Part shown: piece after piece, positions 1 to 48,214 of the stretch | How the letters are laid out: every line of letters starts with the position of its first letter | Position numbering within the stretch: the first letter of the stretch is position 1 | From: Nitrospira sp. | GTDB lineage: Bacteria > Nitrospirota > Nitrospiria > Nitrospirales > Nitrospiraceae | DNA: 48,214 nucleotides | Direction of reading: 5' to 3' | NCBI GenBank assembly: GCA_029865225.1 | Contig: JAOUHJ010000022.1 | Location: 1-48,214 of the forward strand | Notes under the pieces: generated by a model | What the model was told of the DNA's origin: nothing | What the model saw: the letters and a program-made list of their open reading frames with translations, nothing else | Databases searched by the model: none | Translations under genes and position numbers: made by a program

Positions 1-1557
1 GAGATGATCACAGAATGGAACTCGCAGTTCGAGAGAGTGCACCATACTCATGCGATCGGCCATCCGTAGGAGGTCGTCTGGCAAATAACTCTGGAGGTCG
101 ACGCCCATGGCACGATTTGTAGGATCTACAGATGGCCACTGATTGAAGAGCAGGTCCGCAGGACCCAACGGTCGATCATTGATAAACGTGGCCTCAAGTG
201 CGTCTCCCCAAAGAGTGCCATCCCATTCTGGAGGAATAAAGGTCGTCCAACGCCGGTACTGCTCATGAAGCGGGAGGTGCCCATCTCGGAGAAATCGTTT
301 CAGGCGCCCGCTATAGTCCCGGCTTGTTCCTTGTTCGTTGAGGCATGCACTCCAGTGTGCTAGTTGTCGGCGTAGCGCGCTGGGAAGATGCTGATAGTGG
401 GCCGCCCCACGAAGGCCGAGATAGCGAGGGTAGCCACCGAAGAGTTCGTCACCACCGATTCCGGAAAGGGCCACCGTGACAGATTGTCGAGCAACCTGTG
501 ATACCAAGTACGTAGGAAGCGCGGATAGGTCAGCGAAGGGCTCACCCATTCCCGCGACCACTTTTTCAATCAGAGACACGACATCCGGCTGTAGAATTGT
601 TTCAGAGTGAATGGTCTTGAAGTGAGTCGCCAGAAGTCGGGCTGCCGCCAGTTCGTTGAACGATTGATCGGAAGGATGCTCATACCCGATCGTGAAGGTG
701 CGAATGGGATCAGGCTGCACCTTTGCCATGAGAGCTAAGAGTGATGCGGAGTCGAGGCCACCGGAAAGAAATAATCCGAGGGGCACATCACTGACAAGAT
801 GAGCGCGGACAGCGTCCTCCAGCGCGGGAAGCACCTCGTGAGCCGCTTGCTTGTAGTTCCAGGTGGTCGTGTTGGCAACTTCGTTTCCCAATCGGTAGTA
901 CTGGAAGAACTCAATACGACCACCTGAAAATTTCATCGCCTGGCCTGGCCGCAGTTGATGCACGCCTCCGATGATCGTGTCAGGTCCTGGCACATAGAGA
1001 TGCGTCACATATTCGGCGATGCCTTCCATACGAAGACGCCAATCCGGTACGGCTTCGAGCAACGAGGGAATCTCCGAAGAGAATACAACCGATGCACTCC
1101 GGCCAAGCATCTGTTGCGGAATTGTGTAATACAGTGGCTTGATGCCGAGGCGATCACGGATGAGCCAGGCAATCCGCCGTTCACGATCCCAAAGGGCAAT
1201 GGCGAACATGCCTCGCAACCGCTGGAATGCATCGACTCCCTCGTCTTCATATAAATGGACGAGGACTTCCGTATCACAATGGGTGGAGAGACGGTGCCCT
1301 TTGCTCACGAGTGTGTTTCGCAACTCACGATAGTTATAGATTTCTCCGTTCATCACCGCCCACACAGTTCCGGTCTCATTGCCGATCGGTTGGTGGCCAC
1401 CATCCGGATCAATGACCCGGAGCCTCCGAGCGCCAAGCGTGATCTCTGGTTCACGATAGATGCCTTCGTCATCCGGTCCACGATGAATCAATCGACTGAG
1501 CATCGGCTCGATCACCGCACCCTCATATTCACCTATGATTCCGCAGATTCCGCACAT
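1..1557 (-). CDS. asnB: Glutamine-hydrolysing asparagine synthetase-type amidotransferase (partial, C-terminus beyond window edge)
   Basis: The reading frame is open from an ATG at 1557 to the left window edge, giving 519 residues. It starts MCGICGII, so Cys2 is the expected N-terminal nucleophile of a class II (Ntn) glutamine amidotransferase domain. The second half has the SGGLDS PP-loop of the ATP pyrophosphatase domain and, near the edge, the conserved RMADRMSMVHSLELRVPF segment. Enzymes of this family move ammonia from glutamine to an AMP-activated carboxylate. In polysaccharide loci, AsnB paralogues are often thought to amidate sugar acids rather than make free asparagine; that role here is inference from its place as the last visible gene of the locus. 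The upstream small membrane-protein gene ends 5 bases before this start. Confidence 0.9.
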   Translation of the reverse strand, partial: MCGICGIIGEYEGAVIEPMLSRLIHRGPDDEGIYREPEITLGARRLRVIDPDGGHQPIGNETGTVWAVMNGEIYNYRELRNTLVSKGHRLSTHCDTEVLVHLYEDEGVDAFQRLRGMFAIALWDRERRIAWLIRDRLGIKPLYYTIPQQMLGRSASVVFSSEIPSLLEAVPDWRLRMEGIAEYVTHLYVPGPDTIIGGVHQLRPGQAMKFSGGRIEFFQYYRLGNEVANTTTWNYKQAAHEVLPALEDAVRAHLVSDVPLGLFLSGGLDSASLLALMAKVQPDPIRTFTIGYEHPSDQSFNELAAARLLATHFKTIHSETILQPDVVSLIEKVVAGMGEPFADLSALPTYLVSQVARQSVTVALSGIGGDELFGGYPRYLGLRGAAHYQHLPSALRRQLAHWSACLNEQGTSRDYSGRLKRFLRDGHLPLHEQYRRWTTFIPPEWDGTLWGDALEATFINDRPLGPADLLFNQWPSVDPTNRAMGVDLQSYLPDDLLRMADRMSMVHSLELRVPFCDHL

Positions 1558-1561
1558 GGCG

Positions 1562-1813
1562 CTATTTCCCCTTTTCGAGCATGAGCCGGTCACGGCGTTC
1601 CAACTCTTGTCGCTCACGTTCGTGTTGCGGTGACACGGAATGTGGAGGGACGTCAACCGGCTCATAGCGCGTATGTTTCGCTGTGCCGACCGATTCAAGC
1701 AAGGTACGTATGCCCAGGGCTGCCAGCGCCCACGCCAGGCAAAGGAGCAGTATCGCACCCCATCTGCGGGCGGCCCGTTTCCACGATCGTTGATGAGTGA
1801 GATAGGAGCTCAT
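1562..1813 (-). CDS. Small single-pass membrane protein in the polysaccharide operon
   Basis: An 83-residue protein whose start overlaps the preceding methyltransferase stop by 4 bases (ATGA) and whose stop lies 4 bases before asnB, so the fit in the operon is tight. A basic N-terminus (WKRAARRW) precedes one hydrophobic segment at about residues 19-40, followed by a charged soluble tail rich in Glu and Arg. This predicts a single-pass inner membrane protein, probably with the tail outside the cytoplasm. I do not recognise a family. Such a protein could help assemble the polysaccharide machinery, but nothing in the sequence proves that. The gene is supported mainly by the overlaps. Confidence 0.6.
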   Translation of the reverse strand: MSSYLTHQRSWKRAARRWGAILLLCLAWALAALGIRTLLESVGTAKHTRYEPVDVPPHSVSPQHERERQELERRDRLMLEKGK

Positions 1814-2697
1814 CGAGGTCCCCTTCGTTGCGCGATAATTTCAAACGAAGGTGCCCAGACGAGATGACCGCTCGTCGCGTAATACAGAGTCTGAGAAAGC
1901 AGCCATAACACAGATCGGCTGAGTGTCCATTTCAATCGACTGAACCACGGATGTGCCGGTGAGAGAGGGCCTCGACTCGGTACCGAGTTGCGGACACTCA
2001 GAACAGTGAGCCCGGCGCCTTCCATCAAGACCGTAATTGCCCTGAGGCTGTAGAGGTACCAATGAAATGCTTGGTCATATTGCGACCCAATCCAGCGCGC
2101 AGGAGTTCTCATGGACACATGAAAGGAGCCATTGGTCGCTCGTACGATGACAAGTCCACCAGGTGCCAGGAGAGTCCTAGTTTGCTGCAACATGATCGCC
2201 GGATCCGCGACGGTTTCGAGCACATTGATCAAGGTCACGACGTCAAAATGCTGGGCCCATTCACCACCCTCCATCGTGTGCGGCGAAAAAATCGGTATGC
2301 CTTTGTGCGTCGCGCGCCGTGCCGCCTGTTTCGACAACTCGATCCCGGAACAGTGCCACCCCGCGTCGCGACACAGCACGAGGAACTCCCCATCGCCACA
2401 ACCAATATCCAACAAGGCACCTGGAGGAGAGCGATAGGAGGAAAGATGACGCAAGACACTCTGGAAAACCGGTTGCCGGTCATCTGAAGCCTCGACCTCT
2501 CCATAATCACCGTCATAGGCTTCTTGGAAATACTCTTCCAAGGATTCGCGAGTCGGACGAGGATTGCGAAAGACGAGATCGCAGGCAGGACAGCGCACGT
2601 ATCGTCTCGTCGGGGTATGAAACGCTTCAGCCAGTGGCTTACTGGCTCCGCAAGGGCACCCGATGCCGACGGCTTGCTGATCGATTACGGTAGTCAT
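1810..2697 (-). CDS. Class I SAM-dependent methyltransferase with N-terminal zinc ribbon
   Basis: A 295-residue protein. Residues 14-39 hold two cysteine pairs (CPC at 14-16, CPAC at 36-39), as in a zinc ribbon. Then comes a Rossmann methyltransferase domain with motif I DIGCGDG at 97-103 and an acidic residue ending the next strand (GIELS). This two-part architecture is common among sugar methyltransferases encoded in polysaccharide and natural-product clusters. It likely puts a methyl group on a sugar or a glycan end, but the substrate cannot be read from sequence. It overlaps both neighbours by 4 bases (GT4 upstream, small membrane protein downstream). Confidence 0.85.
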   Translation of the reverse strand: MTTVIDQQAVGIGCPCGASKPLAEAFHTPTRRYVRCPACDLVFRNPRPTRESLEEYFQEAYDGDYGEVEASDDRQPVFQSVLRHLSSYRSPPGALLDIGCGDGEFLVLCRDAGWHCSGIELSKQAARRATHKGIPIFSPHTMEGGEWAQHFDVVTLINVLETVADPAIMLQQTRTLLAPGGLVIVRATNGSFHVSMRTPARWIGSQYDQAFHWYLYSLRAITVLMEGAGLTVLSVRNSVPSRGPLSPAHPWFSRLKWTLSRSVLWLLSQTLYYATSGHLVWAPSFEIIAQRRGPR

Positions 2698-3869
2698 GCC
2701 GCTTTCCGGTGTGCCGGTGGAGGAGGTCCGACCGATGCCTCGCGCAAACCGAGCATCGCCTCTTCGAACACCCTGACAGTATCGTGAATCATTTTGTGGA
2801 CCGTAAACGCAGTGGCCATCTCGTGTTGCCCGGCTTTGCCCATACGTGCTGCTCGCATGGGGTCGCGCAGCAAGCTTCGAATCGCACGCTCCAATGCGTG
2901 GGGATTCCGAGGCGGGACGAGTAGTCCAGTCAGACCGTCTTGAATAATTTCAGGTACGCCGTTGACGCTGGAAGCGATCACTGGACGAGCCATGGCCATG
3001 GCTTCCAGTACAACGAACGGTAATCCCTCCGAAAGCGACGGCAGGACGACCACATCTGCCGCCGCATACCAATCATCGACATTGTTCTGAGCTCCCACAA
3101 AGCGACAGGCTTCAGCAATTCCAAGTTTTCCGGCTAATACCTGAAGTGTCGATTTCGATTCACCTTCTCCGACGAATAAGCAGGTAAGCGACGGCCACTC
3201 TGCCAACAGCCCTGGCAGTGCTTCGATGAGGAAGCGATGGCCTTTTTGATCCGTCAGTCTCGCCACGACAAGGAGTGTGGGACCGTCGCCGACACACCAC
3301 TCTTTCCTGATCTTATGAGGATCGGCATGTCGAGAGAACCATCTTTGATTGATGCCGTTTCGTATCGTTGTTGTCTTGGTCTCGATACCGGGGAAATCCG
3401 CGAGGACATCACGCTTGATCGCATCCGATACACAAATGAGTCGGTTGGTCAGCGGTAGTAAGACTCGCAGGATTGTGAGGTAGAGGTGGCGCCTGACGAG
3501 ACTCACCTCATAATCTCTGATGGAATTGTGAATTGTTGCGATAACACACGGGATTCCGGCCAGCCGTGCCGCGAGACAGCCGTAGACATTGGCACGAGCT
3601 CCATGGGTTTGAAGGATCGTGACGGCATTCCGTTTCAGGAGGCGTGCCAGCCGTATGACTGCCAGTGGGTTGAAGAGCGGTGTCAGATGAACGATATGAG
3701 TCGGGACGTGCTGCGATACCATTTTGTCCACAAATGGACCTGGTTCAGGGCAAATGAGTATCGGGTGAAAACGGGTTCGGTCTATGTGATCGAGGAGCAG
3801 TTCCAAGTAGCGTTCCCCTCCTCCATACCCCGCCGAACCGGCCAATTCGGCAAGAACATAGGGCTTCAT
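2694..3869 (-). CDS. GT4-family glycosyltransferase
   Basis: A 391-residue, two-Rossmann-domain (GT-B) retaining glycosyltransferase. The N-terminal half has the glycine-rich acceptor loop (GYGGGERYLELL). The C-terminal half has the nucleotide-sugar-binding signature, PSLSEGLPFVVLEAMA, with the E-x7-E pair. It has no membrane segment, so it should act on the cytoplasmic face on a lipid-linked sugar intermediate. It overlaps the upstream methyltransferase gene (4 bases) and the downstream one (4 bases), consistent with joint translation. The sugar and linkage cannot be inferred. Confidence 0.9.
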   Translation of the reverse strand: MKPYVLAELAGSAGYGGGERYLELLLDHIDRTRFHPILICPEPGPFVDKMVSQHVPTHIVHLTPLFNPLAVIRLARLLKRNAVTILQTHGARANVYGCLAARLAGIPCVIATIHNSIRDYEVSLVRRHLYLTILRVLLPLTNRLICVSDAIKRDVLADFPGIETKTTTIRNGINQRWFSRHADPHKIRKEWCVGDGPTLLVVARLTDQKGHRFLIEALPGLLAEWPSLTCLFVGEGESKSTLQVLAGKLGIAEACRFVGAQNNVDDWYAAADVVVLPSLSEGLPFVVLEAMAMARPVIASSVNGVPEIIQDGLTGLLVPPRNPHALERAIRSLLRDPMRAARMGKAGQHEMATAFTVHKMIHDTVRVFEEAMLGLREASVGPPPPAHRKAA

Positions 3870-4711
3870 GGTTTTCTTCCCACGATCAAGAGACTTCCGC
3901 GCAAGTGAGGCACGATGTAGAAGGGCAATTTGGCTAAATTGATACCCTGTTGACTGGCCGCCTGACGGCAGTCTTGCGTGTCTTCACCGAGGAAGTATCG
4001 TGATTCTACGATCGCAAAGCCCGTTTGACGAAGCATGTCGGCTAATTCGTGCATGGCGTACTCACGTGCATGCGGCCGCCATTCGTCATCTGGGTTCTGA
4101 TAGCCTGGTGGTGCCAATCGGTCGTTTGGAGAGCGGCCGATCAGAAGCTTGAAGACATTTCCGATTCGCGTCACATTCGGTGTTGTCAGGACCAGATGTC
4201 CTCCGGATTGAAGTATCCGAAAGGCTTCAGTCAGTAGATGGAATGGTGAGGTCAGATGCTCAATGATTTCCAGTGCGAATACCAACCGCGCCGAATGATC
4301 CGGAAGCGGGATGTTTTTGGAATAGCCCTTCGTTTGAAAATGACGTCCTACCGGGTCGAGGTCGACCGTCAGAATATTGGCCCGAATGTCTTTCTGCATG
4401 AAGCTCATGAACTCGTCGGAGATCATGAGCCCGGCACCATACAACTGTGCAGACTTGGTATAGTCGATTCGACGAAGGAGTCGTAATAGGCTGCCAGGGA
4501 AAGGGCCTAAGTCGACGATGGTTTGTCTGTCCGATGGGAGGGTGCGTAATCCGCTCCTCAACGCAATGTGCAGGCGGTCGCGACATTTTTTTGCATGGTG
4601 CATGGGAGTGGTAAAACGCTCATCCTTCTGGCCGAAAGATTCGTACATAGACGGTTGGTACGATTTCAGTATGTTGAGAAAGTGCCTTCTTGTCAGCTCG
4701 TAGGTCATCAT
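3866..4711 (-). CDS. Class I SAM-dependent methyltransferase
   Basis: A 281-residue protein with a methyltransferase fold: motif I is VDLGPFPGSLL, later LVFALEIIEHL (motif II/III region), then GGHLVLTTPN. Glycine is partly replaced by proline in motif I, which is less canonical than in the two other methyltransferases of this operon but still fits the family. About 65 residues precede the Rossmann core. The start follows the GT39-like stop by 7 bases, and the stop overlaps the next gene. A role in capping or decorating the polysaccharide is inferred from context only. Confidence 0.8.
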   Translation of the reverse strand: MMTYELTRRHFLNILKSYQPSMYESFGQKDERFTTPMHHAKKCRDRLHIALRSGLRTLPSDRQTIVDLGPFPGSLLRLLRRIDYTKSAQLYGAGLMISDEFMSFMQKDIRANILTVDLDPVGRHFQTKGYSKNIPLPDHSARLVFALEIIEHLTSPFHLLTEAFRILQSGGHLVLTTPNVTRIGNVFKLLIGRSPNDRLAPPGYQNPDDEWRPHAREYAMHELADMLRQTGFAIVESRYFLGEDTQDCRQAASQQGINLAKLPFYIVPHLRGSLLIVGRKP

Positions 4712-4718
4712 GCAGCCG

Positions 4719-6038
4719 TCATACAGGTTGAACGTGTTCTTTCGGAAGAAACATCTGTAGACTTTTTAGATGAAAGGCTGCAGCCACAGATAACAGCATC
4801 AGACAAGGTAATACAGGTAATGCGTAGCGACCTGCCTCCACGGTAAACGGGACATATCCTGCCGTAAGTCCAAGGGGAAATAGATAGAGCGGTAAGAGGG
4901 CTTCCCACCGTTCTCGGTGCATCCATGCACTGACGCAGGCGAGGCCGATGAGTCCCGGGATCAGCAGTAATCGCTTGGCTAGGCTGTATACGGCCACTAC
5001 CCATCCTCTCTCATGGGCATCCGTCAATAACCCGAGTCCCCCCTCATGCTGCTCATCAAACAAATAGTACGAGTTGCCGATCCAGAAGTCCCAGATTCTT
5101 CCAAATGTTAGCCCCAGATAGCTCATCGGATCTGCCATGATCCGTTCGATGCCCTTTTGGCGCAAGCGCTGGTCCGTCCACACGTCATACATCGCATAGG
5201 CGTGTGGAAGTGGTGTGATGTTGGCACTTTCCCAGATGGTGTGTTCTTGTTCCAGTGGCATAGGCCAGCTGCCTCGTGAAACGGGGTCACTTCCCATCCA
5301 GAATCCGACGCCGACTCCAGCCGACACAGGAATGAACTGATGGAATTCGACATAGTTCCTCACCGACCAGGGTACTACCAGTGTGAGGCAGGCTGTTGTA
5401 TACATGGCTCCGCGTACAAGCTTTTGCGAAATCCGGTCGGAGTCCATCCCTGCAAGTGTGGCGAGCAGTACGGCCAATACTAAAACGACCGGTTTACATA
5501 AGACGGTCAGTCCGGCAACCAGACCCATGAGGACAAATCGAAGTATAGAAGGTTTCTTCATCGCTAAGACAGTCGTCCACAACCACAGACTGATGAGAAG
5601 GGTCAAGAGTGCCTCGCTCCGTATTCTTGGGTCATAGGTCCAGTACGCGGGATAGAGAAAAAATAGAGCAGCCGTCCAAGCTCCCACTCGGGTATTCCAC
5701 AAAACAGTCCCAACCCGATAGATTCCCCATGCGGCACCAAGATCAAACAGGACGTGCAGCATCGGCACCCACTCTGGTCGGTGACCTATCAGGAAATAAA
5801 AACATGCCAGCACTCCCGGATAAAGAGGCCCTACATGCGCAGCGGGGTTCACTCCGTCCAGAGTGAACCGTCGTAGCGACACAAGATTCCATGCCAGTGT
5901 ATCGAACAACTGATCAACCGCGAACGACTCAGTGGGAGCTTTCGAGATGACCCATGCTCGAGCAAGTAGTCCAACGGTGACAGCGGGCAACAGAATCATG
6001 GCAGTCTGGGTAGATGGCGAATCCTGACGTCTGATCAT
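4719..6038 (-). CDS. Polytopic membrane glycosyltransferase, GT39/ArnT-like
   Basis: A 439-residue, highly hydrophobic protein with about ten predicted membrane segments. The first extracytoplasmic loop has an acidic residue (FAVDQLFD) and an HVGPLYPG segment, in the place where PMT/ArnT-type enzymes have their catalytic carboxylate. These enzymes transfer sugars from polyprenyl-phosphate carriers on the outer face of the membrane. It overlaps the upstream methyltransferase by 4 bases. A role in adding a side sugar to the exported repeat unit, or in glycosylating a protein, is inference. Confidence 0.75.
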   Translation of the reverse strand: MIRRQDSPSTQTAMILLPAVTVGLLARAWVISKAPTESFAVDQLFDTLAWNLVSLRRFTLDGVNPAAHVGPLYPGVLACFYFLIGHRPEWVPMLHVLFDLGAAWGIYRVGTVLWNTRVGAWTAALFFLYPAYWTYDPRIRSEALLTLLISLWLWTTVLAMKKPSILRFVLMGLVAGLTVLCKPVVLVLAVLLATLAGMDSDRISQKLVRGAMYTTACLTLVVPWSVRNYVEFHQFIPVSAGVGVGFWMGSDPVSRGSWPMPLEQEHTIWESANITPLPHAYAMYDVWTDQRLRQKGIERIMADPMSYLGLTFGRIWDFWIGNSYYLFDEQHEGGLGLLTDAHERGWVVAVYSLAKRLLLIPGLIGLACVSAWMHRERWEALLPLYLFPLGLTAGYVPFTVEAGRYALPVLPCLMLLSVAAAFHLKSLQMFLPKEHVQPV

Positions 6039-6775
6039 TTCACGCAGACCCCGATCAAATTAGTGTCCTCGGCAATTCCTTCCCCATACTCAATATCGGC
6101 AGGCACAAGGTCGTGTAGGTGAGGTCCCCCGTGTAGTCGACTCATCACACTCCCGAGCCAATGGCGAACCGGACGCGGAATACATGTTCGTAATCCCAGC
6201 GGGTCTAACGCGCGGACGCTGTCCATCGACCGTTCTGCGGTCTTGAGGCGCTCGCCTTGGCGACGGCCATACCAGCGAATGGATGTGAAGTGAGGTGCCA
6301 GCAACGCTCGGAACTCCTGTGCCGTATATTCTCGAATGTGGTACGGGTCGCTGGGCACGGTTTCCTTGCCCTTTCCATGAGGGGTAAAGATGATGAGCGT
6401 GCCTCGAGGTTTGAGCACTCGGCTCAGCTCGGTCACGAAACGGCCATCGTCATGGATATGTTCGATGGTATCTTGTGACACGATGCAGTCGAACGATTCA
6501 TCGAGGAACCCAAGCGAACATCCGTCCATGGCGAGAAAGTGCACATTAGCTCGAGGGTAGTCGATTCGACTCTTGGCCACAACTTCCGGTACACAATCGA
6601 TGGCGACGATCTGGTCTGCACAGGTTCCAAGGTAGTCCGCTCCATACCCGGTCCCGCACGATAAGTCTAAGATTCGCTGCCGGTGGAGGCTGCCGAATTG
6701 GCCAGCTGCCCATACATAGCCAGACAAATTCACGATATGCTGTGTGTCTGTTGGATAGGCGGCTCGACGTTCCAT
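6035..6775 (-). CDS. Class I SAM-dependent methyltransferase
   Basis: A 246-residue methyltransferase with motif I ILDLSCGTGYGADYLG, an acidic residue after the second strand (VAIDCVPE), and the post-I segments FDCIVSQDTIEHI and GTLIIFTPHG. It is the first of three methyltransferases in this operon and the one closest to the UbiE/Methyltransf_11 pattern. The start is 11 bases downstream of the GT2 gene stop; the stop overlaps the membrane glycosyltransferase. The substrate is unknown; glycan O-methylation is the reasonable guess from context. Confidence 0.85.
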   Translation of the reverse strand: MERRAAYPTDTQHIVNLSGYVWAAGQFGSLHRQRILDLSCGTGYGADYLGTCADQIVAIDCVPEVVAKSRIDYPRANVHFLAMDGCSLGFLDESFDCIVSQDTIEHIHDDGRFVTELSRVLKPRGTLIIFTPHGKGKETVPSDPYHIREYTAQEFRALLAPHFTSIRWYGRRQGERLKTAERSMDSVRALDPLGLRTCIPRPVRHWLGSVMSRLHGGPHLHDLVPADIEYGEGIAEDTNLIGVCVK

Positions 6776-6786
6776 GGAGGTGCTTG

Positions 6787-7761
6787 TTATCCTCGACTGT
6801 GTCCGGCACAGACATATTTAGAATCTGCTCGTCGATTTCCGATCACAATTCGAGAGATGATCGACAGGTAGACGCCGAATGGCGTGTTCTGTGTGATGGA
6901 CTGCGGTTTGGCCGTAGCGCTAATCAATTTCGCAAACGTGCCGGCCGCAATCCACCCTTTCATGATCCAACGCTTCCACCAGGGGAAATGTTTTTCCACG
7001 TATCGGATACGACTGAATTCCCACACGAGGTTTAACTGAGCGCGATTGCCCTCTCCACTACGACCGATCAGGTGGATGACGTCCCCGTCAGCCAGGTGTC
7101 GAATCCGGTAGCCCCGCTCTCGGATTGCTCGACAGAGGTCGATATCTTCAAAATACATGAAGTACTCCTCATCCAATCCTCCACAGGCGTTCATAAGATC
7201 TCGGCGTACCATCAGGCACGCCCCATTGATCCAATCCACATCCTGCGAACGTGAACAGTCGATGACCCGCTTTGAAGCCACGGCAGCCTGCACGGTGGGG
7301 ACCCATCGTCGAAAAGGTGCTGCGTAAAAAAAGTGATCTCGAACGGATGGAAACGGAAAACATGATTGATACATTCGCCCGTCTTCCGTCCGTTGCCTAC
7401 ACCCGACGGCTCCAATGTCTGGATTTCGATCGAGACAGGCAACCATATGCTCCAATGCTTGGGATTGAAGACGTGTATCACTGTTCAACATGAGGAAATA
7501 GCGCCCCTCACTGATCTTGAGCGCCTGATTGACTGCTTTGGAAAATCCTCGATTCTGCTGATTCATGATGAGGTGTACCGTCGGGTAGTCTTCGCTCACA
7601 GCGTCAGCTGTCCCATCGTGAGAGTTGTTGTCCACAAGAATCACTTCGAACGTGACGTTCCCAGCAGTCTCAAACACCGATCTGAGACAGTCCAACGATA
7701 GAGTTCGCGTGTTGTAGCTGACAATCGCAATAGAGAGGTCCAGCGTATCTGTGGAGCTCAT
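6787..7761 (-). CDS. GT2-family glycosyltransferase
   Basis: The protein starts MSSTDTLDLSIAIVSYN. An in-frame codon 30 bases upstream exists, but I chose the start at 7761 because its ATG overlaps the flippase stop in the ATGA manner seen throughout this operon. It has the GT-A pattern of GT2 enzymes: SIAIVSYN, the VILVDNNSHDGT strand, LNSDTRL as the metal-binding acidic site, and the later FEDIDLCRAIRERGYR segment typical of rhamnosyltransferase-like members. The C-terminal end has a mildly hydrophobic stretch (MKGWIAAGTFAKLI). It is expected to add a sugar on the cytoplasmic side; rhamnosyl transfer is possible but not shown. Confidence 0.9.
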   Translation of the reverse strand: MSSTDTLDLSIAIVSYNTRTLSLDCLRSVFETAGNVTFEVILVDNNSHDGTADAVSEDYPTVHLIMNQQNRGFSKAVNQALKISEGRYFLMLNSDTRLQSQALEHMVACLDRNPDIGAVGCRQRTEDGRMYQSCFPFPSVRDHFFYAAPFRRWVPTVQAAVASKRVIDCSRSQDVDWINGACLMVRRDLMNACGGLDEEYFMYFEDIDLCRAIRERGYRIRHLADGDVIHLIGRSGEGNRAQLNLVWEFSRIRYVEKHFPWWKRWIMKGWIAAGTFAKLISATAKPQSITQNTPFGVYLSIISRIVIGNRRADSKYVCAGHSRG

Positions 7762-9239
7762 GCGTGCACACCATATGATTGATAGTTCCATAAGGCATTC
7801 AGCCGCGGTCGCTCAATCCACCAGAGATAACCGATGAATAATACTGTGAGCGCCAGAGCAAGAATGTCCGGTGCCCAGGAGGTCAGTACACGATGCTGGA
7901 GAGGAAGCGTCGTGAGGACAATCCCTACCATGAGGCCAAGCGCTCCGATGCGGCTCAGTGACAGGAATGTGTCCTGAGATGATGGGCCAAGGAGACGGCC
8001 AGATACCCATGCCTGTAAGGCGGTTCCGAACAGGTAGCTGATCGTGAGAGAGAGAGCAGCCCCGACTATTCCGAACGAAATGGTCAGTGGAACGATCAAG
8101 GCGAGATAGACAAGACATTGTCCAGCCCAGCTTCGCATCTGCAGATCCGGACGTCTCATCCCGTAATGCAAGGAGGCCATGACGCTTACGTAGCCACTAC
8201 ACACGGCATAGAGGCAGAGGACTCTGAGTGGGTCGACGATGCCGATCCATTGAGGACCAAACGTGAAAGGAACAATAATCGGTGACAGAATGCCGATGAT
8301 CATGCCGAGTGGTATATAGATGATTCCGACGAGGCCAACTTGAAGATTAAACACACGAGCGATCCCGAGCTCATCCTGTTGCAACGAGGCATAGGTCGGT
8401 ACACTGATCTGCTGCATAAGGGACGTGGCTCGTGCTCCGATGAGGAGAGGAATGGCCAGCGCCACCTGATACATGCCCAGTGCCTCGGCTCCAAGAACAC
8501 GGCCGACGACGAGTTCCCCGCCGGTCATCACCACGAAGGCGCAGATCGTCGTGAGATTCAGACGGCTTCCGTAACGAAAGAGGTAGGAGAGAGCCGACCT
8601 TTTCAGCGACCAACGGGGAACAAAGCGTGAAATCGAGAAGGACAGAAGACATCCAACCATCAAACCGACTAATTGGCCGATGACGATTGCCCAGACTGTT
8701 CGGTGGATAATGGCAATGCTTAAGGTGACGCTCGCCTCAATGCTGCGCCGGACCACGTCCATCGTCACACGACCTTTGAGGTCCAGCCTCTTCATCAATA
8801 TCGCCATAGCCGGGCTGTAAAAGCCTTGAATGATCAATGCCCAGGCGTGGACCCGTAGCAGCGGTTCGAGCAGTGGCATACGCATCACATCACTGATCAG
8901 CCCTGCCAATAGCCAGACCCCACTTGCCATCACTAGGCCTCGAAGAGCCGATAGGGTCCAGGCTGTCGTAAGATCATCCTCGGTGACATGCTCTTTTGCT
9001 ATCAGAGCCGACTCGAGTCCTAACTCCCCGAGCGTGAGAATCGCGAGCAACACGGCTGCAGATGCAGCCATGATTCCGAAATCTGCCGGGGTCAGGATTC
9101 TCGCAAGCACGACCAGTTGGATTGCAGCGACGACCTTGTCAAAAAGAAATCCTCCCCCAACCCAGCCACCGGCGTGGAGGATTCGGTCACGAAGACGGAG
9201 GGTTGTTGAGGTCTTGTTGTGAGTACTCATCACGATCAT
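7758..9239 (-). CDS. Wzx-like polysaccharide flippase
   Basis: A 493-residue membrane protein with about 12-14 hydrophobic segments and the start pattern of the polysaccharide-synthesis branch of the MOP superfamily (GGWVGGGFLFDKVVAAIQLVVLARILTPADFG). Family members move undecaprenyl-linked repeat units across the inner membrane. A second in-frame ATG at 9230 (MSTHNK) could be the true start. It lies 33 bases after the upstream GT4 stop. Having it with the Wzy, Wzc and Wza proteins makes this a complete Wzx/Wzy-type export set. Confidence 0.9.
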   Translation of the reverse strand: MIVMSTHNKTSTTLRLRDRILHAGGWVGGGFLFDKVVAAIQLVVLARILTPADFGIMAASAAVLLAILTLGELGLESALIAKEHVTEDDLTTAWTLSALRGLVMASGVWLLAGLISDVMRMPLLEPLLRVHAWALIIQGFYSPAMAILMKRLDLKGRVTMDVVRRSIEASVTLSIAIIHRTVWAIVIGQLVGLMVGCLLSFSISRFVPRWSLKRSALSYLFRYGSRLNLTTICAFVVMTGGELVVGRVLGAEALGMYQVALAIPLLIGARATSLMQQISVPTYASLQQDELGIARVFNLQVGLVGIIYIPLGMIIGILSPIIVPFTFGPQWIGIVDPLRVLCLYAVCSGYVSVMASLHYGMRRPDLQMRSWAGQCLVYLALIVPLTISFGIVGAALSLTISYLFGTALQAWVSGRLLGPSSQDTFLSLSRIGALGLMVGIVLTTLPLQHRVLTSWAPDILALALTVLFIGYLWWIERPRLNALWNYQSYGVHA

Positions 9240-9272
9240 GCTTCGATTGTGTCGTCGACCCCTAGGATTTAT

Positions 9273-10460
9273 TCATGCGGCCAGCGCTGTTTGTTCGATG
9301 GCCTGCTGGCATACCTGTTCGAGTTGAGCGGCTCGGGCAGACCAGGTGTGAGCTCGCACGACGGCCGATCGTCCTCGTTGTCCCATGTTCTCCCGAAGTT
9401 CGGCGTGGTCCAATAACGCGATGATCTGACGAGCCAGATCACCGGGATCATCAGCTCGTGCCGATAGCCCACACCCGAGATCACCTACGGTATCGCCATA
9501 TCCCGGTCCTGCTGTTGCCACGACAGGACGCCCGCAGGCGAGATATTCCCACAGTTTCATCGAATCACCAGGATAGGATCGGGTCTGTCTATGTAACACG
9601 ACACAGATATCGAAGGCGGCAATCCACCGAGGGACTTCACTGAAATCGGCTCGCCCAACGAAATGGATCGAGCGGGACAGTTGTAAGCGACGTACCTGTG
9701 CTTCGAGTCTCGGTTTCATGACGCCATCGCCGACTAGAAGACAGCACACCGTGGGGTAGGACTTCGCGACAATGGCGATGGCATCAACAAGTGTATCGAG
9801 GCCATGCCAGGGGAAAAACCCACCCACAAACCCAATATATGGTCCTTGGTCAGGTAGCCCCAACTCTTGTCTGGCCAATTCCTGTGGCAGCGGGGAGAAA
9901 TGAATCGGATCGACACCATTCCTGATGACCGTGAGTTTGGATGAATCTACCGATTCTCGAGACCGGAGACTGTATAAGAGTTCGGGACAAACACTGACGA
10001 TCGCGGCAGCGCTCTCAATGGCAAGATGTAGGCAGTAACCTAAGAGCGCGAGAAGCGGTGGAATACGCCATATACCCCGGACCTCTTCGTTCGGAAGTCC
10101 GTTCACAAAGTATACGATAGGGCAGGAGGTTCCTTGCAGTGCCAAAAGCGGAGCAATTTGGCCTGGTGAATCAAACCACAACACGACATCTGGGCATTGT
10201 TCATGTAGGAGTGTTGTCAATGTTTGTTTGGAGTTCATGAGAAATGATAGTGGGCGGAACCCTCCCCACCTCATGACGGGCACGAAATGCATCTGTACCC
10301 GTGGTGGCATGCTGATTCCCGTGATGGTTCGTTCAGGCTGAGGCGCAACGACGCAGACATCGTGGCCACGCGAAGCCAAGGCTTTGGTGAATTCCAGTAC
10401 TTGCCGTGACCCGCCAGCTGCAACCCCTAGGTCTTCATCACAGTACGTGAGAATGCGCAT
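9273..10460 (-). CDS. GT4-family glycosyltransferase
   Basis: A 395-residue GT-B enzyme that starts MRILTYCDEDLGVAAGGSR, with the glycine-rich N-terminal loop. The C-terminal domain has the VGDGVMKPRLE strand and MKLWEYLACGRPVVAT, the usual donor-binding segment in which the second glutamate of E-x7-E lies. Its start lies inside the end of the preceding GT4 gene (a 23-base overlap), so the two are coupled. The two GT4 proteins have the same length and the same C-terminal motif order, which suggests an old duplication. Donor sugar unknown. Confidence 0.9.
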   Translation of the reverse strand: MRILTYCDEDLGVAAGGSRQVLEFTKALASRGHDVCVVAPQPERTITGISMPPRVQMHFVPVMRWGGFRPLSFLMNSKQTLTTLLHEQCPDVVLWFDSPGQIAPLLALQGTSCPIVYFVNGLPNEEVRGIWRIPPLLALLGYCLHLAIESAAAIVSVCPELLYSLRSRESVDSSKLTVIRNGVDPIHFSPLPQELARQELGLPDQGPYIGFVGGFFPWHGLDTLVDAIAIVAKSYPTVCCLLVGDGVMKPRLEAQVRRLQLSRSIHFVGRADFSEVPRWIAAFDICVVLHRQTRSYPGDSMKLWEYLACGRPVVATAGPGYGDTVGDLGCGLSARADDPGDLARQIIALLDHAELRENMGQRGRSAVVRAHTWSARAAQLEQVCQQAIEQTALAA

Positions 10461-11625
10461 GAGTCTTCACCCTCGTATCCGCATGAATCCATTGCCGAAG
10501 TTGCTGTGCGATCACCGCCCATGAAAAGCTCTTCTCTACAAAGCGTCGACCGTCTTGCCCCATTGCCTGGCAACGGTCGGGGTCTTGTATGAGAGCAATG
10601 ATGGCGTCCGCCAGCAGACGTGGCTGATCAGGGGGTACAAGTTGAACGCCGCTTTGAGCCGTGAACGCGGACACCACCGAAGGGATAGCGCTGGCCACCA
10701 CAGGCCGATGGCATGCCAGATAATCGAAGAGTTTCACCGGTGATGTTTCACCACGATCTCCCCGAAACGGAGCCACGCAGAGGCTCATCGCCCCAATCCA
10801 CACAGGAACGTCGACATAGGGGACGCGTCCGGCCCAGGTAATGCAGTTTTCCAATTCCAGTCGCCTGGCTTGTTGTTCAAGTTCTTCCCGTACTTCCCCA
10901 TCGCCAACCAGGAGAAGGTGCACAGTTGGGCAGACCTTTTTGATTAGCACCATGGCATCAAGAAGACAGGCGAGCCCTTGATAGCGATACAAACTACCAA
11001 TAAATCCAATATATAAGAATGATGGGTGCAGTCCTAGTTGAAGTCTTGACGACACGGCATTGTGTGGTACAAACCGTTGCACATCTGTGCCGCTAGGGAA
11101 GACCGCGATACGTTCGAGGGACACGTGGTAACGCTCGTGAAGCAATGATCGCAAACCGCTCGTCAGTACTACCACATGTTCACAATGTCTTAATGCGAAA
11201 CCGGCTAGCAGATGTTTTAAACGAAGACCGAACCGTGATCTTCCTGTGAACCAGTCAGGAACCGGTTCGCCGTTCACTTCACAGACGCACGGCACTCGGA
11301 GCAATTTGGCAAGGATCAATGCATGCGGGCTGTCCATCCATCGGTAGTACACGACATCTGGTCGTGTCTGGAGTGCATGAATGAGTCCCTGAATGAACGA
11401 GAGCAGTGCGTATGACAGTGGCCGAATCAGTGGTAAAAATATGAGACGGATTGGAACGACCTTGAAGGCGAAGTGATTCGAGGCTGATCGATATCGAGGA
11501 GGAAACAGAACAACCGCATCTCCGGTTTGGGTGAGTGCATCCGCCAAGCTCCACACGCGAACCAATCCCACTGGATCCTGTGGGGCGTCCGGTTCGTACC
11601 AATAACAGAAAAGAAACCAGGTCAT
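10438..11625 (-). CDS. GT4-family glycosyltransferase
   Basis: A 395-residue GT-B enzyme. The visible motifs are VVLFPPRYR in the N-terminal domain, IAVFPSGTD at the domain junction, LLVGDGEVREELE, and VKLFDYLACHRPVVAS in the donor-binding domain. It resembles the next GT4 gene over the C-terminal half (VGDG-x-VREELE and the YLAC-x-RPVVA segment). The start overlaps the polymerase stop by 4 bases. It is expected to act in the cytoplasm on lipid-linked intermediates of the same polysaccharide. Confidence 0.9.
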   Translation of the reverse strand: MTWFLFCYWYEPDAPQDPVGLVRVWSLADALTQTGDAVVLFPPRYRSASNHFAFKVVPIRLIFLPLIRPLSYALLSFIQGLIHALQTRPDVVYYRWMDSPHALILAKLLRVPCVCEVNGEPVPDWFTGRSRFGLRLKHLLAGFALRHCEHVVVLTSGLRSLLHERYHVSLERIAVFPSGTDVQRFVPHNAVSSRLQLGLHPSFLYIGFIGSLYRYQGLACLLDAMVLIKKVCPTVHLLLVGDGEVREELEQQARRLELENCITWAGRVPYVDVPVWIGAMSLCVAPFRGDRGETSPVKLFDYLACHRPVVASAIPSVVSAFTAQSGVQLVPPDQPRLLADAIIALIQDPDRCQAMGQDGRRFVEKSFSWAVIAQQLRQWIHADTRVKTHAHSHVL

Positions 11626-13004
11626 GCGGCCATCTCCGTTCTGTTCGCTGTCTCAGCCGAGGGAGACAGCGTGGGCAATAGCATGACAAGACCTGCACAA
11701 AGCCAAAATGGCTCCATGATCCGTATGATGATAAAGGTATTCGCGCCAACGCCATGAGCCAGCATGGCGACCAATCCTAAGAGGAAGCCATGAGCCAGTC
11801 CTTTGGCGAACGGATCGGTTTGTGATAGAAACGACTCTCTGGCACATCGCCAGAGGCGATAGATGATGAATCCAAAGGCAACTAAACCGGCAAGGCCCGT
11901 CTCACCGAGGATTTTCACGTATTGGGCATCGGCCCACGCGTAACCGGTAATTCCTCGTCCAAGGATCGGATCATGAACCCAATCATCCAGAACATACGCC
12001 CATGATTTCAGTCGTTCGGTTGTGGACAGATCCAGTCCGACCCGGCCGACTTTGATTTCTCCTCCATACTGCCGTCCGAAGAAGGTCTCATTGACTCGCT
12101 CCTTCACATTGGCAGGCGCCAGGAGTGGAATGAGAGCCGTGATGATCAAGAGAAGGGTGAGGACCCGAGGCCGTCTCCACTGGGTGACACCGACTGTCAG
12201 GAGCAGTACAAAAGCAGAAAGATAGGATGAGCGTGATAATGTGGCCATCAATGCTAAGATGGCAAATCCACTCAGGACCAAGAGTGCGACACGAATTGGA
12301 CCGATCTGAATATGCAGCAAAAGGCCGGTCATAATCGCCAACAGAAATACGAGATACCCCCCGAGCGTATTCGGTTCCCCGCTTTCGCCTTCAAACGGGG
12401 CCGATGCACGTTGCCCGCTCGGTATTTGATAGATGGCGTATAGACTGACGATCAGGCCCACAACGAGCAGAGCCATCACGAGCCCCACCACATGCTGTTC
12501 CGAACGCACGTGATTCACGACCATGAAAAACACAAAGAAATACTCGAAGTATTTCAGCACAAAGAAAAATCCGGCTATCGGTCTGACATGGCCGTTCAAG
12601 ACGCCGATGAGTGTTGAGATGACGCAGATGACCATGTAGACGGCGATCGGTCGGTTCAGTGGGGTCTCACGAAACAACGCCAACTCACGGTAGAGAATAT
12701 TCTTGACCAACCAGCTGACGCCGATGATGACTAAGAGAATATCGTCCATACGGAATGACAATTCTCGCCCACCGACACCGCGACCTTCGATCCGTCCAAT
12801 CGCAATCTCAGGCGATAACAGCATCGAGGCAATCAGCAGGTAGAGCGCTGCGGAAACAGAAGTGAAGGCGGTGAGTAGGATTAAGAATCCAAAGGCCGCT
12901 TGCATGCCGGTCGTCGGTGTTGTCAGGGTCAGACCTAAGGCGAGGACGAGCGCAAGCACCGAAACGACGAGGCTATCGTGTGTAGTAATGGCAGCCGGTT
13001 GCAT
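11622..13004 (-). CDS. O-antigen ligase/Wzy-like polysaccharide polymerase
   Basis: A 460-residue membrane protein with around 11-12 hydrophobic segments and a large extracytoplasmic loop before the last segments (FFGRQYGGEIKVGRVGLDLSTTERLKSW is split here by description: FFGRQYGG, then TTERLKSW, then DPILGRGITGYAW). That layout is the Wzy_C/O-antigen ligase family pattern, in which the loop near the end holds the catalytic region. In this locus polymerisation of flipped repeat units is the likeliest job; ligation to a lipid is the alternative. The upstream autokinase gene ends 24 bases before its start. Confidence 0.85.
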   Translation of the reverse strand: MQPAAITTHDSLVVSVLALVLALGLTLTTPTTGMQAAFGFLILLTAFTSVSAALYLLIASMLLSPEIAIGRIEGRGVGGRELSFRMDDILLVIIGVSWLVKNILYRELALFRETPLNRPIAVYMVICVISTLIGVLNGHVRPIAGFFFVLKYFEYFFVFFMVVNHVRSEQHVVGLVMALLVVGLIVSLYAIYQIPSGQRASAPFEGESGEPNTLGGYLVFLLAIMTGLLLHIQIGPIRVALLVLSGFAILALMATLSRSSYLSAFVLLLTVGVTQWRRPRVLTLLLIITALIPLLAPANVKERVNETFFGRQYGGEIKVGRVGLDLSTTERLKSWAYVLDDWVHDPILGRGITGYAWADAQYVKILGETGLAGLVAFGFIIYRLWRCARESFLSQTDPFAKGLAHGFLLGLVAMLAHGVGANTFIIIRIMEPFWLCAGLVMLLPTLSPSAETANRTEMAA

Positions 13005-13028
13005 GGCGCAAAAGCTCCGCGAGTCACG

Positions 13029-15167
13029 TCAACGATACTCGTAGCGATAGAGACCGTACTCTGGTGTCACTTCTGACTTGACGTTGGTGAGCACGACACC
13101 AAGAACATTGGCCTGAGCGTGATCGAGTAGGAACTTGGCACGCTTCAGTGCATTGCGACCGATCCGACCCACCTGGTACACCAAGATGGTCCCATCGACA
13201 CGAGAGCTAAAGGCGACCGCGTCCGTGACGGGAAGGATTGGTGGGGTGTCGATCAACACAATATCGTAGTCTTCCTGCATTTCTGCGATGAGCGCTTTGA
13301 TCTTCGTAATATTCAGAAACTCGTTGGGGTTTCCTGATTCTGAGCCGCTCGTGATCACATGGAGATTATCCAGACCGGGAGTGCTGAGGAACCGATCGAC
13401 ACCGACCGTTCCAAGCATGAGGTCCGTCGCGGACCGAACGTATGAGCGCCATGACGTCGTCCCCAACAAGGCATCAACCAACCCTGGTTCGCGCTCGATA
13501 CCCAATCGTTGGTGGACAATCGGTTTGCGCAGATCGGCATCGACCAGCAACACTCTTATCCCCTCTTGAGCCATGGTGATAGCCAAATTGATCACGCAGG
13601 TGCTTTTGCCCTCCCCAAGCGCGGCGCTGGTGAAGATAATCGACTTCACTCTCCGATCCAGACTGGCGAACTGAATATTGGTCCTGAGCGAACGAAGACT
13701 TTCCGATAAGACGGATTTGGGATCAAGCAGACAAATCAATTTCGAGAGGCTTTCGGCTGCCGACGGTGGTGTGTCCGGCGGCAATGTTTCCAGCGCCATC
13801 TCCTTGAGCACCTTATGGTCGAGCTGTGGAATAATTCCTAAGACTGGTACTTTGAGAAACTCCTCGACTCCTTCGATGGTACCAATCGATGTATCGAAGG
13901 ACTCTCGACCGAAGGCGAGAACGATGCCGAGAAAACACCCCATCAACCCCCCGATCATCAAATTCATCGTGATGTTGGAGCCGTTGATAGGCGTTGAGGG
14001 TGTGATGGCCGGAGCGATGATGGAGACCTCCTCGATCCGTTCTGCCCCCTTTATCAGTAACTCCTGATGCTTGGCCTTTAGAGTTGCAAGAAGGTCTGTG
14101 TTTACCTTCACTTCTCGCTCCAAACGACTCATTTGAATGGCTGCTCGGGGGTACCCCAAGTAGCGTTGCCGGTAATGCCGTCGTTGTTCTTGCAGCGCCT
14201 CTTCCCGATCCATCAGAGTGGCGACTTTAGACTTCAGCTCTTGGATCATTTCTGATTTGACATTGTCGACTTTCATTTGCTGCTCTACGACTTGGGGATG
14301 ATCCGGTGTGTAATTGATCAGTAACGTATCTCGCTCCTGAATGAGGTCCAACAGTCGTTGATTGAGGATGGTGAGGAGTGCGTTCTGTTCTTCGGTGAAG
14401 ATCCGCCCAGTCTGATTGCCGATAACGGCGTCCGAGTGTTTCAGCACTTCGATTTGGCGTTCGCCCTCGGTGCGTTTTCGCAGGACGTCGTTGTACTGCT
14501 CCTCCAACTTGGTGAAGGTATCCAGAGCGGCTCGGGCTTCATCAGCAAGGAAGACCCGACCTTCATTCTCTTTGAACGTGCGAAGAGCGTCTTCGGAATC
14601 GTTCAGTTGCTTTTCCAGGCTTGCCAATTGCTCCTCCACGAACCGTTTTGAGTCAGTGACAAGGCGGTTGCGGGCTGCGATGTTTTCTACTCGGTACGCC
14701 GAGGCTGCCGAGTTGGCCATCCGTTCCGCGAGTTCCGGCTCGTCGGAGGTAGCGGAGATACGAATGATATTTGTATCTCCTTCTCGTTGGGCGGTGATCT
14801 CCTGACCGAGGTTGTAAATGATATTCAGGTAGGTGGCGGATTTCTGTTCCTCTGGGGACGTATTCGAATCCACTCGTCCAAGATCCACCGCTACCCGTTC
14901 TATGACGGGAAAACTTCGAATGAATTCGATCTGGGTGCCGAGATCATTCATGCTCGAGTAGGACAGAGATTCCAGCAGTTGCTGAGCTATCGTCGTGCTC
15001 CGTTCAAACTTGACTCGTGCAGAGGCTTCATAGAGAGGATCGGGTCGAAGAAATTCCGAAAAGAGCACGGTAAAGACCACCACGAGGATGGTCGAGAGAA
15101 GGATGAGATACTTGCGTTTTTTAAGAATCAACCAGTAGTCGATGACATTGAGTTCGTACTGTGCCAT
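13029..15167 (-). CDS. Wzc-like polysaccharide co-polymerase with cytoplasmic tyrosine kinase domain
   Basis: A 712-residue bacterial tyrosine kinase fused to a chain-length regulator. A first membrane segment lies at about residues 19-38 after a short cytoplasmic tail, followed by a long periplasmic coiled-coil region (roughly 160-400) and a second membrane segment near 410-430. The kinase domain has Walker A in SAALGEGKST (about 514-523), Walker A' in LLVDADLRKP (about 540) and Walker B in DIVLIDTPP (about 635-643). The C-terminus ends with four tyrosines in the last nine residues, the usual autophosphorylation cluster. With the Wza-like gene just upstream it should control chain length and export. 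Confidence 0.95.
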   Translation of the reverse strand: MAQYELNVIDYWLILKKRKYLILLSTILVVVFTVLFSEFLRPDPLYEASARVKFERSTTIAQQLLESLSYSSMNDLGTQIEFIRSFPVIERVAVDLGRVDSNTSPEEQKSATYLNIIYNLGQEITAQREGDTNIIRISATSDEPELAERMANSAASAYRVENIAARNRLVTDSKRFVEEQLASLEKQLNDSEDALRTFKENEGRVFLADEARAALDTFTKLEEQYNDVLRKRTEGERQIEVLKHSDAVIGNQTGRIFTEEQNALLTILNQRLLDLIQERDTLLINYTPDHPQVVEQQMKVDNVKSEMIQELKSKVATLMDREEALQEQRRHYRQRYLGYPRAAIQMSRLEREVKVNTDLLATLKAKHQELLIKGAERIEEVSIIAPAITPSTPINGSNITMNLMIGGLMGCFLGIVLAFGRESFDTSIGTIEGVEEFLKVPVLGIIPQLDHKVLKEMALETLPPDTPPSAAESLSKLICLLDPKSVLSESLRSLRTNIQFASLDRRVKSIIFTSAALGEGKSTCVINLAITMAQEGIRVLLVDADLRKPIVHQRLGIEREPGLVDALLGTTSWRSYVRSATDLMLGTVGVDRFLSTPGLDNLHVITSGSESGNPNEFLNITKIKALIAEMQEDYDIVLIDTPPILPVTDAVAFSSRVDGTILVYQVGRIGRNALKRAKFLLDHAQANVLGVVLTNVKSEVTPEYGLYRYEYR

Positions 15168-15192
15168 GGAAGTCCTGTATCAGCTCATCGCG

Positions 15193-15987
15193 CTACGGTT
15201 TGAATGATGTAAATGCTGGGATCAGATACGCCGGGTACAGTGGCATGATCGCGGCCTGAACAATCGGCATGATCTTCTTTGCCGCTTCTGTGGCGTCTCC
15301 CAGCTGTTCGCGCGGTACAAAGATGACATCATTTTCCTCGAGCGCGATATTCCGTGAAAGGTCTCCATAGGTGAAGACACGAGCAAGGTCAGCCGTTAAG
15401 ATGTGAGGCTGTGAGAAATCTCCACCTCGAACAATCCGAATTTCCTCGAGCAGCGCAGTTTCGTAGAAATTATCTGCTGCCGCTACCGCTTGGAGCACCG
15501 TCATGTCTCTCGCCATGGGAACCATGCCAGGCTTCTTCACGTCCCCGAACACAAAGACCCGTTTGATTTTAAGCAGTTTCTTCTTGAGCGCCACTTGGGC
15601 GCGGGGTTCTCTCATAAAGGGCCTGGCTGCGTCCTCGACTCGGCGTTCCGCCTCTGCGACTGTCACACCGCCGACTGGTACTTCCATGAACCCAACGGAG
15701 ACCGTTCCGGTTTCGCGCACCAACCCACTGTACTTTTCTTCACCTGCTCCTCGCCGGATGACGACTTCCAGCGTGTCGCCTGTTTCAATCGGCGTCTCTG
15801 TCGTGGGAACTGTTTCGTCAGCATACACATCGCCCTTGGGAAGCGGTGGAAGTGAGAGAGGATTCGTGCTCACTGCCGAAGGGGGCAAGGTCGATTGTCC
15901 CGGATTGCGACACCCTACCATGTGAAGCATGCTCATCTGAGCTATGCACAGTACAATGGCGATCGGCGCATTACGAATTGGCTTCAC
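15193..15987 (-). CDS. Wza-like outer-membrane polysaccharide export lipoprotein
   Basis: I place the start at a GTG (15987) rather than upstream: it is preceded by AGGAGA at good spacing and lies 10 bases after the HD-GYP stop, whereas longer versions run into that gene. The protein is then 264 residues and begins with a hydrophobic stretch ending MVGC, a plausible lipobox. Then comes the polysaccharide export domain (ETGDTLEVVIRRG, RETGTVSVGFMEVPV) and an SLBB-like region (KIKRVFVFGDVKKPGMVPM). It should form the outer-membrane channel working with the Wzc-like protein. The protein is shorter than E. coli Wza and has a hydrophobic C-terminus. Confidence 0.85.
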   Translation of the reverse strand: MKPIRNAPIAIVLCIAQMSMLHMVGCRNPGQSTLPPSAVSTNPLSLPPLPKGDVYADETVPTTETPIETGDTLEVVIRRGAGEEKYSGLVRETGTVSVGFMEVPVGGVTVAEAERRVEDAARPFMREPRAQVALKKKLLKIKRVFVFGDVKKPGMVPMARDMTVLQAVAAADNFYETALLEEIRIVRGGDFSQPHILTADLARVFTYGDLSRNIALEENDVIFVPREQLGDATEAAKKIMPIVQAAIMPLYPAYLIPAFTSFKP

Positions 15988-15997
15988 GAGTCGTCTC

Positions 15998-16951
15998 CTA
16001 TGATGCCATTCTAGCGTGCACGACGCCCACGATATGCGCCGACATGTTTTGCGATAGATCCATATCGCTCGGTTCACCAAATTTTGAGATCTCCACCACA
16101 GGACGAAGCGGGTAGCGAGGATTGGTTCTTTTCACAGTCCCACTCTCTCCGGTGTTCAAGCGCACCTCTGTTCCGACCGGATAGAGGGTAATTTGATCGC
16201 CGATTGCTTTGAGCACCGGAAGGGAAAATAGAGCCTTGCCGTGAAGCAGGAGCTCGCGTATGACGTCATGAGGTGAATTATTCATTCGATAGGGTCTCGT
16301 TGTGACCATGGCATCCAATGAATCGACAATTCCAATGACTTGCGCCGGCTCGGCAATCTGCTTGTGTTTTAGTCGGCATGGGTAGCCGCTGCCGTCCCAT
16401 CGTTCATGTTCCTGTGCGCAGATGCTGGCTACCCACTCGAAGACACTACCCTGTCCCGTGAGAATCCGGCGACCTCGCTCCGGGTGAGCGCGAATGAGAT
16501 CCCGCTCCTCTTCAGTGAGAGCACCTCGTTTCGTGATGAGCAACTCTGGAACCGTCCACATGCCGAGGTCATGGAGCAAACCGGCCAATGCCAGGCGCTC
16601 TAGATCATGCTCTCGGTATTGCAGACCGATTCCTACCTTTGTTGAGAGGATGGCAACATGCAACGCATTATCGACCAGATAGTCATCAGACTGTCCGTTC
16701 AATGCCCATCCGATAAGGTCATCACTCTGGTGCAGGAGGTTGACTAATTGCTCAGCGGGACTGGCGCACCGTGTCACGTCCGGGATCTTATTGGCATGGA
16801 CTGCTTCTTTGATCCGATAGAGCTCTTGCCTTGTTGAGGCAATCCATGAGCGACAGCTGCTCAGCGCCGATGCTCCCGTGTGAGAAGTGTGTGTGACACC
16901 GCTCTTTTGATGAGAAGCCTGTTCCCGGATTAAATCAGATAACCGTGCCAC
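15998..16951 (-). CDS. HD-GYP domain protein, predicted cyclic-di-GMP phosphodiesterase
   Basis: A 317-residue protein. A helical N-terminal part (1-90) without a recognised receiver domain leads to an HD-GYP domain: His98, the HD pair at 127-128 (LLHDLG), His156, His182 in QEHERWDGSGYP, then DSLDAMVTTRPYR. The GYP part is intact (SGYP), so activity is plausible; the usual Lys after HDxG is replaced by Met (HDLGMW). The C-terminal 60 residues form a small beta-rich tail (GTEVRLNTGESGTVKR) seen after many HD-GYP domains. Its position just ahead of wza suggests cyclic-di-GMP turnover tied to polysaccharide export. No membrane segment is visible. Confidence 0.85.
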   Translation of the reverse strand: MARLSDLIREQASHQKSGVTHTSHTGASALSSCRSWIASTRQELYRIKEAVHANKIPDVTRCASPAEQLVNLLHQSDDLIGWALNGQSDDYLVDNALHVAILSTKVGIGLQYREHDLERLALAGLLHDLGMWTVPELLITKRGALTEEERDLIRAHPERGRRILTGQGSVFEWVASICAQEHERWDGSGYPCRLKHKQIAEPAQVIGIVDSLDAMVTTRPYRMNNSPHDVIRELLLHGKALFSLPVLKAIGDQITLYPVGTEVRLNTGESGTVKRTNPRYPLRPVVEISKFGEPSDMDLSQNMSAHIVGVVHARMAS

Positions 16952-16980
16952 TGGTTGGTGCTCCCTCCTCGATTATTTTG

Positions 16981-17157
16981 TCATTTGCTCACTGGTTTAC
17001 GAATCCCAGATTCCTGTCGGACATCAAGCTTGCTTAGCTCTCGCTCCAATGTGGCGCGGATAAAGCCGCTCGTTGTGTATCCCTGCTGTTTCAGGGCATC
17101 GAGTTTTTCCTTGAGCTCGACCGGAAGCTGAATGACGATGCGAACAAGCTTAGCCAT
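16981..17157 (-). CDS. Ribbon-helix-helix (CopG-like) small DNA-binding protein
   Basis: The chosen ATG at 17157 has a good ribosome-binding site (AAGGGAG) and gives 58 residues. The segment LVRIVIQLPVELKEKLDALK followed by GYTTSGFIRATLERELSKL fits one strand and two helices of the ribbon-helix-helix fold, ending in a basic tail. Such proteins bind DNA as dimers and often control their own promoter. It is the first gene of the polysaccharide operon, 29 bases before the HD-GYP gene, so it may set expression of the operon. An antitoxin role is possible in general, but there is no toxin gene next to it. Confidence 0.75.
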   Translation of the reverse strand: MAKLVRIVIQLPVELKEKLDALKQQGYTTSGFIRATLERELSKLDVRQESGIRKPVSK

Positions 17158-17381
17158 GATCAGGACTCCCTTGAGACAGAGCACGTGTCATGGACAAGTC
17201 GACTGCACATGCTGTGCCTTGCTAGCAATTGGATAAGCATTGGAAAGTATTGATACTTCTGTTGCGATCTACTAGCGTCTAGGCCAAGAAGAGACAAAAA
17301 CTGTCCTTTCTAACCGGTCTTGTACGATGGAGAGGACCGAGGTGAGGGGCTCCTAACTGCTGAAAATGAGTGGGGGGCTGG
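17158..17381. promoter_or_regulatory. Leader region ahead of the polysaccharide operon, with a near-palindrome at 17245-17258
   Basis: This 224-base stretch between comEC and the RHH gene holds no gene. It must contain the promoter of the RHH-HD-GYP-wza operon. At 17245-17258 the sequence AAGTATTGATACTT forms two 6-base arms around TG. It lies about 90 bases upstream of the RHH start and is a candidate operator, possibly for the RHH protein itself. I see no convincing -10/-35 pair to fix the start of transcription and no clear terminator after comEC. Confidence 0.35.
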
Positions 17382-19898
17382 TCAGTCGAAGGACGCAACG
17401 AGTCGGTTCCAGTTGTGGTATTCACAGCGCCAGGAACAGTTCACCAGGTCAACGGGTTTCAGGATGAGATCGCGCATGCGTCCCACGGTGAACTCAGATG
17501 TTGATAGTCGACCCGAGACCCAGACTGCTCCGTCAAGATCCGTGCGATAGATGGTGGCCTCCTGATCCGTATAGGCTTGAAGCACCGACCCTACGGGATG
17601 TCCATACGGGTTGCCAGCTCCAACCGATATGATGGCATACCGCGGGTGAACTTGGCGGATCCAATCATGATCAACGGAGCTGCGTGCTCCATGGTGTGGC
17701 ACTTTCAATACTGTCACAGGATGTCGACCGTCGGCCGTCAAGCGTCTCAAGCCAGCGGCTTCAATATCGGCTGCGAACAAAATCGAGTACGCTCCGCAGT
17801 GTAGTCTTGACACGATGGAATGGTTGTTCAATGCGGTTCCGCCTTGGAGTTGGATCAGGTCAAGCTCTGCGGAGCGTTCGGGCGGGTTGAGAATGGTCAA
17901 ACGACAGGGACCGGAAGGCAACAGGTCTTGCCCAAGCGTGGCGATGTGTTCATCGATTCCTCGAACACGAAGAGCGGATCGAAGCTCTTGGGAGAATTGC
18001 TCGGATCGAACAATGCCACTTCCCCAAAACTGACCGATGGAGAAATGACGAAGTATCCAAATGAGGCCACCCACGTGATCGACTTGATCATGCGTGGCAA
18101 TAACCAAATCGAGATGGGAAATTCCACGATTCCACAAGAAGGGTGCTAGGACCATTTTCCCCACATCAAACCTCTCGTGACGCGTCCCACCGTCGATAAG
18201 CACAGTCCTTCCGTCGGGTAGCTCGACGACGGCACTATCTCCTTGGCCAACGTCGAGAAAGGTGACTCGCCAACGGTCTCCATCTCCGCGCAAACCCGGA
18301 TGAATCAACCACCAAGCGAGCAGGATGACCAACGTGCCGGCACCTATCAGCCGAGCACGATGCGGCAAAGTTCGAATAACAAGAAACAGACCGCCACAGT
18401 AAAAGAGGACCATCATGGGTATCGATGGTGCCGCCACATACCACTCTCCGCCAGGAATACCAGCGCACCACCGTAGGCCCATTACCATCCAGTGGAAGAA
18501 AGGTGCTAGCCAATCCCCCATGATCAAGAAATCGTTTCCGGTGACAATAGTCCATACCGCGGCCAGTAAACCAAGCGGGACTAGGACCAGACCTGTAAAG
18601 GGGACAGCCAGGAGGTTCGTGATGACTCCCATCCATGGAACTTGGTTGAAATAGAATGCGACCAGGGGAAGGGTTGCTAAAGTGACTGTTCCACTTATCA
18701 TGAGGGCGCTGAGGACAGTGGTCGTGATGCGAGAGTGGGGGTACCGATGGGAAGCTGCTTCGTCCTCATTCTCAACTTGTATGTGAGCAAGCAGACTGAG
18801 TATCGCCAGAACGGAGAGAAAGGAGAGTTGAAAGGAGATGTCAAAGATTGCTCGAGGATCATGCAACACAATGATCAGAAGAGCCGCCGCCATTGCATGC
18901 CCGAGATGACGTTGGTGCCCAAGCCAGACAGTCGCCATTCCTAAGGTAATCATGATAAGCGAACGGATAGTTGCCAATTCGGCTCCCGCCAGCACTGCAT
19001 ACAGGGCGACAGCTGGCCAGGTGAGAAGAATGGCAATCTGAGAGGGAGTGATTCTCCGCGATATCGTTAACAACAGAGCAGACGGAAACCATAGGATGGA
19101 TCGTTTCACGAACCCAAATAATACGACGGCGACTAGCCCGAGATGAGAGCCGGAGATCGAGAGGAGGTGAACGGTGCCTGTGATCATGAACCATTCTTGA
19201 ATCTCCTGCTCAAGATAGCCACGCTCACCGATGATCATGCCGAGATAGATCCCCAATGCAGGCTGGCTCAAGGTGTGGATGGCTGCCTGTCGTACGATGT
19301 TCCTCCACTGATCAACCTGGCCCCAGAAGTGCCATCGACCCGTGAGTGGTCTTTCGATGAGTGTTACTGCGTCAGGACCGCTCAGTGCAGCGACAAAATC
19401 AATGCCGTGATGCACCATATAGGTGGCATAGTCGAATCCAGATGGATTCAGAGATCCTTTGGGGCGGTGAATAATTCCCTGGAACATAACGCGATCACCC
19501 TGGTGTAGTGTCAGGCCAGGATCGCGCCATATCACGCGTATACGGCTGGACGTCTCTGAATTGTCATCGGTTTCGATGATTACAGTCTGACGTCCTACCC
19601 CATGCTGAACTGGTAGAACAACCCGTCCCGAGATGCTAGCCCTACGGCTCTCTTGAAGATCCAAGGAAGTTGGATGAAGAGCTGGCTGGGGAATGAGGAG
19701 ACTCCAATATACCACCCCTGACAAAAGACTCACATACAGAGGAAGTGTTCGGTGTGTGTCCAGGTGGCCGCCCCGTTCAAGGAGAGTGAAACCAAAGGCG
19801 GTGGCAGTCAATAGTGCGATTGAAGAAATCGGGAAAAGGGGAAGCTGAGATCCAATCAGAAGACCAAAGAGAAATGCTACCGTGAGAGATGGGAGCAT
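17382..19898 (-). CDS. comEC: ComEC/Rec2-type DNA uptake channel
   Basis: An 838-residue protein with the full ComEC layout. First come two N-terminal hydrophobic segments and an OB-like region, then the Competence domain with many membrane segments (LSISGSHLGLVAVVLFGFVKR is cut here as SISGSHLGLV, the diagnostic motif), and a C-terminal metallo-beta-lactamase domain. That last domain begins TFLDVGQGDSAVVELPDG and has a THDQVDHVGG metal motif and VLKVPHHGARSS. The family moves single-stranded DNA across the inner membrane during transformation. The start lies 29 bases after glmM. Other competence genes are not in this window, so natural transformation cannot be claimed from this gene alone. 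Confidence 0.95.
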   Translation of the reverse strand: MLPSLTVAFLFGLLIGSQLPLFPISSIALLTATAFGFTLLERGGHLDTHRTLPLYVSLLSGVVYWSLLIPQPALHPTSLDLQESRRASISGRVVLPVQHGVGRQTVIIETDDNSETSSRIRVIWRDPGLTLHQGDRVMFQGIIHRPKGSLNPSGFDYATYMVHHGIDFVAALSGPDAVTLIERPLTGRWHFWGQVDQWRNIVRQAAIHTLSQPALGIYLGMIIGERGYLEQEIQEWFMITGTVHLLSISGSHLGLVAVVLFGFVKRSILWFPSALLLTISRRITPSQIAILLTWPAVALYAVLAGAELATIRSLIMITLGMATVWLGHQRHLGHAMAAALLIIVLHDPRAIFDISFQLSFLSVLAILSLLAHIQVENEDEAASHRYPHSRITTTVLSALMISGTVTLATLPLVAFYFNQVPWMGVITNLLAVPFTGLVLVPLGLLAAVWTIVTGNDFLIMGDWLAPFFHWMVMGLRWCAGIPGGEWYVAAPSIPMMVLFYCGGLFLVIRTLPHRARLIGAGTLVILLAWWLIHPGLRGDGDRWRVTFLDVGQGDSAVVELPDGRTVLIDGGTRHERFDVGKMVLAPFLWNRGISHLDLVIATHDQVDHVGGLIWILRHFSIGQFWGSGIVRSEQFSQELRSALRVRGIDEHIATLGQDLLPSGPCRLTILNPPERSAELDLIQLQGGTALNNHSIVSRLHCGAYSILFAADIEAAGLRRLTADGRHPVTVLKVPHHGARSSVDHDWIRQVHPRYAIISVGAGNPYGHPVGSVLQAYTDQEATIYRTDLDGAVWVSGRLSTSEFTVGRMRDLILKPVDLVNCSWRCEYHNWNRLVASFD

Positions 19899-19927
19899 GA
19901 GCGTCCCTCGTGCTCGAGAAGGAACAC

Positions 19928-21277
19928 TCAGCAGAGATGATCACGTATGATGCTGGAAAGGTCGTCAGCAATTTCTTTTACGATCGTAGAATGTTCCCCC
20001 TCTACCATGATTCGCAGTAATGGCTCTGTGCCAGAATATCGAATCACGACACGCCCACTTCCGTTCAATCGTCGATTACTTTCCTGGATCGCTCGATCAA
20101 TAGCAGGAATGGTCTCCAAGGCTGGTTTCTGTTTGACATGGATGTTGACCAATATTTGAGGAACGGCCGCCATGGCTTTCGCCAACTCTGACAAGGGTTT
20201 CTTGGTTCGTTTCAGCAAGGACAATAGCTGGAGTGCTGAGATGAGGCCGTCTCCCGTCGTGTTATGGTCGAGAAAAATAAAATGTCCGGATTGTTCTCCG
20301 CCGAAGTTATACCCCTCAGCCAACATACGCTCGAGCAAGTAACGATCTCCGACAGGTGTTCGCACCAGCTTGATCCCTGCTTTGGCCATCGAGAGCTCTA
20401 ACCCAAAATTACTCATCACGGTTCCAACTAATGTCTGTTTGATCAGGAGCCCATTCTGGTGAAGATCGAGCCCCAGGGCAGCCATCACATGGTCTCCGTC
20501 AATGATCGTCCCTTGCTCACAAACAAATACGGCCCGATCGGCATCCCCATCGAGAGCGATACCAATGTCTGCCTTCTGACGCAGCACGGTCTCTTGTAGA
20601 AGCTCCGGATGAACTGCGCCGCAGTCAGCATTGATGTTCATTCCATTTGGTTTATTGCCGATGACTTCCACGGACGCTCCCAACTCTCTGAGGACGGTCG
20701 GAGCGGCTTTATATGCGGCGCCGTTCGCGCAATCGACAACAAGCTTGATTCCTTGAAAGTCCAAGTCTTTCGGTAAGGATCGCTTCGTGAATTCGATATA
20801 ACGTCCTTCAGCATCGTCTATGCGGTATGCTTTGCCGATCAGATCTGCTGTCGGACGGAGATGACGAATTTCGTCGGATACGATCAGCTGTTCGATCCGA
20901 GCTTCGACTTCGTCCGGAAGTTTGAATCCATTGCTGGAAAAGAACTTAATGCCGTTATCTTGGTATGGATTGTGTGAGGCAGAAATGACCACACCGGCAT
21001 CCGCGCGGAGACTCCTGGTTAAAAATGCAATGGCAGGAGTTGGCATGGGTCCTACCACTAACACATCAACACCCATGGAGCAAATCCCAGCCATAAGAGC
21101 GGATTCCAACATGTAGCCAGAAATCCTGGTATCCTTTCCGATCACGATCTGGTGACGCCCAGCACGTCGCATGAAGATGTGCGCAGCCGCTCGACCAAGT
21201 TGCATCGCCATTTCGCTGGTCATGGGATCGAGATTTGCGACCCCTCGTACCCCATCAGTACCAAATAATTTACGCAT
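19928..21277 (-). CDS. glmM: Phosphoglucosamine mutase
   Basis: The start at 21277 ([15 protein letters not shown]) is the standard one; it overlaps the folP stop by 8 bases. The protein is 449 residues, the usual length. The phosphoserine loop ISASHNP has Ser101, the metal site is DGDADR, the sugar-binding loop is GGEQSGH, and the phosphate-binding end is [15 protein letters not shown]. It turns glucosamine-6-phosphate into glucosamine-1-phosphate, feeding UDP-GlcNAc for peptidoglycan and, here, probably the polysaccharide. The folP-glmM order is common in bacteria. Confidence 0.97.
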
Positions 21278-22253
21278 TGTACTCCTGTCCAATAGCTGCC
21301 CAGTGAGGGCTTAACGCAGCCGCCATTTTAACTACGTCGATGGTCATTGCAACGTCATGAACACGGATAATGTGAGCGCCACGATCAACAGCTAGAGCAA
21401 CAGCTGCTGCCGTTCCCCACTCCCGGTGTTCCACAGATTTCCCGACAACGTTTCCGATGAAGCCCTTCCGTGATAGTCCAACGAGTAAAGGACAATTCAA
21501 CACCAAGAAAGAGGATAGTTGTTTTAGTAGATCGAGGTTATGGGATACGAGCTTACCAAAACCAAATCCTGGATCAAGGATGATGTTGGTTCGAGCAATC
21601 CCCGCCTGAATGGCGGTTTGGACACGTTCGTCAAGGAATTGCAACACGTCTGATCCAACATCGAGGTATTGGGGAGACTGCTGCATAGTCTGAGGGGTTC
21701 CCTGCATGTGCATCAAGACCACGGCAGCGTTTGAGTGCGCGATCACAGAGGCCATAGCCGGGTCCTCTCGCAGGGCACTCACATCGTTGATAATGGAGGC
21801 GCCACTCTCTAATGCGCATGCGGCCACTCGAGATTTAGTCGTATCAACCGAGATAGGAGTTGTCACCTGGCGAGCCAACCCTTCAACGACCGGGATAACG
21901 CGGGCCAGTTCCTCATGCTCAGCGACCGGGTCCGCACCAGGCCTGGTTGATTCTCCTCCGATGTCGATGATATCTGCCCCTTGTTGGATAAGTTCCAGGG
22001 CGTGCGCGATGGCTAGTTCTGGTAATGTATATCGTCCACCATCATAAAACGAATCAGGAGTGACATTCACGACACCCATGATCAATGGACGCGTCGCACA
22101 GTGTACCTTGCTCCCTTTGGCAAGAAACCAATTCCGTGGTTGCAATGGATGTTGATGGCGTGAGACCTGATCCAACTCTTTCACCGAGCAAGGGGAAAGC
22201 CTGAATAAAGGTTGGCTGATCCAGGGCAGTATCTCATGGATCAAAGAGAACAT
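21270..22253 (-). CDS. folP: Dihydropteroate synthase
   Basis: A 327-residue protein with the folate-pathway signatures: [17 protein letters not shown], the pterin-binding segment [41 protein letters not shown], and the late IRVHDV. It condenses p-aminobenzoate with hydroxymethyl-dihydropterin diphosphate. About 55 residues precede the TIM-barrel start, more than usual, so the true start may be further in; I kept the longest frame because no better ribosome-binding site stood out. It follows ftsH and overlaps glmM. Confidence 0.95.
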
Positions 22254-22278
22254 CTATGTTCGTTGCTATATGAATTAG

Positions 22279-22306
22279 GACGGCTCCCAAGTCAGTGGGA
22301 GCCGTC
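22279..22306. terminator. Strong hairpin between ftsH and folP
   Basis: An 11-bp perfect stem (GACGGCTCCCA with TGGGAGCCGTC) around a 6-base loop sits in the 72-base gap downstream of ftsH on the minus strand. There is no run of T after it in either direction, so it may be a weak or factor-dependent terminator, an attenuator, or a stabilising 3' structure that separates ftsH output from folP-glmM. Confidence 0.5.
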
Positions 22307-22325
22307 GCTGAATGTCTTTGTCGAT

Positions 22326-24137
22326 CTAGGCAGGAACGGTTTGAGAGGAGGATTGCAGCAGAATCTGGTCGATTTCTGGCGCGTCCAACACTTCTTTTTC
22401 CAGGAGCGCTTCTGCCAAAGCTTTGAGGCTCGTCATCTGCTCTGTCAGCACGCGCTTCGCGCGATCATAGTTTTCAGTCACGAAGCGCTTGACCTCAAGG
22501 TCTATTTCAAGTGCGACCTGATCACTGACATCTCGTTTGGTGGTAAAGTCTCGACCGAGAAATACTGAATCTTCTTTTTGTCCAAATGTGAGAGGCCCCA
22601 ACTTTTCGCTCATGCCCCATTCACAGACCATCTTTCGGGCAAGCTCGGTTGCACGCTCAAGGTCGTTGCCGGCTCCGGTCGTGATATGCTTAAACACGAG
22701 CTCCTCTGCGACCCGTCCACCCATGAGAATAGCCAACGTATTGTACAGAAAATCTTTGGAATAGTTATGCCGGTCATCGGTGGGCAGCTGCATTGTCACA
22801 CCGAGTGCCCGACCTCTCGGAATAATCGTGACTTTATGAACCGGATCCGTTCCTGGCAAGAGCTTCGCCATCAGCGCGTGGCCCGCTTCGTGGTAGGCCG
22901 TGACCCTCTTTTCTTCGTCAGTGAGAATCATGCTCTTGCGCTCGGCCCCCATCATGACCTTGTCCTTAGCCATTTCGAAGTCGATGTTTTCAACTTCTTT
23001 TTTGTTTTGCCGAGCCGCCCATAGTGCGGCTTCATTGACCAAGTTTTCAAGGTCAGCCCCCGAAAACCCAGGTGTTCCTCTGGCAATCTTGTCAATTTCC
23101 ACATTCGCTGCGACGGGCACTTTCTTGGTATGAACTTTCAAGATTTCTGAGCGTCCGCGGAGATCCGGGCGATTGACGACGACTTGTCGATCAAAACGGC
23201 CAGGTCTGAGCAAAGCCGGGTCGAGTACATCTGGCCGGTTCGTCGCAGCAACCAAAATTACACCCTCTGTCGTATCGAATCCGTCCATTTCCACGAGTAA
23301 CTGGTTGAGCGTTTGCTCTCGCTCATCGTGACCACCACCAAGACCTGCTCCTCGCAATCGGCCAACTGCATCGATCTCATCGATGAAAATAATGCAAGGG
23401 GCATGTTTCTTCCCCTGCTCAAATAGATCACGAACTCGAGAGGCCCCCACTCCGACGAACATCTCAACGAAATCAGATCCGCTGATACTGAAGAAGGGCA
23501 CACCCGCTTCACCGGCGATGGCTTTTGCCAGTAACGTCTTTCCGGTTCCGGGAGGACCTACGACCAGGACACCCTTCGGAATACGTCCCCCGAGCTTCTG
23601 AAACTTCCTCGGGTCTTTCAGAAATTCGATGATTTCGAGGACTTCTTCCTTGGCCTCATCGACACCGGCGACGTCCGAGAAGGTGACCTTTTTTCTTTCT
23701 TCCGTGAGCATGCGCGCACGGCTCTTCCCAAAGGACAGCGCCTTATTTCCACCAATCTGCATCTGCCGCATCAGGAAAAACCACAAGCCCAGAAAGAGAA
23801 TGAACGGACCCCATGTCACCAGGAAGGTGATATACCATGGGCTTTCATCCGGTGGCTTCACTTCAATCTGGACGTCCCGTTCCCGGAGGATTTTGACAAA
23901 GTCAGGATAATCGGCTGAGTAGGTCCGGATGCGTGTCTTGTCCTTCAGGACACCACTCATGTTATTGCCCTTGATGATGACTTTCTCAAAATCGCCCTTA
24001 TCGAGCTTCGCCATGAAATCACTGAATATGACTTCTTCTTCCGGCGCGTGAGTCGGTACACTAAATAGATTGAAGAGGAGAATCATGAACAAGCCGACAA
24101 CCACCCAAAAGAGCAAGTTCTTGACCCGGGAATTCAT
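22326..24137 (-). CDS. ftsH: ATP-dependent membrane zinc metalloprotease FtsH
   Basis: A 603-residue protein with two N-terminal membrane segments (about 8-25 and 103-123) around a small periplasmic domain. The AAA domain has Walker A GPPGTGKT (194-201), Walker B DEID (253-256) and the SRH arginines (RPGRFDRQ). The M41 protease has the zinc site HEAGH at 416-420 and the third ligand in the [11 protein letters not shown] region. It degrades membrane and short-lived cytoplasmic proteins. The ribosome-binding site AAGGAG is clear. The tilS-hpt-ftsH order seen here is a widely conserved neighbourhood. Confidence 0.98.
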
Positions 24138-24250
24138 CCAGTTCTCCTTGGCCGGGATGTTGGAAGCAACGTATTGAAAAGTCGCATTGATGTTAACATA
24201 GCCTTGCGTGAATTCACAACAGCTCGTGAAAAAACGAACGTGCGAAACGG

Positions 24251-24793
24251 TTATGTCTCGTGCTCGTTCAACTGATCGAGAACAGCGAGATAAGGAAGGT
24301 TGCGATACTTCTGCTGGTAATCAAGCCCGTACCCAACGATATACTCGTTCTGCACTCTGAAGCCAACATAATCCACCTGCACGTTGACCACTCGGCGCTC
24401 CGGCTTGCTCAGTAACGTGCAGATCTTGATGCTGTTCGGCTTTCGCTTTGCCAAGGTTTTGATCAGATACTGGACCGTCAATCCTGAGTCGACAATGTCC
24501 TCGACCAGGAGAGCATCCTTGCCTTTGATCTTTTCGGTCAGTTCCGTGACCAGCTTCACCTTCCCGGAGGTCTTTGCCCGAGTACCGTAGCTGGTCACGA
24601 TGATAAAATCGACACGGACCGGAATTCGGATGGCGCGGGCGAGGTCGGCAAAAAAAGCATAGGCGCCTTTCAATACCCCGACAAGCACCAGGTCCTTACC
24701 CGCGTAATCGGTGCTGATCTGCCGTCCTAGTTCTCTGATACGACTCCGCATTTGTTCCTGGGTGACGATTGGGCGTCCGAACATCCGTTCCAT
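24251..24793 (-). CDS. hpt: Hypoxanthine phosphoribosyltransferase
   Basis: A 180-residue type I phosphoribosyltransferase. The PRPP-binding loop reads [17 protein letters not shown], with the preceding [10 protein letters not shown] loop and the late [19 protein letters not shown], which is characteristic of the HGPRT branch. It salvages hypoxanthine (and perhaps guanine) to nucleotides. The start is 1 base after the tilS stop, so the two are almost certainly co-translated. Confidence 0.95.
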
Positions 24794-24794
24794 C

Positions 24795-26258
24795 TCACGC
24801 AGTTCCTTCCCTTAAAGGTGGATCATCAACGGTGAATACGAGGCAGCGTTCCGTCTCGGCAGTGGGGAGCCAGCGCCGGTCTTGCCGATAGCCCACGACC
24901 CACACGATTCCCTCCGGCGCCACGACCAGTGGAATACGAGAACGGACGGACTTGGGAATTTTGAGATCAGTAAAAAAATCCTGAAGCTTCTTTGAATGCC
25001 CATCCATACCGCATGGTTGAAATCGGTCACCGGGCGCCAAATTTCGCACTATGAGGGGTTGAGAGATGCAAGCAGCATCTACCACGATCCGATCCCGTTC
25101 CGGTTGTGCCGGAGCGTCCCTATATGCCAGGGGTTGTACATGAAGTCGCTGACCCGTTCCAGGCCACATGAGAGAACCAGGTACACCGATGTCGTGTCGG
25201 AGACTGACGGACTGATCACGATCGGGAGCGACCCAAAATTTGTCATGGGGGACAAACCGGAGATGGCGGTCGGTTACGATCACATGGCCACCCCGAACAT
25301 CAACGAGAGAGCCAACCTTCCCATTTGCCGCCAGCTGAAGAACTCGATCCACGGTTCGGAGTCCGAGCGCATACGGCTGATTGAGGCTCTGTCGAATGAC
25401 ATTGCGGATCCCGCGCCGTTGAAGAGAGTGGGGAAACGTCAGGAGATGAGTTCGATCGACAGTCCAGCCTCCTTCTGATTCCCATGTCAGGGCGACTGAG
25501 AACAGAGCGGCAGCCTGTTGATCTAGGTAGCGGTCATCTTCACGGCAAATGTTCGCGAATCGGCGGAGTGACTCAAGGCTTGCCGGGGCCAACCGTTTGA
25601 GAACCGGAACCAGCTCATGCCTAATTCGATTTCGCAGATAGAGGGGGTTCGAGTTGCTGGAATCATTACGGAACGGTAACCCGGAATTCCGGAGATAGCT
25701 GAGAATGTCTTGACGCCCGGTTTCGTACAGAGGTCGGACGATCCCGCCATCTCGATCAGCCGGCATGCCAGCGAGTCCGGTGAGCCCGGTTCCGCGAAGC
25801 AACCACAACAAGATCGTTTCAGCCTGGTCATCTGCCGTATGGCCGAGCACGATACGGTCCGCGCCACACTGTTCGGCAATCTCCGAAAACGCCTGATAGC
25901 GAAGGTGACGAGCCGCAGCTTGTAGAGATGATTGCTTTGACCGCTCATGCAGGTGGAGCCGTCGGACATGGAGAGGGATGTTTAATTCTCCGCAGCGGGT
26001 TGTGACGAACTCTTGGTCACCCTCAGACTCAGATCCACGCAATCCATAGTTACAGTGAACGGCCGTCAGGGTCAGCGACCATTCCGGACGGAGGCAGTCC
26101 AGGAGCGACAACAACGCCATGGAATCGGGCCCACCGGAAACGGCGACCAAGAGGTGGTGACGATGGTGAAACAGATCTGAGGTCCGAACGGTGCGGACCA
26201 TCCGATGAAGTAAGGGAGGCCAAGATTTACGGGGAGAATTCATGACGACCGGATACAA
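24795..26258 (-). CDS. tilS: tRNA(Ile)-lysidine synthase
   Basis: About 487 residues with the N-type ATP pyrophosphatase loop SGGPDS (41-46), the tRNA-binding helices after it (RNDSSNSNPLYLRNRIRH), and a C-terminal TilS domain ending around LPTAETERCL. It makes lysidine at the wobble position of the tRNA-Ile that reads AUA. The start is uncertain: a TTG at 26258 has GGAGGG about 10 bases upstream, while an ATG at 26243 lies a few codons further in. The upstream ribF stop is 7 bases from the TTG. Confidence 0.93.
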   Translation of the reverse strand: MYPVVMNSPRKSWPPLLHRMVRTVRTSDLFHHRHHLLVAVSGGPDSMALLSLLDCLRPEWSLTLTAVHCNYGLRGSESEGDQEFVTTRCGELNIPLHVRRLHLHERSKQSSLQAAARHLRYQAFSEIAEQCGADRIVLGHTADDQAETILLWLLRGTGLTGLAGMPADRDGGIVRPLYETGRQDILSYLRNSGLPFRNDSSNSNPLYLRNRIRHELVPVLKRLAPASLESLRRFANICREDDRYLDQQAAALFSVALTWESEGGWTVDRTHLLTFPHSLQRRGIRNVIRQSLNQPYALGLRTVDRVLQLAANGKVGSLVDVRGGHVIVTDRHLRFVPHDKFWVAPDRDQSVSLRHDIGVPGSLMWPGTGQRLHVQPLAYRDAPAQPERDRIVVDAACISQPLIVRNLAPGDRFQPCGMDGHSKKLQDFFTDLKIPKSVRSRIPLVVAPEGIVWVVGYRQDRRWLPTAETERCLVFTVDDPPLREGTA

Positions 26259-26265
26259 TGATTCG

Positions 26266-27210
26266 CTACCCTCCGATGGCTTGGTGATGCCTACGAAGAA
26301 TCGTCTTGGCAGACTCTACATCAGATGCGATCTGACGACTCAGTGCCGTTTCCTCAACGAACTGTGCGTCTCCCCGAATACGTTCGAGAAATTGAACTGT
26401 CAGGGCTTGCCCATACAGATCATAGGGTCCATCTAGAAGGCTCACTTCCAACAGTCGTTCTCTCCCATCAAAGGTTGGTCTCGTTCCAATGTACGCGACA
26501 GAATCATGCCGTTCATGATCTACGATCGTGATGGTGGCATAGATTCCGTCAGCTGGCGCGACACGGTGGGCAGGCAATTGAAGGTTCGCGGTTGGCCATC
26601 CGAGAGTGCGGCCCCTCCCCTCGCCTGGGCTGACGATGCCCCTAAGCGTGTAGGGACGTCCGAGCAGGACAGCAGCCTGATCAACTTGTCCGGAAATAAT
26701 GAGTTGCCTGATTCTGGTGGAACTGACCACTCCTCCAGCCATCATGATGGGCGAAGTCGGGTGGACGATAAAGCCGAATCGTTTCCCGAGATCGGTCAAA
26801 TCATCGATCTTTCCCGCTCGCTTGTGTCCGAATGCGAAATGTTGCCCGACGAATACCTCTCGCAGTCCCAGGCCTTTGGCGAGAATTTGGTCGGCAAATG
26901 CTTCGGGAGAAAGGGAAGCAAACGCCGGGGTGAATTCCAAGAAGACGACTTCATCGATGCCTGTCCGTTCGAACAGAGCAAGCTTCTCCTCCTGATCGGT
27001 CAAGAATCGTAAATCGGCGTGAGGTGCTAGAATTTTTACCGGGTGAGGATCGAAGGTCAACACGAGGGCAGTTCCTTGCGTCTGGCGTGCCGTCTCAACG
27101 ACCAGCTTCAAGAGCGCCTGATGACCACGATGGTGCCCATCGAAGTTGCCGATCGTACCCACCGGATACGGCCGGACCGTCTCGCTAAGATATCCTCGCG
27201 TTACCCGCAT
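26266..27210 (-). CDS. ribF: Bifunctional riboflavin kinase/FAD synthetase
   Basis: A 314-residue protein. The N-terminal adenylyltransferase domain shows GTIGNFDGHHRGHQALL, an HIGH-like nucleotidyl-transfer motif, and VGQHFAFGHKRAGK. The C-terminal kinase domain shows GRPYTLRGIVSPGEGRGRTLGWPTANL, then DGIYA. It makes FMN and FAD from riboflavin in the cytoplasm. It lies 6 bases after hemB, so a shared transcript is likely. Confidence 0.97.
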   Translation of the reverse strand: MRVTRGYLSETVRPYPVGTIGNFDGHHRGHQALLKLVVETARQTQGTALVLTFDPHPVKILAPHADLRFLTDQEEKLALFERTGIDEVVFLEFTPAFASLSPEAFADQILAKGLGLREVFVGQHFAFGHKRAGKIDDLTDLGKRFGFIVHPTSPIMMAGGVVSSTRIRQLIISGQVDQAAVLLGRPYTLRGIVSPGEGRGRTLGWPTANLQLPAHRVAPADGIYATITIVDHERHDSVAYIGTRPTFDGRERLLEVSLLDGPYDLYGQALTVQFLERIRGDAQFVEETALSRQIASDVESAKTILRRHHQAIGG

Positions 27211-27216
27211 GGTCGA

Positions 27217-28188
27217 TCAATGGAGCAGTTTGGCTGCGTCTTTTGAGAAGTACGACAGGATCAGGTCCGCTCCTGCTCGCTTGATCGCCAAGAGCGATTC
27301 CATCATCGCACGTGATTCATCGAGCCATCCCGCTTGTGCCGCAGCCTTGATCATACTGTACTCGCCACTGACCTGATAGGCCGCAAGAGGAAGTAGTGTG
27401 CGACGGCGAGCAGTCGTGATGATATCCAGATAAGGCAGGGCCGGCTTGACCATCACGATATCGGCTCCTTCCTCAATATCCAGCTCGATTTCGCGGAGGG
27501 CTTCACGTGCGTTCGCCGGGTCCATCTGATAGGACTGGCGATCGCCGAATTGAGGACTCGAGAACGCCGCATCACGAAAAGGTGCGTAGAAACACGAGGA
27601 AAATTTGGCGGCGTACGCCAGGATTGGTAGATCTGAGAACCCGGATCGATCCAACTCACTCCGAATGGCAGCCACTCGCCCATCCATCATGTCTGACGGT
27701 GCGACCATGTCGGCTCCAGCTTCGGCATGCGTCCGAGCCATGACGGTGAGGCACTCCAGCGTTTCATCGTTGAGGATCTTGCCGTTCTTCACAATGCCGC
27801 AGTGCCCGTGACTGGTATATTCGTCGATGCACACATCGGTGATGACCAGCAACTCGGGCACCTGTTGCTTGACGGCACGGATGGCCCGTTGCACGACTCC
27901 ATTGGGGTCCCATCCTGAACTCCCACGCTCATCCTTGTGGTCGGGAATGCCGAATAACATGATGGCAGGAATACCGAGCGCCAGTATCGCTCCGGCCTCT
28001 TTGATCAGCAGGTCGACTGAAAGCCGGAACTGACCCGGCATTGATGCGATTTCTTCACGACGATCGGCACCTTCGACGACAAAAAGTGGGTAGATAAAAT
28101 CTGCCGGAGACAGCATGGTCTCACGTACCATTCTGCGCAAAGACTCATGCTGTCTCAGCCGTCGGAGACGGTGAATCGGAAACGCCAT
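27217..28188 (-). CDS. hemB: Porphobilinogen synthase (5-aminolevulinate dehydratase)
   Basis: A 323-residue TIM-barrel protein with both Schiff-base lysines: Lys195 (YAAKFSS) and Lys248 ([13 protein letters not shown]). It joins two 5-aminolevulinates into porphobilinogen. The metal-site loop reads [14 protein letters not shown] at about 118-131: Cys120 and Cys130 are kept, but the middle cysteine of the zinc triad is Asp122. Thus it is neither the full three-cysteine zinc type nor the cysteine-free magnesium type. It lies in a heme-biosynthesis block with a CBS-domain gene 8 bases upstream. Confidence 0.97.
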
Positions 28189-28196
28189 CGCCCGCC

Positions 28197-28589
28197 CTAC
28201 TTTCTCGGAAGGTTGGTCAAAAAGACGACAAGGTCTCGAACGGAGATGATTCCGACCAGCTCGCCGTCGCGCGTCACTCCTAAATGCCGAAGATGGGACT
28301 GTGCCATCAAATCATTGGCATCCAAGAGAGTCTTGCTTTCTTCAATCGTCATGATCGGCGCCGACATGATTTGCTCGACCGTTGTTTTTGTCGCGTCGGT
28401 TCCGGCGGCAACAACCCGGCGCATCATGTCCGTATCCGTGATGATTCCGATGATCTCGCGATCATTGGTGACAAATAAACTCCCGATGCCACGGTCTCGC
28501 ATGATGCGAGCAGCAGTTTGTGTGTCGGTGTCGCGAGGAACCGTCACAAACTTTTCTCGGGGTATCATAAAGGACTTTACAGGGACCAT
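28197..28589 (-). CDS. CBS-domain pair protein
   Basis: A 130-residue protein made of two CBS domains and little else: the first around [24 protein letters not shown], broken here as [12 protein letters not shown] then [12 protein letters not shown], the second around [18 protein letters not shown] with [12 protein letters not shown] pairs usually bind adenine nucleotides or SAM and regulate a partner. It sits between cobA/hemD and hemB, so a link to tetrapyrrole flux or to energy state is possible, but no partner can be read from sequence. Confidence 0.85.
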
Positions 28590-28638
28590 TTCACCCTCCT
28601 CCTCAACTATAGATGCATGACATGTACATCAGTTGGCA

Positions 28639-30207
28639 TTACACCAAGGCTCCCGTTGCAACCTGCTTACGGTGCTGGAAATGGTGGGCGATCGCATCCA
28701 CCAGCGCGGGAATCGTATTCTCTCTCGGCATGACCGAAACCGTTAACCCATACTCCTCAGCAGTCCTTGCCGTGATGGGTCCAATACACGCGACCGTGAC
28801 GGATTGTAGCAGCGGCCTGACTGTATCTATCCCACCAAGCATTGCCATAAAATTCTTGACCGTAGATGAACTGGTAAACGTGACAACATGGATTTGATGG
28901 TCCATGAGTTGCTGCCGCCATTCCGCGTCGTCTTGAGTGGGTGTGACTGTTCGGTACACCGGAACGACGTCAACATGAGCACCATGAGCGCGAAGCTCTT
29001 CCGGCAAAATCTCCCGAGCCACCTCGGCACGAGGGATTAAGAAACGAACCGTCTTGATATCCTGCTGCGCAAATGCCTCCAGTACTCCTTCCGCCTGATA
29101 GTCGGCCGGTATCAGATCTGCTTTGACCCCAAATTTCTCCAGCTCCTGTGCGGTGCGGGGTCCGATGCAGCAGAGCCGTCGTCCTGCCAGGCAGCGGGAG
29201 TCAAGTCCCTTGGCCCATAATCGAGTCATGAAACGGTCCACTCCGTTCACGCTTGTGAAAATGATCCAGTTGTAGGTTCCGATCCCTGAGATGGCGCGAT
29301 CGACAGGAGCCCAATCGATAGGGGGAACAATCTTAATGGTCGGGGCTTCGACAGCCTCGGCTCCATAGCCCGCCAGAAGAGTAGCTAATTCGCCGGCCTG
29401 TTCTTTTGCGCGAGTCATCAACACCCGTTTTCCGAAGAGCGGACGTTGCTCGAACCAGTTGAGCGTTGGTCTGAGTTTGACCACTTCACCCACGACGATT
29501 ACCGTTGGAGGTTCGAGTTGTGCTGCGTCAGCCTTGTGCACAATATCGGCTAAGGTGCCGACGACAGTGTGTTGGGAGACCCTTGTGCCCCAACGAGTGA
29601 TTGCCACGGGGGTTGATGGTGCCAGTCCTTCAGAAATGAGGCGTGTGGTGATCATGGAGAGATTCTTCATGCCCATGAGAAAGACTAACGTGCCGTGGCT
29701 GCCAGCGAGGCGTGACCAGTCCAATGTCGTGGAAGGTTTTTCGGGGTCCTCATGTCCGGTGACAATCGTCAGTGTCGAGGCCAAGGTTCGGTGTGTGACA
29801 GGGATCCCGGCATAAGCGGGCACCGCCACGGCTGCCGTGACTCCGGGAACGACCTCAAACTCTATCCCGGCTGCCGCCAAGGCCTCGGCTTCTTCACCAC
29901 CTCGACCGAACACGAACGGATCTCCCCCTTTGAGGCGAACAACTACTTTCTCGGCTCGCGCACGTTCAATAAGGAGCCGATTGATCGACTCTTGCTCCGG
30001 GTACGCTCCCTTTCCACGTCGTCCGACGTACAGTCGTTCAGCTTGGTCTGGAGCGTAGGAGAGTAATGCGGGATTGGCAAGATAATCGTAAAGAACCACG
30101 TCGGCCTGTTCAAGGCACTCTTTCCCTCGAACCGTCAAGAGACCAGGATCGCCAGGGCCAGCCCCGACCAGATACACCTTGCCACCTGTCTGTTTCCCTG
30201 TGGTCAT
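28639..30207 (-). CDS. cobA/hemD: Fused uroporphyrinogen-III C-methyltransferase / uroporphyrinogen-III synthase
   Basis: A 522-residue fusion. Residues 1-250 form the CobA/SUMT domain: VYLVGAGPGDPGLLTVRG at the N-terminus, RLKGGDPFVFGRGGEE, and GIPVTHR. From about residue 265 (LFGKRVLMTRAKEQAGELA) to the end comes a HemD domain with the bilobed pattern (IFTSVNGVDRFM, then VTFTSSSTVKNFM). The first domain methylates uroporphyrinogen III toward siroheme and cobalamin; the second closes hydroxymethylbilane to uroporphyrinogen III. This fusion is known in several phyla. The start overlaps hemC by 4 bases. Confidence 0.97.
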   Translation of the reverse strand: MTTGKQTGGKVYLVGAGPGDPGLLTVRGKECLEQADVVLYDYLANPALLSYAPDQAERLYVGRRGKGAYPEQESINRLLIERARAEKVVVRLKGGDPFVFGRGGEEAEALAAAGIEFEVVPGVTAAVAVPAYAGIPVTHRTLASTLTIVTGHEDPEKPSTTLDWSRLAGSHGTLVFLMGMKNLSMITTRLISEGLAPSTPVAITRWGTRVSQHTVVGTLADIVHKADAAQLEPPTVIVVGEVVKLRPTLNWFEQRPLFGKRVLMTRAKEQAGELATLLAGYGAEAVEAPTIKIVPPIDWAPVDRAISGIGTYNWIIFTSVNGVDRFMTRLWAKGLDSRCLAGRRLCCIGPRTAQELEKFGVKADLIPADYQAEGVLEAFAQQDIKTVRFLIPRAEVAREILPEELRAHGAHVDVVPVYRTVTPTQDDAEWRQQLMDHQIHVVTFTSSSTVKNFMAMLGGIDTVRPLLQSVTVACIGPITARTAEEYGLTVSVMPRENTIPALVDAIAHHFQHRKQVATGALV

Positions 30208-31151
30208 ACTGATCCGTAAATCTCTCTGAGGATCTTATCTCCTCCTCGCGAGAGCAGCCGTTCTGCCAGTTGGACACCAAGCGAGTGAGCCTCCTGATGC
30301 ATCCCCGTGATCTGATCGCGAATGACGGTCTTCCCATCGATACTCGCGACAAGGCCATCCAAGACCAGGTCGTGATCGGACAGGATGGCATGGGCGGCGA
30401 TAGGAACCTGGCAGCCACCTTCTAGACGGTGCAAGAAGGCTCGTTCCGCCGTCACGGTCGTATGAGTCGACTGATCGTTGAGTCGCGATAAGATGGACCG
30501 CACAAAGCTATCATTGGTCCGGCCTTCAATACCGAGGGCTCCCTGCCCTATGGCGGGAAGACTGAGAAGAGGAGGAAGATACTCCGTGATGGTCTGGGAC
30601 CATGCCAATCTGTGCAGACCGGCAGCGGCCAGGATGATGGCATCGAACTGTCCCTCCTTGAGTTTTCGTAGGCGGGTATCCAGATTACCGCGGAGCATCG
30701 TAATCTTGAGATCCGGTCTGGCGTGTAACAGTTGGGCCTGGCGTCGAAGGCTGGCCGTCCCAACGGTGGCGCCAATCGGAAGATCTTGAAATGAGCATCC
30801 TTCGCGGCTGATGAAGGCATCCCGAGCATCCTCACGCAGGGGGACGCATAGAATATCAAGCCCGTCCGGCAATTGTGCGGGAACATCCTTCATGCTGTGG
30901 ACGGCGAAATCAATTTCGCCGGCGAGCAAGGCATCCTCGATTTCCTTAACGAACAGGCCTTTCCCTCCTATTTTCGCCAGCGGGACGTCAACGATCTTAT
31001 CACCGGACGTCTGTATCTTTCGTAGAGTCACCCGAACCTCCGGCGCCACTTCCTGAACCTGAGATTGGAACCACTCGCTTTGGCAGAGGGCTAATTTACT
31101 TCCCCGTGTGCCAAGGACCAAGGTCGGGCGCGGAGTATGTTGTGTCGACAC
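30204..31151 (-). CDS. hemC: Hydroxymethylbilane synthase
   Basis: A 315-residue protein. The dipyrromethane cofactor cysteine is Cys247 in LEGGCQVPIAAHA. Substrate-binding residues are in GTRGSKLAL, HSMKDVP, GTASLRRQAQ and LRGNLDTRLRKL. It polymerises four porphobilinogens into the linear tetrapyrrole that HemD then closes, so the 4-base overlap with the cobA/hemD fusion has biochemical sense. The upstream hemA stop is 28 bases away. Confidence 0.98.
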   Translation of the reverse strand: MSTQHTPRPTLVLGTRGSKLALCQSEWFQSQVQEVAPEVRVTLRKIQTSGDKIVDVPLAKIGGKGLFVKEIEDALLAGEIDFAVHSMKDVPAQLPDGLDILCVPLREDARDAFISREGCSFQDLPIGATVGTASLRRQAQLLHARPDLKITMLRGNLDTRLRKLKEGQFDAIILAAAGLHRLAWSQTITEYLPPLLSLPAIGQGALGIEGRTNDSFVRSILSRLNDQSTHTTVTAERAFLHRLEGGCQVPIAAHAILSDHDLVLDGLVASIDGKTVIRDQITGMHQEAHSLGVQLAERLLSRGGDKILREIYGSV

Positions 31152-31179
31152 GATGAGATCCGTTTCCTTTATTGAATGG

Positions 31180-32571
31180 TCACTGGGCTTGTTTGCGCAT
31201 GGACGGCTGCTGATCAGGCTCTTCAGTTTCTACGCTATCAGACCGGTCGCTGAGGTAGCGTGGCAGGTCCGCACACTCTTCTGTTTGTCGACTCGCTGGG
31301 GCGGGTCGGTCAAGGTGAAAAAAACGGCGGGCCGCTTCAACGAACGCAGGGCCGCTTGATGAGTTCACCTCAGTCTTCAACGTGATCATAGTGCGATGAA
31401 TCAATTTATTCACGATCGATGAGGCCAGTCCTTCGACCAACTCGCGATCCTGCTGAGAAAGATGTCCCAAACGCCCTAGGACTTTTTCGACCTCCGCTCG
31501 CTTGATATCATCCACCCGGTTCCGGAGGGCAACGATCGTCGGAGTAACCTCCAAGGATTTCATCCACTCCAGAATCGTGGCCACTTCCTCAAGGACCATC
31601 CGCTCAGCCTTTTCCGCCTCTTGGACCCGCTCCGCTCGATTCTGTTCGACCCGATGCTTGAGATCATCGATGTCGAAGAGAAAGGCATTGTCGACATGAC
31701 GAACAGCTGGATCGATATTGCGAGGAACGGAGATATCGATTAAGAACATCGGGCGATTCATTCGTTCTCTGACGGCACGATGCACATCCTCTGCACCGAC
31801 AAGATAATGCGACGCGCCTGTGGAGACCAGGACGATATCTGCCGATGCCATATCGTCCTTAAACTGATCGAACGGGACCGCCGTGCCACCAAATTTCGCG
31901 GCCAGATCTACGGCATGCTGTGGGGTTCTTGTCGTGATCCGTACGTGCTCTACCCCGTGTGCGATCAAGTGTCGGGCCGCCAACTTGGCCATCTCACCAG
32001 CTCCCACCAACAGCACGGTTTTCTCGTCGAGGTTCGAGAAAATCTTCTTCGCAAGCTCGACCGCGGCATAACTGACCGAGACCGCCATTTCGGCGATTTT
32101 TGTTTCGGTCCGCACTCGCTTCGCGACCGAGATGGCCTTCTTGACGACTTTGTTCATGATCACGCCGGTCGTCTTATGAGCCAGGGCGACTTCAAATGCG
32201 TCTTTCAATTGCCCCAAGATTTGCGACTCCCCAATGATCATCGAGTCAAGGCTCGCCGCGACTCGGAAGAGATGGGCGATGGCCCGGTCCCCGGTATGCC
32301 AATACAGATGCGGGGTCAGCTGCTCTGAAGACAAAGAGAGATGCGTGTCGGCAAGAAATTCTTGAATCCGGCCATAGCCCGTGTCCACGTCGTCGACGAC
32401 GGAGTACACCTCCACTCGATTACAGGTCGAAAGAAGAATGCCTTCCTTAATGCCGGAATAGGACGACAATCGAGTGAGAGCTTCGCCCAGGCGACTCTCA
32501 GGAACGGCCAGCCGCTCTCGGATCTCAACCGGGGCTGTCTTATGGCTTAATCCAACGACAATCAGATGCAT
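31180..32571 (-). CDS. hemA: Glutamyl-tRNA reductase
   Basis: The start at 32571 gives MHLIVVGLSHKTAPVEIRERLA, the standard family start; an ATG 15 bases upstream is also in frame. The catalytic cysteine is Cys50 (LLSTCNRVEVY). Then follow the NADPH-binding domain (VLLVGAGEMAKLAARHL) and a C-terminal dimerisation helix. The length, 463 residues, includes a charged tail beyond the usual family end (about the last 35 residues, after RFFHLDRP). It makes glutamate-1-semialdehyde from Glu-tRNA, the first committed step of tetrapyrrole synthesis by the C5 route. Confidence 0.97.
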   Translation of the reverse strand: MHLIVVGLSHKTAPVEIRERLAVPESRLGEALTRLSSYSGIKEGILLSTCNRVEVYSVVDDVDTGYGRIQEFLADTHLSLSSEQLTPHLYWHTGDRAIAHLFRVAASLDSMIIGESQILGQLKDAFEVALAHKTTGVIMNKVVKKAISVAKRVRTETKIAEMAVSVSYAAVELAKKIFSNLDEKTVLLVGAGEMAKLAARHLIAHGVEHVRITTRTPQHAVDLAAKFGGTAVPFDQFKDDMASADIVLVSTGASHYLVGAEDVHRAVRERMNRPMFLIDISVPRNIDPAVRHVDNAFLFDIDDLKHRVEQNRAERVQEAEKAERMVLEEVATILEWMKSLEVTPTIVALRNRVDDIKRAEVEKVLGRLGHLSQQDRELVEGLASSIVNKLIHRTMITLKTEVNSSSGPAFVEAARRFFHLDRPAPASRQTEECADLPRYLSDRSDSVETEEPDQQPSMRKQAQ

Positions 32572-32589
32572 GAGACGACGACACACACG

Positions 32590-33393
32590 TTATGACAATG
32601 CAGAATGCCCCTTGAGCACAACACCCACGAGTGTGAGAATGACCCCGGCAAAGCCGATGACGGTTAGGTACGCCGCGCGTTTAGCCCTCCACCCTACCGT
32701 CAATCGTCCAAGCAGCACAACGAAGTAGAAGACCCAGGTGACGAGTGCCCACGTCTGTTCAGGGTTCCAACTGACATAAGATCCCCGGGAGAAATTAGCG
32801 GAGATCGCACCAGTCACGATACCGAGTGTGAGTAAGGGGAATCCTAAGACGATCGATTGTTGATTCAAATGGTCGAGAAAATCGAGCGCGGGCAGCTTGC
32901 TGTAAAGGACGTTGAACTGTTTGGACTTGAGGAGCCGGTCTTGAATCAGATACATCACTCCCGCAACAAACGCCACGGTGAATCCCACGGTCCCCAACAT
33001 GCTGAGCGTCACATGAAACCACAATGTTTTCAGGACCGGTTGCAGCGTGGGGACGCTTTCGGGTAATGCTGCAGCCGAGACCAATGAAACGAGAGCCAAG
33101 GGCACCATGAAAGAGCCAAGCACATAGATCCGATGGCGGAATTCGACGACCAAAAACACGAGGATGATCATCCAGGAGAGGAAAGAGAGGGCCTCGGAAA
33201 AGCTGGGCGGTGTGGAGGAAGAGGCTCCGAGCATTCTGATGGCGAGAGCAATCGTATGGAACACGAAACCACCGACGGTAATACCAAGCGAGACCTTTGA
33301 GAGGGCTTCGGAACGCCGCAGCGAATAGGAAAAAAACGAGACCGTGGCCACAATGTACAGAACGAGGGTCATCATGAAACAGACAGCCGCCAT
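32590..33393 (-). CDS. hemX: HemX/CcsA-like cytochrome c assembly family membrane protein
   Basis: A 267-residue protein with eight hydrophobic segments. It has the CcsA/CcmC family tryptophan-rich region (GSYVSWNPEQTWALVTWVFY, where the usual sequence is WSWDPKETWAL) and conserved histidines before and after it (FHTIAL, WFHVTLS). Proteins of this family handle heme in cytochrome c maturation; those encoded next to hemA are usually called HemX and are thought to affect glutamyl-tRNA reductase level. Its stop is 18 bases before hemA, so it is the first gene of the heme operon. Confidence 0.85.
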   Translation of the reverse strand: MAAVCFMMTLVLYIVATVSFFSYSLRRSEALSKVSLGITVGGFVFHTIALAIRMLGASSSTPPSFSEALSFLSWMIILVFLVVEFRHRIYVLGSFMVPLALVSLVSAAALPESVPTLQPVLKTLWFHVTLSMLGTVGFTVAFVAGVMYLIQDRLLKSKQFNVLYSKLPALDFLDHLNQQSIVLGFPLLTLGIVTGAISANFSRGSYVSWNPEQTWALVTWVFYFVVLLGRLTVGWRAKRAAYLTVIGFAGVILTLVGVVLKGHSALS

Positions 33394-33455
33394 CGGGAAT
33401 TCCCCTGCAGTGCTCCAGGAGCTTAAGTCAACAGGATAAGTGAGAAATTATATCG
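33394..33455. promoter_or_regulatory. Divergent promoter region hemX / rsmI-like gene
   Basis: This 62-base gap separates the minus-strand heme operon from the plus-strand rsmI-like gene, so both promoters must lie in or close to it. On the minus strand there is a TTGACT hexamer near 33430 but no clear -10 at 17 bases; on the plus strand AAATTATAT near 33445 is AT-rich just before the start. Promoter positions are therefore only approximate. Confidence 0.35.
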
Positions 33456-34196
33456 ATGCCTGGCAAACGGAGTCAACAAAACCTCAGTGCTACAACGGGT
33501 TCAGAAACAGGGCTTGCTCGAAGCGGTCGGCTCTATGTGGTGGCAGTACCGATTGGAGATCCGGACGATTTGACTATTCGCGCGATTCGAATTTTGAAAA
33601 CAGTCGACATCATTGCCTCCGAAGATCCCCAGGTCACGCAGCGACTTCTTTCGCATCATCAGATTGAAAGAAGGGTGATCAGCTATGGCCCGTATAATTT
33701 GAAAGAAAAGGTCGAGGTTCTGCTGCAACGTCTCCGGCAAGGTGCGACCGTTGCGTTGGTATCAGACTGTGGATCACCACTCATTGCCGATCCCGGCCAT
33801 CTCCTTGTCGCTGCCGCTCATGCCAATCACATTCCTGTCATCCCGGTTCCCGGACCATCGGCCGTCATTGCCGCCTTGTCTACGACCGGATTACCCTGTG
33901 ATTCGTTCTTCTTTTTGGGACATTTGCCTAATAACCCAGCACGTATCCTCCGTTGCCTGACCAATGCGTTGAAGCGGGATGTTCCAACGATGGTCTTTTG
34001 CACGGCGACATCTGTTGTCTGCGCGTTGCGCGTCCTAATACGCCTGGCCCCACGACGTCGTATCGTCGTTGCCTGCGACTTGACGCGAGCGAATGAACGT
34101 ATTCTTTCAGGGACCGCACGCCGAATTAGCCAGGACCTAACCGGAATACAGGGGCAAGACATGACACTGATCGTGGCAGGAGAAAAAGGTCGGTGA
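33456..34196 (+). CDS. rsmI: RsmI-like 16S rRNA 2'-O-ribose methyltransferase (tetrapyrrole methylase family)
   Basis: A 246-residue protein in the family of YraL/RsmI: LYVVAVPIGDPDDLTIRAIRILKTVD at residues 28-53 (shown in parts: VAVPIGDPDD, then RAIRILKTVD), VALVSDCGSPLIADPG, and PGPSAVIAALSTTGLPCDSFFF. RsmI methylates C1402 of 16S rRNA. The usual EDTR motif after the first strand reads EDPQ here, and the NPARILRCLTN region is more divergent than usual, so the exact substrate deserves care. About 25 residues precede the domain. No ribosome-binding site is obvious. It is the only plus-strand gene of region 2. Confidence 0.85.
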   Translation: MPGKRSQQNLSATTGSETGLARSGRLYVVAVPIGDPDDLTIRAIRILKTVDIIASEDPQVTQRLLSHHQIERRVISYGPYNLKEKVEVLLQRLRQGATVALVSDCGSPLIADPGHLLVAAAHANHIPVIPVPGPSAVIAALSTTGLPCDSFFFLGHLPNNPARILRCLTNALKRDVPTMVFCTATSVVCALRVLIRLAPRRRIVVACDLTRANERILSGTARRISQDLTGIQGQDMTLIVAGEKGR

Positions 34197-34220
34197 GCGA
34201 AGGCGCCTGAAGCGTCGTCT

Positions 34221-34472
34221 CTAGTCGCTGTCTTCCCGACGAATCAACACCCGGTAGGCGTGATCCATTCGTTCTTGAGCCAAGACCGTGTGGCCTTCAT
34301 TCTCGACGCTGCGCGGCACGTTCCGGATCGGGTCACCATCGTCTAACAGAACCGAGAGAATTTCGCCTTCCTTCATCGTTTCCAGCTTGAGCTTGGTCTT
34401 CACAAAGTTGTAGGGACAAATCACCCCACGCAGATCGATCTCTGCGGTTGGCACATTTGGATCTTCACTCAT
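34221..34472 (-). CDS. TusA/SirA-family sulfur-carrier protein
   Basis: An 83-residue protein with the TusA pattern DLRGVICPYNFVKTKLKLE, in which the conserved Cys19 carries sulfur in the family; the usual CPxP is CPYN. Then comes a beta-strand GEILSVLLDDGDP and a final strand YRVLIRRE. It could pass sulfur for tRNA thiolation, molybdenum cofactor or other sulfur chemistry. Its nearest neighbours do not settle which. It lies between the rsmI stop (25 bases away, convergent) and a terminator. Confidence 0.85.
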   Translation of the reverse strand: MSEDPNVPTAEIDLRGVICPYNFVKTKLKLETMKEGEILSVLLDDGDPIRNVPRSVENEGHTVLAQERMDHAYRVLIRREDSD

Positions 34473-34495
34473 ACTCCCCTGCTACCGTTCACAAG

Positions 34496-34523
34496 AAAAA
34501 AGGGGCAGCTCTCGCTGCCCCTT
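34496..34523 (-). terminator. Rho-independent terminator after the secreted glycine-rich protein gene
   Basis: A 10-bp perfect stem (AAGGGGCAGC / GCTGCCCCTT) around TCTC, read on the minus strand, is followed by a run of six T. It lies 28 bases after the stop of the gene at 34551-35297 and just before the TusA-like gene, so it should insulate the two. Confidence 0.85.
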
Positions 34524-34550
34524 CTGCATAGCCCACAGACGCCGTCGTTC

Positions 34551-35297
34551 TTACTGCATGCCCTTCACAAGATTCGGTTTTGCGGCATCTGTGCCATAGT
34601 CTGATTTTGATTTCCCCTCATAGCCCCACCCTGGCTGAGGTTCGCAGTTCCAACAGGGTGCTGAACCGGTGTATTCACCGATCGTCGTGTCTATCGTTCC
34701 AGTAATTTTTCCTGGGAGGACGGAACCTGGCATCCCGCCGGTCATGCTCCCGCTACTGGTTTCGATCGCTCGCTCAGTAGAAGGATTAGGACGCTGACCT
34801 AACCCGCCAAATCCAGCGAGCCTTTCATTCCCGCGCAGTAAGTAAACTTCTCGAACGATTTTTCGTCCGGTGCCATATTCTTGATTGGACGAGGTCGCTT
34901 CCACGACTTGAAGCGAGATGTCGTCGCCATTATTCAACACCTTGAGCTGATCCATGTTGGTCTTTTCATCGAAGTACACCGTCATGGAGCTCATCGCGCC
35001 AGCTCCCGCGCGGCCTTCGTCATGTGAGCTTCCACCGCTTTCCAGCAGCATTTTCCCAGCGGGAAGATCGATCGCTAGCACACGACCGTAAATTGTCTCT
35101 GGGAGAGAGAGGCGATCGAGGAATGCATTGCGATCATAGGTCTGAACACGATTGGCGCTGCCTGACACATCACCAACGCCGGTCCCGACTCCCATTGCGG
35201 ACCCGCCGGATGATTGCTGGAGTCGCTCTTGAGCTACTGCAACATTCAAAGAGCCAAGGCAAAGTATTGCGGCTCCTAATGCCAACACTGTACGCAT
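34551..35297 (-). CDS. Secreted glycine/serine-rich protein of unknown function
   Basis: The start at 35297 has AGGAGG at ideal spacing and gives a Sec signal peptide (MRTVLALGAAILCLGSLNVAVA, cut in two: MRTVLALGAAIL and CLGSLNVAVAQ), cleaved probably after AVA. The mature part (about 225 residues) is rich in Gly and Ser. It has a folded middle (TIYGRVLAIDLPAGKMLLESG, then MTVYFDEKTN and VVREVYLLRG-like strands) and a C-terminal CWNC pair. I do not know a family for it. The CWNC could bind metal or form a disulfide. It is a single-gene transcript by its terminator. Confidence 0.75.
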   Translation of the reverse strand: MRTVLALGAAILCLGSLNVAVAQERLQQSSGGSAMGVGTGVGDVSGSANRVQTYDRNAFLDRLSLPETIYGRVLAIDLPAGKMLLESGGSSHDEGRAGAGAMSSMTVYFDEKTNMDQLKVLNNGDDISLQVVEATSSNQEYGTGRKIVREVYLLRGNERLAGFGGLGQRPNPSTERAIETSSGSMTGGMPGSVLPGKITGTIDTTIGEYTGSAPCWNCEPQPGWGYEGKSKSDYGTDAAKPNLVKGMQ

Positions 35298-35581
35298 GTG
35301 CTGCCTCCTTAATAAGTTGACGGCGATGTTATGAAAATAAATCGAGCGGATATTCTGACGAGAGTCTGTGACGATATTGTAAAAGTCGAGGGTACTCATA
35401 CCTTATTGAGAAATATGGCAGAACCTAGGCTAATAGCGCGCCGCTGTCAAGGGGGGCATTGTATCGTATCATCCATGATACTGTACCCAAACCCTTAGAT
35501 GCCATCCTTAGTTCTTATACCTGTTGACCCGCAGACGAGAGTCACCGATTTCCTGATTGCAGCTGGTGAACAGCCATCTTT
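35298..35581. other. Intergenic chromosomal stretch up to the element border, with an inverted repeat
   Basis: No gene is seen in these 284 bases. The promoter of the secreted-protein gene should lie in the first part. At 35466-35481 there is a perfect inverted repeat (GTATCAT-CC-ATGATAC) that could be an operator or a small hairpin. Before the element entered, this stretch followed the 3' end of the tRNA-Leu gene. Confidence 0.4.
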
Positions 35582-35639
35582 TGGTGCCCGGAGGGAGGGT
35601 CGAACTCCCACTCTGTCGCCAGAACCGGATTTTGAGTCC
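35582..35639. repeat. Left attachment site (attL), displaced 3' part of tRNA-Leu
   Basis: These 58 bases are identical to 47422-47479; the match stops at both sides (T versus A before, C versus G after). The segment corresponds to the anticodon stem-loop, variable arm, T arm, acceptor strand and CCA of the tRNA, without the 5' half, so it is not a working tRNA. This is the original chromosomal 3' end, displaced when the element entered. Confidence 0.93.
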
Positions 35640-35750
35640 CTAGGACTCACCCTCACCTACCGTACCTATCAGTCAATATCTCGGCGGATCGGTAACTTAC
35701 ACGCTTCGCGCTGTGATCTCAAGAACCGATTTCACCCCATGCAGACCGAT

Positions 35751-35777
35751 GACTACGGGACAAATTACGGGACAGTG
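35751..35777. repeat. Left pair of TACGGGACA repeats, candidate integrase arm-binding sites
   Basis: Two TACGGGACA copies lie 12 bases apart, about 112 bases inside the left border. Almost the same arrangement (two copies 11 bases apart, flanks GAC and GTG also kept) lies 58 bases inside the right border. A lone inverted copy, TGTCCCGTA, is at 36462-36470. Paired short repeats near both ends are what arm sites of a lambda-type tyrosine integrase look like. Confidence 0.6.
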
Positions 35778-35785
35778 GGAGAGGA

Positions 35786-36316
35786 TCATTCAGGTCTATC
35801 ACGTGGCGACTCGATGCCTAACAGGAGATTTATGTTCGTCATAATCTCATCGAGTGCACGCTCACCTCTCACCATACACCTGTCAAAATCTTTTGAGGAT
35901 GAGATCTCAGGTTCAACATGCACACTCCCTACACGGTTTCTAGATGGGGTATGGGCAAGTGCGTTGCGAACCTTGTTTACAGCCTTAATGTCTGCCATGC
36001 ATGAATCAGAAATCAGTCCTGCCGCTTTCGCTATTTCAATTCGATTAGTGAAAGTGACTCGCCTTACCGCCTCGGAAACTTTCCCAAAGTTCCCTTTCAA
36101 TTTTCCAGAACCGAGGAGCCGTACCGTGAGAATCGCCTCAACCGCACTGTCTAGCAACAGATGTAAGGCAAGGATTGAGGTCAAGCGGTCTGCGGCTTCT
36201 TCGCTATGCAGATGGAGAGCCGAACGGAATTTCATCCACCGATGTTTTTCCAAATTTTTCATCACGGCGTTCACTAAGGCGGCTTTTTTTGAGTCTGTTG
36301 GCTTCGCTGGTCGCAT
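35786..36316 (-). CDS. HEPN-motif protein, MtlR/DUF4145-like helical fold
   Basis: A 176-residue, mainly helical protein. Residues 117-122 read RNALAH, an exact R-N-x3-H motif as found in HEPN ribonucleases and in relatives such as MtlR. The lead-up (LISDSCMADIKAVNKVRNALAH) follows the MtlR/DUF4145 pattern of an LIS turn, then a helix with KVRN-x2-AH. An upstream helix (ALHLLLDSAVEAILTVRLL) fits the fold too. It may be an RNA-cutting toxin or defence effector, or only a scaffold. No antitoxin gene is next to it. It is transcribed outward toward the left border. Confidence 0.6.
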   Translation of the reverse strand: MRPAKPTDSKKAALVNAVMKNLEKHRWMKFRSALHLHSEEAADRLTSILALHLLLDSAVEAILTVRLLGSGKLKGNFGKVSEAVRRVTFTNRIEIAKAAGLISDSCMADIKAVNKVRNALAHTPSRNRVGSVHVEPEISSSKDFDRCMVRGERALDEIMTNINLLLGIESPRDRPE

Positions 36317-36493
36317 GATTCACTTCCCCCGGTGGGTGGATAATGGAGGCACACTCATACCCAAGGGTTTCCATTTATTCAAGTTTCTTCACCCAAGGAA
36401 CCGGATTCGCAATCCTGAGCGTGTCCATAAGTCATTGAATCACTACATAATCTCAAACGGTTGTCCCGTACTTGTCCTGCAAGAGGTTCGCGG

Positions 36494-37015
36494 ATGAGTG
36501 CCCCGAAAACGCCCAAAAAACGAGCGTATCAATACAGCGGGCACTATGCCGTCTCAAAGGCGTTGGAGTCCGTCAAAGATCAAGAGCAGTGGCTGAACAA
36601 CCAAGGCCCGCTTGGTGAAGCATTGAAACAGTTGCGGGAAGACCTCATTGAGAAGCAAGGCGGCAAGGACACCATCACACCCGCTGAACTCATGGCCATT
36701 GAAGGGCTGGTGTTCTGTCACATGCTCATGATGTCGGCAGGCCGGTTCATCGGGGAGCAAGAGTCACCGGTCAACAAGAGCCGACGCCAGTTGTTCCCGG
36801 TGGTCACGCAATGGCTCACGCTGTTTCGGGAAGTCCGAGAGACCGCAAAGGACCTGAATGTGTTGAGGAAGGACCGCCCGAAACCGGAACCGATTTCGTT
36901 GAATCATTATCTCTCGACCACCGGGAAGCCTAAGGGTCCGTCTCCATCCCCTTCCGCTGACGCTCCCACTGCGATGCCCGATACCAATACAAACGAGACT
37001 GAGGGGGCCGCGTGA
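36494..37015 (+). CDS. Probable terminase small subunit-like partner protein
   Basis: The start at 36494 has AAGAGG upstream; the stop overlaps the terminase GTG start by 4 bases (GTGA). The 173-residue protein is helical with a basic N-terminus (APKTPKKRAYQY), a middle that looks like packed helices (LMAIEGLVFCHMLMMSAGRF), and a proline-rich disordered tail. I do not recognise its family. The small-subunit call rests on the coupling and position directly before the large subunit, not on a domain match. Confidence 0.5.
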   Translation: MSAPKTPKKRAYQYSGHYAVSKALESVKDQEQWLNNQGPLGEALKQLREDLIEKQGGKDTITPAELMAIEGLVFCHMLMMSAGRFIGEQESPVNKSRRQLFPVVTQWLTLFREVRETAKDLNVLRKDRPKPEPISLNHYLSTTGKPKGPSPSPSADAPTAMPDTNTNETEGAA

Positions 37016-38499
37016 ATATCATCAACGCCATCGAAGATCCGCACTTGTTCCGCCCGTTGTTCAAAGACCTCGCGACGTGGCGGAACTGGATGACGGTGTT
37101 GAAAGGCATCTTCGCGCTTGAGATGACCGAGGAAGAACGAACGACCTTCACCACACTGACCGGACGGCAGAGCCAGCCAACACAACCAGTTCAAGAAGCC
37201 TGGTTGATCTGTGGCCGACGTGGCGGCAAGTCGTTCATTGTGGCGTTGATTGCCGTCTTCCTCGCCTGCTTCAAAGACTATCGGCCCTCTCTCGGTCCCG
37301 GTGAACGAGGCGTGCTGATGATTATTGCGACGGATCGCAAGCAAGCCCGCGTCATCATGCGCTACATCCTCGCCCTGATTGAACAAGTCCCGATGCTGAA
37401 ACACATGGTGGTCCGCCAGGATTCCGAGAGCCTCGATCTCGACAACATGGTGAGTATCGAGATCACCACCGCCAGCTATCGGACCATTCGAGGCTACACC
37501 GTGATCTCGGCCCTGTGTGACGAAATCAGCTTTTGGCGGAGTGAGGATTCAGTGAATCCGGCAGAAGAGATTCTTGCCGCCTTACGTCCTGCGATGTCCA
37601 CCATTCCCGGCGCGTTATTGATCGGCCTCGGCACGCCGTACAAGCGGAGCGGGCCGCTCTATGCCGCCTGGAAGCGCCACTACGGACAGACTGAGAGCCC
37701 GGTGCTCGTCGTTCAAGCCGACACCCGCACGATGAACCCCAGCGTACCCCAGTCGGTCATTGATCGGGCGACGGAGCTGGACCCACTGGCGGCCAGTGCC
37801 GAGTACTTGGCGCAATTCAGAGGCGATGTTGGGACGTTCTTGGATGCTGACGTGATCGAGCGAGCCATTGAACCGAACCGCCGCGAACGGGCCCCGGTTA
37901 AGAACATCTCTTATACGGCATTCTGTGATCCTTCTGGTGGAGCCCATGACTCATTCACGTTGGCCATCGGCCATCAAGGCGGCAAACGCTCTGTGCTCGA
38001 TGTCTGTCGTGGTATCAAGCCTCCATTTTCGCCTGAGAACGTAGTCAAGGAGTATGCGGCGCTGCTGAAGTCCTATCGGTGTTCCAGTGTCGTGGGTGAT
38101 CGCTATTCTGGGGAATGGGTCCGTGAAGCCTTCAGCAAGGAAGGCATTCACTACCGACATTCTGAGTTGACGAAATCGGAATGCTATCTCGAAAGTTTGC
38201 CGGTGTTCTCTCAAGGCGTCGTCGATCTGGTGGACGTGCCCGCATTGACCACGGAGCTGATGCAGCTCGAACGCCGCACCAGTCGCAGCGGACGCGATAC
38301 CGTCGATCATCCGCCGAATGGCCGGGACGATCTGGCGAATAGCGCCTGTGGTTGTCTGGCGTTGCTCGCGAGCCGTCAGGCGCAGGGGGAAGCGTTCATG
38401 GTCAATTTCCTCACGGGCGTGCCGATTGAACGCGAGGACGACGTTCTGCGTCGCAAGGAAGCGCGATTGCGCGGGGTGCCGGTCGAATCAATCACGTAA
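37012..38499 (+). CDS. terL: Phage terminase large subunit
   Basis: A 495-residue protein, the usual length, with both domains. The ATPase has Walker A GRRGGKS (68-74), Walker B ALCDEISFW with Asp170-Glu171, and a GLGTPYK coupling segment (205-211). The nuclease, RuvC-like, has acidic residues in FCDPSGG (Asp306), VVGDRYSGEW (Asp363) and PNGRDDLANS (439-440). All catalytic positions I can check are present, so the enzyme may work. It starts with GTG. The protein cuts and pumps DNA into capsids, yet no capsid or portal gene is in the element. Confidence 0.93.
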   Translation: MNIINAIEDPHLFRPLFKDLATWRNWMTVLKGIFALEMTEEERTTFTTLTGRQSQPTQPVQEAWLICGRRGGKSFIVALIAVFLACFKDYRPSLGPGERGVLMIIATDRKQARVIMRYILALIEQVPMLKHMVVRQDSESLDLDNMVSIEITTASYRTIRGYTVISALCDEISFWRSEDSVNPAEEILAALRPAMSTIPGALLIGLGTPYKRSGPLYAAWKRHYGQTESPVLVVQADTRTMNPSVPQSVIDRATELDPLAASAEYLAQFRGDVGTFLDADVIERAIEPNRRERAPVKNISYTAFCDPSGGAHDSFTLAIGHQGGKRSVLDVCRGIKPPFSPENVVKEYAALLKSYRCSSVVGDRYSGEWVREAFSKEGIHYRHSELTKSECYLESLPVFSQGVVDLVDVPALTTELMQLERRTSRSGRDTVDHPPNGRDDLANSACGCLALLASRQAQGEAFMVNFLTGVPIEREDDVLRRKEARLRGVPVESIT

Positions 38500-38534
38500 C
38501 CATCGGGCGCAAGCCCATCACAAGGAGGTCTCTC

Positions 38535-39332
38535 ATGGCATTTACGGGGAATATCGTGGCGGGCGTGGCGCATGTCCCGCGTGTGCTCGGGAAAAAACTC
38601 AAAGAAGAACTGGCGATGTATGGGGCCACACACTCCAGCATCTCGACCGTGATGGCAGCGGGCATCGAGAAGTTGAATGAGTGTGATGGCATCATGAGTC
38701 AGTTCCAGGCGCGGGAGGAGATGATACAGACGGATATTCTCTTGAGTCCGGCAGGCAAACAGAAACAGATGGAAGCCGCAGCCAAAGAGTTTTTCGCCAA
38801 GCTGAAATTCGTCGGTGAAGCCGTGGCGTCGCGTCAGGCTGCCGCGAGGGAGTTACGCGCACAACTGGAGAAGGTGCCGCCGTCGGGCTCCGGAGACAAG
38901 GTGGTGGAGTTCTTGACCGGCCAGGAGATTCGGGGGGAACTGCGCAAACTCGCACAGCCAGCGCGGATGAAGCTCCTCAGTGAGCGCACGACAGCGAAGG
39001 ATCTCGCGATCTTGCGAGCGGTCGAAACCAATCCACTCGGTGCACAGGAATTGATTCCTGATGAGTTTCGGGAACGACTCAAAGAAGACCTGGCGGAAAC
39101 GAATCAGGCGGCTGACTATGCCCGGTGGAAAGCCCTCGTGTTCGTCGCTGAGAAGCTGCAACTCCTGGCGAACGTGTTGGAGACGACGCTCGGGAAGTAT
39201 CGCCTCGAGCCGCCGACGTTCTCGATCCCGCCCATCGGCAAGGCCGATTTGAAGATGCAAAACACGCAGCGTCCCGCTGAGAAATCGCCGTCGATTGATC
39301 GTGTCCCCGACGAAGCCCCCGCCGTTCACTGA
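38535..39332 (+). CDS. Helical protein of unknown function next to terminase
   Basis: A 265-residue protein with a strong ribosome-binding site (AAGGAGG). It is predicted mostly helical, with long charged stretches suggesting coiled coils at roughly 65-115 (KQKQMEAAAKEFFAKLK; RQAAARELRAQLEK). It starts MAFTGNIVAGVAHVPRVLGKKL. I find no domain. Its place directly after terL, 35 bases away on the same strand, suggests a link to packaging or to the element cycle, but that is inference. The C-terminus is loose and charged. Confidence 0.65.
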   Translation: MAFTGNIVAGVAHVPRVLGKKLKEELAMYGATHSSISTVMAAGIEKLNECDGIMSQFQAREEMIQTDILLSPAGKQKQMEAAAKEFFAKLKFVGEAVASRQAAARELRAQLEKVPPSGSGDKVVEFLTGQEIRGELRKLAQPARMKLLSERTTAKDLAILRAVETNPLGAQELIPDEFRERLKEDLAETNQAADYARWKALVFVAEKLQLLANVLETTLGKYRLEPPTFSIPPIGKADLKMQNTQRPAEKSPSIDRVPDEAPAVH

Positions 39333-39370
39333 TCGGTGTGGCGCGGCCCCACTGGAGGCGGACGGCGGGT

Positions 39371-39386
39371 GCCCGCATGCGGGGGC
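39371..39386. terminator. GC-rich palindrome between convergent genes
   Basis: A perfect 12-base palindrome (CCCGCATGCGGG at 39372-39383) with one more pairing on each side lies between the convergent ends of the helical-protein gene and the secreted-protein gene. No T run follows it, so a bidirectional terminator is a weak guess. Confidence 0.3.
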
Positions 39387-39408
39387 CGCTGTCCCGTCTG
39401 GGTCCCCA

Positions 39409-39960
39409 TCACAGAACCGGTGGGCTCAGCGCCGTCGGGTTGTCTACGGACTCCCAAACAAACGCCCTGGGATCGTGCGCGAGGACGTCGTTGTAGAGCA
39501 CGCCCACGATCACCGGCCGGTCCTTGTCGCCCACGAACGGCAGCGTATCGCCCTCGTACAGCGCGATCGGCTTCTTGGAAGCGACCGCCGTGAGCACAAA
39601 GATAGGGCTCTGCGTGAACTGCCAATTCGGGTCTGAGCGGCCCATCGAGATCGCTATCGTCAGCACCTTCCTGTCCGTCACGGCCAGCCGTGCCTTCGGG
39701 TCAAGGACGGAGACCGTCCGGCGGAACCCCTCTCCCGAACGTTGGAAGCCACCCAACTCACAGGGGGACATCTGCTCCTCCAGATCGCCGCGCACGTCCA
39801 CCGCACACTTCACCACGACGACGTGGCCTGCCAGAGGCCCGCTGAGATACGTGACCCTGGTCGTGAACTCCTTAAATTCCTGGGCCCCTGCGCTCGCTGC
39901 CCCCCACAGCCCCACGCTCAACCCTACACTGACGAGGACCACCCACATGCGATGGCTCAT
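39409..39960 (-). CDS. Secreted protein, member of the element-encoded paralogue family (copy A)
   Basis: The start at 39960 has AGGAGG and gives a signal peptide (MSHRMWVVLVSVGLSVGLWG, cleaved near ASAGAQ). The mature part shares a pattern with the copies at 41.6 and 42.2 kb: GPLAGHVVVVKCAVDV matches GPYAGKRV-x3-CAV, and ARLAVTDRKVLTI matches ARVAV-x5-L-x-LVI. It has one cysteine pair (CAV and SPCEL). No known domain. It probably acts outside the inner membrane; why a mobile element carries it is unknown. It is the most divergent of the three whole copies. Confidence 0.7.
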   Translation of the reverse strand: MSHRMWVVLVSVGLSVGLWGAASAGAQEFKEFTTRVTYLSGPLAGHVVVVKCAVDVRGDLEEQMSPCELGGFQRSGEGFRRTVSVLDPKARLAVTDRKVLTIAISMGRSDPNWQFTQSPIFVLTAVASKKPIALYEGDTLPFVGDKDRPVIVGVLYNDVLAHDPRAFVWESVDNPTALSPPVL

Positions 39961-40100
39961 GCCTGCCTCCTCTTGGATGATGAATAATGAACCGTCGTTG
40001 ATGACCACGCCGCGTGTCCAGACGGCACCGTGTCCGGGGCCAATGCCGCTCCTTTTATGATCCCAAACGCCCACGCGCTCACGGCGCGATAGGCACTCGC

Positions 40101-40607
40101 TTAGCTCGGACCGCGTACGCACCAGGCACTCGCCTCGCTGTCGGACGACATTTCGACAAAACCGAATCCTCGAGACTGCCCGGTAGTTTTTCCCACCACA
40201 GCAGTCGGAGACACGAGGAGCACCAAGCTCGTCCAGGAGCCTGTGCGGTCCGAGTGGATACCAGGAAAGACGATCGGGGGCACAGAGGGAGGCGGCAAGT
40301 TGGGATCGCGCAGGCTCATCGCCTCATCCCCTGTGGGGAGCCGCCAGCCGAGCGTCCCGCCAACGTCCTTCCCAAGACAGTATTCCATCGCCTTGCGCCA
40401 CGTTCTGGGCGTCAGATCCGGTCGCCGCTCCCACACGAGCTCCGTGTTCTTATCGAGGACCGCCTCGTTCTTAAAGGATGACAGAACTTGAAATCGTTCT
40501 GATGAGGACAGGTTCTTATCCCAAGACTCGGCCATTGCCCACAGAGGGCTTCCTAGGAAGACGATCACCGCAAGCCCACTCAACCACGTCGTGTTTGTCG
40601 TTCGCAT
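40101..40607 (-). CDS. Secreted DUF1566 (Lcl-like) domain protein
   Basis: A 168-residue protein with a signal peptide (TTWLSGLAVIVFLGSPLWAMA, cut after AMA, which is 21 residues so shown as GLAVIVFLGSPLWAMA). The mature part has the DUF1566 pattern: AVLDKNTELVWERRP, then TWRKAMEYC and GWRLPTGDEAMSL, and an ending GFGFVEMSS...CVRG where the family has its YVRCVRG tail. The domain is found in surface proteins of diverse bacteria, some binding glycans. It lies upstream of copy A in the same direction, 140 bases before it, so they may share a transcript. Confidence 0.75.
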   Translation of the reverse strand: MRTTNTTWLSGLAVIVFLGSPLWAMAESWDKNLSSSERFQVLSSFKNEAVLDKNTELVWERRPDLTPRTWRKAMEYCLGKDVGGTLGWRLPTGDEAMSLRDPNLPPPSVPPIVFPGIHSDRTGSWTSLVLLVSPTAVVGKTTGQSRGFGFVEMSSDSEASAWCVRGPS

Positions 40608-40865
40608 GTAACACTCTCCTCCTTGATGTTGGTGCGGTCCCAGTTTGCCCGGTCCACTCCTGCGGACACCTTCCCCCCTTTTTAAGGGACGGATTTAGGG
40701 ACGAGGAGGGAAGGGACGCGAGACGAGCAAGCAGCTCTCCCTCACGGCGCCCCCCTCACCGCTTGACTCGCCACTGGCGCCCGTTGCGGATCGGGACTGA
40801 GCTCGGGACTGAGCACTGCCCGCATGCGCAGGTCCACGTGCAATCACAAATCTCTCCCCTACTCA
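40608..40865. other. Intergenic stretch between DUF1566 gene and IS110 remnant
   Basis: I see no gene in these 258 bases. The part near 40680 has a pyrimidine/purine run (CCCCTTTTTAAGGG) that could be the upstream region of the DUF1566 gene. Confidence 0.3.
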
Positions 40866-41237
40866 TCAATACACCGACTCTTGCATTGGCTCCGGCACGC
40901 GTCCCTCCACCGCATGCACCGCCCGCGCAAGTTTCGCCAGCTTCTTCGCATCCACCCGATCCGTCTTACCCCGGCTTCTCCGTGATCCACTTCACTTCAT
41001 TCGGGTGCACGACATGGACTTGAACCCCCGCCATGCTCGTGAGTGTCTCGGCGATCCATTTCAACTGATTGCCCGCCTCGAAGTCCACCAGCTTGCTGCC
41101 AGTTCCCACTTGTCATACCAGCGCACGAATGCCTGTCCGGGTGGCTGGCTGCTCTCCCGTACACACCGCTGCTTCCGTTCATTGACGGCATATATCACTA
41201 GGCTCTTGCCACTGACATCCAATCCGACGTACACCAT
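40866..41237 (-). pseudogene. Decayed IS110-family transposase, N-terminal part with two frameshifts
   Basis: Read on the minus strand from an ATG at 41237, three frames in turn give the DEDD domain of an IS110 transposase. First MVYVGLDVSGKSLVIYAV, then LVDFEAGNQLKWIAETL with VHVVHPNEVKWITEKPG, then GKTDRVDAKKLAKLARAVHA. The intact family has about 330-400 residues; only the first 120 remain, and the frame changes twice. It cannot be active. It sits between the two groups of secreted-protein genes and may have helped split or duplicate them. Confidence 0.85.
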
Positions 41238-41568
41238 ACAGTGTCCCCTTTCGTTGGTGATGATCGCTCACCGTAGACAGGTGGCCCATCGGGCCTCGAC
41301 TGTGAACCAATTGAAAGAGAGCCCTATTCACAGAATCGTCTTGAATTTGAATCACGCATAGCCATGCCGACACTAGCCGGTGTCCCGGTGGTGGCGCTGG
41401 GCTGCAGCGGGCTTACCAGACCTGCTGCCCTGTCTGACACCGCTGCCGCCAACGATACCCAGCGAGCCCGAACAGGCCGCTGGCGAGCAAGTCGAGAGTG
41501 GCTGGCTCCGGCTCTGGGTGTGGGGGCGTCCACACCGCCCAGACCCATTGCTCCTTCTGTGGTTAGCG
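41238..41568. other. Stretch without a recognisable gene, upstream of the IS110 remnant
   Basis: Open frames exist on both strands because of high GC, but none has a good start, ribosome-binding site or domain. The part nearest 41240 (AAAGGGGACACT on the minus strand) is probably the untranslated left end of the IS110 element. Confidence 0.35.
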
Positions 41569-42144
41569 TTATGGGGGTGTGGGTGTCCAAGTCCCGGTCC
41601 CCGGGCCAACTACATACGTCTGCACGCCAGTAAATTTGTTGGCGGGATTGCCGCTCTCAAATACTCCCTCGACGAGCAGATTCACCAGTAGACTGTCCCC
41701 GTTGTACCGCGGCAGGGCGTTCCTGCCATCGTGGAGTGGGGTGGGTTGCTGGAAGAGCAGGGCGAGCGATAGAAAGGGGGATGTAGACGGGGCCGCGGGT
41801 TGCGACAGCCCCAGGGACGCCGCGGGGATCACCAGGGTGAACACCCGGCCGCCACCCAGCACCGCCACCCGCGCCTTGGCGTGCCTGATTAACTGGATCT
41901 TCTCGTAGACGCCCTCCCGGGACCGCTCAAAGACGGTCAGCTCACTGAGGCCCTCCTGCTCCTCCTGACTGCGGGTCGTGTCCACCGCAACCTTCGCCTC
42001 CACGCGTTTTCCGGCATAGGGCGACTGTTCCGTAAACTCAAGTTTGACAGTGATGCTGGCTGCCTGGGCCGAAACCGGCGCCGCCCCCAACCCACCCACA
42101 CTGACCACCACACTGACCAGAAGGACCCATAAGCTTCGTCTCAT
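41569..42144 (-). CDS. Secreted protein, paralogue family copy B
   Basis: The start at 42144 has AAGGAG upstream and gives the signal peptide MRRSLWVLLVSVVVSVGGLG with cleavage after VSAQ. This leader is identical in copy C, and the DNA match covers about 80 bases. The mature part is about 165 residues: SITVKLEFTEQSPYAGKRVE, KVAVDTTRSQEEQ, ARVAVLGGGRVFTLVI, and LLFQQPTPLHDGRNALP. The C-terminal part differs from copy C (YVVGPGTGTWTPTPP). No cysteines are in the mature part, unlike copies A and C. Family unknown. Confidence 0.7.
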   Translation of the reverse strand: MRRSLWVLLVSVVVSVGGLGAAPVSAQAASITVKLEFTEQSPYAGKRVEAKVAVDTTRSQEEQEGLSELTVFERSREGVYEKIQLIRHAKARVAVLGGGRVFTLVIPAASLGLSQPAAPSTSPFLSLALLFQQPTPLHDGRNALPRYNGDSLLVNLLVEGVFESGNPANKFTGVQTYVVGPGTGTWTPTPP

Positions 42145-42203
42145 CGTCGCTCCTTTCGGTGATGAATGCACTCCGCCCCCGCTTTGTGCCCACGCCCCCG
42201 CCC

Positions 42204-42268
42204 CGTGCCTAGTCGTCATAGACATCGGCGCCCACGATGTCGAAAATCAGACAATCGGGATTGTCCTG
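42204..42268. repeat. 65-bp repeat, first copy (end of paralogue C)
   Basis: These 65 bases match 42829-42893 with a single difference. The segment contains the stop codon and the last 18 codons of the secreted-protein family. Together with the shared signal-peptide DNA of copies B and C, this shows recent duplication within the array. Confidence 0.85.
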
Positions 42269-42760
42269 AAAGGTGCCGTCGAGACTCACGCTCACGAGCG
42301 TGGCCTTGGGTCCGCTCTGGCTCCCCGGCAGGGCCGTGCCGCCATCGTGCAGGCGGGGCCGTGGCTGGTGGAAGAGCAGCTCCACCGCAAAGAACGGGTG
42401 CTTAGAGGTAGCCTGGGGATCCGACGGCACCGGCGAGACCCCGCCGATCACCAGGCGCAACACCTGGCCGCCCACCACCGCCACCCGCGCCTGCCGGTCC
42501 TCCAGCGTGAGGAGCGGCGTGAAGCCCCCCTCCCGCGCCGGGGCCTCGACCCGCATCTTGCAGCGCGTCACCTGCACGTCCTGAGGGCCGCGCAGATTCA
42601 CGGCACACGTTGCCCGCACGCGTTTCCCGGCATAGGGCCCGTCGTGCTGATACGCGACGTTGACGGTGATGCTGCCTTCCTGGGCCGAAACCGGCGCCGC
42701 CCCCAGCCCGCCCACACTGACCACCACACTGACCAGAAGGACCCACAAGCTTCGTCTCAT
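42209..42760 (-). CDS. Secreted protein, paralogue family copy C
   Basis: The start at 42760 has AAGGAG. The signal peptide is the same as in copy B. The mature part shows SITVNVAYQHDGPYAGKRV, CAVNLRGPQDV, ARVAVVGGQVLRLVI and LLFHQPRPRLHDGGTALPG, aligning to copy B over most of its length. The C-terminus QDNPDCLIFDIVGADVYDD is present again in a remnant at 42834, so this gene is part of a longer tandem array. It lies 64 bases upstream of copy B in the same direction. Confidence 0.7.
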   Translation of the reverse strand: MRRSLWVLLVSVVVSVGGLGAAPVSAQEGSITVNVAYQHDGPYAGKRVRATCAVNLRGPQDVQVTRCKMRVEAPAREGGFTPLLTLEDRQARVAVVGGQVLRLVIGGVSPVPSDPQATSKHPFFAVELLFHQPRPRLHDGGTALPGSQSGPKATLVSVSLDGTFQDNPDCLIFDIVGADVYDD

Positions 42761-42828
42761 CGGAGTGCTCCTTTCGCTGCAATGCCTGATGATGGATGAT
42801 GGCCCCCGTGCCCCCCGCGCCTCCGCCG

Positions 42829-42893
42829 CGTGCCTAGTCGTCATAGACATCGCCGCCCACGATGTCGAAAATCAGACAATCGGGATTGTCCTG
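42829..42893. repeat. 65-bp repeat, second copy (in the remnant)
   Basis: Same sequence as 42204-42268 but for one base (C instead of G in the codon that is Gly here and Ala there). The distance between the two, 625 bases, equals about one gene plus spacer, as expected of a tandem duplication unit. Confidence 0.85.
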
Positions 42894-42960
42894 TGCGATG
42901 CCGAAAACGGCCACGACGGCGTCGTGTTTCCTGGTGTCCGGCAAGACCGCCCACGGGCCG
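42834..42960 (-). pseudogene. C-terminal remnant of a further paralogue copy
   Basis: On the minus strand this stretch encodes QDNPDCLIFDIVGGDVYDD and a stop, one residue different from the end of copy C. Upstream, the frame keeps only a weak resemblance (the part VVAVFGIAQDNPDC) and there is no signal peptide or good start. It is therefore the tail of a lost copy. Confidence 0.7.
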
Positions 42961-43511
42961 GGACGCGAGGTACTGATTACACGTGTGTTTGACTGAATGT
43001 CAGCCGAGACCCGGAGGGAGCGGTGGGTCGTAGCCGTGGCGATAGCGGGAACTATCGGCCAGGCGCGGACGGATCGTCTGAGGAATGGTCGTGACGTGCA
43101 TACGGCCTCCGACTCGAATCCTGCCGCTTCGGGAACCACGCGAGCCCACTGTAGCAAACCCATTGGGGCAAATTCTAGACCACGATGACACACACACGCC
43201 TGGTGTGAACGTCGAGGAATGAGGCACGTGCTCCCTGCCCCAACGGCACGGTGAATCGTGTTGGATCCAGCATCGTTTTCGATACCGTGCCTGGTGGCCG
43301 GTGGCGCGTGGATGGTCGGTGACACCGCGATTGCGCCTGACCGGAGGACACCCTCTGCCCGCGTAAGGTTTCCGATTGCCTTCAGTCCGCAGGCCCATGC
43401 TACCATCCCCACCAAGGGGCACGGCTCGGACTCGCGATCTGACCCGGTGATGGTGCCTGGACATCGCCGCCCCCGTCTTTCCTTCCAGGAATCCGAACCA
43501 GGCGGGCCCTC
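42961..43511. other. Stretch without a recognisable gene
   Basis: About 550 bases with overlapping open frames on both strands caused by high GC, none with a convincing start, codon pattern or domain. It may hold the promoter of the plus-strand gene at 43512 and eroded parts of the fourth secreted paralogue near its right-hand side. Confidence 0.4.
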
Positions 43512-44156
43512 GTGCCGAACACACCATCCGAAGAGACACGAACACGCCATACGCGCACGTCGCTTCCCCCGTCCGTACTCGATCAGATGGAGGCCATGGT
43601 CCGCCATCCAGAATTTCAACGGATACTCCCGCTCCTACAGAGCATGGCGGACAAGACGTATGCGAACTTGACGGAGGAGGAAGAGCGAGAGCGAGATGCG
43701 CCACGAACCAAAATTCGGATTGCTGCCATGATGGAAGCCGATGCCCAGTGGCTCAGTCGGTCAATCCGTCAGATTCGCGAACACGGGGAAGGGGCTTGGG
43801 CGGACGAGGCGGTCAACGGACCGTGGGGCGATACGACCGACATCATTCATCTGAACCGTCTTGTTCCCGGCGATCTCCCGCTTGATGAAACGCTGCCGGT
43901 TGTAAGGGAGCATCTACACCAACAACGCCGACAACTCGGTATGACAGCCACGCAGCACCCGCGCCCGCACGAAGTGGATAAGTGGAAGGTGTACGATCTC
44001 CACACCCAGGGTCTTACGTTCTGGGACATCACCCGCCGTCTCTTCAAACTCAAAGGCAAGACCACCTACGACCCTGGCGCACAAGCGCAGTACGCCCAAG
44101 TTCGTCGGGCATATCGTGCCGCCTCTGGCCTGATTCAGGCATACAACGAACGCTAG
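43512..44156 (+). CDS. Helical protein with possible DNA-binding C-terminus, unknown function
   Basis: The longest frame starts with a GTG at 43512; an ATG at 43587 is an alternative. The protein has up to 214 residues. The first half is charged and helical (TEEEERERDAPRTKIRIAAM). In the last 60 residues, VYDLHTQGLTFWDITRRLF then TYDPGAQAQYAQVRRAYRAA looks like a helix-turn-helix: a GLTFWDIT turn and a recognition-like helix with Arg. I recognise no family. It begins the plus-strand set of small genes that leads to the integrase, 96 bases before the AlpA-like gene, so a regulatory role is possible. Confidence 0.6.
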   Translation: MPNTPSEETRTRHTRTSLPPSVLDQMEAMVRHPEFQRILPLLQSMADKTYANLTEEEERERDAPRTKIRIAAMMEADAQWLSRSIRQIREHGEGAWADEAVNGPWGDTTDIIHLNRLVPGDLPLDETLPVVREHLHQQRRQLGMTATQHPRPHEVDKWKVYDLHTQGLTFWDITRRLFKLKGKTTYDPGAQAQYAQVRRAYRAASGLIQAYNER

Positions 44157-44252
44157 CCCTTCCAGTCAGCCCCTCAACTATTTTTCGACGTACAGGCTCC
44201 TCCCCCCTGTGTGTCGCTATCCCTCCGTTTCCTAGAGGGGTATATCAGCAGC

Positions 44253-44441
44253 ATGACGAACAACAAGAAACCACGACCGCCAGTTTCAACCGAGAAACTC
44301 GGCAAGAAACTTCACATCTCAACCTCCTATATCTATCGCCACCAGGATGAGATGCCAGGGAGATTTCGTGTCGGACGATGCCTTCGCTGGGACCCGGATG
44401 TTGTGCTCGAATGGATGCGCAATCAGGGGCGGAAGAAATGA
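44253..44441 (+). CDS. AlpA/excisionase-like winged-helix protein
   Basis: The start at 44253 gives 62 residues: VSTEKLGKKLHISTSYIYRH as a MerR-type helix-turn-helix, then MPGRFRVGRCLRWDPDVVLEWM as the wing with the conserved R-W-D pattern of AlpA-type regulators and excisionases. Such proteins bind attachment-site DNA or activate the integrase. Its stop overlaps the next start (ATGA). The DNA-binding kind and the integrase nearby make an excision-control role likely. Confidence 0.8.
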   Translation: MTNNKKPRPPVSTEKLGKKLHISTSYIYRHQDEMPGRFRVGRCLRWDPDVVLEWMRNQGRKK

Positions 44442-44878
44442 CTGAGGAAGATAGCCACACGAAGGACATCGAATTCAAATTTGATGCGTCGCTGCCGCCG
44501 CTCCTGCCACCTGGAGATCACTACGTGGTCGCCTTTGTCCGTGCAGAACAGCAATTGCTCTGGGGAAAACGGCGCAAACTCTTTATGCATTTCAAGGTTG
44601 TCAGTCCGGCTGAACATGCCGGTGCGGCACTCTTTCTGGCGGCCAATGTCGCGCATGACGGAAAGTGGGGGATCGGTTTCAAATTTTATCGGTTGTGGGC
44701 ACTCGCTGCGGGCTATCGTCCTAAACGGAAAGATCGGCTCAGTACGACGGTCTTCCGCGGGAAGTATTTCAAGGCACGAGTGAAGACCGTCGAGGTTTCA
44801 TCAAAGAACACCAAACGCGCATTGGCTGCCCAATACAGCATTGTCGATGAACTGCTCACAATCGAGGCTGGAGCATGA
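44438..44878 (+). CDS. Conserved mobile-element protein of unknown function
   Basis: A 146-residue protein with LPPGDHYVVAFVRAEQQLLWGKRRKLFMHF near its N-terminus (described as PPGDHYVVAFVRAEQ, then GKRRKLFMHFKV), followed by HAGAALFLAANVA and GFKFYRLWALAAGYRPKRKD, then SIVDELLTIE. I recall similar PPG-Y-x8-E...LxMHF proteins next to AlpA-like genes in other integrated elements, but no function is known to me. It is coupled to both neighbours by ATGA overlaps. It is cytoplasmic. Confidence 0.65.
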   Translation: MTEEDSHTKDIEFKFDASLPPLLPPGDHYVVAFVRAEQQLLWGKRRKLFMHFKVVSPAEHAGAALFLAANVAHDGKWGIGFKFYRLWALAAGYRPKRKDRLSTTVFRGKYFKARVKTVEVSSKNTKRALAAQYSIVDELLTIEAGA

Positions 44879-45210
44879 GCTGGCAACCACTCTTACTTCT
44901 ACTCTTACCAGTACTCCTAGCCATAGCCCTACCTGTACTCGTAGCCGTACCCCCTCCGGCATCAAGGTTCGATAGGCTGGTGTGGCGATTGGCGAGGTAC
45001 TTGGCAGTCTACGCAAGGCACCAATCCAGCGCCTTGCCGAACTCCGGGACGGGACCCGGAGTCCAAACCCCTGGCGACCGAACCCTCCTCCGTCCGGGCT
45101 TCATCGCTCGGACGGCGCCAGGCATACAGTTCACGGAGAAAGACCGCCACCATGAAGATCCGAAGGCAAGTGGCAATAGCACGAGAAGACTGAAGAGCAC
45201 CCAAAGCTGA
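44875..45210 (+). CDS. Small protein with N-terminal membrane segment (doubtful C-terminus)
   Basis: The ATG overlaps the previous stop (ATGA), the same coupling as all its neighbours, so translation starts here plausibly. Residues 5-27 are a strong hydrophobic segment (LLLLLLPVLLAIALPVLVAV). After about residue 50 the sequence looks unlike a folded protein (SALPNSGTGPGVQTPGD), and the DNA there forms three strong hairpins (45013-45121), so only the start may be real or the region may serve as RNA. An antisense frame (45009-45224) with its own hydrophobic start overlaps it. Confidence 0.4.
   Translation: MSWQPLLLLLLPVLLAIALPVLVAVPPPASRFDRLVWRLARYLAVYARHQSSALPNSGTGPGVQTPGDRTLLRPGFIARTAPGIQFTEKDRHHEDPKASGNSTRRLKSTQS
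45013..45121. ncRNA. Candidate structured RNA: three consecutive strong hairpins
   Basis: Three stems follow each other. P1: 45013-45019 pairs with 45031-45037 (7 bp, 11-base loop). P2: 45041-45048 pairs with 45055-45062 (8 bp perfect, 6-base loop). P3: 45071-45076 pairs with 45116-45121 (6 bp), then after a 13-base one-sided bulge 45090-45099 pairs with 45106-45115 (10 bp with one G-U, loop TTCATC). Such an order by chance in 110 bases is unlikely even at this GC. Strand and function are unknown; it might be a regulatory RNA, a structured leader or a site read by a protein. Confidence 0.45.
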
Positions 45211-45239
45211 AGCGAACATGACAAAGCAAGGAGCCTTCC

Positions 45240-45428
45240 ATGAAGTATCTAGTCATGTGCGACCACAATGAAGCCATCATTAATCGTCAGAATGCTGACG
45301 AGGCATTGGAAAGCTTTCGCTGTCGGCGTTGCGTACAGCTTAATCCAGAGACGAAGGCGTTGACCTATCGTAATGTGCGAATTTACCAGGCTTCGGAAGG
45401 CGATGTTCGACTGCTGGAGGGGCGATGA
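45240..45428 (+). CDS. Small protein of unknown function with a CRRC motif
   Basis: A 62-residue protein starting MKYLVMCDHNEAIINRQNA. It has two cysteines close together (FRCRRCVQL) and one earlier Cys-Asp-His, which could bind one zinc. The stop overlaps the next gene (ATGA). No family recognised. The coupling and good spacing to the next small gene favour it being real. Confidence 0.6.
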   Translation: MKYLVMCDHNEAIINRQNADEALESFRCRRCVQLNPETKALTYRNVRIYQASEGDVRLLEGR

Positions 45429-45598
45429 AAGTTCGTCCCGATGCCAAGACCGGGAGCGTGATCGTCGCCATACCCGCACGGGAAGCGATGCACCTTGCAA
45501 GTGAATTGGTCCGGGCGGCGCTGGCCTCAGGGGCCGAGATCGAGCAGGAAGACCGGCAGGAACCGACACCGGATGTGAGCACGGAGCGAGAAGGATGA
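45425..45598 (+). CDS. Very small protein of unknown function
   Basis: A 57-residue frame (MKVRPDAKTGSVIVAIPARE, ending STEREG) coupled by ATGA at its start and by ATGA at its end to the following helix-turn-helix gene. It is short enough to be missed by length cut-offs. It starts with beta-like residues, then a helix (AMHLASELVRAALASG), then an acidic tail. Function unknown. Confidence 0.55.
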   Translation: MKVRPDAKTGSVIVAIPAREAMHLASELVRAALASGAEIEQEDRQEPTPDVSTEREG

Positions 45599-45939
45599 GT
45601 GAGCCTGTCAAAGAGGTGCCAACCTTGGATAGTCTGGTGGCTGATCCAGCACGAGTGTTTCAACTCTCGCCCGATGTCGCACGATTGCTCCTCGGTGGGG
45701 TGAGCGGCCTCCTCCCTGCCCTGATCGCACAGTCCGTGAGGGATACCGGGAAGACCGAGGCCCCCGCCACACCGGAGCGATGGTTGGATGTGGAGCAGGC
45801 CGCAAAGATTTTCAATGTCACAGAGCGATGGTTGAAGACGCATAAGCACAAGCTGCCCCACTCGAAACCATCACATAAGGTGATCCTGTTCCCTGAAGAG
45901 AAGTTGCGCAAGTGGTTTGCGGCCCACAAGTCGAACTGA
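45595..45939 (+). CDS. Helix-turn-helix protein, excisionase-like C-terminal domain
   Basis: A 114-residue protein. The first 60 residues include a hydrophobic region (VARLLLGGVSGLLPALIAQS), amphipathic more than membrane-like. The C-terminal part, RWLDVEQAAKIFNVTERWLK then HSKPSHKVILFPEEKLRKWF, is the MerR-type helix-turn-helix plus wing seen in excisionases. It is the second protein of this kind in the element, with the AlpA-like one at 44253. One may act on the att site and the other on transcription. It is convergent with the RHH gene 8 bases away. Confidence 0.75.
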   Translation: MSEPVKEVPTLDSLVADPARVFQLSPDVARLLLGGVSGLLPALIAQSVRDTGKTEAPATPERWLDVEQAAKIFNVTERWLKTHKHKLPHSKPSHKVILFPEEKLRKWFAAHKSN

Positions 45940-45946
45940 GGGGGGA

Positions 45947-46138
45947 TTAGGTGTCTTTGGACTTGGGAAGTCTGCCCTCGTGTTCCAATTCGGCAACACG
46001 GTCTTCCGCCAGCTTCAACAGCCAGTCTCTCGCGGACATCTGCTCCGCTGCAGCGGCCATTTTGATCTTGAAAAACGTCTTGGCAGGAATCGCCCGCAGA
46101 TTGAATGCATGCACCGGAGCCTTCTTCTTGGTCGCCAT
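45947..46138 (-). CDS. Ribbon-helix-helix protein divergent from the integrase
   Basis: The start at 46138 gives 63 residues: MATKKKAPVHAFNLRAIPAK is basic and ends in a strand (AFNLRAIP), then two helices (KTFFKIKMAAAAEQ, and SARDWLLKLAEDRVAEL). This is the ribbon-helix-helix layout. It is read away from the integrase, with 116 bases between the starts, so it is placed to repress the integrase promoter and its own. A perfect 13-base palindrome lies in that gap. The stop is 7 bases from the convergent helix-turn-helix gene. Confidence 0.7.
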   Translation of the reverse strand: MATKKKAPVHAFNLRAIPAKTFFKIKMAAAAEQMSARDWLLKLAEDRVAELEHEGRLPKSKDT

Positions 46139-46199
46139 GCCGCACCATAGCACGATGATACAGGCGGGACAATGTGGTTGTGGCAACAATGTATTGTTT

Positions 46200-46212
46200 G
46201 ATACACTGTATC
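46200..46212. promoter_or_regulatory. Perfect palindrome, candidate operator between RHH gene and integrase
   Basis: GATACA-C-TGTATC is a perfect palindrome about 43 bases before the integrase start and 61 from the RHH start. Ribbon-helix-helix proteins bind such short palindromes as pairs of dimers. AATGTATTG just before it adds more AT-rich half-site-like sequence. A chromosomal inverted repeat near attL (35466) has a similar GTATCAT half-site. Confidence 0.5.
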
Positions 46213-46254
46213 ATTCAGTACAGTCTCCTCAGGTACCACAGGGAGGACACCAGC

Positions 46255-47406
46255 ATGGCTAAGCGAGGGCGGATCTATCGACGGACCAAGAAGGACCCTA
46301 TCACGGGTGAGCGCGTGGAAGTCGGGCCATACAAGGTTCAACTCTGGATAAACGGACGAGACCATCGGCAATCGTCGCATTCCGAAAAGCGTGAAGTCGC
46401 TGAGAAGCTGTTGACGAAACTCCTGGCTGCCAAGGACGCAGGGACGCTGACTGACGCGACGACGAAGCCGCTGCGGTTTAAAGACCTGCAAGCGGCCATT
46501 GAGCTAGAGTATCGCTTGAAACAGAACAAGTCGCTGGATCGAATGCAGGACGCCTTTCAGGCGCTCGGGACCACGTTCGAGGGCTCGAAAACAAATGCCA
46601 TCACGAAGCAGCGATTGAAGGAGTATGTGACGGAACGACTGGAAGCGGGCAAGGCCCCCGCGACCGTGCTCTACGAACTGCGGATGCTCCGCTATGCTTT
46701 CAAGTTGGTCGAATTGCCCTGCCCGCCCCTACCGACCATCGAGGTCAACAATGTGAGGCGAAACTTCTTTGAGCCCCATGAATTTCAGACTATGGTGAAG
46801 CACCTACCGGTGTATCTCCGGCCTGTGATGACGGCGGCGTTTCTCATGGGCTGGCGGACGCAATCGGAACTCCTGCCGTTGCAATGGAAGCACGTAGACT
46901 TCAACTCGGGAGTGATTACTCTTCCGACTGGTTCCACCAAGAACGGTGAGGGACGCGCCTACCCCTTCGGAAAGTTCCCTGAACTCGTGGCCTTGTTTCA
47001 CGCACGCTGGCAGGAACGAGAGGACTTGCAGCGAGCGCGGGGGATCGTAATCCCCTGGGTATTCTTTCGAGTCGAGAAGACGGCAGTGAAGCCGATCAAG
47101 AGCTATACGACGGCATGGAACAATGCCCGAATCAAGGCAGGCTTATCTGATCGGTGGGTGCATGATTTCCGCCGATGTGGAGCCCGGTCACTCCGACAGG
47201 CCGGAGTAGAGGAAAGTGTGGCTATGGGGCTGCTCGGCCAGAAGACTCCGAGTATGTACCGACGCTATGACATCGTGGACTTGAAAGATCTCACTGTCGG
47301 TGTGGAGAAGTTGGCGGCGTTTCATGCTCACCAGGCAGGACTACGGGACAATTACGGGACAGTGACGCCACTTCCGATTCCCACGAAGAAGGAGAACCAT
47401 GGCTAA
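46255..47406 (+). CDS. int: Tyrosine-type site-specific integrase of the element
   Basis: The start at 46255 (MAKRGRIYRR, with GGGAGGA ahead of it) gives 383 residues. An N-terminal DNA-binding part (1-65) and a core-binding domain (75-165) lead to the catalytic domain. Its residues are Arg201 (GWRTQSELLPLQW), Lys229 (STKNGEGR), His303 and Arg306 (HDFRRC), and nucleophile Tyr338 (YRRYDIVD). The second His/Trp position is Gln329 (LLGQKTPS), as in some phage integrases. The end (DNYGTVTP) is encoded by the right-hand TACGGGACA repeats. The gene ends 15 bases before the tRNA-Leu repeat, the usual place for a tRNA-targeting integrase. Confidence 0.95.
   Translation: MAKRGRIYRRTKKDPITGERVEVGPYKVQLWINGRDHRQSSHSEKREVAEKLLTKLLAAKDAGTLTDATTKPLRFKDLQAAIELEYRLKQNKSLDRMQDAFQALGTTFEGSKTNAITKQRLKEYVTERLEAGKAPATVLYELRMLRYAFKLVELPCPPLPTIEVNNVRRNFFEPHEFQTMVKHLPVYLRPVMTAAFLMGWRTQSELLPLQWKHVDFNSGVITLPTGSTKNGEGRAYPFGKFPELVALFHARWQEREDLQRARGIVIPWVFFRVEKTAVKPIKSYTTAWNNARIKAGLSDRWVHDFRRCGARSLRQAGVEESVAMGLLGQKTPSMYRRYDIVDLKDLTVGVEKLAAFHAHQAGLRDNYGTVTPLPIPTKKENHG
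47339..47364. repeat. Right pair of TACGGGACA repeats inside the 3' end of int
   Basis: Two copies of TACGGGACA 11 bases apart, with flanks GAC and GTG, almost match 35751-35777 (one A fewer). They lie 58 bases inside the right border, in the same direction as the left pair, and overlap codons 364-371 of int. In the circular form they would flank the core on both sides. Confidence 0.6.
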
Positions 47407-47421
47407 GTGCTTGATAAGTTA

Positions 47422-47479
47422 TGGTGCCCGGAGGGAGGGTCGAACTCCCACTCTGTCGCCAGAACCGGATTTTGAGTCC
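47422..47479. repeat. Right attachment site (attR), within tRNA-Leu
   Basis: Identical 58 bases to 35582-35639. Because the left copy lacks the 5' half of the tRNA, the 3' half now in the working gene was brought by the element. The repeat reaches the anticodon loop, where integrases of this type often exchange strands. Confidence 0.93.
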
Positions 47480-47508
47480 GGCGCGTCTGCCAGTTCCGCC
47501 ATCCGGGC
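47422..47508 (-). tRNA. tRNA-Leu (anticodon CAA)
   Basis: Read on the minus strand, 47508 to 47422. The acceptor stem is GCCCGGA with TCCGGGC (7 bp), then discriminator A and an encoded CCA. The D arm has the TGGCGGAACTGGCAGACGC pattern of leucine tRNAs. The anticodon stem CCGGA/TCCGG holds loop CTCAAAA with anticodon CAA, reading UUG. A long variable arm marks it as class II, and the T arm is GGGAG-TTCGACC-CTCCC. The gene was rebuilt by the element: the 3' 58 bases come from the element side. Confidence 0.97.
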
Positions 47509-47535
47509 ACCCTGGCATTATGCAAAGCGGGTGTG

Positions 47536-47564
47536 TTTCTAACATGCCGCTGTCACAGCGTCAA
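47536..47564 (-). promoter_or_regulatory. Putative sigma-70 promoter of tRNA-Leu
   Basis: On the minus strand TTGACG (47559-47564) and TAGAAA (47536-47541) are 17 bases apart, and the tRNA begins about 28 bases after the -10. The -35 is 5/6 and the -10 is 4/6 of consensus. The spacing and position fit a tRNA promoter. Confidence 0.55.
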
Positions 47565-47963
47565 TCGGCAGGAGTTCTTGGCGGTAAGATATAAGACTCC
47601 TGGTGCCAGGAGGTTCTGGCGGTGATCGTCGGTGCCGACGCCACCGGTGTTGCACGTAATCGAGAACAAATTGTCTACAGTATTATGTGTATGTTGCCAC
47701 AGTCCCTGCCCGTCGATCACCTGCAACAGGTGGCCAGCTCGTCATCGATATGGTAACCATTGTTGACGGCTGGTCTCAGCCGAGCGCGGGTGCTCAAAAA
47801 ATCGAACTCCCTGCTAGAGAACAAGACCGATCTGTTTCGAGGTTCATACTTCCCCACGCTGATCATCCTTCATTACATTGAAGATCGTTCTCATGCGCGA
47901 GATGTTTGTGAAAGTCTACACGTAAAAGGTCAAGTACTCGTCAGGAATCTTTGGCGAATACAT
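47565..47963. other. Stretch without a recognisable gene
   Basis: About 400 bases right of the tRNA promoter. Short frames are present on both strands but none has a start site or domain I can support. A perfect 7-bp inverted repeat around TG (CTCCTGG/CCAGGAG) lies at 47597-47612. The sequence is probably chromosomal spacer disturbed by insertion sequences. Confidence 0.4.
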
Positions 47964-48090
47964 CTAGTGTCCTGTCTCTGAAGTTCGCTGACAAAATCGG
48001 GCCACGCTCGCGAGGATTTCGTCGGCGGTCTTCGTCCACACGAAGGGCTTGGGGTGCGCGTTGGTATGAGCAATGTAGGACCGGATGGGG
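47964..48090 (-). pseudogene. C-terminal remnant of an IS630-family transposase
   Basis: On the minus strand this encodes SYIAHTNAHPKPFVWTKTAD, continuing EILASVARFCQRTSETGH and a stop, the characteristic end of IS630-type transposases. Everything upstream of that is missing: at about 48090 the sequence changes to the end of another insertion sequence. The gene is broken. Confidence 0.85.
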
Positions 48091-48214
48091 GCGTGTCAAG
48101 TTTTCTGTGTAACTGATTATTGTGGTTAATCGATTGTGGGCACACGGTCTCCTACGATTATGGCAAATTGATTGAGTGCTCGTTTCCATTCCGGAATCGG
48201 AGCCGTCCATTTCT
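48087..48214 (-). mobile_element. IS256-family insertion sequence, one end only (runs off the window)
   Basis: The stretch 48087-48112 (GGGGCGTGTCAAGTTTTCTG then TGTAAC) looks like a terminal inverted repeat of an IS256-type element, lying a few bases before the transposase stop. The other end is beyond the window, so intactness cannot be judged. It appears to have inserted into the IS630 transposase gene. Confidence 0.7.
48126..48214 (-). CDS. IS256-family transposase (partial, C-terminal end only)
   Basis: On the minus strand the frame entering from the right edge reads KWTAPIPEWKRALNQFAIIV, then GDRVPTID and a stop at 48126. This KW-x3-IP-x-W-x3-LNQ-x2-I pattern is the usual end of IS256-family (mutator-type) transposases. 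Only about 28 codons are in the window. Confidence 0.8.
   Translation of the reverse strand, partial: KWTAPIPEWKRALNQFAIIVGDRVPTID

Follow-up and report, generated by a model that had tools for sequence, protein, structure and literature searches.

A putative integrative phage satellite with its own terminase in a tRNA-Leu gene of Nitrospira

The integration site and the genes of the element

Nitrospira are widespread nitrite oxidisers and comammox bacteria. In the stretch of Nitrospira DNA analysed for the current report (48,214 nucleotides, referred to below as the window), two letter-identical copies of a 58-bp direct repeat are spaced 11,840 bp apart (Table 1). The 58-bp pattern has two exact occurrences in the 4.12-Mb genome, both at the ends of the element, and ~1e-26 such repeats would be expected by chance. 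The single tRNA that ARAGORN detects in the window is tRNA-Leu(CAA), with which Rfam agrees (47425-47508). The left repeat copy corresponds to the 3' part of this tRNA only and the right copy lies inside the whole gene, next to an integrase, all as the first-pass annotation had read from the letters; the integrase ORF, of the tyrosine type, ends 15 bp before the right copy. Its further statement that the borders can be given to the base holds as far as the 58-bp core, with the crossover lying somewhere within that core and not at one base.

Ten left-flank loci, out of 77 matching genomes, were compared for the presence of an empty site. In eight of them (G074, G126, G114, G085, G053, G117, G116 and G086) the flank leads without an insert to a whole tRNA-Leu, which is the arrangement expected beforehand of uninserted relatives; the other two are the window itself and G087, which ends inside the tRNA and is uninformative. 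A further genome, G115, has a different element of 9.2 kb at the same tRNA-Leu site, between 59-bp repeats. The first-pass annotation had named both repeats with other DNA between them as an observation that would speak against insertion, and G115 literally presents this arrangement, yet it does not refute insertion, since the G115 insert itself bears an integrase and a terminase and thus supports site-specific insertion. The tRNA repeats, the integrase by attR, the empty sites and the independently occupied site in G115 support the view that the segment is a site-specific integrative element in tRNA-Leu(CAA).

Table 1. Features of the element and its integration site, with positions in the window
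Feature	Position	Strand	Basis
attL core: 58-bp copy, 3' part of tRNA-Leu(CAA)	35582..35639	-	repeat comparison
Left arm-type repeat pair: 2x TACGGGACA, 12 bp apart; candidate integrase arm sites	35751..35777	+	
HEPN/DUF4145/Abi_2-like protein, 176 aa	35786..36316	-	Pfam all below cut-off; phrog_5483 5e-9
Gene 1, 173 aa, small-terminase-like	36494..37015	+	position (overlaps terL), low-confidence helical model
TerL (terminase large subunit), ATPase and nuclease residues intact	37012..38499	+	phrog_2 6e-23
X, 265 aa, predicted all-helical	38535..39332	+	family in 10/22 TerL-bearing loci
Cargo: exported protein, signal-peptide-like N-terminus	39409..39960	-	signal peptide read by eye
Cargo: exported protein, Lcl_C (PF07603) domain	40101..40607	-	Pfam 1.7e-13
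Cargo: exported protein, tandem paralogue 1	41569..42144	-	repeat D1
Cargo: exported protein, tandem paralogue 2	42209..42760	-	repeat D1
P214, conserved protein; precedes primase/helicase-like genes in L004, L037	43512..44156	+	
76-aa HTH, excisionase/regulator-like	44211..44441	+	phrog_66 7e-5
P166, conserved small protein, regulation/replication region	44438..44878	+	
114-aa HTH_17 protein, excisionase/AlpA-like	45595..45939	+	Pfam 3.2e-7
80-aa conserved small protein; ~60% identical in G115 element	45947..46189	-	
Tyrosine integrase	46174..47406	+	PF00589 1.1e-11
Right arm-type repeat pair: 2x TACGGGACA, 11 bp apart; candidate integrase arm sites	47339..47364	+	
attR core, within whole tRNA	47422..47479	-	repeat comparison
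tRNA-Leu(CAA), kept whole	47422..47508	-	ARAGORN, Rfam

The predicted TerL contains the Walker A lysine, the Walker B DE and the nuclease residues D306, D363 and D439-D440, all of which show little or no variation among 13 aligned sequences, and the PDB matches to its profile are terminases; judged by its Walker A/B ATPase and the acidic residues of an RNase H-like nuclease, it is a terminase large subunit. Gene 1 is called small-terminase-like on account of its position and of a helical structure model whose pLDDT of 63.5 is too weak to settle the identity, and the small-terminase name is weakened by the capsid-bearing relatives, in which the gene 1 family stands apart from terL. The G115 element encodes, in the corresponding position, a homologue with 70% identity to the HEPN-like protein. 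Except for Lcl_C, Pfam assigned no family to the exported cargo proteins, and it gave no match for a short IS110-like fragment at 41061-41237.

Searches with Pfam (18 distinct ORFs) and PHROG did not reveal a portal, capsid, protease, tail, lysis, relaxase or primase gene in the element. The source genome gave no match to PF05065 (HK97-type capsid) or to PF04860, PF05136 and PF05133 (portals), a search in which a portal family outside these three Pfam models could be missed, and it thus provides no candidate for a resident helper. The first-pass annotation could match the cargo to no standard prophage, conjugative element or known satellite. It is true that no gene set defining any of these was found, but the content can be read: TerL, the small-terminase-like gene, the excisionase-like HTH proteins and the integrase mark the element as phage-satellite-like, and its relatives form a family.

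Relatives of the element and of its terminase

Through TerL we found 22 related Nitrospiraceae loci of similar plan. Among the 27 TerL places, the window and L004 had been counted already and two rows represent one gene, and four TerL fragments or short contigs (G155, G074, G150 and G089:C64) were left out of the set. The partner of TerL is X in 10 of the 22 loci, an HK97 capsid protein (MCP) in five, a prohead protease in three and none of these in four (L038, L039, L043 and L047); there are never two, in a test of exclusivity from which seven loci selected by X were excluded. No portal was recognised in the 22 elements. Many relatives sit in different tRNA genes, eight loci with repeats of at least 25 bp measure 9.0-14.7 kb, and a primase is present in some relatives. 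In L047, an ORF of 160 aa matches proteases weakly; the L047 protein after TerL was considered as an X and ruled out by profile comparison.

In 50,697 phage records no sequence exceeds 28% identity to the TerL lineage, but unannotated genes of alphaproteobacterial plasmids share 45-51% identity with it. These plasmids are typed as non-mobilizable, and three of the four stretches viewed have primase genes. The window TerL alone, as a query against viral contigs, retrieved nothing, and the TerL alignment retrieved 50 loci. Among 49 viral records containing this TerL, seven have a PF04860 portal (six over the cut-off, with L144 left out of the count), and in three (L120, L145 and L109, the last below the cut-off) it lies within 3 kb of TerL, by distances calculated by hand; the lineage therefore extends beyond elements without a portal. 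Likewise, L114 and L125 have a capsid protein near TerL, accompanied in L114 by a protease and a tape measure, and the rule of one part only is therefore true of the Nitrospiraceae set and not everywhere.

The X protein had no match in the 50,697 phage records. Its best Foldseek E values were 0.11 (viral) and 0.43 (PDB), with no match judged real; VIA-align gave a best Z of 11.3, to a designed helical bundle, which falls below the tool's guide of ~13 for bundles and neither assigns X to a family nor removes one from consideration; and profile comparison with the PDB yielded weak matches only, to designed or coiled-coil proteins. Because in relatives the place of X is occupied by either a capsid protein or prohead protease, the most likely role of X might be to modify how heads are assembled, perhaps by switching their size in the manner of a scaffold.

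Comparison with known satellites

Satellites in general carry packaging or hijacking genes and no full virion set, and the predicted genes of the element, with TerL and no portal, capsid or tail recognised, conform to this description; the missing capsid and portal genes are consistent with dependence on a helper phage. The capsid, portal, tail and lysis genes of a temperate prophage were not found in it, nor the capsid, protease, portal and connector matches of a cf-PICI, nor, in a Pfam scan of 18 ORFs, a relaxase or conjugation gene as in an ICE or IME. With respect to PICIs, HTH_17 was found and a primase was not; with respect to PICMIs, there is no primase and the site is tRNA-Leu, not fis. 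The signature set of P4 consists of Psu, Delta, Sid and alpha primase, and P4-type families had no Pfam match among the 18 ORFs, although divergent forms could be missed. PICI/SaPI are similar in size to this element. Readings as a conjugative element, a GTA or a plain transposon were dropped, no such gene being recognised in the element.

The cf-PICIs are integrative satellites encoding TerS, TerL and head parts (PMC10690885), and the element resembles them in being integrative and in having its own TerL and small-terminase-like gene. In cf-PICIs, however, the capsid, protease, portal and connectors occur together (PMC10690885), whereas here TerL is accompanied by one of X, capsid protein or protease, and by no recognised portal. 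With PICI/SaPI the element shares an integrase, an excisionase-like regulator and a small terminase (here, small-terminase-like) (PMC12409344), but PICI/SaPI rely on TerS to redirect packaging or on the terminase of the helper (PMC10690885), whereas this element brings a whole TerL. Unlike in PICI/SaPI, a primase was not recognised in the window element; this gene is core to most known satellites (PMC10803314). Capsid redirection by PICI/SaPI involves helical proteins, for example CpmB and Rcm (PMC12409344). Together with Sid and TcaP, these are capsid size switchers, which bind the helper capsid protein and change head size.

The PICMIs of Vibrionaceae are also small, with an integrase, an AlpA-like HTH protein and no capsid genes, but they depend on a primase, are located next to fis and have no identifiable packaging genes (PMC10803314), in all of which the window element differs. 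The VEIMEs and tycheposons of marine bacteria are similarly integrative, with tyrosine recombinases and tRNA sites; VEIMEs have been found in virions, whereas the Nitrospira element is known from genome sequence. Terminase genes are present in the Mulch and Flayer satellites of Streptomyces phages, which, unlike this element, carry a portal, capsid, scaffold and head-tail adapter (PMC10690885). P4 has a plasmid state, as do plasmid relatives of this TerL, and its Sid is a size-determining scaffold protein; it uses the P2 terminase (PMC10690885), unlike the present element, in which Pfam matched no P4 signature gene. The literature searched, which included parts of PMC11849493, yielded no account of phage satellites in Nitrospira.

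Proposed explanation and its alternatives

In our view the 11,840-bp segment probably represents an integrative phage satellite that its own terminase would package into particles built by a helper. The integrase, the excisionase-like HTH protein and the paired arm repeats would allow the element to enter and leave tRNA-Leu(CAA) at its 3' part while the tRNA stays unbroken; insertion is seen in the comparison of genomes, and excision is inferred. Upon infection by a helper phage, the element would leave the chromosome and be copied (no primase being recognised), and its small-terminase-like protein and TerL would load its DNA into procapsids, of which the helper would supply the portal, shell and tail. 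The four exported cargo proteins and the HEPN-like gene, at a guess, might benefit the host cell or keep out rival phages.

Since TerL is a phage protein and capsid, portal and tail genes are absent, the segment might instead be the remnant of a temperate phage that lost its capsid and tail genes and kept terL by accident. Certain loci are clearly decayed, such as L043 with only a 141-aa piece of TerL and L100 with a partial X. But many relatives in different tRNA genes have the same compact plan and intact ORFs, the lineage recurs on plasmids, and dN/dS values of 0.09-0.16 for TerL (three pairs) and 0.22-0.26 for X indicate purifying selection (MCP pairs were saturated), so that we regard decay as unlikely. 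Slightly less probable again is a phage-defence or host-benefit island that is not packaged and whose TerL, gene 1 and X would act as decoys or poisons of phage packaging. The HEPN-like gene at the left end and the exported cargo are in keeping with such an island, and X and TerL could conceivably poison helper assembly; a pure poison, however, would not need both catalytic sites of TerL, yet both are conserved, and PADLOC matched none of 10 proteins, nine of them from the window.

An autonomous mini-phage, in which X or another unrecognised protein would be a capsid or portal of a new type and no helper would be needed, appears very improbable. X is indeed new by sequence, with no convincing structure match, and many ORFs of the element are without assignment, but the model of X is a helical bundle and not an HK97-like shell fold, no remaining ORF looks like a portal or tail, and relatives of X also occur beside tape-measure and neck genes without TerL. 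A further reading is that of an integrative mobilizable element which spreads by conjugation and in which terL is a passenger. An integrase in a tRNA gene fits this class too, but the reading hardly merits credence, given that Pfam found no relaxase or coupling protein in 18 distinct ORFs and that terL is conserved across the family.

It is conceivable, though doubtful, that the segment belongs to a broad and as yet unnamed satellite class built on one terminase lineage. In this class, each element would have the motor and one exchangeable part, which is X, a capsid protein or a protease; sister elements would have X, neck and tape-measure genes and no motor; and all would be without a portal. 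Such elements might form mixed particles by replacing single helper parts, and X would represent a new helical family that redirects assembly. Were this true, satellites could take over a helper by swapping single virion parts without carrying a whole head, which raises the testable question of which single parts a satellite must own to steal a phage particle. The TerL lineage, of which phage collections contain almost nothing and which has no annotation on the plasmids examined, might serve as a marker for further such elements.

Integration site and element ends

The 11.84-kb element is inserted at tRNA-Leu(CAA), and the finding of an integrative element there is real. The first-pass annotation had proposed a perfect 58-bp direct repeat within this tRNA beside an integrase, and the genome bears this out: the two copies are identical, lie 11,840 bp apart and occur nowhere else in the genome, and the intact tRNA stands at the right end of the element. 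Its expectation of an empty site in relatives was also upheld when the window's joined flanks were compared with 10 left-flank loci from a genus search, 8 of which continue into a whole tRNA-Leu with the insert absent, the remaining 2 being the window itself and a locus of genome G087 (L052) that stops within the tRNA. The contig break in this last locus is what would be expected if a repeat, namely an inserted element, were present there.

The related genome G115 carries a second element at this tRNA, 9.2 kb long and flanked by 59-bp repeats, whose DNA matches that of the window element at the left end with its core flank (72% over 1,564 bp) and at the integrase end (66% over 1,205 bp). Beyond these ends only the shared repeat itself matches, the middle of the window element finding no DNA match in the G115 element; since the similarity is limited to the ends, the two elements have an integration chassis in common and not a core. 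The HEPN-like gene adjoining attL (in locus L042, the ORF starting at 1613) is shared at 70% identity by two elements of this tRNA-Leu that otherwise differ, as though it had been handed on at the attachment site. Each end of the window element also holds a pair of TACGGGACA motifs spaced 11-12 bp apart, and the window has just one further copy, on the minus strand within the element; the pairs look like candidate integrase arm sites. The Nitrospira sp. LK70 record (L004) has its own set of paired repeats, and a shared 13-bp arm-like repeat lies close to the ends of L042.

Gene content of the element

Features of the element, from left to right
Feature	Position	Strand	Remarks
TACGGGACA pair, left	35754, 35766
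HEPN/Abi-like protein, 176 aa	left end	minus	weak Pfam matches; phrog_5483 5e-9
gene 1, small-terminase-like	before terL		overlaps terL by 4 bases
terL, terminase large subunit	37012-38499	plus	phrog_2 6e-23; phrog_9 7e-16
X, 265 aa, all-helical	38535-39332	plus
Exported-protein block	after X	minus	one member with Lcl_C domain, 1.7e-13
Third exported-protein gene	39409		looks related to the tandem pair
58-aa ORF	41061-41237	minus	by eye like the start of an IS110-type transposase; no Pfam match
Tandem exported-protein paralogues	41569-42850	minus	repeats of 75-91% DNA identity, 616-625 bp apart
Regulation/replication block	before integrase		P214, HTH, P166, HTH_17
Integrase	right end
TACGGGACA pair, right	47342, 47353

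The TerL coding sequence is intact, and both TerL and X are under purifying selection (dN/dS of 0.09-0.16 and 0.22-0.26, respectively, for the pairs tested). Across 13 aligned sequences TerL residues D170-E171 (Walker B pair) and D306 and D439-D440 (nuclease) are invariant, and K73 and D363 are nearly so. The element has no recognisable head or tail genes: none of the capsid, portal, protease, tail, lysis, primase or relaxase families matched among the element proteins scanned, and no match to PF04860, PF05136, PF05133 or PF05065 was obtained in the window's genome, whose completeness the tool puts at 99.98%. The most fitting interpretation is a phage satellite that encodes its own terminase and belongs to a modular family; such an element would be excised, replicated and packaged into the particles of a helper. 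The exported-protein paralogues are a small expanding cargo family.

Relatives in Nitrospiraceae

TerL matches were found in 20 of 175 Nitrospiraceae genomes and in 19 genomes of a 395-genome sample of the phylum, the strong ones being restricted to Nitrospiraceae. The 22 loci read comprise 20 retrieved stretches in addition to the window and L004. A tRNA or tmRNA lies within 15 of the 21 loci besides the window, and the recombinases belong to either the tyrosine or the large serine class. Repeats of at least 25 bp linked to the integrase end delimit spans of 9.0-14.7 kb in eight loci (the window, L004, L031, L032, L034, L042, L045 and L048), and the decayed L043 has a 28-bp repeat; the repeats of L036, L037, L041, L046 and L050 are 16-21 bp only and might be due to chance, and the search at the integrase end gave nothing convincing in another 8 of the 22. 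A single genome, G136, has four or more TerL elements and an extra X-bearing locus, on separate contigs (L035, L039, L041, L050, L098). A conserved gene pair, comprising a weak match to central tail fibre J and a 208-aa partner, recurs in L034 (7485-8592), L035, L094 and L099.

An apparently exchangeable part of the terL loci

A gene table compiled over the 22 loci with profiles built for this analysis shows X in 10, an HK97 capsid protein in 5 (in L042, PF05065 at 6e-34), a prohead protease in 3 (in L046, PF04586 at 4e-9) and none of these in 4; no locus carries two of them. The zero overlap between X (10 loci) and capsid or protease (8) has p = 0.0015 under random assortment with relatedness ignored. 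Relatedness alone is insufficient to explain this exclusivity, because one clade of the TerL tree (support 0.96) mixes X (L044), protease (L046), capsid (L050) and none of them (L047).

The X proteins of the window's group and the others match in profile comparison with probabilities of 94-98%. X and TerL are not obligatorily paired, since X also stands in seven places that lack a close TerL. Of these seven, L094, L095 and L097 lie at tRNA-Leu genes and encode a Neck1/tail-completion protein (phrog_169 at 1.6e-36 in L095) and an ~800-aa protein (a weak tape-measure match in L095, 3.5e-7). L096 shares P166 (77% identity) and the Lcl_C cargo (72%) with the window and has no TerL match, L098 has a divergent TerL (phrog_9, 2e-54), and L099 and L100 are apparently broken or partial. 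The model of X is a helical bundle (pLDDT 80.5, pTM 0.71), for which a search for structural relatives gave no convincing match. X might act in head assembly, given that capsid or protease genes replace it in other loci and that helical size switchers such as Rcm (PMC12409344) offer an analogy. X may alternatively be a connector or interfere with the helper, roles made more plausible by the neck gene that adjoins it in both L095 and L097.

Comparison with known satellites

The family is intermediate between three known kinds of satellite. The cf-PICIs carry a whole head (PMC10690885), whereas this family has a complete motor plus a single further part; PICIs rely on TerS-based redirection or on the helper's terminase (PMC10690885), whereas this family owns the full motor, which also distinguishes it from PICMIs, described as having no identifiable packaging genes (PMC10803314). 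The family may overlap with VEIMEs and tycheposons, which is the main limit on its novelty.

Portals and relatives beyond Nitrospira

Among the element-bearing genomes, PF04860 was detected in 1 of 18 (G104, on contig C97 with a capsid gene of its own, the element being on C88), PF05136 in 1 of 22 (G021, on a contig other than the element's) and PF05133 above the cut-off in none of 22. An alignment search of viral contigs with TerL yielded 50 loci at 34-53% identity. Five of these match the X profile, immediately after TerL in four (L102, L104, L105, L108), with tape-measure matches next in L104 and L108 and a baseplate-hub match in L104; PF04860 occurs in 7 of 49 viral TerL records, at most 3 kb from TerL in 3.

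Among 50,697 phage records TerL relatives reach at most 28% identity and X has no relatives, whereas the terminase is present at 45-51% identity in 5 of 72,556 plasmid records, labelled there as a hypothetical protein, on plasmids typed as non-mobilizable (two from Methylobacterium, two from Komagataeibacter nataicola and one of 9.7 kb from Roseomonas). By these searches, close relatives of the terminase are absent from the phage collection and present in satellite-like elements and plasmids. Stretches were viewed for 4 of the 5 plasmids, and in 3 the terminase has a recombinase and a gene of primase type (VapE, P4-family or DUF5906) nearby; the Komagataeibacter stretch additionally has ParA, and a DUF2213 gene adjoins TerL. 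Plasmid pKNA06 (L151, NZ_CP019881.1) looks like two near-copies of one plasmid fused, with ParA, HTH and other genes repeated.

Follow-up and report, generated by a model that had tools for sequence, protein, structure and literature searches.

Several families of phage satellites have been described, and they are listed in a 2024 review (PMC11389934). The SaPIs bring only a small terminase (TerS), and the Proteobacterial PICIs bring an adaptor, Rpp, for the TerS of the helper phage, the packaging motor being in both cases that of the helper (PMC10690885). P4 is packaged by the terminase of P2 (PMC10690885), and AH14b has no terminase gene (PMC4936722). The cfPICIs encode both terminase subunits together with capsid, protease, portal, and connectors, and the Streptomyces satellites MulchRoom and MiniFlayer have their own small and large terminase plus portal, capsid, and scaffold (PMC10690885). 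Tycheposons and VEIMEs, named in the same review, are tRNA-linked or integrative marine elements proposed to be satellites (PMC11389934). A search of the open-access journal literature found no paper about satellites of Nitrospira or about terminase-only satellites.

The locus described here lies in a window of 48,214 nucleotides (the whole stretch of DNA that was analysed), which is contig C80 of the genome of a Nitrospira host. It contains an element of 11.9 kb (35582–47479) with 58-bp perfect direct repeats at its ends. One copy of the repeat (47422–47479) is the 3′ part of a tRNA-Leu(CAA) gene (47422–47508), and the distal copy is at 35582–35639; the same repeat occurs at the same site in the related element L027. 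In the related Nitrospira loci L142, L143, L144, L146, and L147 this tRNA-Leu site is empty: an intact tRNA-Leu gene is found about 1.1 kb from tusA, and both flanks of the window align there. The repeats, the integrase, and the empty sites in relatives together establish an integrated element with both ends in hand. The tyrosine integrase (46255–47406, forward strand) adjoins the tRNA gene and was recognised by both Pfam (Phage_integrase, 1.1e-11) and PHROGs (phrog_1, 4e-29), and its nearest relative in the genus, 56% identical, is encoded by L027, which occupies the same site. Two further forward-strand genes encode an excisionase/HTH-like protein (44211–44441; phrog_66, 7e-5) and an HTH_17 excisionase or regulator (45595–45939; Pfam HTH_17, 3e-7, and phrog_66) with homologues in L027 and L168. 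The sequence AATTACGGGACAGTG (35763–35777, forward strand), which has a second copy at 47350–47364 and its core in L027 at 5591–5603, is possibly an arm site of the integrase.

A first-pass annotation of this DNA had placed three open reading frames at 36494–37015, 37012–38499, and 38535–39332, which is where they were found, and had read the middle one as a large terminase (TerL) retaining its ATPase and nuclease residues under selection. This gene (forward strand, 495 aa, GTG start) overlaps the upstream frame by 4 nt. Its product matches phrog_2, "terminase large subunit," with an E-value of 5.9e-23 in PHROGs; the match to Pfam TerL_ATPase, at 18.8 bits, is under the 23.7-bit cut-off. A profile made from ten TerL relatives retrieves T4 gp17 from the PDB, and the Walker A and B motifs of the two coincide in the alignment. 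Both the Walker A/B motifs and the acidic triad of a RuvC-like nuclease were found in the window TerL, and all of the residues named earlier are there: the Walker A sequence GRRGGKS (G68xxxG72-K73-S74), D170-E171, D306, D363, and D439-D440. With the exception of K73 and S74, these residues are invariant across the ten relatives. The protein is 76% identical over 494 residues to that of the Nitrospira LK70 element, far beyond chance, with a dN/dS of about 0.16 (dN 0.229; dS 1.45, which is close to saturation), and the closer pair L022–L023 gives 0.09, so that the proposed selection to keep the enzyme was confirmed. The TerL of the window is intact and under purifying selection. In L022 (8719–10176) and L023 (12503–13960) the Walker A lysine is replaced by glycine (GRRAGGS) in copies that are otherwise well conserved and selected; judged from this motif, their ATPase may be altered.

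Directly upstream of TerL is a gene for a protein of 173 aa (36494–37015, forward strand, ATG start), and about 40 loci have a member of its HMM family either immediately before TerL or near it. The suggestion that it is the small terminase agrees with its placement before TerL; profile searches against known TerS families gave no firm match (those of single members had E-values of 0.026–0.037), and the protein did not match the phage TerS of related contigs. We infer solely from its position that it is a TerS, and it is called TerS-like throughout.

The second companion, of 265 aa (38535–39332, forward strand, ATG start), is conserved beside TerL, its homologues adjoining that gene in Nitrospiraceae, on plasmids, and on IMG/VR contigs. 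A profile of the three close members of this family retrieved relatives from Methylobacterium and Nitrospira with E-values of 7e-7 to 8e-4; those from IMG/VR were weak in the first round (2e-3 to 0.16), and their assignment is based on iteration and position. An AlphaFold2 model made from 13 sequences has nine helices and no strand, with a pLDDT of 80.5 and a pTM of 0.71 (pLDDT 52 when modelled without an alignment), and fold searches with it returned only generic helical bundles and no nameable family. The first-pass annotation had named a hidden portal or capsid fold in the companions as the finding that would speak against its reading. In the 265-aa protein no such fold was seen. Because the model is a confident all-helical bundle, unlike the mixed alpha/beta folds expected of a portal or an HK97 capsid, the protein is neither of these, and because true portals (phrog_145) coexist with members of its family in L043, L046, L080, and L113, it is not the portal; with its size, these observations rule out both a portal and an HK97 capsid. 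Candidate roles are those of a scaffold-like protein, a partner of the terminase, or a factor interfering with the helper. In L023 (11248–12390) the TerS-like and helical proteins are in one frame of 380 aa, possibly a natural fusion linking the two functions, although it could also be a frameshift.

No head, capsid, portal, protease, neck, or tail family was found among the proteins of the element in the Pfam and PHROGs scans, in agreement with the earlier statement that structural genes are absent. Truncation of the assembly was ruled out as the cause of the missing genes, since a single contig holds both repeats. Neither a PF05065 capsid nor a PF04860 portal is encoded in the host genome; across the genus, no more than 5 of the 79 genomes have a portal gene, and the host is not one of these. 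The possibility that the host has another terminase or a prophage was also rejected: by their gene context, its other two phrog_2 matches, both weak, lie in a PhoH-like gene and in a helicase-like or other non-phage region. In addition, no primase or replication module was recognised among the proteins of the element by Pfam and PHROGs, whereas most relatives have a primase; the window copy may therefore replicate poorly or lean on a helper.

The remaining genes are of several kinds. Near the distal repeat, a protein of 176 aa (35786–36316, reverse strand) resembles HEPN/Abi proteins by weak, sub-cut-off Pfam matches and by phrog_5483 (5e-9). It has a 70% identical homologue at the equivalent position in L027 and may serve the lineage of elements at this tRNA-Leu in regulation or against phages. 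Behind the three terminase-associated genes, on the reverse strand, are genes of exported proteins. Three of them (39409–39960, 41569–42144, and 42209–42760) are paralogues, the first of which has a signal-peptide-like start, belongs to cluster c12, and matches no family, and the fourth (40101–40607) has an Lcl_C domain (Pfam PF07603, 1.7e-13). In the region 39409–42850 the exported-protein gene is present in three copies that have diverged, next to the Lcl_C gene, with a partial fourth repeat near 42814–42903, and the elements of LK70 and L025 have lipoprotein-like cargo at the equivalent place. On the forward strand, a protein of 214 aa (43512–44156) has homologues in L032 (29%) and L166 (53%), and one of 155 aa (44411–44878) has a homologue in L168 (38%); neither belongs to a recognised family.

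The trio of TerS-like, TerL, and helical genes recurs beside tRNA integrases in other genomes, which the first-pass annotation had proposed as a check. It was found within repeat-bounded elements at tRNA-Lys in LK70 (L032, 49-bp repeats), at tRNA-Glu in L025 (16 bp), and, in another genus of Nitrospiraceae, at tRNA-Met in L166 (19 bp), where the recombinase is a serine recombinase. These elements are likewise without portal or tail. Further Nitrospira loci have the trio beside a tRNA or tmRNA, and in L022, L023, L024, and L028 the same three genes are in the order TerS-like, helical, TerL. Other relatives have one structural gene. L027 (5407–14691), a 9-kb repeat-bounded element, occupies the tRNA-Leu site used in the window and has homologues of the HEPN, TerS-like, HTH, and integrase genes found there; behind its TerL is a PF05065 capsid gene (5.9e-34). 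L168 (4684–13807), also of 9 kb and repeat-bounded, at tRNA-Ser, has TerS-like, TerL, and PF05065 capsid genes; both are without portal, protease, and tail. L029 and L031 have a prohead protease instead of the capsid. In the related elements of Nitrospiraceae a capsid or a prohead protease is added, never a portal or tail, and since some relatives have one structural gene, the window element stands at one end, that without a capsid, of a mix-and-match family. When 47 other proteins of eight Nitrospira elements were scanned against PHROGs, satellite-style primase, replication, and excisionase families were obtained, and no head or tail family was among the 25 listed of 34.

Beyond Nitrospiraceae, the trio is present without annotated virion genes on the Methylobacterium plasmid pM44601 (Alphaproteobacteria); the Komagataeibacter plasmid pKNA06 has TerS-like and TerL genes followed by a DUF2213 head protease, and a 9.7-kb Roseomonas plasmid has a TerS-like gene and a piece of TerL. 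A scan of IMG/VR with the single TerL sequence returned nothing, while the TerL profile returned 80 loci. The IMG/VR contigs L035–L040, L045, L047, L058, L060, L064, L065, and L082, of 8–21 kb and most with an integrase or recombinase, combine TerS-like and TerL genes with differing selections from protease, tape measure, tail completion, baseplate hub, and capsid, and no portal was found in them. Because these contigs are possibly incomplete, a missing portal is weaker evidence there than in the repeat-bounded elements of Nitrospira. Two integrase elements near a tRNA mirror the one in the window, L185 (G012:C1:558001-578000; 4247–10966) and L186 (G068:C6:23001-43000; 3998–11077): they have a lone HK97-like capsid gene (376–386 aa), and no homologue of terminase or portal is among their called genes. 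Two small circular records, Rhodococcus pDJL3 (L190, 15.9 kb; terminase, tape measure, and integrase) and Salinibacter pSR14 (L191, 14.9 kb; terminase), have no annotated capsid or portal and may be elements of a similar kind in an excised or episomal state.

Taken together, the genes of the element are most readily explained by a phage satellite that brings its own packaging motor and borrows the shell, portal, and tail of a helper, a reading that we consider probable. It is filed as a phage satellite by its anatomy, namely integrase, attachment repeats, and an incomplete virion set. Upon infection by a helper phage, excisionase and integrase would release the island, and the TerS-like protein would mark its DNA. 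The TerL of the island would then bind the helper portal on proheads made by the helper and pump the island in, with portal, shell, and tail supplied by the helper, whose tails would complete the particle. The helical companion would most likely aid TerS and TerL or act on the helper prohead, perhaps in the manner of a scaffold or by interfering with the helper; its role is the weakest step of the scheme. The exported-protein genes behind the trio would be cargo. The satellite reading is supported by the ends of the element, the empty sites, the integrase and excisionase-like proteins, and the intact, selected TerL. The occurrence of the trio at different tRNAs and on plasmids of Alphaproteobacteria, the satellite-style primases of the relatives, the portal-less TerL clade described below, and the rarity of portals in the genus also favour it. 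Against it count the demanding requirement that TerL fit a foreign portal, the identification of TerS by position, and the window copy being without a primase.

The main competing explanation, that the locus is a decaying and no longer mobile remnant of a prophage or satellite, whose capsid, portal, and tail genes are gone and whose terminase is a leftover, was addressed with a tree of 88 TerL proteins (SH-aLRT support). The clade that holds the window TerL (SH-aLRT 97) is made up of six Nitrospira elements, none with a portal, and portal-bearing phages are elsewhere in the tree. Portal-less elements with a TerS-like gene cluster strongly, with 11 changes vs. 27 in shuffles, to which near-copies contribute. 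A supported clade made solely of portal-less elements argues against a recently truncated prophage, and with the portal phages placed elsewhere, the portal-less state looks inherited and stable in Nitrospira. The other outcome that the first-pass annotation had named against itself, relatives that are just truncated prophages, is therefore not what the tree indicates, and the nearest relatives are repeat-bounded elements. Decay does occur in this group: the TerL of G320 is a piece with an internal stop, those of G038 and G016 are short pieces with a stop, and L167 (7503–17714, G320:C2), with several copies of the tRNA-Lys end repeat and the TerL fragment, is a decayed array of such elements. 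The window copy itself has no recognisable primase, and exported-protein cargo fills its middle. However, its three genes are intact, its TerL has the low dN/dS given above, its 58-bp repeats are perfect, and the same portal-less set occurs in independent elements at different tRNAs, so that we regard a remnant as unlikely.

Alternatively, the terminase might act against or beside phages, for example poisoning the packaging of the helper, its TerL or TerS mixing with those of the helper, or using its nuclease to process the concatemers of the element. The HEPN/Abi-like gene in the same element would suit such a use, and the loss of the Walker A lysine in L022 and L023 fits a dominant-negative or nuclease role there, but the window TerL retains its ATPase motifs as well as those of the nuclease, and the trio has a TerS-like member and is integrase-linked in the Nitrospira elements where an integrase is seen; this reading is quite improbable. 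It is more doubtful still that the element is a reduced capsid-forming satellite, whose ancestor had its own capsid as L027 does and which now relies on the capsids of a co-resident relative. L027, with homologous genes at the same tRNA-Leu site, and L168 do have TerL followed by a capsid gene; nevertheless, the window TerL belongs to the capsid-less clade and not with that of L027 (35% identity, long branch), and the host is without a PF05065 gene.

The satellite that brings its motor may also stand for more than one locus. We hold at somewhat less than even the tentative proposal of a widespread class whose members come with a complete motor, made up of TerS, TerL, and a helical protein dedicated to them, while the helper provides portal, shell, and tail; related islands add just one part to this (capsid or prohead protease), and related contigs tape measure and tail pieces. 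In known satellites, packaging specificity comes from redirecting the motor of the helper or from building an entire new head. If the proposal is true, satellites would swap virion parts module by module, not all or nothing, and a satellite replacing the motor itself would mean that the pairing of TerL and portal is loose enough to be parasitised. It would also reveal gene movement in Nitrospira, a genus of key nitrifiers in which few prophages can be recognised. A TerS-like gene, TerL, and the helical partner beside a tRNA integrase, with no portal, provide a signature for searches in Nitrospirota, Alphaproteobacteria, and plasmids.

Compared with the known satellites, the element is like PICIs and SaPIs in its integrase, excisionase/AlpA-type regulators, tRNA-type attachment repeats, size (10–15 kb in those islands), the primase usual in its relatives, and the proposed redirection of packaging to the island; regulators of this type are present near the integrase (the HTH_17/phrog_66 proteins at 45595 and 44211). 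It differs from the PICIs in having its own intact TerL where they rely on that of the helper, and in the primase/replication module, which was not recognised in the window element. P4-like satellites, PICMI, PLE, and AH14b resemble it as small integrative elements that have no structural genes, and they use the particles of a helper. With the cfPICIs it shares an own TerL, and would share both subunits if the TerS-like protein is a TerS, but not the capsid, protease, portal, and connectors, none of which is in the window element, nor is a portal in the Nitrospira relatives examined. MulchRoom and MiniFlayer likewise share an own large terminase with it and differ by their portal, capsid, and scaffold. 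An own TerL without a shell is not among the strategies given in PMC10690885, PMC4936722, and PMC11389934, a comparison that covers tycheposons and VEIMEs by name only, where a precedent is possible. The satellites described in these papers borrow the motor of the helper or bring motor and shell together, and the split found in the window, a motor brought without a shell, differs from both.
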